64,000 nt of DNA from Amia ocellicauda (lineage: Eukaryota; Chordata; Actinopteri; Amiiformes; Amiidae), in assembly GCF_036373705.1 (NCBI RefSeq), contig NC_089864.1, forward strand, positions 14,170,001-14,234,000. The letters run 5' to 3'. Below, piece after piece: positions 1 to 64,000 of this stretch; the first letter of the stretch is position 1; each line of letters starts with the position of its first letter. Position numbers and translations under genes: made by a program. The notes below the pieces were generated by a model. That model did not search any database. It was given only the letters and a program-made list of their open reading frames with translations, and had not been told where the DNA came from.

Positions 1-490
1 TTTCTTTTCTGCGCTTTTTCTTTTCTCCATTTCCTCCTATTTATTTTCTCTGATCTTTCTTTAAAAGTGTCTGCCAAGATTCCTGACTCATATAATTGCC
101 ATTCACAAATGAGTTTTCTTTCTGGAATCACCAGAGTTACTACCATTTGTAAATGCAGGGGGTAGCAGGCGTCTGGGGTAGTTGTGAGGGGGGAGGGAAG
201 TTGATGATAACAGCGACAAACAGTCTCCCTCTCCGGTTACAGCCGGGCAGCTCTCTGAAACACAGGGAGAGTGACTTCTGCAAGCCGAGGTGAAACCCGG
301 GGACACCTTGAGAGGTTTCCAGCAGGAGTTTTGAACAGTTCACTTAACACTTCATTAGGAAGGGATTTTGATACCAAACAGACAGAAAGCCTGCAGCATT
401 AGTGGTCTTGTAATGTAGCTGACATGTAATTCTAGCCACTAATTAAATCTCAAGCAAGCTAAGCCTCCCTGTGTGTGTGTCTGTGTGCAG
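1..490 (+). other. wif1: intron of wif1 upstream of the EGF exon
   Basis: I see no EGF-type cysteine pattern or other coding exon here. The stretch ends in a polypyrimidine/GT-rich tract and the CAG acceptor at 488-490 used by the next exon. Earlier wif1 exons must lie to the left of the window. Confidence 0.6.
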
Positions 491-1469
491 CTGTCTGTGA
501 GCCGGGCTGTGGGACACATGGAACCTGCACAGAACCAAATAAATGCCAATGCAAAGAGGGCTGGCACGGACGACACTGTAACAAAAGTAAGTGAGAAGCG
601 AGATCTGAGCAGCCAGTTCTGCCTCTTTCCCAAGCTTTCTGTGTTAATTGTGACCTGTAAAACTATAAGTGTATGTAATCTCCCGTAACATGATATTCCT
701 GTGTATTAGTTCTGCCGCATTGACTGTGTGGAATGTGACATAAAAGACAAATTATTGGTATGGTCGCCAAATGTTGGGTTTCAATTGCATCCCCCACCTC
801 CTCCTCACCGCCGCCACCACCGCCGCCACCGCCGCCACCACCCCCACTGTCCCTTTCTGCCGGCTGCAATTATGACATTAAAGAGGAACCACAAATGCTA
901 GTAATGCCCATCATCTTGGGGGGGAAGGAAAGGATCACATGCGAGCATGAGGGAGATTTCAAAAGAACCCCTGCTCTGATCATGTTTGCTCATTTTGTTG
1001 ACTTCATTAGCAGTGAGCTTTGAGTTCCTTCCAGAGCAGAACAAAGATCTCAATTAAACCAACCAAAACAAGACTGGAGTCTTTCCTTTAAAGCTGCCGA
1101 GTCCCACAACCAACAACTATTAAATGCCCTGAAGTATGATACTGTTTTGTTCCAATTATTTCTTCCTCTGACGGTGACTCATTGGCAATGTGTATTATTC
1201 TTTAAACTTAGATCATCAGGCCTGACACCGCAAAAAAGAAACAAACCAAAATCACGATTGAAGGGCATTGACAGACATAGAATGAAATGGTATGGGCAGA
1301 CCACCCCTCTCACCACTACTCTTGGTCCTACTTGTTTTATTCAGGGTACCGAGTCAGCGTGATGAGTCCCCTGCGACCCACCAGCACCAAGCACAAGCAG
1401 CCCTCTGCCAAGGAGGCCAAGGAACCGGACGAGAGTAACAGCCCACCCGAAACCAATTACATCTTGTGA
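491..1469 (+). CDS. wif1: Wnt inhibitory factor 1, last two coding exons (partial gene)
   Basis: WIF1 is a secreted Wnt antagonist with a WIF domain, five EGF repeats and a short C-terminal tail. Two exons are visible, 491-586 and 1345-1469. The first is 96 bp and encodes the last EGF repeat, with the cysteine order [14 protein letters not shown] and GWHGRHCNK, followed by a GTAAGT donor. The second follows a TTCAG acceptor and joins in phase 1 (A|GG gives Arg). It encodes a basic, Pro/Ser-rich tail ending PPETNYIL and stop, close to the known WIF1 ending PPESNYIW. The residues just before the first Cys (P-V-C) also fit WIF1. Only the 3' end of the gene is in the window, so the signal peptide and WIF domain cannot be checked. 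Confidence 0.93.
791..848. repeat. CCG/CCA/CCT triplet tract
   Basis: Imperfect C-rich triplets within the last wif1 intron. Both strands give artefactual poly-Pro or poly-Gly reading frames here. No splice signals mark it as coding. Confidence 0.8.
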
Positions 1470-1961
1470 GCATCTTCACATTAACCTGTATATCCAATTC
1501 TTAGCCTTACTTATTTTAAGGTTCCAGATCCATTTCACTGTCATGTCTGTCGTGCATGACAGGTTGGGGTTCCTTTTATTTCTCTAATCATAACTTGCCT
1601 ATAAACTATACGGTGTGTATTTAAGAATAACTAGAGTTTGTATGCATAGATCTCTGGGTTATCCTTTTGCAGTCCAATGCAGTTTAAATTTGATCTCCAT
1701 ATTGGTAAATTGTTTAAAAGGCTGTTGGATATCTATATTTTATTACTTCTAAGGTTGATTTACATTCTCAAAAACACATTTAGAAGAATTGTTTTAAGTA
1801 ACAGATCACAAGTGGTCCCTTGCTTTCCACATAGATATTTAAATATAAACTGCATACAGCATAAGGCATGTTTAATCCAATATTAGGCTTGTGTTCAAAC
1901 TGTATTTTAGTTTGTTTGTTTAAAGCAAATTTTTCAATAATGTAAAATTATATAGTTTTCC

Positions 1962-1967
1962 AATAAA
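1962..1967 (+). promoter_or_regulatory. wif1: candidate wif1 polyadenylation signal
   Basis: An AATAAA lies about 490 bases after the wif1 stop codon, in AT-rich sequence. A 3' UTR of this length is plausible. Without transcript data the real cleavage site is not known. Confidence 0.4.
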
Positions 1968-1969
1968 AT

Positions 1970-4900
1970 AACTATTTTGTATTTAGATTCCTCAGTAAAC
2001 AAATCAATTAAATATGCAATCATAATGTTTTACATTATAACTTCTTTAAAAATCTTTTTTTATTCACCCAAAATTTAAACATTATTATACAGTATGTGTA
2101 TATTATTTTTTGTTTTGTTTTTGTTTTATAATTGAAAGTAAGAAATCAAAATGAGCCAAAGTGCTGCTTTCATATCCCATAATCCCCCTTATTCAGCTAA
2201 TGTGGACAACATGGAAGTACAGATTCTAGAACTCCTGTCTTTCTTCTGGATTTGAGCTCAAGTTCAAGTAAATACATAAATACATTTTATTATGTTTTTT
2301 GTTCTTCAAATCTCCAAGTAATTTCTTCCTTTCAGTTATGTGGACGTTTAGCCTTTCACTTGCCTTCCTCAAATACCTTATGAGCTTTAACCACTGTCAC
2401 CCTTGGCCTTAATGCAGCCCACATGATCAAGACTTTCTGTAACCCCATGCAGTTGTTCCGACTTCAATTCCAGTGTCAGCTCCAGTTTATCAGCATCCCA
2501 TCAGCATCCCATCTTTGCATAGCCTCCCCTGTCATACTGATTCACTGCTGTCTGACCATAGATTATACAGTTGTATTCAATTATTTCACCTAACATCTTG
2601 TGTTACAGTATGAACAGAATTCATTTGAAACTGTCGGGACAATATTCCATATTAGGATAGCCCTGAGAAGTCTTTTTTTTCCAGTGTTATTGCTGTGTTT
2701 CATACAGTAAAAATCAACTTACAATTACAATCTATACAATAATATTCTCATTGATCACATATCTGTCCCAGTTACAATCATTCTCTATCACTTAACAAAC
2801 GTCTGTTATTGACAGCTAAATATTATTTAAATACTGAACGAGTACTGGACAAGTGGTACAAAGGAAGCAATGTTTTCTTTGGTTTAGTAGATAATGAACA
2901 GTTTATGGTTTGTGGTTTGATAATGTTTCCCAATAATGTCAACCTTTAATAACCATTGGAAATAAGGATTTAATTGCTTCTTGTTTCACTTTGTGAACCA
3001 CATTCTTGTAATACTTTTAAAATGTATATTGTAGTGAAAGGGCTATATGAAACTGAATTGTATTTAGTCTCAAAATAAACACGTGAAAGTAGTTATAAGT
3101 GATATTAGTCTTTTCAATATATTCACATGAAATCTTTATAATAAATGATTATGACGTTACGGCTCTTGCTTACAAACTACATAATATATTGTAAACAAAA
3201 AGTACATTTCTTCTATTGTCTATTATGTATGTATTAATAAAAGTCTTTTTTGTTGTAAAAGTTATTTTCCTTTTTTGTTGTTGTTGTTTTTGGTTGAACA
3301 CATTAATTGAACCGAAATGTATACACTTAGGGCTAAAACTAAACTTTGACCCACCTGCTAACAGAAAACTACTCCTCTATACTCAATGGCGGCTTGTTTT
3401 GTAAGATACTTCTTACTTCCACTCATAAAAGTAATTGCTGTCAAGTTCATGCTTATACTTTGTTATTACTGGGCGGTTCAACGTTATGATTTAAGCCAGC
3501 ACTTACAACTAAAAATATTTATCACTTCACCCCATACTTTGTGAAAGTGAGTCTAATACGATGTATGACCGTTCCATTCTATCCATACTATTCAAGGGTA
3601 TTTCCACGAACACAGGCAGACTAAGACTGGTTATACTCTAGTGATGTAAGCCTTTAGTTTCACAAGATTTCTATCTGTATCAAAAAGCCAAATAAGGAAA
3701 ACGTGGTACATTTCTAAACAAGCTTCCATATAAACACAAATAAATCTGTGTTAAATGTAAATGAAATGTTTTATTTTTACCAGTCAAACACATCATTGCT
3801 TTATCCTTATTTGAACACATTTTAAAAGGGGCAGTAGCTCTGAGTGAGAGGGAGAACACAAGGTCACCGAATGCTTGAATAGCCAAGACCTCACAAAACA
3901 AGAGGAGGGGCTGTGTTAGCTCTGTGAAGTGGTGCATAGGAGCCGTGCATGTCGATGAAAAGCTTCCTTAGACATCACCTTTTATCTCTGGTAATGCTTT
4001 CTTCCTTGAGCTTAACAAAAGACTACGCTATGCAGCAGAAAAGAAAAAGTTTCCTAATGATGCATATAGGTTTACATTGGTCTTTGGGTGAGATGCAACC
4101 ATCACATCCCTTCAGAAGACCACCCACTTAGCCATGGCAGGGAGCAGGGCTGGGGGGGGGAAATGCTCAGTTTGCATCTCTTCCAACTGCACAGAAAACA
4201 TCTACGTCTCCCAGTTGAAAAGTAGGCAGCTGGATTTGTTTAGCTTGAAAAGTGCTGCTGTGGTCTACTCCAGCGTAACATTCAGAAATCCTTATCTCTG
4301 CATATCGCCGTGTATCTGCAAGTAGTTTATTGCTTCTTTGTAGGTGAGGAGATAAGAAGAAAGTCTGTTTTTAAGAAGGAAGTTTTGCTTATCAGAGACG
4401 CCCAACTTATCAGTTAAAGCTGAGGATAAGAGTGAAGGCATAAATAACAATATCCTCTTCCCCATTTATCATCTGTTTTGCTTCCCAACGTTGATATGTA
4501 AAATGCTGATGTAAAAAAGACGTCATTTAGTACTGCATTCCAGAAAAATGCTTTATTTTTATTTTTTTAAAGTAGAAAGTAAAAGTGCAAATGTCCTTGT
4601 GAATCTTTTCAGGCTGTGGAGACATTAAGACATGATTTGTACGGGTATTGATTTACAACATCTGTAACTCAAATTTTTCTTAATTAATGATGAAATTGTA
4701 TATTAACTCTTACAGACATGTATCCTATATATTTGTTTTCATTGTCAGAGGCTACTTTCTCCTACTTACCAACAAGGTTGTACTTTGGGATTCTTGTGTA
4801 TGCCAAGGCTGTAATTCAATTTGGTCTAAGTGTTAGTGTCTAGACATATAAAAAATGCCCCTCTCCTGTGTGTGTATATATATATATATATATAATTAAC

Positions 4901-7900
4901 CTTTTGGAGTAAAAAAAAAGAATATAAACTTTTGGAACAGCCCGTCAGGAAACAGTTATGTTTGCCATTCCTCGGGTAAAAGAACAAACTGGAAATGAAA
5001 TGTAAAGGCGAGCTTCTCACTGTGCAGTTTGCTAGAGAGTGATCTTTGCTGGGGATGATTTAGCCTCTCGCTCTGGGCCGGAGTCTAGGGGGTCACTGCA
5101 CTTTGGCACAGTGCCTTAATGTGTTGACACACCATGCTGGCATGTCAATGACGATAACACACTGTGAAAAGCATATGTGTTGGTTTCCTGCCTGCGAGAG
5201 CTGAACATTAGATCATAATTTTAAAAAGAAAGGCTTTATTAAACAGCTTTATCCTTGAAGGGGAAATTGTCTTGTTAATTGCAAAGTTGCGCAAGCATTA
5301 TGTAAGTACTGGTTTGGTTTTCAGATAACATTGAAGTAAACTGCTTAAAATAAGTGTTTTCTGTTGAAAAAAAATATTTTTAAAATGTACACATTTTACA
5401 CTGAGCTTCTCTGAAACATTCAAGAATATATAATGAGGCTCTGCCCAAACAAAGTATGACCATGTGAGCTCTAACAAACTACCCTTGGTGACATCTTAAT
5501 TTGGAAAGAATTTCGAGCCAAACACAGCCTGAGCAAAGACATTGCAGGGCTGACATGAGCGTGATAGAAGAAACGGCTTCCAACAGTCTCTAAATAAAGT
5601 GCTCTGAAGAAAATCTTACCCAAGTTTAACCAAAGGAATACATTTCATCTAAATTAATCCACATTGAAGACACATAGACACACATCACGACATTCATTAA
5701 TTTCAACTCTGAAATATTTTTGTATCTCCTTGCCGTGTTTAATTCCTTAGTATGACACTGTGTGATAATCGCAGTTTGTCAGGACTGCATTAGAGGCCGA
5801 ACAAGAGCGTCTCCACACATTACTGTACCACAGAATATGTTTTATAACAGAGAAAAATCAAGAATTAAATAAGGGGAGAAAGAGGTAAATTAAAACACAC
5901 AGTTATTAGAAGCAGTCTTTGAAGTCTAGGAACACACATTTTCCAATGCAAAATCACTAGCAACGGATTTTAAGGAACTGTCACACCCAGGGTCTTTATT
6001 TTGCTCCTGACACTGGAATTTCAGCCATTTACAGTATGGAAAGTTTGGACTGGCTGCCTGTTTGAAGTAGCTGGAGGTACTTCAAAGTGAGGAGATTAAA
6101 GAGTGTTGTTGAAGGAACATAGCCGCTGCGATGTCTGCATTAGAGGGATGAAGGAAAGACAAAGACACTTTCTGTGTTGTCATTACAAGCTCTGTGCAAC
6201 TCAGCAATGAACAGCACTATCAGTAGTTTTACCGACACTTGACAGCGACCGTAAATTAGTGGAAACTATCAGATTTGTAAAAATGTTAGTTTCTAATTAA
6301 TTATTATTATTATTTTAATGATTATTTATTTTATTTTACTTTCATTTGCAGCCATAAATTCATGTCAGGTTGTGTTATGGCACTTGGCTGCAGTTTCCCC
6401 ACAGCAATAAAAAGCCTCAGACCTTGGCGTGTGTGTTATGTCAGACTTTCCTGTTTACTGTGACTTCAAAGCCGTCTCTCCAGTACTGTTTACCGACTCA
6501 GACTCATGCGGTTGCTAATGAATGTTCAAACTGGTTTTCTACATGCATGAATATTGGAAACCGTGCTTCTCGTTATGTGATTTTGGCCTGCAGTTCATAC
6601 TAAATATAAATTAAAATGCGATCATGTACAAGTTTGTTATTTGCGATGCATGGGTAAGTCAACATTTTGATTTAGTCTTGGCCTTTTATTACGATGATGA
6701 TGATTATGATTATTAATAGTAATAAATGAGCAATCTTCAGATGGTGCCACACCTAAATGTTTTTAATTTTATTTCTTTCATGGGCTTTAATTGCATTTGG
6801 TTATGTACACTTCTGTCACAGTGCTTTTAAAATGGCCTTCCCCATTAGGTTGACTTATTTATTTCCTGTTACGTCATTGTAAATCTCCATTGAAAACTAC
6901 AAGGTTATTTCTCATCTAATTAACCTAAATGAATCACCAGCTACAAAATGACAGGGAAACCATTCACCGGGCCCTTTTATTTACATGTCATCAGTTCAAT
7001 TTAAAACACATGCCTCTGTCCCTTTAGCCTTCCTTACTACTGTCTACTCTCTTTGAGGGTTTAAAGACCTCAGTCAGAGCTCACTAACGTGTATTTTGTT
7101 ACCTAGTAGTGTGTCTGACTTCACACATTTCTTTAAATCCTGCATTTCAATCTCATGATTCCTCTCGTTCCTGTTCTGTTTATGATCCATAAAGTCAGTC
7201 CTGACAAATAAGTCACACAATCTGTGGGCATGGAAAAGCAAATGTTTACCCTCCAAAGGCACTGCTGAGACTGAGCCCAGCAGTACTGTAGGTGTGGTGT
7301 AACCACAGCAATGCACATCTTTCACAAACCTTTCCTCCGCCATGCCAATCGCCTGGAGCGGGAAAGTCACTGGGGACCCCTACTTTTTTCTTTCTTTTTT
7401 TTTCTTTTCTTGGTTTTGTTTAAATATCCTTGAGATTCCAGACATTTCTGGAAACCATTAAGATGGAATATAAAAATAGGCGGACAGGCATTCCTACAAA
7501 GGAGCAGCAGGTCTGGAGTTTATGAATTCCTCCCCAGTTCATTTACAAGGCGGCATGCAGAGGTCAGGAAGCGTTATACTGCGTGTTTGGAGACACGGGT
7601 CAACTCCGAGCCCACTAACAAAGTGTCTCCCTTGGCCGGCGCTGGGCAGGGCAAAGCCAACGAGCCGCATTCAGAGACACTGAGAAACACACGGCAGCAT
7701 AAATTACAGGGCAATCATTAACAAATGTGTCATTGCTATATAGTTCTACATGAATAGGTTTGTTGTTATGCATTTATAAATGGCAGTTTCTCATGTTTAG
7801 ACATTAGTTCATGTTTAATGTCAATTTAAGTGTAATAACTATGATTCCTGTGTTTTATTTCTACTGCTTTATTTCTACTATTGAGCTGGGGAGCAGCTGT

Positions 7901-9155
7901 GATGACAGCTTTTTGATAGCGCTGAATAATTAACCCCAGCTTTGCTCTGGGCAGATTTAATCAGCCCCGTTTCCTGATTGTAACTGGGTGGAGGCAATCA
8001 ACTCCTTTCTACTGAATCTGAGACCTTCAAATTGAAACCAGTGGACCTTCGCGTTAGAGAGATGGAGACGGGTCAGAAACCAAGCACAATTCAAAGCTGC
8101 CAAATTTTTTGGTTTGCTTTGCATTTTGTGGTTCCAAAGGTAAATTGAAATCACTTCCAAACAAGTTCCTACAGACATGTTTACTGTCAGAAGAAATAGC
8201 AGTAACATTATTACTATACAGTAGGCTGGTATGCAAATCAATCATCTGTCACTTGTTGACTTTGAAACAGGCTTTTATATAATTTAGCATTGCATAGGGA
8301 CATTTCAGTGTCAGTGTTTTAAAACTACCCCCAAAAAACAAATACAAACAAACTTCAGTATCAACACTGCAGTGCTGTTCTTCAGCACAACACCACATTG
8401 CCACACACAAACACACTGGAAGTTCAAAATGTTGTTGTTTCTTTTTCATATTGTTAGATACAGAGGCCTTTCTATTATTTTATCACTTTAATCGATTACA
8501 AATATGCCCAGACTCTGAAAAATACTTGTATTGCTTCTTCATTTTCAGGTCATTGATACAAGGTCATTTGCAAGCGAACCAGAATTGAGAAGCTGTGTCA
8601 GAAGGTTGCATGCCTCAGTAAACGACTTGTGCTGTGTTGTTACCTGGACACTCTTCATATTTTTGCCTGGGGTGTTTCAGTTCAGCAGGCACACATGGCA
8701 GACAGAGACCAAGTGGAAACCTAAACAGCCACACCAACAATTATTTTTACAGTGTGGCAGCATATAAACAGCCCCCTTCTGGGCTGGGAGATCACCTAGC
8801 AACATGGGGTCCCCTGGAGCCTCAGTCTCCACAGAAAGAATAAAAACAAAAATACTTCCGAAAGAATTTCAAAAACGTGTTGGCGGTATAAACAGACTCC
8901 CTGGCTTTAGATCTAATAGTTTGTATCTTTTTTTCTTAAGGTAAGGCATTTTTTTTCCTTTTTCTGCTGGCCACCAAAGTGGAAGGAGAAACTTACATTT
9001 AAAAAGATCTGTTTTCTCCATGACATGGCTCTTCAAAATAAACATCACATTTCCACTATCAACTCAGGTTATTTTGCTTTAGTCTGATCATTTAATGAAG
9101 CAATGCAGCATGAACCATTAAACTGGGTAAAATAAATAACAACTGCTTAGAATTT
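1970..9155. other. non-coding DNA downstream of wif1
   Basis: No gene is recognised. The sequence is AT-rich with a short TA microsatellite near 4875-4893. Stretches around 5040-5300, 5720-5850, 6060-6260, 7480-7700 and 7880-7990 are less AT-rich and contain homeodomain-type cores (TAATTA) and E-box-like motifs, which suggests possible enhancers. That is an inference from composition only. Short open frames here lack splice signals and family resemblance. Confidence 0.35.
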
Positions 9156-9449
9156 GGGCAGCATGATGGTGCGGTGGTTAGCGCTGCTGCCTCACAGCTC
9201 TGGTATCCTGGGTTCAAGTCCTGGCCCAGGGGGATTGTCTGTGTGGAGTTCGCATGTTCTCCCTGTGTCCGTGTGAGTTTTCTTCTGCCACTCTGGTTTC
9301 CTCCCACTGTCCAAAGACATGCAGGTTAAGTTGATTGGTCTCTCTAAATTGTGTGTTGCCCAGCAATGGACTGGTGTATTCCTGATCCTATGCCTGCTGG
9401 GATCAGCTCTGGCTTCCACTCATCAGGATAAGCAGTTTTGAAGATGGAT
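9156..9449 (+). repeat. tRNA-derived SINE
   Basis: The 5' part looks like a tRNA promoter: an A-box-like GTGGTTAGCGC stretch, then the B-box GGTTCAAGTCC about 40 bases later. After this comes the conserved fish SINE body (GTTCTCCCTGTGTCCGTGTG, then TCCAAAGACATGCAGGTTAA) and a LINE-type tail with GGATAAGCAG. It has diverged and is probably inactive. It is not a true tRNA gene, because no cloverleaf or acceptor stem is evident. Confidence 0.75.
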
Positions 9450-9616
9450 TCTTAGAATTATTTTTTTATTCTTGTTCTACTGGAGTCTAAAAGAAATAGC
9501 AATTATTAATTTAAACCTGCAGTATGCATGTTTCCAATTAAGAGAGCAAAATTAAACCTGCTATTATGAAAGGAAAACCGGCATTCAAAATTATAAATGT
9601 CTAAATAATATTTATA

Positions 9617-9652
<36 letters not shown>
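9617..9652. repeat. (TA)n microsatellite
   Basis: An almost perfect run of about 18 TA dinucleotides in intergenic DNA. Confidence 0.9.
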
Positions 9653-9656
<4 letters not shown>

Positions 9657-9778
9657 TGTGTGTCTGTCTTCCCATAGTAGCTCAAGTTTCCAAATTGTTC
9701 ATTTCAAATACATTTTTTCTTTAGAAACAGACTGGTTTTATGAGATTTTGTACCAGGGCATGGTTTGAATCAATTTAT

Positions 9779-9802
9779 TTGTGTGTGTGTGTGTGTGTGT
9801 GT
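9779..9802. repeat. (GT)n microsatellite
   Basis: About 12 GT units, close to the TA tract. Confidence 0.9.
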
Positions 9803-12800
9803 CTGTTTTGAAAATATTGCCTATGAATCAGAAGTTGCCAAGCTGTGTTAAACTGTTAACACTATTGTATGTGTAATCAAGCCTACCTGCAATTATGGTC
9901 ATGCATTTTGCAACAGTCTTGCATTGTCTGCAATGGTAAGGTGATGCACAATATTTTGCTATTGCTCCAGGATACAAATGTATAGATACAACTCAAGCAA
10001 ATGAAACACAATGAATCGTTTGAGCTGTTGCCTTCCCTGAACTTATGTCTCATTTTTTACAAACAAAGCCCACAAAAATAAACACAAAGAAATGCATAAA
10101 AAACACCACAGAAGGCAAGGAAAAACTCTACTGGACTACCATATCCTGTTACTTTTTGTCATTATTTATTGGTGAGATGTGGAGTTCTGGAGCCCTGACA
10201 TAATCAAAACAAACCATATTGTTCTGCATGAATGTTAACAAAAACAAGCCTCCTTTAGTGGATGTATGAATGTTTAATGGATTAGATAGAGATGTGACTA
10301 TTTAAAAAGAAGGCACCCAAGCATAAAATGAAAGATATACCAAGGATGTTTGTTTTACTCCATGTTTTGCAGAGGAGAATGGAGTGTTTTTCCGTCCATA
10401 CCATGGCACCCACAGTACTGGGATAGGAAAAATAATCCGCTATTGTAAAAACAAGTTTTCTGGTCCTGTGGTCAAAGGAACAAGCATTGCATAATCTGAG
10501 TGTGGCCACTTTCAGCCTCCAAGGAGTGGAGCTACTGCGGTACAGGCTTGAGGCGAACAAAAGGACCAGGCCTTCCAGTTCACTGAAGAGGGAGCTATTA
10601 TTAAACCATCATTAGGAACAGGGAAAAGGCTAAGCAATCAAAGGAGAGCAAGACATCAAAGGGAAATGTTTAAAACAAAGTATGTTCATCAGTGATACAG
10701 AATGACCTTGCCTGCATACATTATAGAGTATTTTAGAGTTGATTGAAGTGGTTTGAACTGGTTGCTTGGTACTGAACAACAACTGGAAACATTTACCGGT
10801 TTAAAATGAACATTTGTGGTGGATTTTGGTTAATCGTTTGTCAGATTACCTGGTAGCTTTTAAATGTGTCCATGAGTGGCTTCTGTTGACCATTTTCCAA
10901 TATTTATTGAAAACAATATATACAGGTTTTACATATTATAGTGTAGCCTGGAGTACAGTTTGTATTACCACCAGGGGGAGCTGTTTTAATTTAGGGGAAG
11001 ATATTATTGTACCCTCTATTTGTGAACATCCAGAGGTCAACGGTTAATGTTTTGTTCCTGGTATGAAGGCTGGATGCCTGGCTTGAGGTGACTGCATGTA
11101 CGGAAAGAAAGAAAGGAACAATAAAACTGTGACTGATCACCCGCAAAATCCAGTTGTTGAATTCTATTAATTTATCCACCAAAACATAAAAAAGCACAAC
11201 GCAAAGTCATTCACTCCTACGACACTCTGTAGGGCCTAGTAATTATATTAAGCGAGTGCTGTATGTAAATAATCGTATCAGTTGCCTGCCTGTAGTATCA
11301 GTAGGGCTATGTGAAGTGGTCTGACAATAGCTATGGTTGTAAACCAAATCATGTTGGTTGCTCCATGACACATTGGCACTTTTTAATGGTCATCTTCATT
11401 ATCAAGTGTATAAAATATGTTCATGTAGGTATGATTTTTCTTACCACTGGAAGCATAACTGTCCCATGAAGTGCCAGAGTACTGACATTTATTACTTGAT
11501 TATTGTTGTTTTCACGGATTGTTTTTGTTGATTCACATTTTTTTCTTTTGCTGCCTTTGTTTGAGCTCACACGACACACAGCGGCATTGATTCGGGCGTT
11601 TCCATCTGGCAAACCCATTATGCACCTGTTTCTCTCCATGCCTAAATTGAGGATCCTTCCTGTAAAGACCCAATGGAGAAGCTGCAGATTTACAGGTGGT
11701 GATGCAGAGCAAACAGCAGGTAAAGAAGTGGAACAGTTTTTGTTTTGTTAGATTGATTGAGTTAGATACTGATGAAAGAAGAAACCAAGAATGAGCCATG
11801 TAAGGAAAAGAAGCTGAATGAGGAAACAGAGTTGTTTTTGTGGAGCCACAAACTTACCTGTGCTGACTCTTGAGACCATCTGTTCTCGCCCCTTTGAGTT
11901 TAGTGTGTCTTCGCCTGGTGGAACCGCTGGGGGTCCTGGAGGACGGAAGCCCACTGGACTGAGACTACCTGTTGCACTTTGAGGAGCTCGTGCCCTCAAA
12001 AGGGTTTTAGCTAGTGTTTTATTTGCCAATTTATTTTTTAATTGAAGCAGAGCGTTTCTGGATTTGTTAGTTTTTTTCGCCTTTTTTTCCCCAGGGCCTA
12101 TAGCATTGCAAACTTTGTGTCCTGCATGCTTATGGTAAAGCTAGTCTGTACAATGTGTAAAAGAGAATACGTTTTCACTTTCCTGAGTCTGTGGTGTATG
12201 TCCTGGGATTCCGACTGAACCTGAACAGGGTTATTTATATTACTAAAGAGTGACTTGAAAATACTGTCCTTACGGCAATATAGAAATGCAGTAATTGCTG
12301 TAACTAGTATTGTACTTTAAATCCTAAAGGTTAGAAGTACAGAGGCTGTTTCCTTCACATTGTTTCTCTTCATTGACAAATCAAAATGACTTTTCTCATT
12401 GTTCCTTAAAATCGGCTGGAGGCCAACCAACATTTTGCGAATTGTAAACTTCTATAGTCTTTTGCTGCCTCTTATTTAGTTTTAAAAACATTAAATAAAC
12501 AATAGGCCTTTTCATCAGCAGATACTTTCTCAGTGAGAACGTAATAGGGAAACAGAGACACAATCTTCCATTGCATTCCACTTCATCCCAAGACCACATT
12601 ACGCACATCCAAATTGTCTTAAGTGACATGGCTCCCAGATCCCCTTGCATCATTAATCAGCTCCATCCCACGAGGAACCTCACCACATTGAGCACAAACA
12701 GCAGTCTGCCACAGAGCCCACACCATAACACATTCACACAGTGCGCTCCATGCTTTGTCTTGAAGCCCAACCCCCAAACAACTGGAAGACAAATCGGTTA

Positions 12801-15755
12801 CACAACCTAAAGACAATCAGACCATTGTCACCGATGAAGTATGGAGCGAATGTCTTTAGCTTTCAGAACATACTAATTTGAGTGTTAACATATGTTTATG
12901 AAGTGTGGGGCTTGTCTTTCATCCATGCCATAGATCTCCAAGAGTTAGATTATAGCACTTAAAGGTCAATCACCTTCCCTGCATGTATGTCTCTATCGAC
13001 TTTGTTTCACGGGACACGAAAACATAGAAGCTTCCAATACATTTGGAAATAATTCATGGGTTTTAGCTTAGGGATTATAAGCATAAGGGATCAATTCAGC
13101 AGGAGAACCAAAGGACAGTTAGCATGCTGATTTTGACTCCCAATCCCCTGCAAGGAGGACTTGACTTGATTTAAAAATCCATTGTTTCAGCTTTGCATCC
13201 TGCACTATTTCATTTTTGATTGTTCTAATAATATTCAATTAACATCATCCCAGTGTCCCATCAATGAGACAAAAAGACTATATGACAAAAGTGCTATAAC
13301 TTCATGGAATATGTGATACCAAAGAGAAAAGTTCAATGTATGTTATCACATTTGACTTTGTTAGACACAAACCTGTTTAATCCAAGAGTTTTGTCTTAAA
13401 CACAATAACACATTAATAAGTACATCAATACAATTTTATTTTGACCATTTCAGTGTCAGTCAGGCAGATGTTAGAACAGCAAAAGGTGTCCACTTAATTT
13501 AAAGGGTTCAAAACACTAGAAATACAAATGTAACTAAGGAAATTAAAAAGAGGGAGGGAAGAGTGTGGTAGATTGAAAACAAAAAAGAAAGGAGCATAAT
13601 TAGAGCATTAAAGTGGAGTTTCAAAGAAGGAAGCACATCTGCCAAATTAAAAGCATTCCCCCTCGTCAAGAGCTGTACAAGGCCACACAGTTTCAGGGTG
13701 CTGTTTCTATCACTTTCTTAGTAATTAAACTGAACCCCACCACACTCCATTAAATTACGATGAAGCTGTTTGGAATCGCATCCTGGAGTGCACTAGATTG
13801 GAAAAGCCAGATGTTGAGAAACCTGTGTCTAAACCATCCAATCATCTCGGAGCAGAGCCCTTCTGCACCAGGCTCTCAAACCCCATCCCTTGAGGCCAAG
13901 AATGTCTTCTGGTTATCATTCCATTGTGCCATGAAATGACTTAATTGATCTATTTATTTGCTTGACAATTTCCAGGCCTGAAACCACTGATATCTCACAG
14001 ACACCTACAAAAACAAAGCATGCTCTACCTAAAGAAAGAGTTGGGAACCTTCAATGACTTATCCACTGAAATACATGGGGGCAAAATGTGTTGAAACATT
14101 AATGTGACATTTATTAATGGTACATTGTTATATAATACATGGGGTTTCTAATTAAACAACTGTAAAGGTATTATCGTAAACAAGAAGCACAAATAAGACA
14201 CAATAACACATTATCTCTTCTGACATAACATTTGTGAAGAAAGGCAGGGTTTGTTTATATCTCCAAATCCATTTCTTGATTAGGGGAGTCAAAAAAAAAA
14301 AACTATTCTAATGAACATCAAGATTCTGTTGGATTAAAACTGATGTCAAAATCTAATAAAGCCAATTTAAACATGAGGTACAGCTTGTCATTCAGAAGAC
14401 TTGAGGAGCTAAAAACGTCATCATATTTATTTATGTATTTATTTCACAGAATAATGATATCAGTAGCTTTGTCTGAAGGAGTTTTATAATCAAATACTGA
14501 ACCCGGCTTGTTGGAAAAACAATAACTAACTCAGTTACAACTTTCTTCTTTGTTCAACTGCCCATTCAATTCTCCCACATTTACTCAAGATTAATAATTA
14601 GGCCTACCTTCTGTGTAAAAGCCAAGTCTTATTTTATTGCCATTTTAATAGAACTGAACTGTATTTATATTGGAGCTGCCTTCTTCTTGACTTTGCCCCC
14701 TTCCCAAATAAACAAACAAACAAAACTCCTAAAATGTCAATATAGACTGCTTATTATTTTACAAAGCTAAATGCTACATATTAAACGTTAATGCTATTTA
14801 AAATGATATATTAATGATTTTTATTTTATGTTTTCATGGGAACCAACTGCTGAAAAGAAGCCAAGAATGAGCACTAGATAAATAATCAAATGCAGCATTG
14901 TGTACCTCCCAAGGAGTTGCTTGGCTATTTAGTGATGCCGTAATGCAAAATCTGTCTGGTTCTTTTTGCGTCTTTTCAATAAACAAGGACAGGTGTTTTT
15001 GTGGGGATGAAATTCAGCAACATCAAAGGCTCTGGTAATCCCACAGGAATTTCCCAGTGTTACAGAGCCTGAATACAAAACGCACTGGAATTTTAAGTGG
15101 CTTTTTTTTCTTGTTGCTTTTCAATTCAAAGCGGAGGAAGTTGTAGTACTCCTCAGCTCTCTGTTAGCACTCTCATTGAGAGAAGGGGGCATTGTTTGGA
15201 CAGCACCATTCAGACAGCTTGGCCTAGTGCTCCGGGCTCTGATTATTTATTGGCATCGTCCTGGGAGGCTCTGATGATAAGAGGGCGAGTCTGCAGACAA
15301 GCCCCTGTTGTTGACGCACACCCCTCTTCCTGTGCTCCACCTTCACTCCTGTGAGTGATGCGCAAACACACCCTTCACGGTCCGAGAGGAGTTGTGCGTT
15401 TGCACAGATACCAAGACCTGCCTTTGATTTCCAAGCTTTGGAATTTCACCAGTGGACTTCCTTCTTCGTCCAGGAGTCAAGCTGACACAAATATTTCTAC
15501 TTCCAACCTGAGCTTTACTCTCTGTTCACTAGGTGTCAAGGCTTTTATTGTTCTTTTATAAAAAAAAGATTCTCCCACTGAACAGCTAGTCCATAATGTT
15601 ACATGATTGCAATGGCAGTGTCATTTCTGTAATTTCTACATGTATAAATAGATTTGTAGAGCACTGAAGAGGTCTTGGCTAATTTAAAGAAGAGCAGTTT
15701 TATTATTTCTATAAATGTTGTCATAGTGAATACAAATCACCGGCTGCTTTTTATA
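9803..15755. other. non-coding intergenic DNA
   Basis: No gene is recognised between the microsatellites and the Tc1 element. An exon-like segment at 11858-11968 on the - strand is described separately. The stretches at about 10360-10560 and 13600-13900 look complex rather than repetitive, with several ATTA/TAAT cores, and may be conserved regulatory DNA. This is not demonstrable from one sequence. Short open frames in the region carry no recognisable domain. Confidence 0.35.
11858..11968 (-). other. isolated exon-like segment of unknown gene
   Basis: Read on the - strand, an AACAG acceptor is followed by 111 open bases and a strong CAG|GTAAGT donor at the lower end. Both ends are phase 1, so the segment could be spliced in or skipped without a frame change. 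The peptide is Pro/Gly-rich in its first half (GFRPPGPPAVPPG) and polar in the second half. No domain is recognised. It could be an alternative exon, part of a non-coding RNA, or chance. Confidence 0.25.
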
Positions 15756-17279
15756 CAGTGCATCCGGAAAGTATTCACAGCGCTTCACTTTTTCCACATT
15801 TTGTTAGGTTACAGCCTTATTCCAAAATGGATTAAATTCATTATTTTCCTCAAAATTACGTGAAAGAAGCTTGTTTGAAATCTTTGCAAATGTATTAAAA
15901 ATAAAAAACAAAAAAGGCACATGTACACAAGTATTCATAGACTTTGCTCAATACTTTGTTGAGGCTGTAATTGGTGCCAAAGGTGCTTCAAGTTTTGAGT
16001 ATGATGCTACAAGCTTGGCACACCTATTCTTGGGCAGTTTCTCCCATTCTTCTTTGCAGGACCTCTCAAGCTCCATCAGGTTGGATGGGGAGCGTCGGTG
16101 CACAGCCATTTTCAGGTCTCTCCAGAGATGTTCAATCGGGTTCAAGTCTGGGCTCTGGCTGGGCCACTCAAGGACATTCACAGAGTTGTCCTGTTGGAAG
16201 ATGAACCTTCGCCCCAGTCTGAGGTCCAGAGCAGGTTTTCATCAAGGATGTCTCTGTACATTGCTGCATTCATCTTTCCCTTGATCCTGACTAGTCTCCC
16301 AGTTCCTGCCGCTGAAAAACATCCCCACAGCATGATGCTGCCACCACCATGCTTCACTGTAGGGATGGTATTGGCCAGGTGATGAGCAGTGCCTGGTTTC
16401 CTCCAGACAGGACGCTTGCCATTCAGGCCAAAGTGTTAAATCTTTGTTTCTCATGGTCTGAGAGTCCTTCAGGTGCCTTTTGGCAAACTCCAGGTGGGCT
16501 GTCATGTGCCTTTTACTGAGGAGTGGCTTCCGTCTGGCCAATCTACCATACAGGCCTGATTGGTGGAGTGCTGCAGAGATGGTTGTTCTTCTTGAAGGTT
16601 CTCCTCTCTCCACAGAGACACACTGGGGCTCTGTCAGAGTGACCATCGGGTTCTTGGTCACCTCCCTGCCTAAGGCCCGTCTCCCCCGATCGCTCAGTTT
16701 GGCCGGGCGGCCAGCTCTAGGAAGAGTCCTGGTGGTTCCAAACTTCTTCCATTTACAGATGATGGAGGCCACTGTGCTCATTGGGACCTTCAATGGTGCA
16801 GAATTTTTTCTGTACGCTTCCCCAGATCTGTGCCTCGATACAATCCTGTCTCGGCGGTCTACAGACAATTCCTTGGACTTCATGGCTTGGTTTGTGCTCT
16901 GACATGCACTGTTAACTGTGGGACCTTATATAAACAGGTGTGTGCCTTTCCAAATCATGTCCAATCAACAGAATTTGCCACAGGTGGACTCCAATCAAGT
17001 TGTAGAAACATCTCAAGGATGATCAGTGGAAACGGGATGCACCTGAGCTCAATTTTGAGTGTCATGGCAAAGGCTGTGAATACTTATGTACATGTGCTTT
17101 TTTGTTTTTTATTTGTAATAAATTTGCAAAGATTTAAAAAAAAACTTCTTTCACGTTGTCATTATGGGGCATTGTTTGTAGAATTTTGAGGAAAATAATT
17201 AATTTAATCCATTTTGGAATAAGGCTGTAACATAAATGTGGAAAAAGTGAAGCGCTGTGAATACTTTCCGGATGCACTG
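15756..17279 (-). mobile_element. Tc1-like DNA transposon, full length, degenerate
   Basis: The element is about 1.52 kb, bounded by long inverted repeats that start CAGTGCATCCGGAAAGTATT and end with the inverse. It is flanked on both sides by the TA target duplication typical of Tc1/mariner (15754-15755 and 17280-17281). The inverted repeats extend for roughly 150-200 bases at each end and differ by indels. The transposase lies on the - strand and is frameshifted. This family is widespread in fishes. Confidence 0.92.
15948..16883 (-). pseudogene. Tc1-like transposase pseudogene
   Basis: The gene reads from 16883 down to 15948 on the - strand. The first part (from MKSKELSVDRRDRI) carries the helix-turn-helix DNA-binding region and the GRPAKLSDRG linker seen in Tc1 transposases. 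The frame is lost around 16380-16440. The end is found in another frame (16181-15948) with the DDE-domain signature [18 protein letters not shown], which holds the last catalytic acidic residue. The central catalytic segment is split among frames, so no active enzyme can be made from this copy. Confidence 0.9.
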
Positions 17280-17281
17280 TA

Positions 17282-17515
17282 TGTTCAGAGGTGATTCTAG
17301 GGTATGTGGGCCCCGGAGTGCGGCGGAGTTTTCTCCTGTGAGAGCGGGGGGGAGGTTCACATTTGGGGGGCCCCAGGATGCCTACCCCCTTGTGATGCCC
17401 CTGTGTATGTTGTATATTTATGTTTTATATTACCACATTAGTGCTGCACAAAAATAAGTTTAAGGATATCACGTTTTACAGTCCATTTACCTATCCCAAA
17501 TCTTCTTCTTCTAAA
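17282..17515. other. intergenic DNA with a short GC-rich patch
   Basis: A GC-rich patch of about 120 bases (17300-17400, with runs of G and GGCCCC) follows the Tc1 element directly and is unlike the AT-rich flanks. It may be a fragment of another repeat. No gene is seen. Confidence 0.3.

Positions 17516-17557
<42 letters not shown>
17516..17557. repeat. (TTA)n microsatellite
   Basis: About 14 units of a perfect TTA triplet repeat. Confidence 0.9.
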
Positions 17558-17558
<1 letters not shown>

Positions 17559-17749
17559 AGTAGTAATTATGCCTCTGAAAGTTTGCATTCATTAGTTGTT
17601 TTTACAAATGAAAAACTAAACATGGGAGGGGAGGTTGAGTTTTATTCACTGATATTGGTTTATATGAAAGTGATGTGTTTAGTTTCCAATAATTACAATA
17701 ACAGAATGACTGTACTTAACAATGGGTGACCACTATCTACAATCTAGTT

Positions 17750-17750
17750 T

Positions 17751-17838
<88 letters not shown>
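17750..17838. repeat. compound (TG)n(AG)n microsatellite upstream of the VHL-like gene
   Basis: About 8 TG units are followed by about 36 perfect AG units. The tract ends 116 bases before the likely start codon of the VHL-like gene, so it falls in the promoter or 5' UTR. Such a polypurine run can adopt triplex structure and is prone to length change. Confidence 0.92.
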
Positions 17839-17842
<4 letters not shown>

Positions 17843-17954
17843 GTTACAGAATTACGCATCAAAACGCAAGCATGCCATCTGGTGTTGGTATTTGGCATGG
17901 CTTTCAGCTCAGAATAAATACCCAAAACATTTTCTTGCTCATTTCCTGTTTTCT

Positions 17955-19036
17955 ATGGCTTCCCAGGACCGGCCGAGAGCTCTGCGATCCCTGGACTCCT
18001 CCGTGCCCACTTACGTGTCTTTCGTCAATAAGTGTGGCCGGGACGCCGCAGCATGGTGGCTTAACTTCAGCGGAGACCCCACTTCCTACGGCATCATCAA
18101 ACCCGGCACCGCACTGGCAATGAACACCTACATCAGTGAGTATCCCAACTCGGAGCATGAAGGAAAGGCGATGCATGTTGCATGTCCGTTTTCAATAGTG
18201 ACACAAATCTCGTGTGGTTAGTTTAAAAATAATTACATTTGGAATGCTTGTATACATCACATTATTCTACTCATCATCTAATTAAAAAGTGTGCGTATTT
18301 TACAGAACTGCGTCATTGTCTGCTGTAGTTGGACTGTGTAGGAAACAGGAGCTTGTTTCTTATTTGTATAGATAAAAGAAATAAGTTGTTATTCACACAG
18401 TGCCTTTCAACAGTTGTTCTTCTGTAATGCAACAATTGTAGTTTTTGTTCTAGCAAGTTACTTTGTTGTGGTTTCCTTTTTTTTACTTTGTGTGTTTATG
18501 CCTGTAGCCCACCCATGGGTGTTTCGTGTCTCGGACAGTGGTGCAAAACTGCTTGCAAACATGAAGGAAGTTTACTTTCCTGAAGCCACCGATTTCCAGG
18601 ATGGTGAGCCCGTGTTTCTGCAGGTGATGATCACCCCCCCAGGTGAGCGGTCAATGGGTGTCCAAACCTCAGCTCTGTGTTCAGACCCCGTCCACCTGCC
18701 CTGTGCCATAACAGCATTGAGGCACTTTCTGTCTCGCCTTCAGTGTACAACAAAACTTAATTATTTGTTTAAAAGGTCTCTGCTACAAACTTAAAACCAG
18801 TGTCCAACAGTCTTTTACTGCAGTTTCATCATGAATTCAAGCCCTTAACTAACCTTGTGTATTCTCCAGTATACTCTTTACAGGAATACTGCCTAATGTT
18901 GATACGGAGACTGGTGAAGAAAAGGGATTACAGCAAATTGGACATTACAGCATCCCTAAAGAAGGACCTCCACGAGCTCCCAGATTTACAAAGGGAACTG
19001 ACATGCCTGAACACAGCTTTTCAGGCGATGGACTGA
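17955..19036 (+). CDS. vhll: von Hippel-Lindau family protein (VHL or VHL-like)
   Basis: Exons 17955-18135, 18508-18642 and 18870-19036 join in frame to give 160 residues, the three-exon plan of VHL. VHL-family proteins are substrate adaptors of elongin B/C-cullin 2 ubiquitin ligases. The beta domain holds WLNFSGDPTSY, PGT and HPWVF. Against the human hydroxyproline pocket, Tyr98, His115 and Trp117 are kept (Y45, H62, W64), Ser111 is Thr (T58) and His110 is Asn (N57). The alpha domain has an elongin C BC-box, SLQEYCLMLI (residues 108-117), with its Leu and Cys. The human-type RR in the beta domain is lost (LA). This divergence favours the VHL-like paralog, but plain vhl is not excluded. An in-frame ATG at 17892 is possible; 17955 was chosen because the family similarity begins just after it. 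Confidence 0.85.
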
Positions 19037-19230
19037 AACAAATCTGCACACTTTTCATTCCCTAAAAAAGGCCACATTTACTGCACAGATATCTCCAGGG
19101 ACCACTTGATTTAATCTTCAGATCTGAGCTGATTCACATATGTCTGTTTAAACTGTAATTTTATATTTATTGCCACAGAGTGTAATGAAACAGGTGCCTT
19201 CACTGAATATGAACATATGTACTAATAACC

Positions 19231-19236
19231 AATAAA
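19231..19236 (+). promoter_or_regulatory. polyadenylation signal of the VHL-like gene
   Basis: AATAAA lies about 195 bases after the stop codon, followed within 30 bases by a TGTGTGTG element, the usual order for a 3' end. Confidence 0.6.
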
Positions 19237-19719
19237 AATAATGTATCAACAACCTGTGTGTGTCCCATATATGTGCTGTATAAGATGTTTTTTTCAATGA
19301 CTGCACGGATGTGATGATTTGAATCTAAATGTGTGCCACAATTCCCAGCTTTAGTTCAAAATAGGCATAAAGCAAAGTGTTGTTTTAGAGCATCTAACAG
19401 GAAACTCTCATGAGTTTTGCATGTTTGCTGTTGTTCACAGTATAGGAGCACAATGTCACAGGGAAATGCAATGTGGCGTTTTTGCACAAGGAACAGGGCC
19501 AGCTTGTTGATGCACGTTTTAGAGCTGATTTAGCTCTGGTCAGTAGCCAGGTGCATGATCGGTTTGTTACAGACTGTTAAAAGGCACTGCGGGTGAGCTG
19601 CAAGCACACACAGGCCGAAAACAAATGCACAGAGACACACGCATCATAGTAAGCATCGATCATACAACTCCGCAAGCCCAATGTGTAGCTGTTTCCTTTT
19701 ATTGTATTACCCCGCCGAT
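19237..19719. other. intergenic DNA after the VHL-like gene
   Basis: No gene or repeat is recognised. Confidence 0.4.
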
Positions 19720-20100
19720 ATAAGGCTCAGGCCGCGTTAGTGCCGCAGATCTGCGCGGCTCCACCAATGGGATCGCTGGGATTCTGCAAACCCGCGCAGA
19801 ACTGCGGGCATCTGCGCAACAACAACCACACCGCCATGACTCCCGGTTCACAAACCCAGTGAACTGCCGTGACCCCGGCCCAGGGCGAGGCGAGGGCGGC
19901 AGGCTGCCCCACTTCCCAGCCGTTTGTAGGTCAAGCGCCGCCGCGGCGAGGTCTCCGTCGGGCTGGGCTGGGTGACGCGGGGTCGAGGCGAGGCTGTCTT
20001 CGCATTTGCCTGCGCATTTCTACCCTGCTCGGTCCATGTGAGTGGACTTTCACACAGGCAATGCACGGCCACCAAAGCCGGGGTCTTAACAGCGCAAGTT
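19720..20100. promoter_or_regulatory. orphan CpG-rich island
   Basis: This stretch is strongly GC- and CpG-rich inside AT-rich DNA. It contains repeated CTGCGC/GCGCAG motifs, a CCAAT core (CACCAATGGG, about 19763) and a TATA-like GATATAAGG just upstream (about 19716). It sits between the 3' ends of two converging genes, so it is not the promoter of either. Open frames within it have no recognisable domain. It may start an unannotated transcript or derive from a mobile element. Confidence 0.4.
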
Positions 20101-21875
20101 GCATGAAGTTGTTAGCAGCACGACAGGCACATCAAAGATGAGGTTGGCTCCAATATGAAGTATTTTATTAATTCATAATTAACATTTGTGATATTAAGAA
20201 CTTATGATTTGTATATTCCTTGTAAGTATACAGTCGTGTATAGATATGCATTCATAAAATGATGGGAGGAAATATGAGGCAGGAGACAGCAGGTTCAATC
20301 TAAACATAAAATATTCTCCTTTATTTACATTCAAAATACAATTGTAGCAAATAGGAGGAAAACATGCCAAATAATTGTGACTTCCAGTGGCTCCACAGAT
20401 CAATAATATTAGTCAGGCTTCACCCACAAGGAATCTTTTCCTCAATAAGAGAACAACATTAATAATAGTTTTCAGAAGTTTATCAAACAGGAACAGACCT
20501 TTAAATAACATTCAGGTGTTTTTTTTAGTGTTTGTATATGATTTGATACAGAAGAAAAACAAAAGCTGCAAAATGGTACCAGCTTTAGCTTCTAAATTTG
20601 GAGTGGAGTGGACCTGTTTATCTAGCATTGTAGATTAAAGGCATTTTTTCCAATTATACTAGAGTCAATCATGCAGTTCATATCGAATAGCCTAAGTGAA
20701 AATTAAACCCTCAGTTTTGGTATTCATTGTCAGGCCGTCAGAACTCGGATGCAAACACACACAGCCTAATAAAACTAGACAATGAAACCTTCAAAGCGAT
20801 GGATATTTATTTCAAGGAACAAAAATTTAATTTTTATATGAACATGTTTCACATAAATGAGGAGTTCTGCCACCTTTACGTGCATATACACTAGTTTTCA
20901 CATCAGAATTAATATTGCACTTACGGTCTTAATTATAAATAATGAATAAAACAGGCAACAGATAATAGATAATAACAATGTGACAAACAAACAGTGATCC
21001 CTTTACCAAGAAGATAGAAAATAGATTCCCAGATACGACAACTGGTATCTGCACATCTTTAAGCTGTGTGTACCACGAGTGTTTGAAATCCAGTGGTCAA
21101 GGGCTGAATCTTTCAAGTTTTGTGCCTAAAGAACTTGGAAAGATGTAATTAATACCAATTCATTAAAATTCTGGTTTTAATACTCAGTTCAGTTCATTTG
21201 TTGCAACCTCATGGAGGGGGGAAAAAAAACTAAAAAATGTTGCCCTCAAAGCCTGGATTTCAGGCACTCCTGGTCTGGACTCCCTTAGGTGAGAGTCCAG
21301 ATTGGTTGTTTAGCTAAACCTGTATCACCTTCAAAAAACACCCTCCACACGATTACACTATTGTCTAAGATGGTGATTTAAACCACGAAAGAAAGTCAGG
21401 GCACTTCATTTTAGATTTTCACAATCTGAATATCTGAACACATTGGAATAGTACCTTGTTTGCTGGTTAAGTATTAAAAAAAAAAAATCACAATATTCAC
21501 TATATACGACATTCACAGCCAAGTGACGCATTCTATAACTTAATGCACAGGCTAATTTTATTGTATTTTACCACACTTTTACCCTGCTTTTGCAACCTGT
21601 CATATAATTACTTTAGCACAAACAGTCTAACATTCAATACAGAAGAAGAAGAAAACAATTATGGAGGAACTGATCAGATCTGAACAAATACACAAGACTA
21701 TGGTACAAAATAAGACAGTTGGGGAAGTCTGATTAGATAGGAACACCTCTTCACAGCAGATGTTGATCCCAACAGAACTGGCCGCCGCCCTGCCGTAGCC
21801 ACACCATCCCCACCGATCAGCAGACGCCATCGCCGGGCTGTGGAAGGGGCGGCTACAGCAGGTCTCCCAGAGGGC
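20101..21875. other. intergenic DNA and tmbim4 3' UTR
   Basis: AT-rich, without a recognised gene. A reverse-strand AATAAA (21557-21562) lies about 315 bases beyond the tmbim4 stop and could end its transcript. Confidence 0.4.
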
Positions 21876-24800
21876 CTAGTTCTTCTTCATTGCGTCCAGG
21901 ATGCGCAGGATGTGCAGGAAGAGGTTGAGGATGTCCAGGTACAGGTTGATGGAGGCCAGGATGTGCTCCTCGGGGGACAGCTTGTGCATCAGCAGGTGGG
22001 TGTCGTAGATGATGAAGCCGCAGAAGAGCAGGGCTCCGGCCCCGGCAAACACCAGCTCCATCGTCTCATTGTGGAAGAACAGCTGAGGGAGAAGAGCAGC
22101 CTGTGTTCACACCCACGTCACCTGGCTATAGGCACTCTTCTTTGTACAATTATCAAAACTAAACCCGGAATACGGTCAAATCCATTTTAAAAAGAAGGAT
22201 TTATGCTTCAATGGTATTTACTAGACAGTGTATGGTTATTTACTGCAATACATAATTGAATATACAGAGCAGATATAGATAATATTTGAAAAAGAACAGA
22301 TACAGAATACTTACTCTCATGAAGCTTGCAATGATCAGAATCCATAGGCAGGCAAATAGTCTGAAAACAATAATAAACAGCATCCTGAATCTCTTCAATT
22401 ACATCCTTGAGTCACCAGGTGTTATTCTAGGAAGAACATTTACAGCTGAAACCATGATTATTAATACAAAGGCAGATGACACCATTTATAAGCAATATCA
22501 AATATGAGTAGATGGCTTGTATAGGTGAATAGCAGGGTCATTCAAAAATAACATCCAATAGTTTATTAAATGTGTTTTTCAGGGATATTTTTTCCTCTGA
22601 CTTACTGCCTTGGTAGATATTCATTGAATCATCTTCCTGCTGATCAGAGCTGTAGAAGGTGATACACGCGATTTATAAGCCTACTGACATACCATAGTTA
22701 TTTATCAGACAGATAAGTCTGAATGCTGACAGCATTCACTGATCAAAGAAACAAGCCAGATCTTTTCAGATTCATGGCATGCCACAGGATTTATCCAAGA
22801 CATTAAACTGATACATCTGTTATTTCTGACTGCCATCTCATGCACAGTGTGCTTTTGATATAAAAAGAAACACCTTTCCATCAGTCCTAAGGATGTAGTC
22901 ATTTAATGATATTTATAAAAACAAGAAGTCTGAGAAGTGATACAATTATTTTGCTTTTTTTTATTCCAGTACTCATTTCATTCAGGATTAAGGCAGTTGC
23001 TGTCATTGTTTCAGAAGTGTTGAGAATTTGTGCAGGCGTCCATAAGGTCATGTTTCTAAAATGACACAAATTAGCAAGGTAAAGAGCTCTTGATTTAGGG
23101 CCCTCCATCTAAGGATTTACATTACATTTTATATCAGATATACCAACAGAAACTAATATATTAAATCCAGCCTGACAATAAATTAGATGTATTTTCCTTG
23201 CATGTAGCTGGATGTGATGGAAGACTCAAAAACTGTGACTCATTGCTCCTTTTAATCCAGCTGGACTGGCTACGCATGGACGGCACTGTGTAGATGTGAA
23301 ATGTTTCGCAAGCTGTTGCACAGAGCGATTATTAACATGAAAATGCACATCCTTTCATTCCAACAAGAGATTAAAATCCCAGAGAGGTCTGTCCTGTCAT
23401 TTAGTTACAATGTCAACCTTCTGAGAATCTGAGTTTTGCTTTTAAAAAGCATGTCTTTCTAATCTGACACCAACACATCTCCAGGATAATCCAGTGGCAA
23501 TGTTCTCTTCCCCCTACAAGTACACTTATCTGGTCCTCTTATGCTTACTGTTAAAAATTCAGTAGTGTAAGACTTGCTAAATGTTAAATGTCCTGTTAAG
23601 TAAATAAGTAACTGAGAAATGTACTAGATTATAAAAAAGGTGTGGCCACAACGACTGGCACAGTACGAGCCAATAGGAGTGTTGGAACACATACCCAGCT
23701 CCTAATTTACTGAAGTCCCTCCTGGACTGGAAGGTGTACGCCGTCAGTCCCACGAACACGGCCGCGGTGAGAGCAAAGGCCTGGAGCACGATGGTGTACT
23801 CATAAAACGTCACTGCGAAGCAAAGGCACAACCTGTTCTTAATACGAACAAAGACACACAAAACACACACACACACACTGGCAACACCCTTGGGCAATTA
23901 AACAAATGCCTTTTATACTCTACATAACCCCTGTGGACGATCCTTACTGAGGAGAGGGGGGGAGGATAAATAAATAAAAAATAAACACAAAAGTATGTCT
24001 GCAATTATTTGATTTGATGAGAGTAAACTGTTGCTGTTTGGTATTTGTGCCAGTGATGGGTGGAAATGTTATGGGGGGGAAAGTGAAAGTGAAGGTGAAG
24101 GTATAGGTCGACTCAGTGAACTCACCTGCTGTGGCAACAGAGACGGCCTCCAGCAGAGTCTGAAAGAAATGTGTGGACAGTGACAAAAACATCAGACTGT
24201 AGCATCTCAATAGCAACACGATTAGTAACTGTATAGACCTACGTATATTCTGTATTTTTTTGTATGTCACATTCTATTTTATATGCTCTCTCGTGCCATC
24301 TTAACACAATTATTCCAGCTTTTGCAAAACGCGAAGCAGCAAAAAAATCAAACTTACGAAGCCCAGCAGCAGATAGAGGTTGGCAGGGTGACTGTGTCTG
24401 TAGATGGCCAGGGCACAGATGAAACCCAGGGAGCCAATTGCTGACACCAACACCACAGCAGGGCTAGTGAGGTAACACGAACAATCATGTAAAGCACGAA
24501 GGGCAAAAAAATAAATACAAATATTCTTCATGCAGTCAAATTATATTTAAAGCAGTGACTTAGAATAGATCTGTTAAGACTTTTCAGTCCAGCCACCTCA
24601 AAGGTAAGAGGTCCTCTTATGTTGACCTTTCCTCCAATCACACTGAGAGCATATTCAGTTAGATTCATCCCTGATGGTTCATGACCCATGTATATGAATA
24701 CAAGCATCAAAACAATTGTAATCGTTCTGTTGCCCTTTAAGAAAGGAGTGAACAGGCACCCAACAGGACTATTCAATTCTGACACCTGACCACATGGAAT

Positions 24801-25972
24801 GATTAACCAAAGCGTTAAATCCAGCAACTGAGTGATTTCACAAGCTGGTGGCGTACCATGAGGGCAGGCTGTCAGTGCTATGTGTCAGAGCTCCGAGACG
24901 CTCTATGATTGGTTCTCTCCACAACAATTAGGCTTCCCACACAAAAGACACACAGACAGTGTTTCTCCTAGTCTGGCCGACACATCAGTGACATAATGGC
25001 CCACAGATGTGCTGACAGAGTCTGACCTGTTGTGCACCATACTTCGGCAATCTGAACAAGCAGTGCTATGTCAAGATCAATATTTTATTAGTGCTAGAAA
25101 TTGGTTCTCGGTCTCAGACCAAGCTCGGGCTTGTGGCAGGCAGTTGTGTTACCTTGCATGCAAGAAGTTCTTGATGGTGTCGCTGTACATGAAGAGCGCG
25201 GCCGTGGCGGTGGTCAGGATGATCTGGATGGAGAGGATTGTGTACACCTTCCGCAGAAAATCTGTACAGAAACAGGGACCAGACACCTAATTGATACTCT
25301 GTCCTATTGACAAATGACATTTTTATTCTTCTGCATTAGGATGAAAAAGTCACATTATTTATTATTATTATTATTATTTCTTCAGGTGTCACTTTAAGAA
25401 GCACTACTTGGACTGCACATGTACTTCTTAAGATCCATCTTCATGCTTTGCAACCTATTAAATGTTAACAGGATTACTATGAATTACACAATATAATTCT
25501 AATTAAATATCGAGTTAATTTATAATAATAGTAATTTCAAAACAGTAAACTATTAAGATCAGACAAAGACAAATACAAATTAAACATTATTAAAAACCTG
25601 AAGAGCGCCAGCACACGTCAGTATATGTGAATGTGGTTTAACCGCACCTACAAACCCAGCTGCATTGTTATCTACGTATTGAATCTAATAATATCAATCA
25701 TAGTAATAATAATAGTGACAGGAAAGCGTAGGTGACGATGTTGGATAAGCAACATCGTTTCAGTAAATTGCGTGCATCAAAGAATGAAAACAATATCCTA
25801 AATAATGCATACAGCACAGGTTGCTTAATTAGCTGACAAGCGATGTTTTTCTGTTTGGTTTTCTCCCAGTCCCCCACTTACCCATTCGGATCTGCACACT
25901 GGCAGACGCCACATTGGTGCCATAATTAAAATCATCTTCGATGGACGATCGGGGATACTTCTCTGTTGTCAT
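21876..25972 (-). CDS. tmbim4: transmembrane BAX inhibitor motif protein 4 (TMBIM4/GAAP)
   Basis: The gene has seven exons, read from high to low: 25882-25972, 25153-25261, 24358-24463, 24126-24159, 23695-23812, 22315-22360, 21876-22082. They join in frame to give 236 residues; human TMBIM4 is 238. TMBIM4 is a multi-spanning Golgi/ER membrane protein that limits apoptosis and tunes calcium release. Family signatures are visible: [13 protein letters not shown] near the N-terminus, [28 protein letters not shown]-type loop [12 protein letters not shown], and [20 protein letters not shown] before HKLSPEE and a lysine-rich end (MKKN). Hydrophobic segments fit the seven-helix BI-1 fold. All introns have GT-AG ends. 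The short 34- and 46-bp exons are supported by phase and similarity. Confidence 0.95.
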
Positions 25973-25974
25973 TT

Positions 25975-26180
25975 TTAAAAAGCAAAAGAACAAATGCCTT
26001 TAATTCGGTGAGTGTACAGATAAGAGCTCCTCATACGCAGCTGCTTTCACGTAATTCCTGTTTTTGTGGTTTACTTCCGCTATCATCAGAGAGAGGCGGG
26101 GTGACGTCTTGGTTTAAATGGCTTAACCGCATTCATTTCATCGCTCGGACGACGCCGTGTCGGAAATGCACGAAGCATTC
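25975..26180 (-). promoter_or_regulatory. tmbim4: probable tmbim4 promoter
   Basis: Upstream of the - strand start codon the sequence turns GC-richer. It holds an ETS-type ACTTCCG, a GC-box-like GGCGGGG and a CRE-like TGACGTCT (26102-26109), a common mix in housekeeping promoters. Confidence 0.4.
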
Positions 26181-26884
26181 CGAGACTAGCCGAAGTCATG
26201 CGGTTGTGGAATATAAACCAATGCCGTGTCACTGCTCTTGAACAATCGATAGAGTCAAGGCCAAAATAATCCATCGCAGATAGACACAGTTAAACACTAA
26301 CAAAAATGTGTCACAAGATGTCGTTTTATCTCAAAATACTCGTGATATATATACCGAATTATTCATATTTATCAGGGTTAATTACTTGATATATGTTTAA
26401 AATACTAAGACTATTTGTCAATTCTGATCTGAGTGGTGAAACTGTACAGCTTCAGGACATCTACAATGCTGTTTCTCTTTTTAAAGGTATTAATATATAA
26501 GTGCTTGTTCATGAGTAAGATATTGATGATTAAGGGAAATAAAGTGCAACCTAATATGTATGCATACATTATGAATCCCACAGGAAATCTAATTTTCGAT
26601 GGTTACTTCATGCATAATTATAATAGAAATAATGCCATTTATTATAAAGTGTAAGAAATAAAATGTTGCAAATATGCAATTCTTTTAGATGGTCTAATAA
26701 ACACATATATAGTTGTTGTTGTTTTTTTGTTCATGGTTGAGTGAAGCAGTTAATTAGTAATGGAGTGTTTAGTCACTGGAGTGTCCACCTCTGGTGTATT
26801 TAAATGAAGAACTTTAGCCAAGGATCTTGAGGGATCCTTGCTGGGCCTTTGTAGGAAGCTTTGAGGTTGTGTGAAACTCAGTTA
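26181..26884. other. intergenic DNA between tmbim4 and irak3
   Basis: AT-rich, with no gene recognised. Confidence 0.4.
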
Positions 26885-27308
26885 TGTAGTGGTTTTATAA
26901 ATTCTCAGGATACACCAATGAAGAAGTAACAAGTTTATTACAGAAAACATAAATACAGATTAACCTGGAGCTCTCCTCTCACATGAAGTGAAGAAAATAA
27001 CTAAGGATGTGAGTTGGAAGAAGCATTTCTGTATCTTCAGATGGACAACAAGTTACACTTATCTATCAGAAGTGATTACATCTCATTAAAATCCAGTTGT
27101 ACAAGTTCAGTTCACCACATGCATAATAATATGGTAGTTAATTAAGTAACCAAAAGACAATGGTTGGTACCCTCTCAGACAGTAGTTGATTAATTAACCA
27201 AAAAGTAGCCCTCAAAAAGGAGCAAATATAAACTAGTGAATTAAAAATATGAAACTATTAAAAATAAAGAATATAAAGAAAGTAATCAAAGTAAAATTTC
27301 CCACTACA
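26885..27308 (-). mobile_element. LTR-like repeat, copy 1 (probable solo LTR)
   Basis: Read on the - strand, this 424-base unit starts TGTAGTGG and ends CCACTACA, the TG...CA short inverted ends of an LTR. It has an AATAAA about 50 bases before its end. Most of it aligns with 61477-62012 and part of 58838-59158 in this window. Shared blocks include ATTATTATGCATGTGGT and TAATAAACTTGTTACTTCTT. Flanks are GTTA and GTCA, a possible imperfect target duplication. No internal coding region is attached. Confidence 0.55.
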
Positions 27309-28909
27309 GTCACAAGCCATGCGGTATAAAAAAGATGTGGACACAGATTCCCTGCCCCTGGTTGGTAATATTAAGACATTTGTTTGTTTTATGATACATT
27401 GTTTATCATTAAAAGCAGTGGCATATATAATGGTGGGAGCTGCATGGCATCAATACGTTTTTATCATGATGCTTGCAACACTTGTGCTACAAGTTTGCAC
27501 ATGGCAAGTGATAAATTAGAATTTCAGATTGCCATTATGACCAGGCCTACAAAATCCAGGGGTGTCCCTTAAGATAGGGAGTCTGGATGCAGCTAGATAA
27601 GGGAGGGAATTTGGCTGCTGTAACAAGTTGTAGCAGTAGGTGATAATGAGCTTTTGAGAATCTGGGGCTGGGGTGGGGGGTGGGGGGTCTCTGAAATACA
27701 CATTTTGAAACTTTCCTTGTTTTCACAGGAAGAATAAATCCACAGCCGTGTGGTGTTTGACAGCAAAACGCATTTAATGGTTTAAACTGCTGCTCAACAA
27801 TGTCTGCAAAGGCCTGATAAGAGAGCCAAGGATAGCTGGGAAATTAAAAGCCTGCTCTTAGATTTTTCAGTGACAGGCAAAATCACAGTTACATAGACAA
27901 TAATCTGGTAACTGATTACATTACTGTGTTGGATACCTGCTTTTCTTAAAAATATAATTGTTATTGTTATTGCTATTAACTGTTGTTGTTACACTGCAAG
28001 TTTGTTAACATAGAAAGCATGGCATTTACACATACCTAAAAACTTTAAAATATATTACCTCTGTTACTCCAATGAAAAAACACAAAAACTAATAGGAAAT
28101 TTCAAATCTATTACCCCCAATAATTATTTAGGTTATGCCAACAAAATTACATATTTCAGTTTGTAATTCACTTTTTAGAAAATGTAAAAGATCACATAAC
28201 CTTACCAGAATTGTATGACATACATTACCTACCAGATTGGCAACACCCTGATTCCCCATGATATCCAACAACAAAATGTGATGCTAGACCCATGTAGAAC
28301 TACAGATAATTGCGTTAATTTAGTCAGTAGAAATGCTGTACTAACCTTAACAACAGTCTGGAATAAACTGTAATCCTAATTTAATCACAAAAAATAATTC
28401 TAGTACATAATTTAGATATATTACTCTAAATTACTCCAAACACCTACACCTGGTTTTCTCAGTATGTTAGAAATGGGAAACCCTTGAATACTGAATATGT
28501 AAATATGGTTGTCGTGCAGATGTCCTGTGATTAAGTGTTTTTTGATGGCCTCGGTTTCTGAGAGGTTTACCTGGTACTATATGTAAATTGCTTTTACCAC
28601 CTCAGTCTCTTAAATTAAATGAACCCCTGGCTAGGAAGAAACCTCTCATGTAAGAAAATGATTTAGTTTCTGTGTCTTTCAAATAAGTCCCTTTTTGTAT
28701 TGTCCCATGACTGTAGCTTTGTCTGAGCAGAGTTAAGATCACCACTAAGGGGCTATGGTGGTCCACAAACAGTCACATGTCACTGTAGATTACTGATCGG
28801 GGGCCTCTAGTGATGACAGACGTAAGAAGTAAATCCTGCTTAAGCCTGTCTCGTGATGTAGCTCCTGTGATCTGTTCTCCTCCACATGTGATGAAACAGT
28901 TTACATTAC
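27309..28909. other. intergenic DNA
   Basis: Nothing is recognised beyond a short G-rich run near 27665-27690. Confidence 0.4.
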
Positions 28910-29062
28910 CTTCAGCTGTGTTGCACGTTAAGTTCAGATCCATCATGAATTTGTTCATTGCATTAAAACAAGTGAAATCTTCAACGCAGGGCTCTTCTGC
29001 GCATGCCTGGCACGTGTCCACACACTGCCCGAGTGAGCCCTTCATCACAATGGTAAAACTGT
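28910..29062 (-). other. exon-like segment encoding a cysteine-rich peptide, unknown gene
   Basis: On the - strand a CCAG acceptor is followed by 153 open bases (51 codons) and a GAAG|GTAATG donor. Both boundaries are phase 1, as in many extracellular-domain exons. The peptide has seven Cys, including CVDTCQACAEEPC, and an N-glycosylation sequon (NLTC). The frame also continues as an open stretch from 29075 to 28773, starting right after an in-frame stop. I do not recognise the family. No partner exon was found nearby, so it may be an exon of an unannotated gene, a relic or chance. Confidence 0.35.
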
Positions 29063-32000
29063 CTGGATTGTCCATTCATAGATTTTTCCTTAATTGAAAG
29101 CCCAGAGCTAATAAATTGAATATTTTAGCTGAGAGAAGGAAAGCTTAATGGCTTAGTCTGTCTCTGAACTTAACATTCCCACAGTAGCACGATTAAATGG
29201 TTAATGGTCTTCAGTTTAATACCAGTAAAGTTTTCTTCATCTGCTAAGTTTAAGCAGTTGCTACGTTAAAGGTTGTTTGAGGGGTAAGTGATGCAGCACC
29301 AGTCTATAATCTCCAGCAGTCTAGTGATCGTTTATAGGTTATTGATTAACCATATGTGCCTAATATTTAAATCTATACATTAAATACATGTGTATGCTTG
29401 ATATCTCAAAATTACAGCTTTACTGTTCTTTTGTTTTTTGTGTGTGGTAGAGCATTTGCCTACTTCAGTGTTTGTCATCAAAACACAGCTCCTGAAGAAA
29501 GGGTTTCAGTCTAAGAGGATCTTGTTCAAGATTTGGTTCACAGGCCTCAAAGCTTAATGGAAACACTTCAGGCCTGGCACAACAGCAAATTAGATGCAAG
29601 CTTTTTCTGTTAATCCCTGACTATTTGTATTGGGTTCTTCAACAAAAGAACAAACAAACTAACGAGCCAAATATTTTCTTTCATAGCTGTGTAACAGTCA
29701 CAGAGCTCAAATATTAACTGATTTCCTTCCATCACACCAACTTTACTGCACATGTTAGGGAATTGTATTAAACTAGCCTTCTTACCCTAGATGTAACAGT
29801 AAGGACAGCTCTTGATTGTGGTTTATACCATTCTGCAACAATGTATCCTAATGAACACACACATAAGCAATAGCTCAGAGTTCACATAGCAACTGAAGGC
29901 TGTTGGCGTTTCCCTGATTTGGATTAGCAGACATTCATTTCAAATAAGGGAGACTGATTGCCTGACGTCTGAATTGTTGAATCTAAATGTTTGTCTGAGT
30001 GAATGCTTATTGAACAGAAGTGTCACAATTCCCCAAAGGCTTAAAATCGCCGCAATTAAACCTCCCAGTTCCAGCTTGGTCACACAGTTCTACTTTGCAG
30101 CCAGAGGAGGACTCCCTGTAGTGTACAAAACTGTGTGCTAGTCATTAGATTTCCACCTCATTTACAGATAATGTTTCCAATGCTAAATCTGTTCTGTTCA
30201 CACTAATGCTACCATTACGTACGGGATGCACTTTACAGTGAACATCAAGAACAAATCTGGCAAATCAGTATAATATAAATACATAAAAGTACAAAAACTG
30301 CTACTTGGGGAGAGCTTATTGAAGTATATGTGATTGCATTACATTGGTATTGTACTTATTCAAAGCAGTACAGTTGTCCTGGTGGAATCCTGTGCACTGC
30401 TTCAGTCTGGCACGGACTCTGATTTTTATGCATCTCTTCAATCTGGAACGAATGGACTCTTGTAGTACAGAAGCATGACCATCATCTCTGCTTAAGTGCC
30501 TCAGATGAAGGTACTGTGACACTGTGTGGGGTTGCACACAACATCTGGGACTCTATAGGCAGGGTCTATAGAAACAGCGACAAACAGGCAGGGGAAGAGG
30601 CTGACAGAGGGGCAGGTTTATTATTTAGTGTGGAGGTGAGCAAAACAAAGACACTCCTAGCTTCTTGTCGAGCCTAAATATATCCTCTACTGACAAAGAC
30701 AAACACACTCAGCAACCATCCTAGTCTAGTCTATAAACCATAGTTCATTACCAAAAAATTGACTTTGAATATGAAAATTGGAACCTGTTAAAGAAATGAT
30801 CTGGTCACAGGTTGTCAAACTTGGTGAGGATGTATTCTTCAGAGCACTGTTTCTTGCAGTTGGGATTGTGGCAATGAAGCAATGAAAGTGGCCATGGTCA
30901 CTTGTTACTTTCAATCTGTTCCTGATTTGAAAGCCAGCATTGAAAGCCAGGCCTGTTTCAGCTTTGGGGCTAGATTAAAACAAGGTGCAGAATTCCAGCA
31001 ATAATAATACATATACAGTATGTCTGGAATGTAATCAGTATTAACAATGCCCTATTTACATTTGTTTCCAAACTGTCCATAGCTTTCCTTCTCTATTCAA
31101 ATGGGATCAGTTCAGATTACTTGGATTCCCTGGGCAATTATGCAATCATACTACTTCATGATAGCAAACATAGCAAGTCAATCCTTTAAAGGCTTCATTT
31201 TGTATTTATATTGTTTAAAATGAAGATAATTGTGCTTTATTACTTCCTGTATGAGTCTGCGTATTCAGTTTCTAGCTCATTTGCTATGCTTCATTTGTCT
31301 TCCTGTGAATTACCCGCTGTACCTGTTCTCACAGGAACAAACCACAGAGTGATAAATATACCATTAGATGACATTAGGTGATGGCCTAGATTACATTATT
31401 GTCACTTATGGTTTTAGAAAGTGTTTTGCAGATGCAAATCAAAGATGAATCCCTTTATACACATTATAAAAACAACTAATGTAAAATGGCATTAACTCCA
31501 AACTTATCAATTGATATTCAATGAATTTCCCACATAAAAGTTTAGTTCCCTTCATAAAGTGATGATTATTTTTTCAGAGGAACAAATGTCCCCGAAATGA
31601 TTATTATTGAAATGCCAATATGCCTCCATAAACTTCAGATCCTTTTTAAGTGTTGACATGATTGGTACCTAAATCTCTGAGATCAATACCGAGATAATGC
31701 ATGTAGTTGACATATAAACATATGTTTATAGTTCAATTAGATACATTGTTTATATATAAAGATGATGATGTAATAAATAACAATATTTAAACAGCTCCTG
31801 TATAATTAATGTCTGACTTCATAAATGTACAGAAAACAACAAAAAACAATATGTATTACAAAAAAGAAGGCTCATATAATTAATATGCTATGGCTAATAT
31901 CCTGAGTTCATGAGAAACTCCCAGAGGAAAAATAAGTAAAAATACTGAATAACACCCACCACACACACACACATTCAAAGATGACAAATGTTCCGTTCAG

Positions 32001-32720
32001 TGAAATTTAGGTTTTAGGTTTTTTTAATGGGAAAAAGTAAAAGCAATGGAAATTCAGCAGCACATGTTGGCAATAGATAGCGCCAGTGTCATCCCTGTAT
32101 TTATGTGCTTTGATGAATGTCTGGACCATGGACTGATTTACTGGAGATGCTTGGACATGCTTGGGGATAAATACACCAGGTCTGCAATGTACAGAGTGAT
32201 GGTCTTGCAGAGGCCAGCCTGCACCTGACGATGAATAGAAACCACTTCTCCAGAGCAGCTGACTCCTCTGCAAGGTGATTTATAGTGTTGACACTGCTTT
32301 TCTGTTTTAGGGTGACAGGTTAATCCTGCCACCCAGGAACTGTGTACAAGCATTAATTGCATCTTGACTACAGACCGCGAATGAAATGTCAGTAAATGTC
32401 ATAAAGACCGACGCTAAGCTTTCCGTTTCCCACCACAGAGTCAAACATATGAGCCAGAAACAGAGCTGACACGTTTCATTTTTATCACACAGGATGGAGT
32501 TTCCATTTTTTCCCTGTTTTCCACTTCGCCAAAATGATGAAACAACTGTATTTGATCTTAAGCAATTACATCAACAATACGCAGTGTCCCAATATAGCGG
32601 CAGGAACATGGACATAAAGATATCACTTGTTTTAATGCACACAAAAACAACAAAAAACCTGAAGAAGAAAAAAAAAATGAAGCAAACACAAAAAGTACCT
32701 GATGAGTAATGGTGTGTCGT
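29063..32720. other. intergenic DNA upstream of irak3
   Basis: No gene is recognised. A GC-richer stretch at about 32050-32290 may be regulatory. Short open frames have no domain similarity. Confidence 0.4.
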
Positions 32721-32866
32721 AATATTGCGTGCATCCTCACCCCACCCGAGGCTGCAGCAGCTGGGGCATTTCAACATCGCCGTCAAACAGCCCCGACACA
32801 CACCGGCCGGGACGCAACAGGATGTGTTAGTTAGTTAGTTAGTTAGTTAGTTAGTAACCAGACACA
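32721..32866 (+). promoter_or_regulatory. irak3: probable irak3 promoter/5' UTR with TTAG repeat
   Basis: GC-richer sequence precedes the start codon. Seven tandem TTAG units (32827-32854) end 12 bases before the ATG, followed by the context ACACAATGG, which is acceptable for initiation. Confidence 0.45.
32827..32854. repeat. (TTAG)7 microsatellite
   Basis: Seven perfect TTAG units directly upstream of the irak3 start codon. Confidence 0.92.
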
Positions 32867-35773
32867 ATGGCCGCCAGAGCCGCCTGTCTGAGCTCCTCGA
32901 CGCCGCTCTTCGACGCTCCTCCCGCCGTCATGGAGAGGCTCTGTAAACTTATCGACTGTGGGGACGGGGACGTGGGCTGGAGGGGGCTCGGTAAGTACCC
33001 AGCAGAACCAGTCGGTCGAGTCGAGTACTTTGGCAGGAAAAGGCACGATTAAACGAGGATGATTTACTATTAATAGCGGTACTAGCTAACACACTTCTAC
33101 TTGTAACAAAGCGCGCAACATTGTAGCAGCTTAGTATTGTTAGCTGGGACGTCACGCCCGTAACGTGTGTGCAGAGACTCTGACTCGAGTGGCTCTTGTT
33201 TGGCCGCCAGCGGAGCGCATACTGCCGGACTGGCTGGAGGTGCGCTGCATGGAGAGAGTGGGGGCGCTGGGGAAGAGCCCCACCCGGGAGCTGCTGTGGA
33301 GCTGGGCTCAGAAGAACAAGACGGTGGGGGATCTGCTGGAGGTCCTGCAGGACATGGGTCACCAGAGAGCAATGCAGTTATTCATGCCCCAAGGTATGTG
33401 CACTCATTGATTGTTGCTCACGTCTAAAGCAGCCCAGCTTCATCTGACTTTTTGTTGGTGTCCCCCCTCCGAAGTTTTTGCACTTTGCATATCTAACAGC
33501 AGTGAAGCTTGGCACCATGGTATATATATATACCCCTCTATGTAACTGCACAGATGTTTGCTGTTTCTGTTGTTTTAACCAGGCTGTCATGCTTGAAGTT
33601 TTATGCCCATGTAACACAACAGTCCTGTCAGAACTGGCCTACCTGTGTGGGGTGAGGGAGTGGAACTGTGCTGATTCGTGTTCAGTGTGCTCTGCACTGC
33701 AGCACATTGACTGTTGGTTGAGGAGGTTTTTAGGTGTCGCTTGGGTTCTCGGACAAATCGCCCCCCAGTCTTGTTTCATCGGGTGTCGGGTGTTATTATA
33801 AAAGCACAGTTTCTGAAAACAATCACATTCTGAAGCTCAAAAATAACTAAAACATACCATGCACTGACATTCAGGTGTTGTAGTTACAATGCATACAAAG
33901 CAATACAAAATACATAATGTAAGACCATAAAGTGCTTATTTTTTTAACTTTTTCTATCAATAGTTGTTGTGGTTTTCTTGCCTTCTTTATACTACCTGCA
34001 ACTGGTAACAACAAGTTGACAGCTGACTTCTGTGGTTAAATGTGCGTCACACACACACCAGGGATTTTCAGTTGGCCAAACATTGCTGTAGAAACCAGAG
34101 ATATTTTGCAATGCTTAGTGTGACACAGAGTACAAGAGGGGCTTCGGAAACAGACATGGAACACAATGTTCCTCAGTGGCAGTTGTCTTTGATCTCTTCT
34201 GGTGATTTCCCCAAAGTATGTTTTTATTCCTTGTCTATATTTGTGTTGTAATTTTTCCATTCTTCACATCCATCGTTCCATGAACAATTATGTATTTCAA
34301 GATGCATCTTTTTTTTTTAAGGAAAAAAATAGGAGTCTCAGCATTGCATCCTCTTGTCTGTAGCAATACTTCCTTTTTATTGAAATCCAGTGGTTTGAGA
34401 ATGCAATATCATTATTTGAGCACACACATATGTAGTAATTAGATATGATTATCTCCTAAAAATTGGACTCAGAAGCTATATATTGTCATTTTGAAAGGGG
34501 TTTTTGAGGATGTTTATGGCCATTTTATTCTCACTGTACAAAGATTTAGCCGAGCCTATACTTACCTTTGAGTTGGAATGTCAAATCCCATTACAGTTTA
34601 AGTTGCTATTAGACTAAGATTCATAATCTTTTGAAGCAAGGAATTAACATGCCCTTTATAATTTATTTGAGCCAAGAAACATACATACTGCATGTTATTG
34701 GTTGGTAACAGATGGTAAATAGGTATTTTATAGACCTCTCATTGCGTTCGGCAAACAGCATAGTATTCATGTGCACTGTGTTCGAATTGGTGACTACAGT
34801 TGACTGGACTAGATTTAATCTCAAAATGTGGATCTGTTATATTGTTTCCCATGCGACCTGTTTTGTTCATATGAGGGAAGTGAAAACGAGAGCACTTTCT
34901 TTCAAAGTCTTTATGTTTTGTGTGTTTTGGCCATTACATACTGATGAAACACAGATTAAACATTTTTGTATCTGAATAATGTCGCTGATTACTGATATCT
35001 ATGGTACCATGCACTGTGTATCTTTGAGATATCAGTAAATAGTGTGTTTTCCAGTATTTTGTAATATCATTATTTCTGTTTGCACAGGATTTGACATGAA
35101 CTTGAACCTATGAACCTATGTTCAAACTTAATGTTAATTAAAAAAACTCTTTAATAGCAGGAAATGCAAGTAATTAGTTACTGGGGAATCTTGCAATCCC
35201 CTGAGGACGCAACGTTGTCAGGGCTGGACCACTGCCACCAGCAAGAAAGTCCCCTCGCACGCAATGTGGGGAAGGGTGATCTATGCTCCTGCAGCAATAG
35301 CCTTGCCCTTTTTTACATTGTAAAATGTGATGTGAAGATTAGTAGCGGTGGCTTTATATGAGTATTCTGTGCAGAAGTGGTTTCGTATTAAGGGAAGCGA
35401 ACCTGATAGTGAATTTGTTATTTGGAAGGTGTTTTTATCCAAAGCAAACTATCAGTCAAGAGACAGTTGTTTCAGAGACAAAATGCTTATGTGTGATAAA
35501 CTGAGAATTTCAGTTCCGCTTATGCTCAAACCCCCAACTCCCCGGGAGCTCCTATTTATCGAAATGTTGGCAGTGTATTTTAAATGTGTATATTTACAAT
35601 GTTTTGTCATAATTATAGGATTCAAATCAGCACCTTCTCCAGAGAACGTCTTCCTGTCTAAGCTCAAAGAACACACTTCAGAGAGGGAATCCAATCTCAA
35701 GGTAAAACTGTAACTCAAGTGTACTTTAAACAAAGTGTGGATATACTAATATTGCAATATAACCATATCCATA

Positions 35774-35815
<42 letters not shown>

Positions 35816-38800
35816 GTTTTTCCACCATACAAAGTCAGTTCAGAAGACAGTAGATAAGCTGTACATAACTACAAATCTTAAATCATCTGCATGTAAGTGG
35901 ATGCTAGGAGACCAGGAGATGCTAGTGACAGCAGGGCAGTAGAATATAGTGGTAGCTATCTGTAGTACTGTAAGTTGCTTTTCTTTGTGAACAGTACACT
36001 GCAAACCATGCCCTTCTGCCATGCTCTTTTCATTTGGCACAAAAGAGGAACTGAAAATATTGTACATACGTTAGCAAAAGACTGACTGCAATGCAGAAAT
36101 ATCCAAAAATCGAATACATTGACTAGGGGATTTTAGTTGTATTTTTTTCTGTTATTTTATTGGAGTTGTACGAAGTTGTACAAAGCAGTTGCAGAACAGG
36201 AACATGTTCAAATTACAATTATTCATCAACCTTAGTTTTTGGTTTCACTAAGAAAACAGAAGTGCTAATGTTTTTGTTGTGGCAAATGAAAGCTTTTTCT
36301 CATTTCTTTAAAAACACCAAATATTTGTACAGTCTGATAACCACACCACACCCCAGCTGCTTTCAACCTCTGGGAGCAACTGTAACAATAACATCCTGGT
36401 AACAAGACTCATGCTGCTGTGGATTTTAATTACCGATATTTTACAGTTAAAAATACAGACCATAATTTGGCACTAGTGTCCTTCACTTCTTTGTTGGACA
36501 GTGAAATGTTTTTGTTATAATCCTATTTCTCCTTAGAATTTGAGTGTGTCTTGTTCATCAACATTTTTCTTTTCTTTTGAAATATTTTCTCCACAGACCG
36601 TGAATAATGCTGATGTATTGGAGGTGTCTGAACACCACCATTGTTATTCAGTTCACCGGCCAAATGAAGGTACAGTGTTGATCACACTACACATACAGCA
36701 GTTTATTTTTTGTAATTATTGTAAGTGTTTCTACCTGTTTTCTATTGGATACTAGACTGGCAAGACTGACAGTGAATCTATATTGTATGCAAACCAAATA
36801 ATATTTATTTTTTAACCCCTAGGTTTAAAGCAGACACCGGTACTGCAGTATTCAGACATCGTCAATGGAACCAGGAACTTCCACCCAGACTTTAAAATTG
36901 GAGAGGGCTCATTTTCAGAGGTGTATAAAGCAGTCATTGGAAATCAGACGTTTGCAGTGAAGTTATTTAAACGGGTATATATGGATCATGTGTTTCATTT
37001 AAGAGTTCCTCTTAATGACACTTACCACTTCAACTGTGTGTTTCTCTTACCAAAGCTAGTATGTGGTTTATGGTTTGTGCTGTACTCTATCATACAGAGT
37101 GGGTTGAAATACCATGGAATTAGAAGTTGTTAGGGTTGCCTTTATTATTTGTACAGTAATAGTGTTCTATTGAAATGAACATATTCTTTTTACTTTGTAG
37201 AATCAGTCTAGCAATCAGGAATCTGAGTTTGGTTTACTAGTTATCTTAAATTGCAAGCTAATCTCTGGGGACATATTTTTTAAATTAAAACAAAAACAAT
37301 GCCAAGAGATGTGTTCCCAGCTCTGATATCTGAGCTGCTATGCTGTGAAGTCACTATTCTGGGGAGACTGCTCAGACATCATCAATTAAATATTCATAGT
37401 ATTGTTTTAATTATTTCCCAGGGGAGGCAAGCAGAATGGAAAAAACTGTGGAAGCTCTTCATGTCAGACATAGAAGTTCTTCTACTGTAAGACTATGGAT
37501 CAACTTTGTTTTCTTGGATGCAGATACAAATATATATTTTTATCTTCATCCTTTATAACATGCCTTTACTTAAATTGTGTCTCTTAGCATCTCATCTTAA
37601 TTGACATTTTTTTGTTATCTTGAAAGTATGCACATTGTTTTCTCTTGTGTCACATGTTTACAATATTACAGGCATCATCTTAAAAGAATGAATAATGATT
37701 GCAATTGTCCTTTTTGTGTTGTAGCTTTGTAACTCTTCTGAAGTTTTTTGCAGTGCATTTGCAGATTAAACGCATTGTATTTGTCTGGTATTTGTCTGCA
37801 TCGCTGTAACTGTAAGTCCCTCACTTTTCTCTTCTCTGTTTCTTAGTTATCGTCATCCAAATATTCTTGAGCTGTGTGGTTACAACTCAGAGGATGGAGT
37901 GTACTGTGTGGTTTATCCTTACATGTCCAATGGATCACTGTTCTCTAGACTCCACTGTCAGGTGAGCCTGACAAGCAAAAGTGAAATTAAAGTTGACAAC
38001 CTTGGAAAATAAAGTGCACTAAGGTGTTGTATATTGTAAAGGCATTACATACTTCTTCATAGAAATAGTAAGTATCTAAAGGCCTTAAAATAAACTCACA
38101 GCTTTACAAAACACACAGACACACAATCCCTTTTAATGTTTTTTTGTTTATCAGCAAGAAAAAAACGAATTTATAATATGGATGTCTCATGGGCAAATAT
38201 GGAAATGTCCCTATTCTAGTGTTATATTGTAACTTTGGAAAGCCTTTCAGATAGAGGACCATTGCCTATAATATATGTCTGATTTCAATACTTGTCTTTG
38301 ATATTTTCGCAGGATGCGCTTCTGTTACTTCCCTGGCAGCTGCGGCTCAGTATTGCAAGGGGGACGGCCACGGCAGTTAACCACTTGCACACAGCCCAGC
38401 CCTGCTGTGTCATATGTGGCAACATCACAAGGTAATTCAGCTTTTTGACCTCATTTAGCTATCAGCCCTGCTAGTACACATCCCCCTGGTGGAACGAGTC
38501 CCACAGCACCCTTTTTACATTTCATTCTTCTTCTCTGCACACAGTATCCAGATGAGGTCTAACTAGTGCATTGTACAGTCTGAACATCACTGCCCTTTTT
38601 CTCAATTCTACACTTTTGACAATATACCCTAACATCCTGTTTGGCTTTTTTATTTCTTCCCCACATTGTTTGGATGGAGAAAGTGAGGAGTCCACATAGA
38701 CTCCTAGGTCTTTCTCATGTTACTTCATCTAGTTCTATTCCTCCCATAGTGTAATTATAGTGGACATGTTTGTTACCTACATGTAATACCTTGCACTTGT

Positions 38801-41800
38801 CTACATTGAATTTCATCTGCCAGGTGTCGGACCACAACTTTTTTTTACCAGAGTTTACGGGTAGTATTTATTTTAATCCTGTACTTGAAACTTAGTAGGT
38901 CTTAAGTCACAAACCTATTTTAAAGGCTATTTTCTTAGGGCAAAGAAACATTAAAATGCTTGATGCAGATAGAGACTGTCTACAAATGCATTGGGTAAAT
39001 TGGTATTCATTATTAAAATGTTAACTGTTGTTTGTAAAGACCATACACTTACATTGTAAATCCTTGACATTTGAACCTTACCCAAATGCAAGCTGACAGC
39101 TGATGTGCATGTGCTTTTCCACAGCACGAATATTCTGCTTGACGAGCACTTTGAGCCCAAGCTGTGTGATTTTGGGATGGCCTGCCTGAGGCCCCATTCT
39201 GTCAATCAGAGCTACACCATCAGCCTAGACGCCGGCTCACGGAGCCACCTGGGATACCTGCCTGAGGAGTACATCCGAGATGGCAAGCTTTCAGTCAAAC
39301 TGGATGTGTACAGTCTTGGGGTTGTGAGTCTCTGTCTCCGTATGAACTTGGTTCACCTTAGTCTGTTGTTTATGTTCGTGAGTATCTAGTGAGTGTTAGG
39401 AATTGTGAGAAGATTTCAAAATCGCATGCGAAGTTTAGTTCATTGTAAGTTCCAAATTTTTTTATTGCAAATATGTATTACTTGTAAAATATCCAGTGTT
39501 TTGAAGTGTATCCAACACTTCCTATTTTTGGTACCGTTATGTTATAATTGCAGATTGCCATGTTTAGTATTCTACAGATATTAGAAGTGAATAATTTCAG
39601 CTATATAAAAAAACATCTCTGGAAATGATACACCTACATTTTTCTGTTTGGTTTAGGTCATAATGGAGATTTTAACAGGACGCCCACCTGTACAGGATGG
39701 CCCTAAACACACAAAGCTGGTAAGACCTTTACACAATAAACCCCAGAGTTAGAAAATAAGTTGTCTGATTCGATGTGCAAGAATATTCACTGTGCTGCTT
39801 CAAGAAACATTTCAAAAAACAATATTTCTTGCCTGCCTGTTCTGTCTTCCACTCTGGTTGTCTGTTTTTGTACAATGTTCCCTAAAGTGGACATCGGGAA
39901 CAGAACGGTCTGTAAAATCATAAAGACGCCCACATGTTGAATATGGCTATAAAATACACACATTAAACAGAGAATCTGGTTTGATCCACATGCTATCATG
40001 GCAGGAACTGAAAATACAGTTATATTCTGAACACAATGCATATTTATTTATATTTAGAAAGACTTTCTGCACCAACAAGTGGAAGAAGGTGCTGGCGTGG
40101 ACTCTTGCCTCCAATTTCTAGACACACGAGCAGGACCCTGGCCTTCCACTGTGTCCTTCAGGCTGTTCCGCTTGGCCCTGGATTGCACAGCAAGTCGCCC
40201 CAAGAACAGGCCGGCCATGAGCACAGTAAGTGTGGCCCCCGACATACACAGCTACTGAAGTATGAATATAATAATGAAGTACACATCTATTCGTCAGTAT
40301 GAAATGCTATCTGTGATTGTTTGAATATATAGACAGCAGTAATGAAACATGAGATTCTGAGGTGACCCTCTTCTACTTAATCCAGGTGCTTGAGATGCTG
40401 AATGAGTTGAAAGCAATACCCTGTGACACTGAAGACCAGCCTCACACCCTGAAAGACAAGGTAGGCCCTGACAGAGGACTGGGCCCCAGCCTGCCGGTGG
40501 AGAATGACGAAATGCAGGGATTCTTCTGTGATCCAGAGCCGGACAGAGCAGACCTTCGTGAGCTCAGGGCAGCCCAGGCAAAGGGAGGCCCGTGTGAGTG
40601 CAGCCAGTCTGAAGTCACCTTCACAGGAGGCAGGGCCAGGCTGGAGGAGTCTCTGAGCAGTGCTGCGGGAGGTGTCTCACCTGGGGACAGAGCTGCTGGG
40701 GACACCGAGCCCTGCAACGGCCTGAGGGAATCTGTGGATCTGTACTGCAGCTGGCCAGTGGAGTGTAGCTGCACGGCGGAAGAGAATGGACAGGAATGTG
40801 ACGAATGCAGGGCCAATGGATTCATATCTGCCCAGCCCCACCCCCAGAAAGGCAGGCATTACTTTATTATCATATGTACACTACCGGTCAAAAATTTTAG
40901 AACACCTACATTTTTCCAGTTTGTATTGAAATGTATGCAGTTTACTGTCTCAATGTACTCTGAAATTAATGCATAGTGCAAATAAACAATTGGAGCTAAA
41001 ATCATGGAGTCGTTTTGTTTAACAAAATTTAACCCCTTAAGCTGACAAACCCCTCTGGTAGCCTTAAAAGGCAGCAAATCCGTGTGCTTCTCTTTCATCC
41101 CATGTGTACTCTTTTTACTGTTGTGTTGTTTGCCAAGTGTTTGGTATCCCATGAAAGCTGAGACTCTTAGATTTCTCTGATGTGGAAAAAAAAAAAGTTA
41201 ACTCCCCCCCTTCCCCCCCACATTCTGAAATCGTTAGGTTGTTCTGAATAAAACAAGCCTATTTGCAAAGAAACCAGATCGAAACTGAGTGATCTGGGAC
41301 CGTCAGAATGAGACCCCTCCCCCCCTTTACCCCCGGGCTCTGAAAGACAGCAGGCGACATGGAAACTGTAAATCGGATGTGTTTGAGAATGAAATGCGCT
41401 GGTAGCCAAGAGAATAAGCTTTGAAACAATGTGCGCATTGTAGGAATACAGTGTAACTTCTAGGCGCCGGAGGTGCATGTAACACAGTATATAACTCTGA
41501 AATGTACATTATTTTTCAGTTTTTGGTAACCTAAACTTTTTATTTTAACCTCTGGCAGTTTCAGGTTATTCACTGGACTTTAACTGCTTCAATTTCAATA
41601 AAAACTGGAAGAATGGGGGTGTTCTAAAACTTTTGACCAGTAGTGTATACTGTCATTATGTTGACCTGTTAAAATAGATATGTTGCTGCAGTGTGCTATA
41701 TTACAGTATAATCAGTTATTCCCTGTTGTCTTTAAACTGCTTCAGATGATGCAGCTGGATGTTCCAGAAACCCTGATATTTTGGACAATGCTGCTAAGGA

Positions 41801-41882
41801 GAAGATTAGAAACCGAATAGAGCTGTACAATAAAGGCTTGCTCAACACAGGGGAACTTCTGTCAATGAAGGAGCTCAACTGA
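32867..41882 (+). CDS. irak3: interleukin-1 receptor-associated kinase 3 (IRAK-M pseudokinase)
   Basis: Thirteen exons: 32867-32990, 33211-33393, 35619-35701, 36597-36669, 36823-36974, 37422-37486, 37847-37961, 38313-38431, 39125-39323, 39657-39719, 40058-40225, 40386-40851, 41746-41882; 648 residues (human 596). IRAK-M damps Toll/IL-1 receptor signalling in the Myddosome. An N-terminal death domain (about 15-105) holds RELLWSWAQKNKT, nearly identical to human. The kinase-like domain (about 160-445) has a Gly loop (IGEGSF, 180-185) and the VAIK-type Lys (AVKLF, K201). The HRD site is CGN (300-302), so the catalytic Asp is absent, as in human IRAK-M. DFG (320-322) is intact. PVENDE (485-490) matches the TRAF6 consensus PxExx(acidic/aromatic), and ECSQSEV is conserved. 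Exon 12 needs a GC donor (AAAG|GCAGGC) to join exon 13 in frame. Other introns are GT-AG. Confidence 0.93.
35774..35815. repeat. (ATT)n microsatellite in irak3 intron 3
   Basis: About 14 units of a perfect triplet repeat. Confidence 0.9.
38530..38828 (-). mobile_element. CR1-like LINE 3' fragment in irak3 intron 8
   Basis: The sequence contains the conserved blocks of a LINE repeat common in non-mammalian vertebrates (around TCCAGATGAGGTCTAACTAG, CATCCTGTTTGGCTTTTTTA and TTTCATCTGCCAGGTGTC). The coding direction is the - strand. It is a short decayed piece with no open frame. The family call rests on remembered similarity. Confidence 0.5.
40494..40511 (+). other. irak3: TRAF6-binding-type motif in irak3
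   Basis: Encodes PVENDE, which fits the published TRAF6 consensus P-x-E-x-x-(aromatic or acidic). Human IRAK-M has PVEDDE at the equivalent place, so the site is conserved. Confidence 0.6.
40879..41645. mobile_element. non-autonomous Tc1/mariner-type element in irak3 intron 12
   Basis: This 767-base unit is bounded by inverted repeats starting CACTACCGGTCAAAAATTTT and ending AAAACTTTTGACCAGTAGTG, flanked by TA on both sides (40877-40878, 41646-41647). The inverted repeats extend inward through GGTGTTCTA-type and TTTTCCAGTTT blocks. No transposase is recognised inside, so it depends on enzyme made elsewhere. It lies 27 bases after the last base of irak3 exon 12. Confidence 0.85.
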
Positions 41883-43179
41883 GGTACTGTATTCATTGGC
41901 ACTGAACGAGTCATGCTCATTTCTGTGGAGCTTGTACTGTTTGTGAGATTTAATGCTTTGCGTCTCGAAGACCATTTAACCTTGAAAAGATGACGCTACT
42001 TTTTATGTTTCAATAGAAGTGGTTGAAGACGATGGAGGGTGAATTAATCGTAAATGGCTAATGGGAAAATATGAACAGTGAATGGGAGCACTCACACTCT
42101 TGTGCAAACAAAATGCATCGTCTTCATTGGAGGGTCTATGATTCAGTAAAAAAATGTGTTGATCTAATCAGCTATCCTCCGCTAAATCCTTTGTTGGGCG
42201 ATTATCTGAAACTGATATTATATCATACAGTAGAGAGGCATGAAATGAGGTTAGTTACTCATTAAATTATTACTATTTGTTTTGGTGTTCTTTTCTATGA
42301 GCTTGAATGTTAGGATGGCTTGATATTTCACTGGGTTGCATTTTTCACTGGACTGTACATACATATAGCGTGAAACAAAAAGCTACATTAAGTACATTAA
42401 GAAAACCAAATATGTTCCATACTGTCCTTGTGAGCATTTTTGTGTGAGCTGAACATGACAGAATTAATAAATATATTGCTTGTTTTGTGCAATGCTGTGC
42501 AATTGCAATTAGGCTAACTGCACTTTTTTCTTTAAAAAGCATATAGCATGTATATAAACAAATATTTTTTTTACAAAACCAAATTTTAATTATTTAATAA
42601 TACTGTTCTATAAGTAGATGCTTTAATGAGTTGCAAATATTTTATTTACACTTTGATCACACCTTTTACAAATTATATACATTTGCTTTTGAAAATTAAT
42701 TTCAATATGGTAAAACCGTTTGCTATGTATGTAATTTACTTGAGAATGTTGCAAAACTGCAAACTCCTTAACACTGTGCAACAGTGAAGTGTATGTTTTT
42801 TTTAACAAAATATGTGAGCCACTATGTGGAGAATGTAAAATTGTAAAACATATATTGGTGGAAAAAAATCAGTGTTACATGAATTCATTTATACAGACCT
42901 CTGCCAAAATTGTTAAGCACTGCTGGAAAATGTGTTAATTTCTATTGGTGTAATAAGAAAATGTGATGTATGATGGCTATGGTACATTTCTGATGCTTAA
43001 ATATACGTTTTAATTGATTTGTTTTAAGTAGTGTAAGTAGTGCTGGAAGGGTGTCCTCCGCAAATAAATTAATAATGTGTCCTTCAGCTGGCTGGATTAC
43101 TGCCTTCAGACCACAATTCCCCCTAGGTGGCATCTTCAGTCTTAGTGTTTCATTAGTCAGTTTTATTTTACTCAATTTC
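41883..43179. other. irak3 3' UTR and intergenic DNA
   Basis: AT-rich. A possible polyadenylation signal AATAAA lies at 42466-42471, about 585 bases after the irak3 stop. No gene is recognised. Confidence 0.4.
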
Positions 43180-43395
43180 TTAGCAGACACTCTTATCTGC
43201 TAATTGTTACAACATAGCATATTAGTTTTACATTTGTATCCATTTATACAGCTGGGCATTTACTGGGGCAATTTAGGTAAGTACCTTGCTCAAGGATACA
43301 ACAGCAGTATCACCCACCTGGGGATTGAACCCACAACCTTTCACAGCAGAGTCCAGGTCCAGATCCCTGACCACTACACCACACTACTGCCCATT
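43180..43395 (-). repeat. tRNA-derived SINE
   Basis: Read on the - strand it begins GGGCAGTAGTGTGGTGTAGT, with an A-box-like GTGTAGTGGTCAGG and a B-box GGGTTCAATCCCC, followed by a body (TGAGCAAGGTACTTACC). Its 3' end is related to the fish SINE tail 'GATAAG...GTCTGCTAA'. It is diverged and no cloverleaf-forming tRNA is present. Confidence 0.7.
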
Positions 43396-44529
43396 TTAAA
43401 CTCTCATCTTGTAGGATACTTGTACTAATGATTTTACTTATAGATATATTAAACTGATGATTTTGTAAATTGGTTTGTACAAAACTCAGTTTCAAATTGT
43501 ACTTTAGGTGCAAAGCCAGTGCTAAATACCATAGTCAATGTTTTGTACTTTTGTTCGTGTGTCTGGATGCCCCCAATACCCGCAGATAGACAGTAAGCCT
43601 CATTTGCCACGAGCTCTAAATGAGGAGTCCAGAGAAGCCTAACTATGATTTTGGCATCAATTACCAATGGTTATTAAAATGGAATTACCATGTACTGTAA
43701 TTACCGTTGGCCACAAATGGTGCCAAGATAGTTAGTTATTCCACAAAACCCCCCCTAGTCCCTCCCTTTTTAATTACAATAGGCCTTAAATGCCCCCTGC
43801 CTGAGAATGGGATATCTTAGCTGTGCGTGGACCATGGCAGACACCTTCTCTTATCAGCACCCTCCTTTTGAGTATCTGCTTGGCCCATAGATCTGAATGG
43901 TTTTGGCTCATCATTTGACATCATCGGAAGATTCAGCTACACAATTATGCAAAAAGGGTGCCAGCACCCCTAACAGTCAATTAGGTAAGAAAAGTGAATT
44001 GTGAAAAATCTTCATTAAAATTAAATTGACCCACTGTCTCATTTTGCTATATGTTTTATTATAAACTTTCTCTGCTAAAAGATTTTTGTAGTATTAAAAT
44101 TGGGTTAAACATGCATAGAAAACACTATCATGCTGAAATGCTTTAAATACACATTAAATCCTATTCACACTAACAATAGGACCGTGATGTCAGATCAACT
44201 CGGGTGAGTCATCTTGTATTAATGTTTTTTCCCCCTTTTTACAGACCAGTAAAACAAATGTAATTTTAAATGATGTACAAGTTATATGTAAATCAATCAG
44301 CAATTATTAGTCTTCTACTGCAGACCGTTGAACACAAAATGAATACATTTATATAACTACTCTTTTCTCTCACAGATGCACATGTATTTTATATTATTGA
44401 TAAAATAATAAAATTATTATTATCATGATGATAAACTGTTCGAAGAAAGTTAGTTATATTGTTTTTTTGTTTGTTTTTCATACAGTATTGTTATTGTTTT
44501 TGAATCAATGTACTAGTTCTGTACCGTTA
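43396..44529. other. intergenic DNA between irak3 and helb-A
   Basis: AT-rich sequence with no gene or recognised repeat. Confidence 0.4.
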
Positions 44530-44717
44530 TAGAGTGTTTCCTGTTCAACGACGCATGAGAAGGGGCAGCGCCTAGATACAGTCGTGGCATAAGATCAATT
44601 GCCAGACAAGGCAGTTTTCAGAATATTAGGCGCCACATCCAGAGAAGTTTCAAACAGGAGACCAAGTCAAATGACACTCTCTTTACTCACATAAAAAGGC
44701 ATCTTAAGTTTTAAGAA
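44530..44717 (+). promoter_or_regulatory. helb: probable helb-A promoter/5' UTR
   Basis: Directly upstream of the start codon. It holds an ETS-like TTTCCTG (44538-44544) and GACGCATGAG (44550-44559), a block also found upstream of helb-B. The start context is AAGAAATGG. Confidence 0.35.
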
Positions 44718-47700
44718 ATGGAAAATAGAGAAATAGATCGTTCACAAAATGTCATAGAGAAAATAAAAGGGTATATAATCAAACGACTGGTAAAAGATAC
44801 AGATGACGAGTCATCTTCTGAAGAGGACGACGAAATGGGCGATTTAGAAGAGATACGTTTTTCAGGTGGACTACTTATCAAGTCAAAACTACGACAAATA
44901 CAAGGTATTTAATTGCATGGAATTGTTTACTGTTATTTACAAAATTTGGATATTATTATTATTATTATACCCATGTTGCACAGGTGATATCAGATAGAGA
45001 CTACCAGGGACAGTATAAGCATACAGTTCACTCCAGTTATTTCCTAAATATTTGACGAGTAATGGATAAATGTGCATTAAACAAAAACTGGGACATTTAG
45101 AAATCTCAGTACTGTTTTTGATATCAGTGACAGTTTACAGATTTAGTCAGAGGTTAAAAAATATTATATTGTGCTGTTATATCAAAATATTTGTTACTAA
45201 TAAAACATGGTTGAGTTACTAAATTAATTACATTTTAATATATAAAATAATGGATGATAATCTGATAAGGACAATCTGGTTTTAAAAGAGCGGGATTTTT
45301 TCTCTTGGGTTCATTCCAATGTTTGAGGTAACTGTTTATCCTTTATGACTCACAGTCATTATGTCTGGCTAGGAGAACAGTGGGGAATATGGGACTGAAA
45401 TGTTATTGTTATACTTCCTGTGTTATGCTTAGGATTGATATAACAATTCCATTGCATAGCACTTTGAGCCATTTCACATTGTAAGAGCAGCAGCTGTGCT
45501 AGAAATAATGTACTTGTTACCTTTTGGAGTTCAAATAATATTGTTTTGGAGTCAAGGATACTACACAAAGGATGAGAAGCCTATGTTGTTACCATGGGAT
45601 GTGTGAAGTTTTGTAACAAAGCTACCTATTGGCTGCTGTATGCTGTCACTCAAGCAGCCCTCTCCTACTTGACACACAGTAACTAAGCCTCATTTTCTGC
45701 CATTCACTGTCGTGGCCCATCCTCTTTGGATTTTGATAATTTAAAATATTTTATATCTGTTTTTCTGTCTTAATATATTATTATATTATATTATATTATA
45801 TTATATTATATTAATGCAGTATACTTAAGCCAATTGCTAGTGTTTAGTGTTTCAATTCAGTTTTAGTCTTTGGAATATTAATTAAATTATGTTAATTTAC
45901 CTTTTTTAACTTTAGAATTAAGACACTTCAAATGTGTTAGCATTTAAATCCATACAATAATTGTGTGGCAACTTATTACACTTATTACTTACCAAATCAA
46001 ATTAATTAATGAACAAATTAATATAACAGATAAGGAATCTTCACTATTACTCTAAGAATATGTAAGAATCACGGACTGACATTCAATATAATTATTTTAC
46101 CTCCAAAGTGTTCATGTTTGTCTAAGAAATAAATAAACGGATCTTACAAATGGAATTTGATGTATTTAACTCCTCAAATTAATTGTATTTTTTCCAGTCA
46201 TATTGTAACCACATTCAGTTTCGTTTCCTGTAGTTAATATCTTAGGACATTTTCTTCGTTTTCTCATTGTATTTGAAATGTTGCCAGATTGCAGATTTAT
46301 TTCTTCCAAGTATTGAATGAATGGTTACTCACAATTTAGGAACTAACCAGTTGTATTGACCGTGCTGGATAGCCAAGCTACTAATTTATTTTTTTTAAAT
46401 CAGTTAGCATATAATAGCTAATGATGATAATACTAACAGCAACATTATAGATAATGTAAATAGCATCCTGTCTTCTTTGGGGCCTCGACAACCAGATGGA
46501 ACATGTGCTGTAGCTAATGCACCTCCAGCTGGCCAGCCAGGCCACCCCAGACCCCCATTCCACAGCAGGGCAAGTGCTGCCACTATCACTATGGGTGGGA
46601 ATGAAGCTGCTTCATGTGCTTTAAACGCCTAGGTCTTGGAGGACCTAGAGAGTCTAGACAAAGACAGGCCTGCCTCGAGCATGTCTGTCCAGATGGGACA
46701 GATCCCCTGGCCTAAGTACCTGTTCCCCACTCTGTACAAAAGAGGGTGGCCCATGTAGCATCTGCTGAGGGCTGTTCCCCTACTGCCGAAGTCCAGGCTT
46801 TGTGGGGACATCCAGCATCTGCCCCTGGCCCAATTCATGGTGACAAGGCTTTCTGCAAAACTCTGGGGAGCACAAGAGTTGGGCTTAGTTCCCTTTCCTC
46901 TGGTTGATTCCACCATCAAAGCCATGGTGTTCCTCTTGCATATCTCTGTGGAATTCCAGGACCTCTCCTGCCCTAACCGGCAGTGCAGCATGACTGTCAA
47001 TGCTACGCAGGGCCCATGCAGGAGGTGCACAGTCATGAAAAGGCTGCGAAATACACAGTCTGCTGGCTCTGTACATTGCAAGCCTAGGAGGCTGCTACTC
47101 TGCTACTCCCTGCAGTTCCAGGCCTGCCCCCCCACTTTCAGGCTTTCAGGTGTGTATTTTGCCATGGACGTCTGGTGGCATTGAACATTCTACTGGTGTG
47201 GCTTTGTCCTGGGCACATTTTCAAGGTGCCCCACTGACTGGAATCCGGTGTTGACTTGTAAACATGTTCTTGGCCTTTTCTTGTTTGGGTTTGACGGTTG
47301 AGCTATGTTTTTTCTCCCCAGCTCCCACCATTGTTCTGCCTGTCTGCCAGTCTCTATCTACTGATAATAAAGATGATTTGATTTGATTGTTAATTTGATT
47401 TCCCCTTAGCAGGCTGTGGCCTCAGGGCAAAGTTCCTAACCAGTCGGCTGCTGGTTTCCCTTGTGACAGCTTGGGCTACCATAACCTGAGAGACAGTTTG
47501 AGAAAGAGGATACTACCCAAAGGCAATGAGGTCACGCCTGAGCCTTTCTGGTTTCCAGTAAAAATAAGACTGAGTTACTGTACGTCACAGTTTAGCAAGC
47601 AGGGGAGGACTGCTTGAGTGACAGCATACAGTAGCCTATAAGAAGCTTCATTAGACAACTTTCACTGATGGATCCCATGTAATGTATTACAAGAGAAACT

Positions 47701-50700
47701 AAAGGACTAAAGAAGCATCTTTGTAGCATTACAAAACTTTTCAAATTTTGAGGTGATGATACATGTGGTGAATGTGTATTTTAGTTTCTTTGCAGGTGAC
47801 ACAAGGCAAGAAAAGAATAGAAAGAGTGAAGGGCCGCTTTCCATTCATTGACTCCTGGTGGGAAGTTACAGGAAAGATACATGCGAGGACCCTAGTGGGT
47901 TATCCATCCTACAGTCTGCGGAAGAACTTGGGGAAAGATGCAAAATCAGTTATATCAGAGTTTCTGAAAAAATGTAAAACTACTGAAGATTTCAGAAATA
48001 CGTTTTTAGAATGGGCAGCAAAGAATAGCATTACTGACCTGGAAGACCTGGAAAATAATTTGAACACGTTCAAAGACATGCATAAAGACAGAGATTTTGA
48101 ACAAAACCTGGAAAACATCAGAACCTCAGGTAAGCAAATAGGTTCATTGATTTGAATCCTTAATTTATAATTGTAATAATTGATTCACTAATAGGGGCTC
48201 TAATACATTTATATTAGGCATTTATGTAAGGATGATGAAGTCTGTAAAAGCACACACTAAATTCTCAGTTTCTCAAATTTACAGTAAATTACTTTTCAAC
48301 TATGCCAGTCTAGTGTAATTGAACAAACAAAAGACAAAATTTTAGAAGTACTGAAGACAGACCGATGGTTAGTCAAATTGCAATGCCAAGGCTCAGCTCA
48401 GCCGACATCTTTACACAACTTGAAACCTCTGCTTCCCACAGAAATGCTATCTATGATTATCTAAGACAATAAAAATAGTTAGTTACCATTGCTGTTAGGC
48501 ACAGAGAGGCCAGATAAGGTCTGTTGAAAGACATTATTTCAATGAATTGTTTTTTTAGTGTTGCATTATCTTTAATGATTACATGAAGTCAGGAACTCAC
48601 TTTAACCTTTCATCTGAAGGATGGCACCTTTCATTGTACTGGGGTGTTGCTTTTTTTTGTTAAGTGCCTCCTACTGGCACACCAGCATCAATTCCAACTA
48701 CACCATGCTTGGATAAACTGCAACCATAAAGCTGCAAATAAATACAGTTCCTCTTTATGATTTATCTATCCAAATAAAACTGATAACACATTGCCATACA
48801 CCAGTGCTACACCTTTACTGGAATCAACACCTGCACAATATTTTAGATTAGAATAGGACAATAGGAATTCTATAATAAAATGTAATCCATTATTCACTGT
48901 GATCTATGATCTTATACTGAAACTAGCAAGATAAACAACTACAAACAGCAACTGACCAATTAATTACTGGTTAATCTATAGGCTTCTCTTCACAATTAGA
49001 TGATTGACTACTATGATCTACATTATTTTTATATAAAGTCTTATATAATGGCAGGTGAAGGAGGTTGGGACTTTATTATATCACACAATCGACCTAGTTA
49101 GAATGCTCACATCTTCTATTTACTTTTGTGTAAAATCAGATGAAGGAAGAGCTGTTCTGGCCGCTTCAAAATACCCATTAATAATGCAGCATGGGCCCAC
49201 ACTTTTACCTGAACAGTTTACAAACTTGTTTACAAGCAAAGCAAGAAGCATTCTTGGATCTCGCATGGTTCAAGAAAACATCTTACAAAACCTGCAGGAG
49301 ATCATACAGGACAATGTATGGAAGCTAGGCTTTTCATGTGTAAGTATATGTTTGCAATAATCATTCATTTATTTTATGGAAATGTTAATATAGAATTATT
49401 GATTATATCTGTCTAAACAATCATTATTAATTGAACTTTGAACAATCACAATTGCAGTTTTGAAAGTTAGGAAATTATCTTAAATAAATCAACTGCAAAA
49501 GTTACACTTTATCAAAAATTAAAACGTTGTATAGGTTTATATTGTACAACCTTCATCAAAATTAAATAATGTTTTCAAATCTATGTATTTATATATTGGT
49601 ATATTTGCCTAAGAATTTATTATAAGTTTCAATGAGCCAATTATGTTGATTAAAGTCTAGACAAGCTTCCATAATACTTTTTCAGTGCATGATTTGCACA
49701 GAATTTAATGCGTTTTTACTGATTAATTATTTTTGCAGATTACATCCAGAGAACTTGGTCTTGTCAATTGTGAAAGTAATCTGGAGGCATTCAAACAATG
49801 TGAATTACACATGGAAGAGCTGCATATGAATGCCCTGAGAGTATACCATGAGATTAAAAGGCAATGTAGAAGATGGGGGCATACCTATGTTAAAACACAT
49901 GATATTCGTCGGCAAATGCAATTGACAGATGAGGAAATAATGGAAGCCATCAAGTTTTTGAAAACACATGAGATTTTGGTGGCGGAAGATACAGTTGATT
50001 TATTTCTGGACATTTATTTAAGGAGTGAAAAGGGTATAGCTACCTGTCTGGGAAAACTGTCAAAGATGCCCCTGTGGATGTCTGACTTGACAGTGGATAA
50101 GGTGATCGAAGTTGCAGAGAGAGAGTCTGATGGGCAAATGCAGTTTGACACTGATCAGGAAAGTGCACTCCAACTACTGTGCCACAAAAATGTAGTAGCG
50201 ATAAGTGGGAACGGAGGCTGTGGCAAAACTAGTGTTGTCTCCAGGTACATTGAGGCAACCTTATGTGATCTAGATCATAAACAAGAAAACTCTAAATGTG
50301 GCCATCAGAAAAGAGCTCAAAGGAAGTATCCTGAAATTCTCTTGACTGCCCCAACTGGAAGAGCAGCTACTGTTTTAAGGAAGAAGACGAGATTAAGGGC
50401 TTACACTTTGCACCAGGTATGTCGTTTTAATGTATTTAAGAATAGAATACAGAATACAAACATTGGGTCATCTCAACCCATACTACTTTTTTAAGTTATT
50501 AGGGTAACAATATAACATAGTGTGAAACAAATATGATATATAATAAACAACCCATAATACATTCAATTCCAGCAAAGAATGCGGTATATCCAATGTGTTG
50601 GATGCAGTTACTAATGCTTATTGGACTTTAACGCTATATTTTTCTCATATTAGTATTTTTCTTTATTTTCTAGGTGCTGTTTAGTTACTGGATACATAAG

Positions 50701-53291
50701 AATGAACCAGGCTTTCCAGAGAACTGGTTGTATGCAGAGACTCAAGTCCTGGTGGTTGATGAGGGAAGCCTGGTGTCAGTGAAAATCCTTTACTGTGTGT
50801 TAGAAGCATTAGAAAAACATGCTAAACTCAACAAGTTTATCATAATGGGTGCGTTTATTTTATAAAACACCTTTTTTATTCTGAAGTGTCAGAGCAATTT
50901 CAGTTCCCAAGTAAAAAAAAAGTTATTAATCTTTTTCTAAAACTAACAATTGTTTCTTGTAATGGACTGATTTGCTGCCAAAGCGGCATTACACACAAAC
51001 CTGTGTTGATTCCTTGGATAACAAGTAATACCAATAAGAAATAATTTAGGTGAATGAACTCGTCAGTAGCGACAGCATATGTGTTGTCTAATGCCTCCTG
51101 CATCCACTTCTACCAAGCAGGCAGCAGGTAAGCAGGTGACAATGGGGCTGGAATAAAAACTATTCGACACAGTGATCTTCCAGGACCAGATTTGGAACAG
51201 CTTCTCCATGTATTATTTCATGCAAATTTAACAAATTAGCTATGACAAATCGCCTCCAAATACTTCTGTCATATTATTAATGTGTATGTTTTATTTTTAG
51301 GTGATGTTAAACAGCTTCCCAGCATTGACCCTGGGAATACACTAGTTGACATATTTCAGAGTCTCAAGGAATTCCGATGTGCCATAGAACTGACAACCAA
51401 TCACAGATCAGAGTCACAGCTGATAGTAGACAATGCTGCAAGGTATGTTTTCTAGGTCTTTTTTTAAATACAGAATAATATTTGAACCCTGTTTTGAAGC
51501 CAGATACAGCCAAAATAGCCTATGCATTTTCCAGCACAAATTGGCACAATCGTAGCACAAAGGACAAAGACCACTTTGAAGTAATTAAAATATATTGTTT
51601 AATATCTCAAGAACCATGCCGACATAAACTGTGATTTTTGCTGCACAAACCAGCACAAACATAGCAGAAACAAATGACACCACTTTGGATTGATTTGGAG
51701 TTTGATGGGGTGCTAGGTGACGTCACTCATTAAAAAGTATTGCTTAATAACTCGTGAAATAAAATAGCACAAATGTTTCTTTTAATGGCACAAACCAGCA
51801 CAAACATAGCACAAACGAAAAGGACTATTTTGTTGTGATGTGGACGTTGATGGGGTGCTGAGTGATTTCACAGCTCATAAAATATAATCTTTAATATCTC
51901 GGGAACCATACTGGCACAAACAATGATTTTTGCGACACAAACCAGCACGAACGTAGCACAAACTAATGCATATACACCGATCAGCCATAACATTATGACC
52001 ACTGACAGGTGAAGTGAATAACACTGATAATCTCGTTATCATGGCACCTGTCAGTGGGTGGATATATTAGACAGCAAGTGAACATTTTGCCCTCAAAGTT
52101 GATGTGTTAGAAGCAGGAAAAATGGGCAAGCGTAAGGATCTGAGCGACTTTGACAAGGGCCAAATTGTGATACCTATATTGTAAGTTGAAAGTAATAATA
52201 TAGTAACTATTAAGTATAATGCTGACTTAATGGCTGTTAATATCTCATAGGATTTGGAGGAAGGAAATGCCACAATTTGATGCTGAGATAGACATCAATG
52301 CTATAGACACAGCTTCAATGATGTCTGACAAACGATTTATGTTAGTACCTCTGACTCGTGGGACAAATGACGGTGAGTACAGGGTTCAACCCCAAATAAT
52401 CATCAATCATACCAAAATAAATATTGCTTGCAGATAGGGTTGTGCATCTTTTGCTTCACAACGTCCAATAACACTTTGCCTAGAGTCTAGACCAAATCAA
52501 AGCAGACCTTCCAGTGAATTGCAAATTATAAAATACTCTATCACATTTTAAATGAAGTTAGTGAAAGTGGCTTTTGACAAATAATTGACTGCAGTAGGGT
52601 ACAGGTTTTTATTTTGTGGTGTGCACATATGTCAGATTTTGTATTTGGTCTAGTGGCTAGACTCTAGCCCATTGTTTAAATATTTGTATTCAATATCCTC
52701 TATACTATAAATAGAAGGCTTGCAGCTCAGCTATGAAATTAGATCAGCAACCTTAAGATATTATATTGTGATGAGCTTCATTTTAACTTGATATCTTTTT
52801 ATCTATTTATCTTTATCTATTATGCTTTTTATCCAACAACATTGAATAATTGCATCTTTAATGCAAATTAAATGTCAATTTTATTTCCCCACCCTCTGCC
52901 AGCCAATTGCCTTTTTTTCACAATTAAATGTTGTTTCTGCACTACAAAACTCTTATAACATTAACATTGATGACAGCTTGTTGTTTAAGAAACCATGCTC
53001 AGTTGTGGCTTCATTTTTAGTGAGATGACACTTTCTTCTAATCATAAATGTAACCACTATGATGTACAGGTTTGTAGTTTGCTATTAGCAGGTGGGCCAA
53101 AGTTTTGATTTAATCCGGCCCCTAGTCTACCTTTCAATGTTGCACATTCCCAGTCTGAAGAAATATTAATTCAGTGTAGCTGGACATTGTGTTTCAGTTC
53201 TAGGTGTAACCGTGTTATCTACATTGTTGCATCTTCTCAAGCAAATGGATACATTTTTATGGATTTCACCAGAGCATTTCTGTTCAGAATA

Positions 53292-53360
<69 letters not shown>

Positions 53361-56300
53361 CTTATCCAGGGCGACTTACAACATAAGTGCAAAAGAAAGT
53401 ACAAAAATACAGTTAAGTAAAAGACATCAATCATTACAAATTCAATTTAACTAAAACATAGCAATTCAAATATTTGACATATCAAATTGAATTCATCAAG
53501 TTCAAAAATGGTTTTTGGATTATATCTGAACTATACTTTGGATTTATGTATTTATCAAGCCATTGCTATATCCAGTCAGATATTTGTTGTAATTTGTATT
53601 TACTTAATGCAATAAGGAATGCACTATACTGATGCAACCAATTAGAAAGTAAAATATGAATTATTACTGAGCTCACATCACAGTGTTAAGTGGATTACAT
53701 TTATATCTGTTTGTATGGGAATGAAAGATTTCTTATCAATTAAACCTAAAACTATTATTTCCATTGTTCATTTCTTTATGTCAAACCTATGTAGAAACAT
53801 TTCAATAAATATTATTTATTTTAGATTATCCCTCGCCATCAGCCCATGCACGTCATCGAGTGTGTACCTTAATAGTAAAGCTTAATAGTAAAGCTATTAA
53901 ATGTTTTTGTATAAATATGGTGTACAACATAAATTGTTGTCAATCATTTTACTTTTGGTACTTTGTTATTATTTAAGTGTTGAGATGCTTTCCTGTGTTT
54001 CAATTAATAAACTAAATTTAACAGAGAGGGAAAAAAAGTAATACTAGTAAATAAACTAGTAATACTACTAACTAGGCCAACAGGTACAGTTGCCTCTAGA
54101 ATTATTCACATCCTTCATAGACTACAGTGGGTTTTAGTGACAAAACATATACATTCAGTATCTGTTGCTTAAATGAATGACAACTACATATTAAAGTATA
54201 TGTTAAATCATATTCGGTTTATTTATTTTTAAACATTTAAGTGTCCCTTGAAACCAACTGTAGTTTAATTAGTAACAGCACCAGTGAGGTTCAGAAAAGT
54301 AGGAAGTGGTGATTATTGTTTAGGGTGACACAGTTAAAACAGAAATAGTACAAGACCAAATAAATGCTTTAGTAATAAAGTAAAGTGGAACTTTGTAAAA
54401 AGCTCCAGTTTCAATTGCATTGACTTAATTGTTCTTATAGTTTGTACAATACAGTATGCACACCATTTGTAAGGATTTTTATTTATTTTTTATATAATCA
54501 GAAATGGAGACAAGTTTAATCGTGCCAAAAGATCAACTGACAAGAGATTAATATATAAGAAAGGGTCCCACTGCAGCAGTGTTAGTTGCCTACCCTTAGC
54601 GAACCCCAAGCGATGATGTATTAACAGTAACTGGTATCAGACATACAACACAAGCTAAGATCTTAAGACTTGAGAGAATATTTTTTAACAGACACCCTTA
54701 TCAAGGATGACTTAGTTTACACAAGAATCATTTTAAAGCATTACAACAGTGTCATAATACAATCAATACAAAGTACAATTTAGAGCATTACAAATGTGCA
54801 GTAGTACAATTAGTACAAAATACAATGAGCATACATCCTAGTACAATGAGGTAACAGACATGTGCAGACATAATACAGTATTATTATGCAGAATTTAATT
54901 AATTAGTTGCTGACAAAATGTCATAATTCCTATTTCAATTTGCAGAGCTAAAGGAAGTTATTGAAGTACTCAAGAGGTTTGTTCCGGGGCTGCAGGATGC
55001 TTCTTCCTCACAGTTTATAACATTTAAAAAGTAAGAACTGAATCTAATTATTACATTTTATTTTTCAGGTTTGTTTTTATGATAATGCATAAAATAGAAT
55101 CAGGATCTCTCTGTTTGACCTGTAATGAATGATAACAGAATAATGGTACTAACCTCTGCTGTAATTTAAGAACATTTAAAATCATATCTTTTAACTTACA
55201 TTTGCATTAGAGCTAACATATAGATTTATCTAGTGTGAGATGCCCTTATTAGATAAGTTAGCTAAGACTTTAATTAGAATTAGCATTGCATTTCTATACA
55301 GTAAACTAAAACACAATGACTAACAATTTGTCATTTCTTTTTAGATGTTCGCTAAGTTTGGGGCTTCCGGCTATTAGTTAATTCCACTTCCAATCTTCCA
55401 CTTATGTTTTTGTTTTTTGTCTATCTCCAACCAAGGCTAAATCCAAATAATTCTATTTAGGGGTCAAACTAGAGTCAGGCTTTATGCTGGGCTAGGGTTA
55501 GTTTAAAAGTAGATTTCCATGTGTGTTGGTTGATTGCATTTTTACCAGGTACACTAAAATTGCATATAGGTTCAATTTTTTTTTCAACATACTGAGAAAA
55601 CAAAGAAGGTATATATCAGAACATAAGAAAGTTTACAATCGAGAGGAGGCCATTTGACCCATCCTGCTCGTTTGGTGTCCATTAATAACTGAGTGATCCA
55701 AGGATCCTATCCAGTCTATTTTTAAATGTTCCTAAATTTTCAGCTTCAACCACATCGCTGGGGAGTTTGTTCAGATTGTGACGACTTTCTGTGTGAAGAA
55801 GTGTCTCCTGTTTTCTGTCTTGAATGCCTTGAAGCCTTGAAGAATATATAGATTGTATAGAGATACATAAACATTTTAAAAATAAAACACACAGAATCTT
55901 TATTTGCAGTGTGTTTATAATATATGTACAGTGAATAAAAACAAACAAACATGAACAATAGAATGCATATACATTTGTATGATTATTCTTAATACGTTTC
56001 ATGTATATTTAAATAATATACTGTATGATTTATATTAATATATTTAGAATAATGTATTCATATATTTTTTGTCTTATGTATTTTCAGCGATGACTGTGAT
56101 TTCATAAACAACCTATGCTGCACACTTTACTCTTCTCATCAAATGAAGTGAGAATTTCCTTCATTCTTATCAAACTTATTTATACAATTCTATGTCAGTA
56201 TTTATATTGTGGTAAGATTTACTGTGCATATTTACAGCTTCAAAGATATTTATACATATGAGTAACACAAATCTTTAGTAGTATTTCTTTGACTGGAAAT

Positions 56301-58765
56301 TCTATTATTTTTTGCATTGTGTGAAAATGGGTGACTGTAGCACTAGTTATATTTATAAAGGTCACAGTTTCAGTAAAGACAAGGTGTGTGGTAAAATGTA
56401 AAAAATAAAATTGTGTGTAATATTTTAATTTATCAGTCTTAATATTTTAACTGCAATCCATTTTTTCTTATGTATAAGATATAAGACCAGGTTCATATTC
56501 AGCACAGGTGACAAAGTCTGTTGTACAAAGAATGGAAATGTTTCAGACTTCTTGTATGTGAAAGACAGCAGATCTAAAGAACCCAGCAAAGACTTTGTTC
56601 GACTTCATAATGGGGAGATAATGTTCATTGAGAAGGTAAGTTTAATTTCCAAGCATTTTAAACAAACACAAGAGTCAAGGAAGAACCATATCTCATAAAG
56701 CCTTATTATGTTTTGATTTGTTAGATTACAGATTATGGTAAATGATAAAAGTAACACAAAATGCTGAACATTACCATGTAAAATAACATTTACAACAATC
56801 ATATCTACATAAACCAATAGTTTGTACACAAGCCAGGTGCATTAATTACATAAAAAAAAAACATTTACAATATGAAAAACAAAACAATATAAAGTATCAT
56901 ATCTTTATTTCAGGATAGTAATTTCAAAATATATAAAAAATGATATTTAAATATTAAATTGCTGAAATGAACAGCCTATAATGTGCAGTTTGGTGATCTG
57001 CATTTGATCAGATAGGTCTGTAGCTTATACGGAAATTCAGCCTACAAGCAATAATGAGCAAACAGTTCAATATACATAGTATAATGTGTGATAGGGTTGG
57101 AGGAAACAAGGGAATTAGAAGACTTAATAACTCAACATAAATTTAGAAAAAAACAGTTATATTAGTTTGACGATTATGTGGTGTTTGATTGCTTTATAAC
57201 ATTCTAGAGCTCTACGATGATACAGTAAATAAAATAAAAGTGCTGATATGCCACTGAAACCTTACCTCTCTCTGCCTGAACTCTGCTGGTGTAATGTCAT
57301 GTTTATGGAGCAGAGTAGAGCATTTCTAGCTCGCTTCCCTGAAACAGCAGTTTAAAAATATTAACTAGGCAGAAAATTCACTGCGCACTTACAGCAGCTA
57401 AGGGCAACCAAATCTTCAAATGTTTAGTATTCTGCTGTCTGTTGTTGAAGGAATAGTTTGGGGAAGTTAGACACAACTAAAGTACAGCATGGTTTATGTG
57501 ATTAGATCCTGTGCATGTATATTTTTTCAATTATTTTATTTTTTAAATGTAATTAATATTCACAATAAAAAAATCCAGTGGCTGTCTGTGTGACATAATG
57601 TGTATGTATATGACAAGGAACAAAGGTAGCTTATTGTGAAAGAGGTTTGCCTAGTGGAGGAGGAAAATGTGTAATCTTATGCTGTAGCACAAATTAATCA
57701 GGCATAGCTCCATCAATGTAGTCTGGACCACAGGCTACAGAACACCTTGCATTGCATTTTATACACATTGGTGTTTATTGGTACACAGGATTGCAAAGAC
57801 TATTCAGTTTATACTCTATACTTTAACAGTTTTATTATTTCCAGGATGAAGTGGAAAAAAATGACAAACGATACCTGACACTAAATAATGGAGATGATTA
57901 TGAAGTTAAGGCATCTTGCAGTGCTTTAAGGAAGGACTGTAAATTGAGGCATGCATGGGCAAGAACCATTCACACATACCAGGTAGAACAATTCCTTTTG
58001 AAAATGTCTTACATTTTCTTATTTAATGCACCTTATTTAAGTTGTGCTATTAATAAAGACATTGCCTTTGAATAGTTAAGCACTTGATTTAGTAGACTTA
58101 TGCTGAGTGTTTATACATTTAATAAATACATGTATTAACATGAGCTGATCATGCTTTATTGTTAGAGCCTAAATCGTTTAGATTTTCCGCATGGTCATTT
58201 CAGGAATTATGGTACTGTAGACATTTTTGGACTTAACCACAACACTAGGTTGTTCAACAGCTTATAAAAAAGTAAAGAAATATGGGATTTCTACGGGAAA
58301 GAAATCTCTGAACAATTGTATGCATACTTATATATAATTACTGTGCAGATGCATAATGTATACAAATATTGTTTTATTGTTCAGAGTTCAGAAGTTCCAA
58401 CGCTGGTATATGTGATGACACCGACACAGTATCAGAACGTACAGCATCTATACACTGCAGTGACAAGAGGATACCAGCGTGTTTACATTGTGGCAGAAAG
58501 AAATGTCCTTGAAAGTGTTTTGAATAAACCAATCAATAAAAGAAAGACAAAAATGCAGGAGCGACTGAAGAAAGCACTCAGGTGGACCGGACACAAAAGA
58601 CCAAGGTCACCTGCCCAGCCTCAAGCTCCAGCTCAGAGCCCTGATGAGACTAGAAGGGAAAATGAAAGAGATGTGTTCCTCCCGCCAGAGCAGTCAGAAC
58701 ACAGTGCATTTGATAACAGTGAGGAAAGTACTTCTGCAGAAAATGCTCCTGATGGTGATCAATAG
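44718..58765 (+). CDS. helb: DNA helicase B, first tandem copy (helb-A)
   Basis: HELB is a superfamily 1B 5'-3' helicase acting in replication-stress recovery and control of end resection. Exons: 44718-44904, 47806-48129, 49140-49339, 49739-50416, 50674-50848, 51301-51442, 52251-52372, 54946-55030, 56088-56147, 56479-56635, 57845-57982, 58385-58765. They join in frame to give 882 residues (human about 1087). Helicase motifs in order: Walker [11 protein letters not shown] (K400), [10 protein letters not shown], Walker B VLVVDEGS (D492, E493), [38 protein letters not shown] (R784). The N-terminal HELB-specific domain shows [12 protein letters not shown] and WKLGFS. Odd points: the start does not resemble other HELB N-termini, the segment between Walker A and LLTAPTG is short and basic, and the C-terminal tail is about 98 residues. 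Exons 2 and 10 use AAG acceptors, chosen by phase and similarity. Confidence 0.92.
45779..45812. repeat. (ATTAT)n tandem repeat in helb-A intron 1
   Basis: About seven units of a five-base AT-only repeat. Confidence 0.85.
46440..47395 (+). mobile_element. probable retroposed insert of unknown family in helb-A intron 1
   Basis: This GC-richer, intron-free block differs sharply from the AT-rich intron. On the + strand it has a long near-open stretch (about 46630-47160, with stops) that I cannot assign. It ends in AATAAAG (47366-47372) followed at once by tandem GATTT units (47374-47388), as expected of a reverse-transcribed insert. No reverse transcriptase or protease motif is visible. A decayed non-LTR or DIRS-type retrotransposon piece or a processed copy of a transcript are alternatives. 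Confidence 0.4.
51532..51970. repeat. imperfect tandem repeat with GCACAAAC cores in helb-A intron 6
   Basis: The block CAGCACAAAC (or near match) recurs at 51532, 51651, 51796 and 51943, spacing 119, 145 and 147 bases. Each unit also has an ATATCTC(A/G)(A/G)GAACCAT-type stretch, a GATTTTTG stretch and, in later units, GATGGGGTGCT. This is three to four diverged copies of a unit of about 145 bases. Family not recognised. Confidence 0.7.
51973..52170 (+). mobile_element. truncated Tc1-like transposon, 5' end, in helb-A intron 6
   Basis: It starts with the inverted-repeat end TACACCGATCAGCCATAACA of a fish Tc1-like family. It runs into the first codons of a transposase (ATG at 52122; [16 protein letters not shown]) and then stops abruptly. 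The 3' end is absent. Its end lies 80 bases before helb-A exon 7. Confidence 0.85.
53293..53360. repeat. (ATT)n microsatellite in helb-A intron 7
   Basis: About 22 perfect triplet units. They are followed directly by CTTATCCAGGGCGACTTACA (53361-53380), the reverse of the common fish SINE tail, so the run may be the tail of a SINE. Confidence 0.9.
54687..54875 (-). repeat. SINE-tail-related repeat in helb-A intron 7
   Basis: The stretch starts AACAGACACCCTTATCAAGG, a diverged form of the fish SINE tail on the reverse strand. It is followed by repeats of ACAA(A/T)..AGTACAATTAGTACAA type. It is related to 43180-43395. Confidence 0.45.
55614..55855 (-). mobile_element. CR1-like LINE fragment (reverse transcriptase ORF end) in helb-A intron 8
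   Basis: On the - strand it encodes the characteristic LINE ORF2 ending around [20 protein letters not shown], like the 'WNSLPE.VV....FK.RLD' end of CR1/L2-type proteins. The + strand carries the familiar block GAGGAGGCCATTTGACCCAT. It is only a fragment, without catalytic motifs. Confidence 0.75.
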
Positions 58766-58837
58766 GAGACTCCTTCAAAACAACCCAAACTGACAGAAAG
58801 CATGATAAATTAAATGAAGGATCCATTACAACAAAAA

Positions 58838-59158
58838 TGTTACTTTTATTTACTTTATATTCTTTATCTTATTAATGGTTTCATGTTGTTGATTCAGTTT
58901 TGTCTATAACGCAATCATTAGTTTGTATTTAACCCTTTCTGTGAGCTATTTTATTAGTTTGCTAAAGCATTTTGGTCTATAGTTTCATACCGAACTTGAG
59001 ATGCTACAGAAATCTGCCGGGGTCATGCAGCCCTGCCTCTGCCCTGAGGTTAATTGTTTCTTTAATTGTATCTGCTATTGTCTTTTGGATACTTAATCAA
59101 TGACTGCATTATTATGCATGTGGTGAACTGAACTGATACAACTGGATTTGATTGAGAT
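58838..59158 (+). mobile_element. LTR-like repeat, copy 2 (3' truncated)
   Basis: Aligns with 61477-62012 through blocks such as GTTGTTGATTCAGTTTTG, AAAGCATTTTGGTCT, GTAGTTTCATACC (here TAGTTTCATACC) and ATTATTATGCATGTGGT. It lies directly after the helb-A stop and probably falls in its 3' UTR. The polyadenylation-signal part seen in the other copies is missing. Confidence 0.55.
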
Positions 59159-60600
59159 TAACTTCAGTGACACGCTGTTCATGGACAAGATAATATTGTT
59201 TGTGAATGCTTCAGGCTCGATCAGGATGGATGGATTCAAATAGACGAAATAGGCAGCAGATGCCCCAGTATAATCAAGCAAGAAGAACTTTTATTCACTA
59301 GTTAAATAAACAAATAAAATCTTGTATACAAAATATACATATTAGTTATAGCAATATTCAATGTATCAGCTAGCCCAGGTATTACTGTTGCATCTATTAG
59401 TTGCTGCCTTCACAGTTGCTAATTTCTTTCCCACACTGCAGTTCTACTAGCCTCCAATTCCACTTCAACAGCTCAACAACAACTGAGCTACAACAACTCT
59501 GTACACAACTCTGTACACAACTCTGTACACAAGGCTACAGCTCTACTTTTAGAGTCAGCTTGTGGAATGTCCCCCACTAGGTTCCACCCATATGTCCTTA
59601 TGAACAGAATTCTAGATTTTCTAAAAACAAATTAATGTAGCTTAAGGCAAACCAATTTGCTGAATTTATATGAGATCTGGAAGCTTGTGTTAAGTAAGAT
59701 AATACAATGAAAGTCCATATAGAAAATAACTAGAGAACAGTCTAGAATATTGTATTACAATGAAACAATGCTATTCATTTCAATTACTAGAACTTTCTAA
59801 TATTATAGCAAATACATATATAATCTACAATATAACATTTATTCACATGCTCTTAATGTTGTTACTATACTTCATGCATATGTTAATCCAGTTTATTTGT
59901 TATAACAACGTTTTTATAAGAAATGTTTTTTTATGTGTGCATACCTTTTCTTTGGTGAAAGGTGAACTATGTAGGCTTCTCGTATTTGTTTGCAATGCCA
60001 ATATAATGAGAAACACTTTGTGTTGTGTGTCTTGTGTAAGTGATGAAGATGTCATTTGCCGCCACACTAAATTGCATCATGTTTGTGCAAATAGCTCATG
60101 TGAGAGAATAATGAAAATAAATGTTCATATAGTTGACATGAAGTGACAGAGCAATACACAAACAAAATAGTAACACAACGCAGATTTACACTCTACTGTG
60201 TCTAATCAATTGATATTTCTTGCATTATGTAACCTTATTATATGCCTGTATTTCTATAACCTCATTAAAATTAAAATGTTGAAGTAGTGTCTGTCTAATT
60301 ATACTATTTTTTACACCACATAAACAAGCATATAAACTTGCTAGAGCACACAGATTACACTCTCAGCACTGTTGTCCATAAAACAGATACACACCACCCC
60401 TCTACAATTCCTTCAAATACAAAAGTTATTTCTACAATTTATCCTGCCATCACAGTCACTTTCTGAATTATGAAGAGATGGGGAGCTCCCAGCATTTTTA
60501 CAGAACACAAAAAACTCAGTGTCTTACTAAATGTCCAATTCGGAAAGTTATGGGATTGCAAAACCCCCCAGCCGGAATCTCCAATAGGGGGCGTCCTAAC
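59159..60600. other. intergenic DNA between helb-A and helb-B
   Basis: AT-rich. A 12-base tandem repeat (ACAACTCTGTAC, about three copies) lies at 59493-59532. No gene is recognised. Confidence 0.45.
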
Positions 60601-60754
60601 AAACGCGCAAGTAAAAGTGAAAGAACAGCCTCTTTGCTCCTTCCGTAGTGACGCATGAGTTCAGAGTTCAGCGTCCTCCAATGAGCAGCGGCGCTCGGGT
60701 TGTTGTGGCAAGTATGAAGTCAAGGCGCGTAGAGTTTCCGTAGTTGTAGCAAAT
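60601..60754 (+). promoter_or_regulatory. helb: probable helb-B promoter/5' UTR
   Basis: CpG-richer sequence upstream of the helb-B start. It contains GACGCATGAG (60650-60659, shared with the helb-A upstream region) and a CCAAT box (CTCCAATGAG, about 60675). Confidence 0.45.
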
Positions 60755-62026
60755 ATGTCTTGGTTCGCTCCTCCGCCGGGCAATACGACTTTGGTCGGTT
60801 ATATTTTACCACCAAAAGAAAATTCAGCGCTAAACGAGGAAGATGATTCTCCGTCGGAGGAAGAAGAGGAAAACGAGCCGGAGTTTTTAGACATTACGGA
60901 GATGAGCAGCCTGTACGCGGGAGGACGTGTCGTCAAAGCCTGCCTCCCGACGCGCAGAGAAGGTAATAACTGCAGCCCGGCCTGCAAACTACACTGTCTA
61001 CATTGTACAGCTGTACTTCTTAGTTGTATAATATTTTTAAAAACGACGCATTTCCTTCGAGAGATGATTTAATGACGAGGGTTTTAATTTATGAATAATG
61101 AGAGTACAGCTGACATCAAAAGGTACTCTTTGTGTAAAGCATAAACAATCTATACAACAAAAACTGTTCTTGCAATGTGTACGTGCATTTTAACATTTTG
61201 TTGTTGTTTTACTGCCTCCTCTTGTTATTCTTAGCATGCATCTTTGTGCTTTTATTGCAGTAGCTGTATCATTTTTGTATTTAGCGACCGGGGTTTGTAG
61301 CCATAATTGAGCACTTCTGGTATTTTTGCAAAGATAAAGATGTCAACATCAAATTGTAAATTGTTAAAATATGGTTTTTGCATGACTTCAAGATTGCTGT
61401 CCATCAGTGCTCCCCAAGCAACTTGTCAGAGCTTCAACATTTTTCTAAAACATTGTCTAACATTGCCCCACCATTTTGTTGTGGGAAAACGTATGTTTAT
61501 TATGTAAATGTATATCTTATTAATAATGTCACGTTGTTGATTCAGTTTTGTATATAAAACAATCATTCGTTAGTAGTTACCCCATTCTGGGAGTTGCTTT
61601 AATTATTAGTTTGTTAAAGCATTTTGGTCTGTAGTTTCATACCAAACTCGGGAGAATGCTACAGAAGTCTACCAAAGTCAAAGCCATTCATTGTTCCTTG
61701 AGGTGTATACAACGACTGTCTGAGAGGGCTTTTGAACCAGCCATTGTCTTGAATACTTAACCAACTACTGTCGTTTGGATACTTAATCAATGACTGTATT
61801 ATTATGCATGTGGTAAACTGAACTCATACAACTGGATTTTAATGAGATGTAATCACTTCCTACAGATACGATACAAAAAGGCTTGTTCCAACTCGCATCT
61901 CTAGTTAATTTTTTCACTGAATGTGAGAGGAGGGCTCTGGGTTAACCTGAATTTATGTTTTATGTAATAAACTTGTTACTTCTTCATCCTGGGAATTAAT
62001 GAAACCACTACTGGATGATGGTTATG

Positions 62027-62065
<39 letters not shown>

Positions 62066-64000
62066 TTTACTTGAAAACCCCAAATCACAATATAAAATGC
62101 AAATACAATAATGAATTTCATGTTCACAAGTGTCTGGCTTTACGATTGGTAGCAAGATCCTACCTAATTCATTAATCATTTAATAAAACCTCTTAGAGTT
62201 GCCCCCTGTGGACATTTTTAATGAAATGCAAATGACAAGAGCATGCAACATCCACTGGGAATTAAACAAAAAAATATTTATTGAAATATTTACATTAAAA
62301 AAAAATCATCCCCTTCTCTAAATTTAACAAGTTTTTTTCTTCACCCAGGAACTTGTTCAGATACAGCCATACATAGATAGTCAAGCAAGTAATGCTTTTA
62401 ATAACAGGAAAATAGGAATAACATCCTAATTAGGCTGCCATTGAAACATTATGCTAGTTGTTTCCAGAGATCTGCCATACAGGATAGGCTTTGTCTTGTT
62501 TGAGTCTATTTTCTGTTTTTTAAATGACCAACTCCAGTATATGGCAAAATGCATTACTCCTAACATGGACATTCTTCTGCATTTCCTTTAACTCTGACTC
62601 TGTTAATTTGATTTTAGTGGATTTTCTGAACTTGGCATCAGGACAGCAGTGCAGGGTGGTGGGCAGGTTTGCTCTGCTGGACCCCTGGTGGGAGGTGACT
62701 GCTCTTGTACGATTGTACAAGTCCAGGTTGTGCCTGATGTGCTGTCCATTCTACAAACTGAGGACTGATCTCGGAGAAAACCCCAGGTCTGTCATTGCCT
62801 TATTTCTGAAGGCGTGTGGTGTCAGTCCTGACCATGTCACAACGTTCAGTGAGTGGCTGCAAGTGGGCATGAAACTGGATTTTTCAAACTTGCAGGAAAA
62901 GCTGGAGGAATTTGGTGAGGAAGGCAGTGATAGCAAAGCAATTGCAGGTTCCATAACAAAATCTGTGAACAAATCAGGTACATAAGCCAATATCTATATC
63001 CTTTATATACCTTTAAGCAGAACAAATGCATTGCTTCAATCACTCCTTAGCAATTAGTGCTTTTTCAAATCTGATGCATCTGACCCATTATTTGTGTACT
63101 TTTTGTGTAAACAATTTTTCTAATTAGAGTTTATTACATTTATGATGATGTTATTTAACATATGTCTTTGCCCAAGGTGACTAGAATGTTACACAGTATT
63201 TTAATATGTCCTCTGCATTTGTTCATATTTATATATTTTTTCTTTTTAATAGTAATTAGGAAATGTAAAACATGCCTGTTATTGACAAACATTGCAGAAC
63301 AGTGTTTTTGTACAAACCTACATTTGCTGTCTGTCAGATGTAGGTAAAACCGTGCAGGTAGCCTCTGGGCACCCACTGGTGATGAAGTACCTGCCTATAC
63401 TGCTTCCTCGTAAGTTTCGAAACTTGCTGATGAAATGGGATGCTGTACAGGAGAAAGGCATGGAGGCACAGATGGTGGCGCACCCTGAGGATGAGGTCCC
63501 CCCAGATACTTTACTGAACAGGCTGGAAAAGCTTATCAGGACAGATGTTTGGAAGCTGGGTTTTACCAAGGTGAGCCTGCGATTATCGCTGCAGTCGGGC
63601 AAAGGGCAAATCCTCTTTTCAGAAATGTGTTCATGTCTTTCAAGAAAAATAAATCATTAGCACCAATGTGCATGATGTATTGTAATTTTGTAATTGTAAA
63701 GTGACTTGACTTTCGCTGAATACAATAATAAAACATTTTAATTGGTGCTAAAAATCCACCAGTGTTTTCCTGCGTCCCTGTCAGAAGCTTATCATGGTCT
63801 GTCTCCCCTGTTAGATTCTTCGTAAGGAGTTTGGCATCATTCACTGTGAGGCAACGTTGGAGGCGTTTCGTCAATGTGATCTTCTCCGGCAGATTCCTGA
63901 GCTGCAGCGCAAAGCCCTGCTGGTATATGACACACTGAAGCGCATCTGCAGGAGCAATGGCTGCACTTATGTTACCAAGTACCAACTCGACAGTCACCTG
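60755..64000 (+). CDS. helb: DNA helicase B, second tandem copy (helb-B), 5' part
   Basis: Four exons are visible: 60755-60962, 62642-62977, 63338-63570 and 63815 to the window end (at least 62 codons of exon 4). Intron phases (1, 1, 0) equal those of helb-A. The N-terminus has a LPP motif (YILPPKEN), a long acidic run (SEEEEENEPE) and FLDITEMSSLYAGG, matching the usual HELB start better than helb-A does. Exon 2 has VVGRFALLDPWWEV, exon 3 KYLPILLPRKF and WKLGFTK, and exon 4 starts ILRKEFGIIHCEATLEAF. The helicase core lies beyond the window, so it cannot be judged whether this copy is complete. I infer it is the ortholog-like copy and helb-A the derived one. Confidence 0.9.
61477..62012 (+). 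mobile_element. LTR-like repeat, copy 3 in helb-B intron 1
   Basis: Starts TGTTGTGGGAAA and ends CCACTACT, close to the TG...CA ends of copy 1. It has AATAAACTTGTTACTTCTTC near its end (about 61967-61986). At 536 bases it is longer than copy 1, with extra sequence in the first half that is shared with copy 2. No internal coding region is attached. Confidence 0.55.
62026..62064. repeat. (AAT)n microsatellite in helb-B intron 1
   Basis: About 13 triplet units, starting 13 bases after the LTR-like copy 3. Confidence 0.9.

Follow-up and report, generated by a model that had tools for sequence, protein, structure and literature searches.

The genome of Amia ocellicauda encodes two complete genes for HELB (DNA helicase B), helb-A and helb-B, of which helb-A and the first part of helb-B lie in the stretch of 64,000 nucleotides analysed here (the window). 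The explanation that we favour, and regard as rather probable, is an old tandem duplication of HELB at its usual locus, with helb-A as a paralogue that would have been kept by selection and would encode a working motor not recruited by RPA via the HELB-specific motif. The gene models are as follows (C21 denotes contig positions).

44718..58765, + strand: helb-A from ATG to stop, 12 exons, 889 aa (exon model built by hand, with helb-B as guide)
44718-44904, 47785-48129, 49140-49339, 49739-50416, 50674-50848, 51301-51442, + strand: helb-A exons 1-6
52251-52372, 54946-55030, 56088-56147, 56479-56635, 57845-57982, 58385-58765, + strand: helb-A exons 7-12
60755..64000, + strand: part of helb-B inside the window (exons 60755-60962, 62618-62977, 63338-63570, and 63815 to the window end)
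C21:14234720 (end of exon 4) to C21:14244083, + strand: remainder of helb-B with exons 5-12, in flanking sequence beyond the window

The start codon (ATG) of helb-A is at 44718 and its stop codon ends at 58765; helb-B starts with ATG at 60755, comprises 12 exons (1100 aa), and its stop codon ends at C21:14244083, 10,083 bp past the window. The first-pass annotation had placed two HELB genes about 2 kb apart on one strand, and this holds: they lie head-to-tail on the + strand, 1,989 bp separate the helb-A stop from the helb-B ATG, and both genes are complete. The helicase core of helb-B, for which an extension of the sequence had been proposed, was recovered from the flank (Pfam AAA_30, E 5.2e-23). 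The reported identity of early intron phases extends to the whole gene; the positions of all 11 introns are common to both copies and all 11 end phases agree (1,1,0,0,1,2,1,2,2,0,0), with GT-AG at 22 of 22 introns. Nine exons differ in length between the copies, in each case by a multiple of 3.

The pair is flanked by TMBIM4/IRAK3-like genes on one side and a GRIP1-like gene on the other, as indicated by open frames in the flanks that encode Bax1-I, Death, kinase and PDZ domains (Pfam; gene names assigned by eye), and we take the human HELB locus to be flanked by IRAK3 and GRIP1. No Pfam family was found for the neighbouring frames tried at window 24313-24540, L010:8755-9033 and window 28776-29075. 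A genome search with the whole helb-A protein (21 of 21 candidates scored) found no third HELB-like place; its 20 places all lie inside C21:14214718-14243660 and represent the two helb genes. A weak AAA_30 place on contig C4 was rejected as a third HELB, as it reads IGHMBP2-like by eye and its best Pfam family is AAA_11; the 13 further AAA_30 places of the genome profile search, all on other contigs, are probably of Helitron or Pif1 type. Non-coding DNA shared between 58865-59158 and 61513-61848 (73%) was considered as a relic of the duplication and discarded; it belongs to a dispersed repeat (the 40 places scored, out of 460 candidates, are scattered across many contigs) and is thus uninformative on the duplication.

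The two proteins are 41% identical (363 of 876 aligned residues). The strong N-terminal divergence noticed earlier is seen in exons 1-3 (34-39%), and the N-terminus is not its only site, since exons 7 and 12 reach 24% and 37%; identity is 41% in exon 4, 57% in exon 5, 66% in exon 6 and 43-51% in exons 8-11. At codon positions 1, 2 and 3, identity is 57, 66 and 35%. Estimates of dN are 0.56 (NG86) and 0.49 (ML); no pairwise dN/dS figure is given because NG86, LWL85 and YN00 yield no dS and ML yields 16 overall (2.2 in the core). Of 161 shared fourfold sites, 62 are identical, compared with 24% expected by chance, so saturation is incomplete: silent sites are near saturation, not fully saturated. 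The 11 common intron positions and phases, the 41% identity and the near-saturated silent sites together argue for an old, DNA-based duplication.

The HELB-specific motif lies between helicase motifs I and Ia (residues 496-526 of human HELB) and binds RPA70N. The corresponding stretches in the two copies are:

50231..50338, + strand: helb-A motif I-Ia stretch, 36 aa, net charge +2, HELB-specific motif absent
C21:14234508-14234579, + strand: RPA70N-contact part of the HELB-specific motif in helb-B, residues 499-522 (arithmetic from the exon table)

The helb-B counterpart of the 36-aa stretch comprises 57 aa with a net charge of -5, and carries the motif. A weak but in-register match links helb-B to the human peptide in PDB 7xv1 (E 0.75 when the whole protein is used, 0.023 for a 78-aa piece). 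Of the 10 residues that contact RPA70N according to PMC10479964, helb-B has 9, a number reached by 0 of 500 shuffles. The residue at the D506 position is Ala, hence RPA contact of helb-B may already be weaker. For helb-A, no match of the motif I-Ia stretch to the peptide was obtained up to E 10, and the best gapless contact-residue match anywhere in the protein is 5 of 10, which is at chance level (36 of 500 shuffles). With the motif absent, helb-A counts by descent as a paralogue of HELB rather than as a conventional HELB. The function of the motif in RPA contact is described in PMC12147029 and PMC7290933, and a figure legend of the former shows it in human, mouse, chicken and zebrafish HELB. 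According to PMC12147029, the human change D506G reduces the affinity of the peptide about 10-fold and compromises function in cells, and the age at natural menopause is shifted by a variant in the RPA motif.

A reduced, overlapping HELB role for helb-A (dosage or tissue subfunctionalization), with absence of the motif of minor effect because either the N-terminal domain or some other contact with RPA serves for recruitment, appears unlikely, albeit the strongest of the alternatives. The N-terminal domain motifs D[SP]WWEV and VWKLGF are kept in helb-A, the domain being recognized as agreement between the two copies only (34-39% identity, 11 of 11 intron phases), and an acidic N-terminal stretch is common to both; other RPA-binding regions may exist, and are allowed for in PMC12147029. 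Unequal GC3 (0.39 in helb-A, 0.59 in helb-B) may also point to different expression. The D506G data speak against such a role, for if a single change is already harmful, loss of the whole motif should matter.

The helicase features of helb-A, for which we presume that the usual motif names (I, Ia, II, III, IV, V, VI) apply in both genes, are:

49739..50416, + strand: exon 4, end of the N-terminal domain, motif I (GNGGCGKT) and motif Ia (APTGRAA)
50674..51442, + strand: exons 5-6, motif II (VVDEGSLVS), motif III (GDVKQLPS) and motif IV region
58385..58765, + strand: exon 12, motifs V-VI (YTAVTRG) and short C-terminal tail
58385..58387, + strand: codon 764, Ser in motif V (QSSE); Gly (QGSE) in helb-B and in 4 of 4 RecD2

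An SF1B motor of the Pif1/RecD2-like type with all seven motifs is present in both genes (RecD2 alignment), and the earlier description of helb-A as open through 12 exons with all helicase motifs is borne out over its 889 aa. Exon 4 is 228 nt shorter than in helb-B, and exons 5-6 are the best conserved part. Pfam AAA_30 matches helb-A with E 2.2e-20; UvrD_C_2 scores 24.9 bits, just under the cut-off of 27.4 (helb-B, 35.9). The Gly-to-Ser change in motif V may weaken the motor.

The coding sequence of helb-A contains no internal stop in its reading frame, whereas its two alternative frames contain 62 and 78, which excludes a chance open frame; it also has no frameshift or lost splice site. Simulated neutral drift of the helb-B coding sequence at 0.1 substitutions per site gave a mean of 11.6 stops and a minimum of 4 (200 simulations). 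Donor sites score alike (mean 7.2 in helb-A, 7.0 in helb-B, of 9), and the acceptor pyrimidine count is slightly lower in helb-A (8.4 vs 9.3, of 12). As outgroups, four bacterial RecD2 genes were picked for taxonomic spread among the best 20 of 267 plasmid records; 28 matching phage records were left out of the set, and among 15 and 20 matches to N-terminal patterns in collections of bacterial and viral contigs, no relatives were confirmed. At core sites where helb-B has the residue of at least three of the four RecD2, helb-A agrees at 82 of 101, compared with 141 of 369 other core sites (Fisher p 7e-15). Among 210 columns conserved in the outgroups, both copies match at 82, helb-A only at 12, helb-B only at 19 and neither at 97 (p 0.28); at the 115 columns invariant in the four RecD2, helb-A matches 64 and helb-B 65 (gaps counted as misses). 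The helicase core of helb-A keeps RecD2-conserved residues about as well as that of helb-B. These are signs of purifying selection as read from sequence; the intact frame, the splice sites and the conserved core indicate that the helb-A frame was maintained during most of the period that followed the duplication. The intact frame and conserved core, with the common intron phases and near-saturated silent sites, support the first-pass annotation in its suggestion of an old duplication retained by selection.

That helb-A is a young or dying pseudogene, its expression lost and its frame yet to decay, is improbable given the absence of stops and frameshifts, the GT-AG boundaries of its 11 introns, its donor scores and its conserved core residues. 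A very recent loss of function may nevertheless have occurred: helb-A has the motif V change, a GC3 close to the window background (0.387), and an upstream region (250 bp) that is AT-richer and CpG-poorer than that of helb-B (GC 0.388 vs 0.484; CpG o/e 0.64 vs 0.96). Over the 250 bp that begin at the ATG, CpG o/e is 1.46 in helb-A (GC 0.308) and 1.22 in helb-B (GC 0.512). As this reverses the upstream order of CpG o/e, promoter composition is of little help, and CpG was dropped as evidence for or against expression.

It is highly unlikely that the duplication preceded gain of the motif, with helb-A as the older form and the motif as an acquisition of the helb-B branch alone. In favour of this order, motifs I and Ia of the four RecD2 outgroups are not separated by a HELB-type insert, and helb-A, with 36 aa against 57 in helb-B, falls in between. 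The helb-A insert shows, however, a degenerate similarity, DLD--K/E, that weakly resembles a motif remnant, and in eight of the nine length-differing exons the shorter copy is helb-A, which fits loss in helb-A. Presence of the motif in human, mouse, chicken and zebrafish HELB would further require duplication before bony vertebrates and loss of helb-A elsewhere. An assembly artefact or a single read-through gene, suggested by same-strand neighbours and the 2-kb gap, can practically be dismissed, because start and stop codons are present in each gene separately, as are possible polyadenylation signals (helb-A, ATTAAA at 58809 and AATAAA at 59305; helb-B, ATTAAA at C21:14244764), and the misassembly that the first-pass annotation had allowed for is contradicted by 0 N runs in the 83 kb examined and by the 41% identity, which excludes an allelic or haplotig artefact.

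Under the favoured reading of a selected, motif-less paralogue, helb-B would be the conventional copy, with the RPA-binding motif and a long C-terminal tail with CDK-type sites (204 aa from the start of motif VI; seven S/T-P, two full CDK sites, SPAR and TPSK). The diverged copy helb-A has kept the N-terminal domain and a complete motor, with about half of the tail (104 aa; two minimal S-P, no full CDK site). Simple NLS-like KK/KR patterns number three in helb-A (one in the tail) and none in helb-B, so the shorter tail need not mean loss of localization signals. Nuclear exit of human HELB by a CDK2 switch and binding of CDC45 by its N-terminal domain have been described. The helb-A protein is predicted to bind ATP and ssDNA and to move 5'-3'; RPA70N would neither recruit it to RPA-coated ssDNA nor help its loading there, and the CDK2 switch would not export it from the nucleus. 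Its role might then be narrower, on ssDNA low in RPA or through recruitment by the N-terminal domain. A split of roles between the copies is plausible, and loss of the RPA70N-binding motif in helb-A is a concrete candidate for it.

The HELB papers considered here treat a single gene and tie its cellular function to RPA contact (PMC12147029). The earlier remark of no known HELB paralogue is in line with the open-licence PubMed Central papers listed in our literature searches. A maintained motif-less paralogue would show RPA-independent use of the HELB motor; helb-A may be a natural test of HELB action without RPA, and the pair offers a ready comparison of which HELB tasks need RPA contact. More tentatively, non-teleost ray-finned fishes might keep a very old second HELB lineage with an RPA-independent motor, no RPA-recruitment motif and its own, perhaps germline, job; if true, this lineage is unseen in human and the usual models, and would be a natural separation-of-function form of a menopause-timing gene.

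In comparison with vertebrate HELB (human, 1087 aa), both genes share the SF1B motor, the HELB N-terminal domain and the locus context with IRAK3- and GRIP1-like neighbours. The copy helb-B is alike in length and RPA motif, whereas helb-A differs as a second copy of 889 aa without the HELB-specific motif, with a short tail and QSSE in motif V. The best PDB matches of both are RecD and RecD2, with T4 Dda a weaker match; the motor motifs are common to all, and the helb-B core is 26-29% identical to the best 20 of 267 plasmid records. Unlike helb-A and helb-B, these SF1B enzymes (bacterial RecD2/RecD, T4 Dda) are without the HELB N-terminal domain, and RecD2 lacks the insert between motifs I and Ia. 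In function, helb-A may resemble the human D506G (rs75770066) and 3xA mutants, both with impaired RPA binding; D506G retains motor activity on naked DNA (PMC12147029). By analogy with D506G, helb-A should unwind naked DNA and perform poorly on RPA-coated DNA. Those mutants are point changes in a whole HELB, whereas helb-A is without the entire motif, by natural evolution.

Gene models for two HELB (DNA helicase B) genes on the plus strand, helb-A and helb-B, were obtained by exon-to-exon alignment in a genome of 988 Mb (385 contigs), in which the window corresponds to C21:14170001-14234000. For this, 20 kb downstream of the window was added, an extension already proposed in the first-pass annotation, and helb-B is now complete with its motor motifs. 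Each gene comprises 12 exons: helb-A encodes 889 aa (CDS 2670 nt) over a coding span of 14.0 kb, helb-B 1100 aa (CDS 3303 nt) over 13.3 kb. The same annotation had described two same-strand genes 2 kb apart with equal early intron phases; the gap is 1,989 bp, all introns have GT...AG ends (11/11 in each gene), and each of the 11 has the same phase in both genes. Its reading of helb-A as open through 12 exons with helicase motifs also held (0 stops in 889 aa, motor motifs present); a stop codon lies in frame two codons 5' of the helb-A ATG. The features assigned by family or domain search are:

Upstream of the HELB pair, minus strand: Bax1-I open frame, TMBIM4-like by eye (family search)
Upstream of the HELB pair: Death and kinase domain frames, IRAK3-like by eye (family search)
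About 8 kb downstream of the HELB pair, minus strand: PDZ frame, GRIP1-like by eye (family search)
Window 16245-16925, minus strand: Sleeping-Beauty/Tc1-type transposase frame, 227 aa, HTH_SB and HTH_Tnp_Tc3_2 (domain search)

The domain family search gave no family for three of the ten neighbour frames tried. The order TMBIM4/IRAK3-like – HELB – GRIP1-like corresponds to the arrangement around human HELB.

A genome-wide search with helb-A scored 21 candidates and matched 20 places, every one inside helb-A or helb-B; the genome thus appears to hold two HELB copies only, with the proviso that the search takes exons singly and short exons may escape it. The Hox13 N-terminal family was found at four places on four contigs (4/4 scored candidates), which is consistent with four Hox clusters and speaks against a teleost-type cluster doubling; taken with genome size and the presence of Tc1-type transposons, the source is probably a holostean fish, for example a gar. 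Among 16 AAA_30 helicase places from the genome search, seven sit within 3 Mb on contig C7 (17.5-20.4 Mb); each of the seven matches is interrupted by one or more stops, and the group may consist of clustered Helitron or Pif1-like copies.

The two proteins are identical at 363 of 876 aligned residues, and codon-position identity is 57, 66 and 35% (positions 1, 2 and 3). Fourfold sites common to both are identical at 62/161, against a chance expectation of 24%, so silent sites are near saturation but not fully there. No dS value was returned by NG86, LWL85 or YN00; maximum likelihood (ML) gave 16 over the whole length and 2.2 for the core, with dN of 0.56 (NG86) or 0.49 (ML), and dN/dS on the ML estimates is well below 1, a ratio unfit for quoting as a number. 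Nine exons differ in length, always by a multiple of 3 (9/9), and helb-A is the shorter in eight. When the helb-B CDS was allowed to drift neutrally in simulation, a mean of 11.6 stops had arisen at 0.1 substitutions/site; helb-A has none.

Core conservation was gauged against four RecD2 proteins (bacterial SF1B helicases). Over 210 core columns, both copies match RecD2 at 82, helb-A only at 12, helb-B only at 19 and neither at 97 (p 0.28), hence neither copy is clearly faster in the motor, a comparison to which four distant outgroups lend little power. Conserved RecD2 residues appear to be retained in the helb-A core nearly as in that of helb-B: helb-A matches 64 and helb-B 65 of the 115 columns invariant across RecD2, and helb-A agrees with helb-B at 82/101 sites where the latter has the RecD2 residue and at 141/369 other core sites.

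In helb-B, motifs I and Ia are separated by a stretch of 57 aa (net charge -5) that contains the HELB-specific, RPA70N-binding motif. The human peptide of PDB 7xv1 (29-residue chain) aligns to it gap-free, if weakly (E 0.023; E 0.75 against the whole protein). PMC10479964 lists E496, E499, V500, C504, D506, F507, D510, E516, W517 and T519 as RPA70N contacts of human HELB; helb-B has 9/10 at human spacing, with Ala replacing D506. The helb-A stretch is 36 aa (net charge +2), had no match in PDB, and holds at most 3/10 contacts; across the whole of helb-A the best gapless match to the contact pattern is 5/10, a score that 36/500 shuffles reach.

In motif V, helb-A has QSSE where helb-B and each of the four RecD2 proteins have QGSE. 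Counted from motif VI, helb-A has a tail of 104 aa with no full CDK consensus site, versus 204 aa with two in helb-B; conversely, a simple NLS-like pattern has three matches in helb-A and none in helb-B. GC3 is 0.39 and 0.59, respectively (intron GC 0.33 vs 0.38), a sharp gap between neighbouring genes (window 44718-64000) despite like intron GC; it may stem from expression, from past gene conversion or from recombination in the region. No clear contrast was seen in promoter CpG.

Intron 6 of helb-A carries a short element (window 51971-52171) that is 97% identical, inverted, to the end of a longer element, Tc1-like by eye, in helb-B intron 5 (C21:14235438-14236403); this suggests that transposons were recently active in both genes. 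A dispersed repeat of ~320 bp lies on the same strand in the helb-A 3' flank (58865-59158) and helb-B intron 1 (61513-61848); genome-wide, the 40 places scored among 460 candidates gave long non-self matches of 71-84% identity.

The first-pass observation is thus confirmed, and its interpretation, an old duplication kept by selection, perhaps with a split of roles, is partly supported and is sharpened: helb-A is read as an old tandem paralogue of HELB that lacks the HELB-specific RPA motif. Among the papers listed by a literature search covering few subscription journals, none describes a HELB paralogue or fish HELB duplication, and gene databases may already auto-list a second locus; the word 'paralog' is absent from PMC7290933.

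Both gene models are intact with motor motifs, and the RPA70N-binding motif is recognizable in helb-B only. Judged from its sequence, helb-A would be an ATP-driven 5'-3' ssDNA motor, not recruited by RPA via the HELB-specific motif and free of CDK-governed tail control. Recruitment of human HELB to breaks is reported to depend on this motif and RPA contact, and CDC45 binding is a further partner contact (both PMC7290933); the N-terminal domain kept in helb-A points to recruitment by another partner, such as the CDC45 described in human. Human HELB D506G, a variant in the HELB-specific motif with impaired RPA binding (PMC12147029), is the direct precedent for a motor of this kind.
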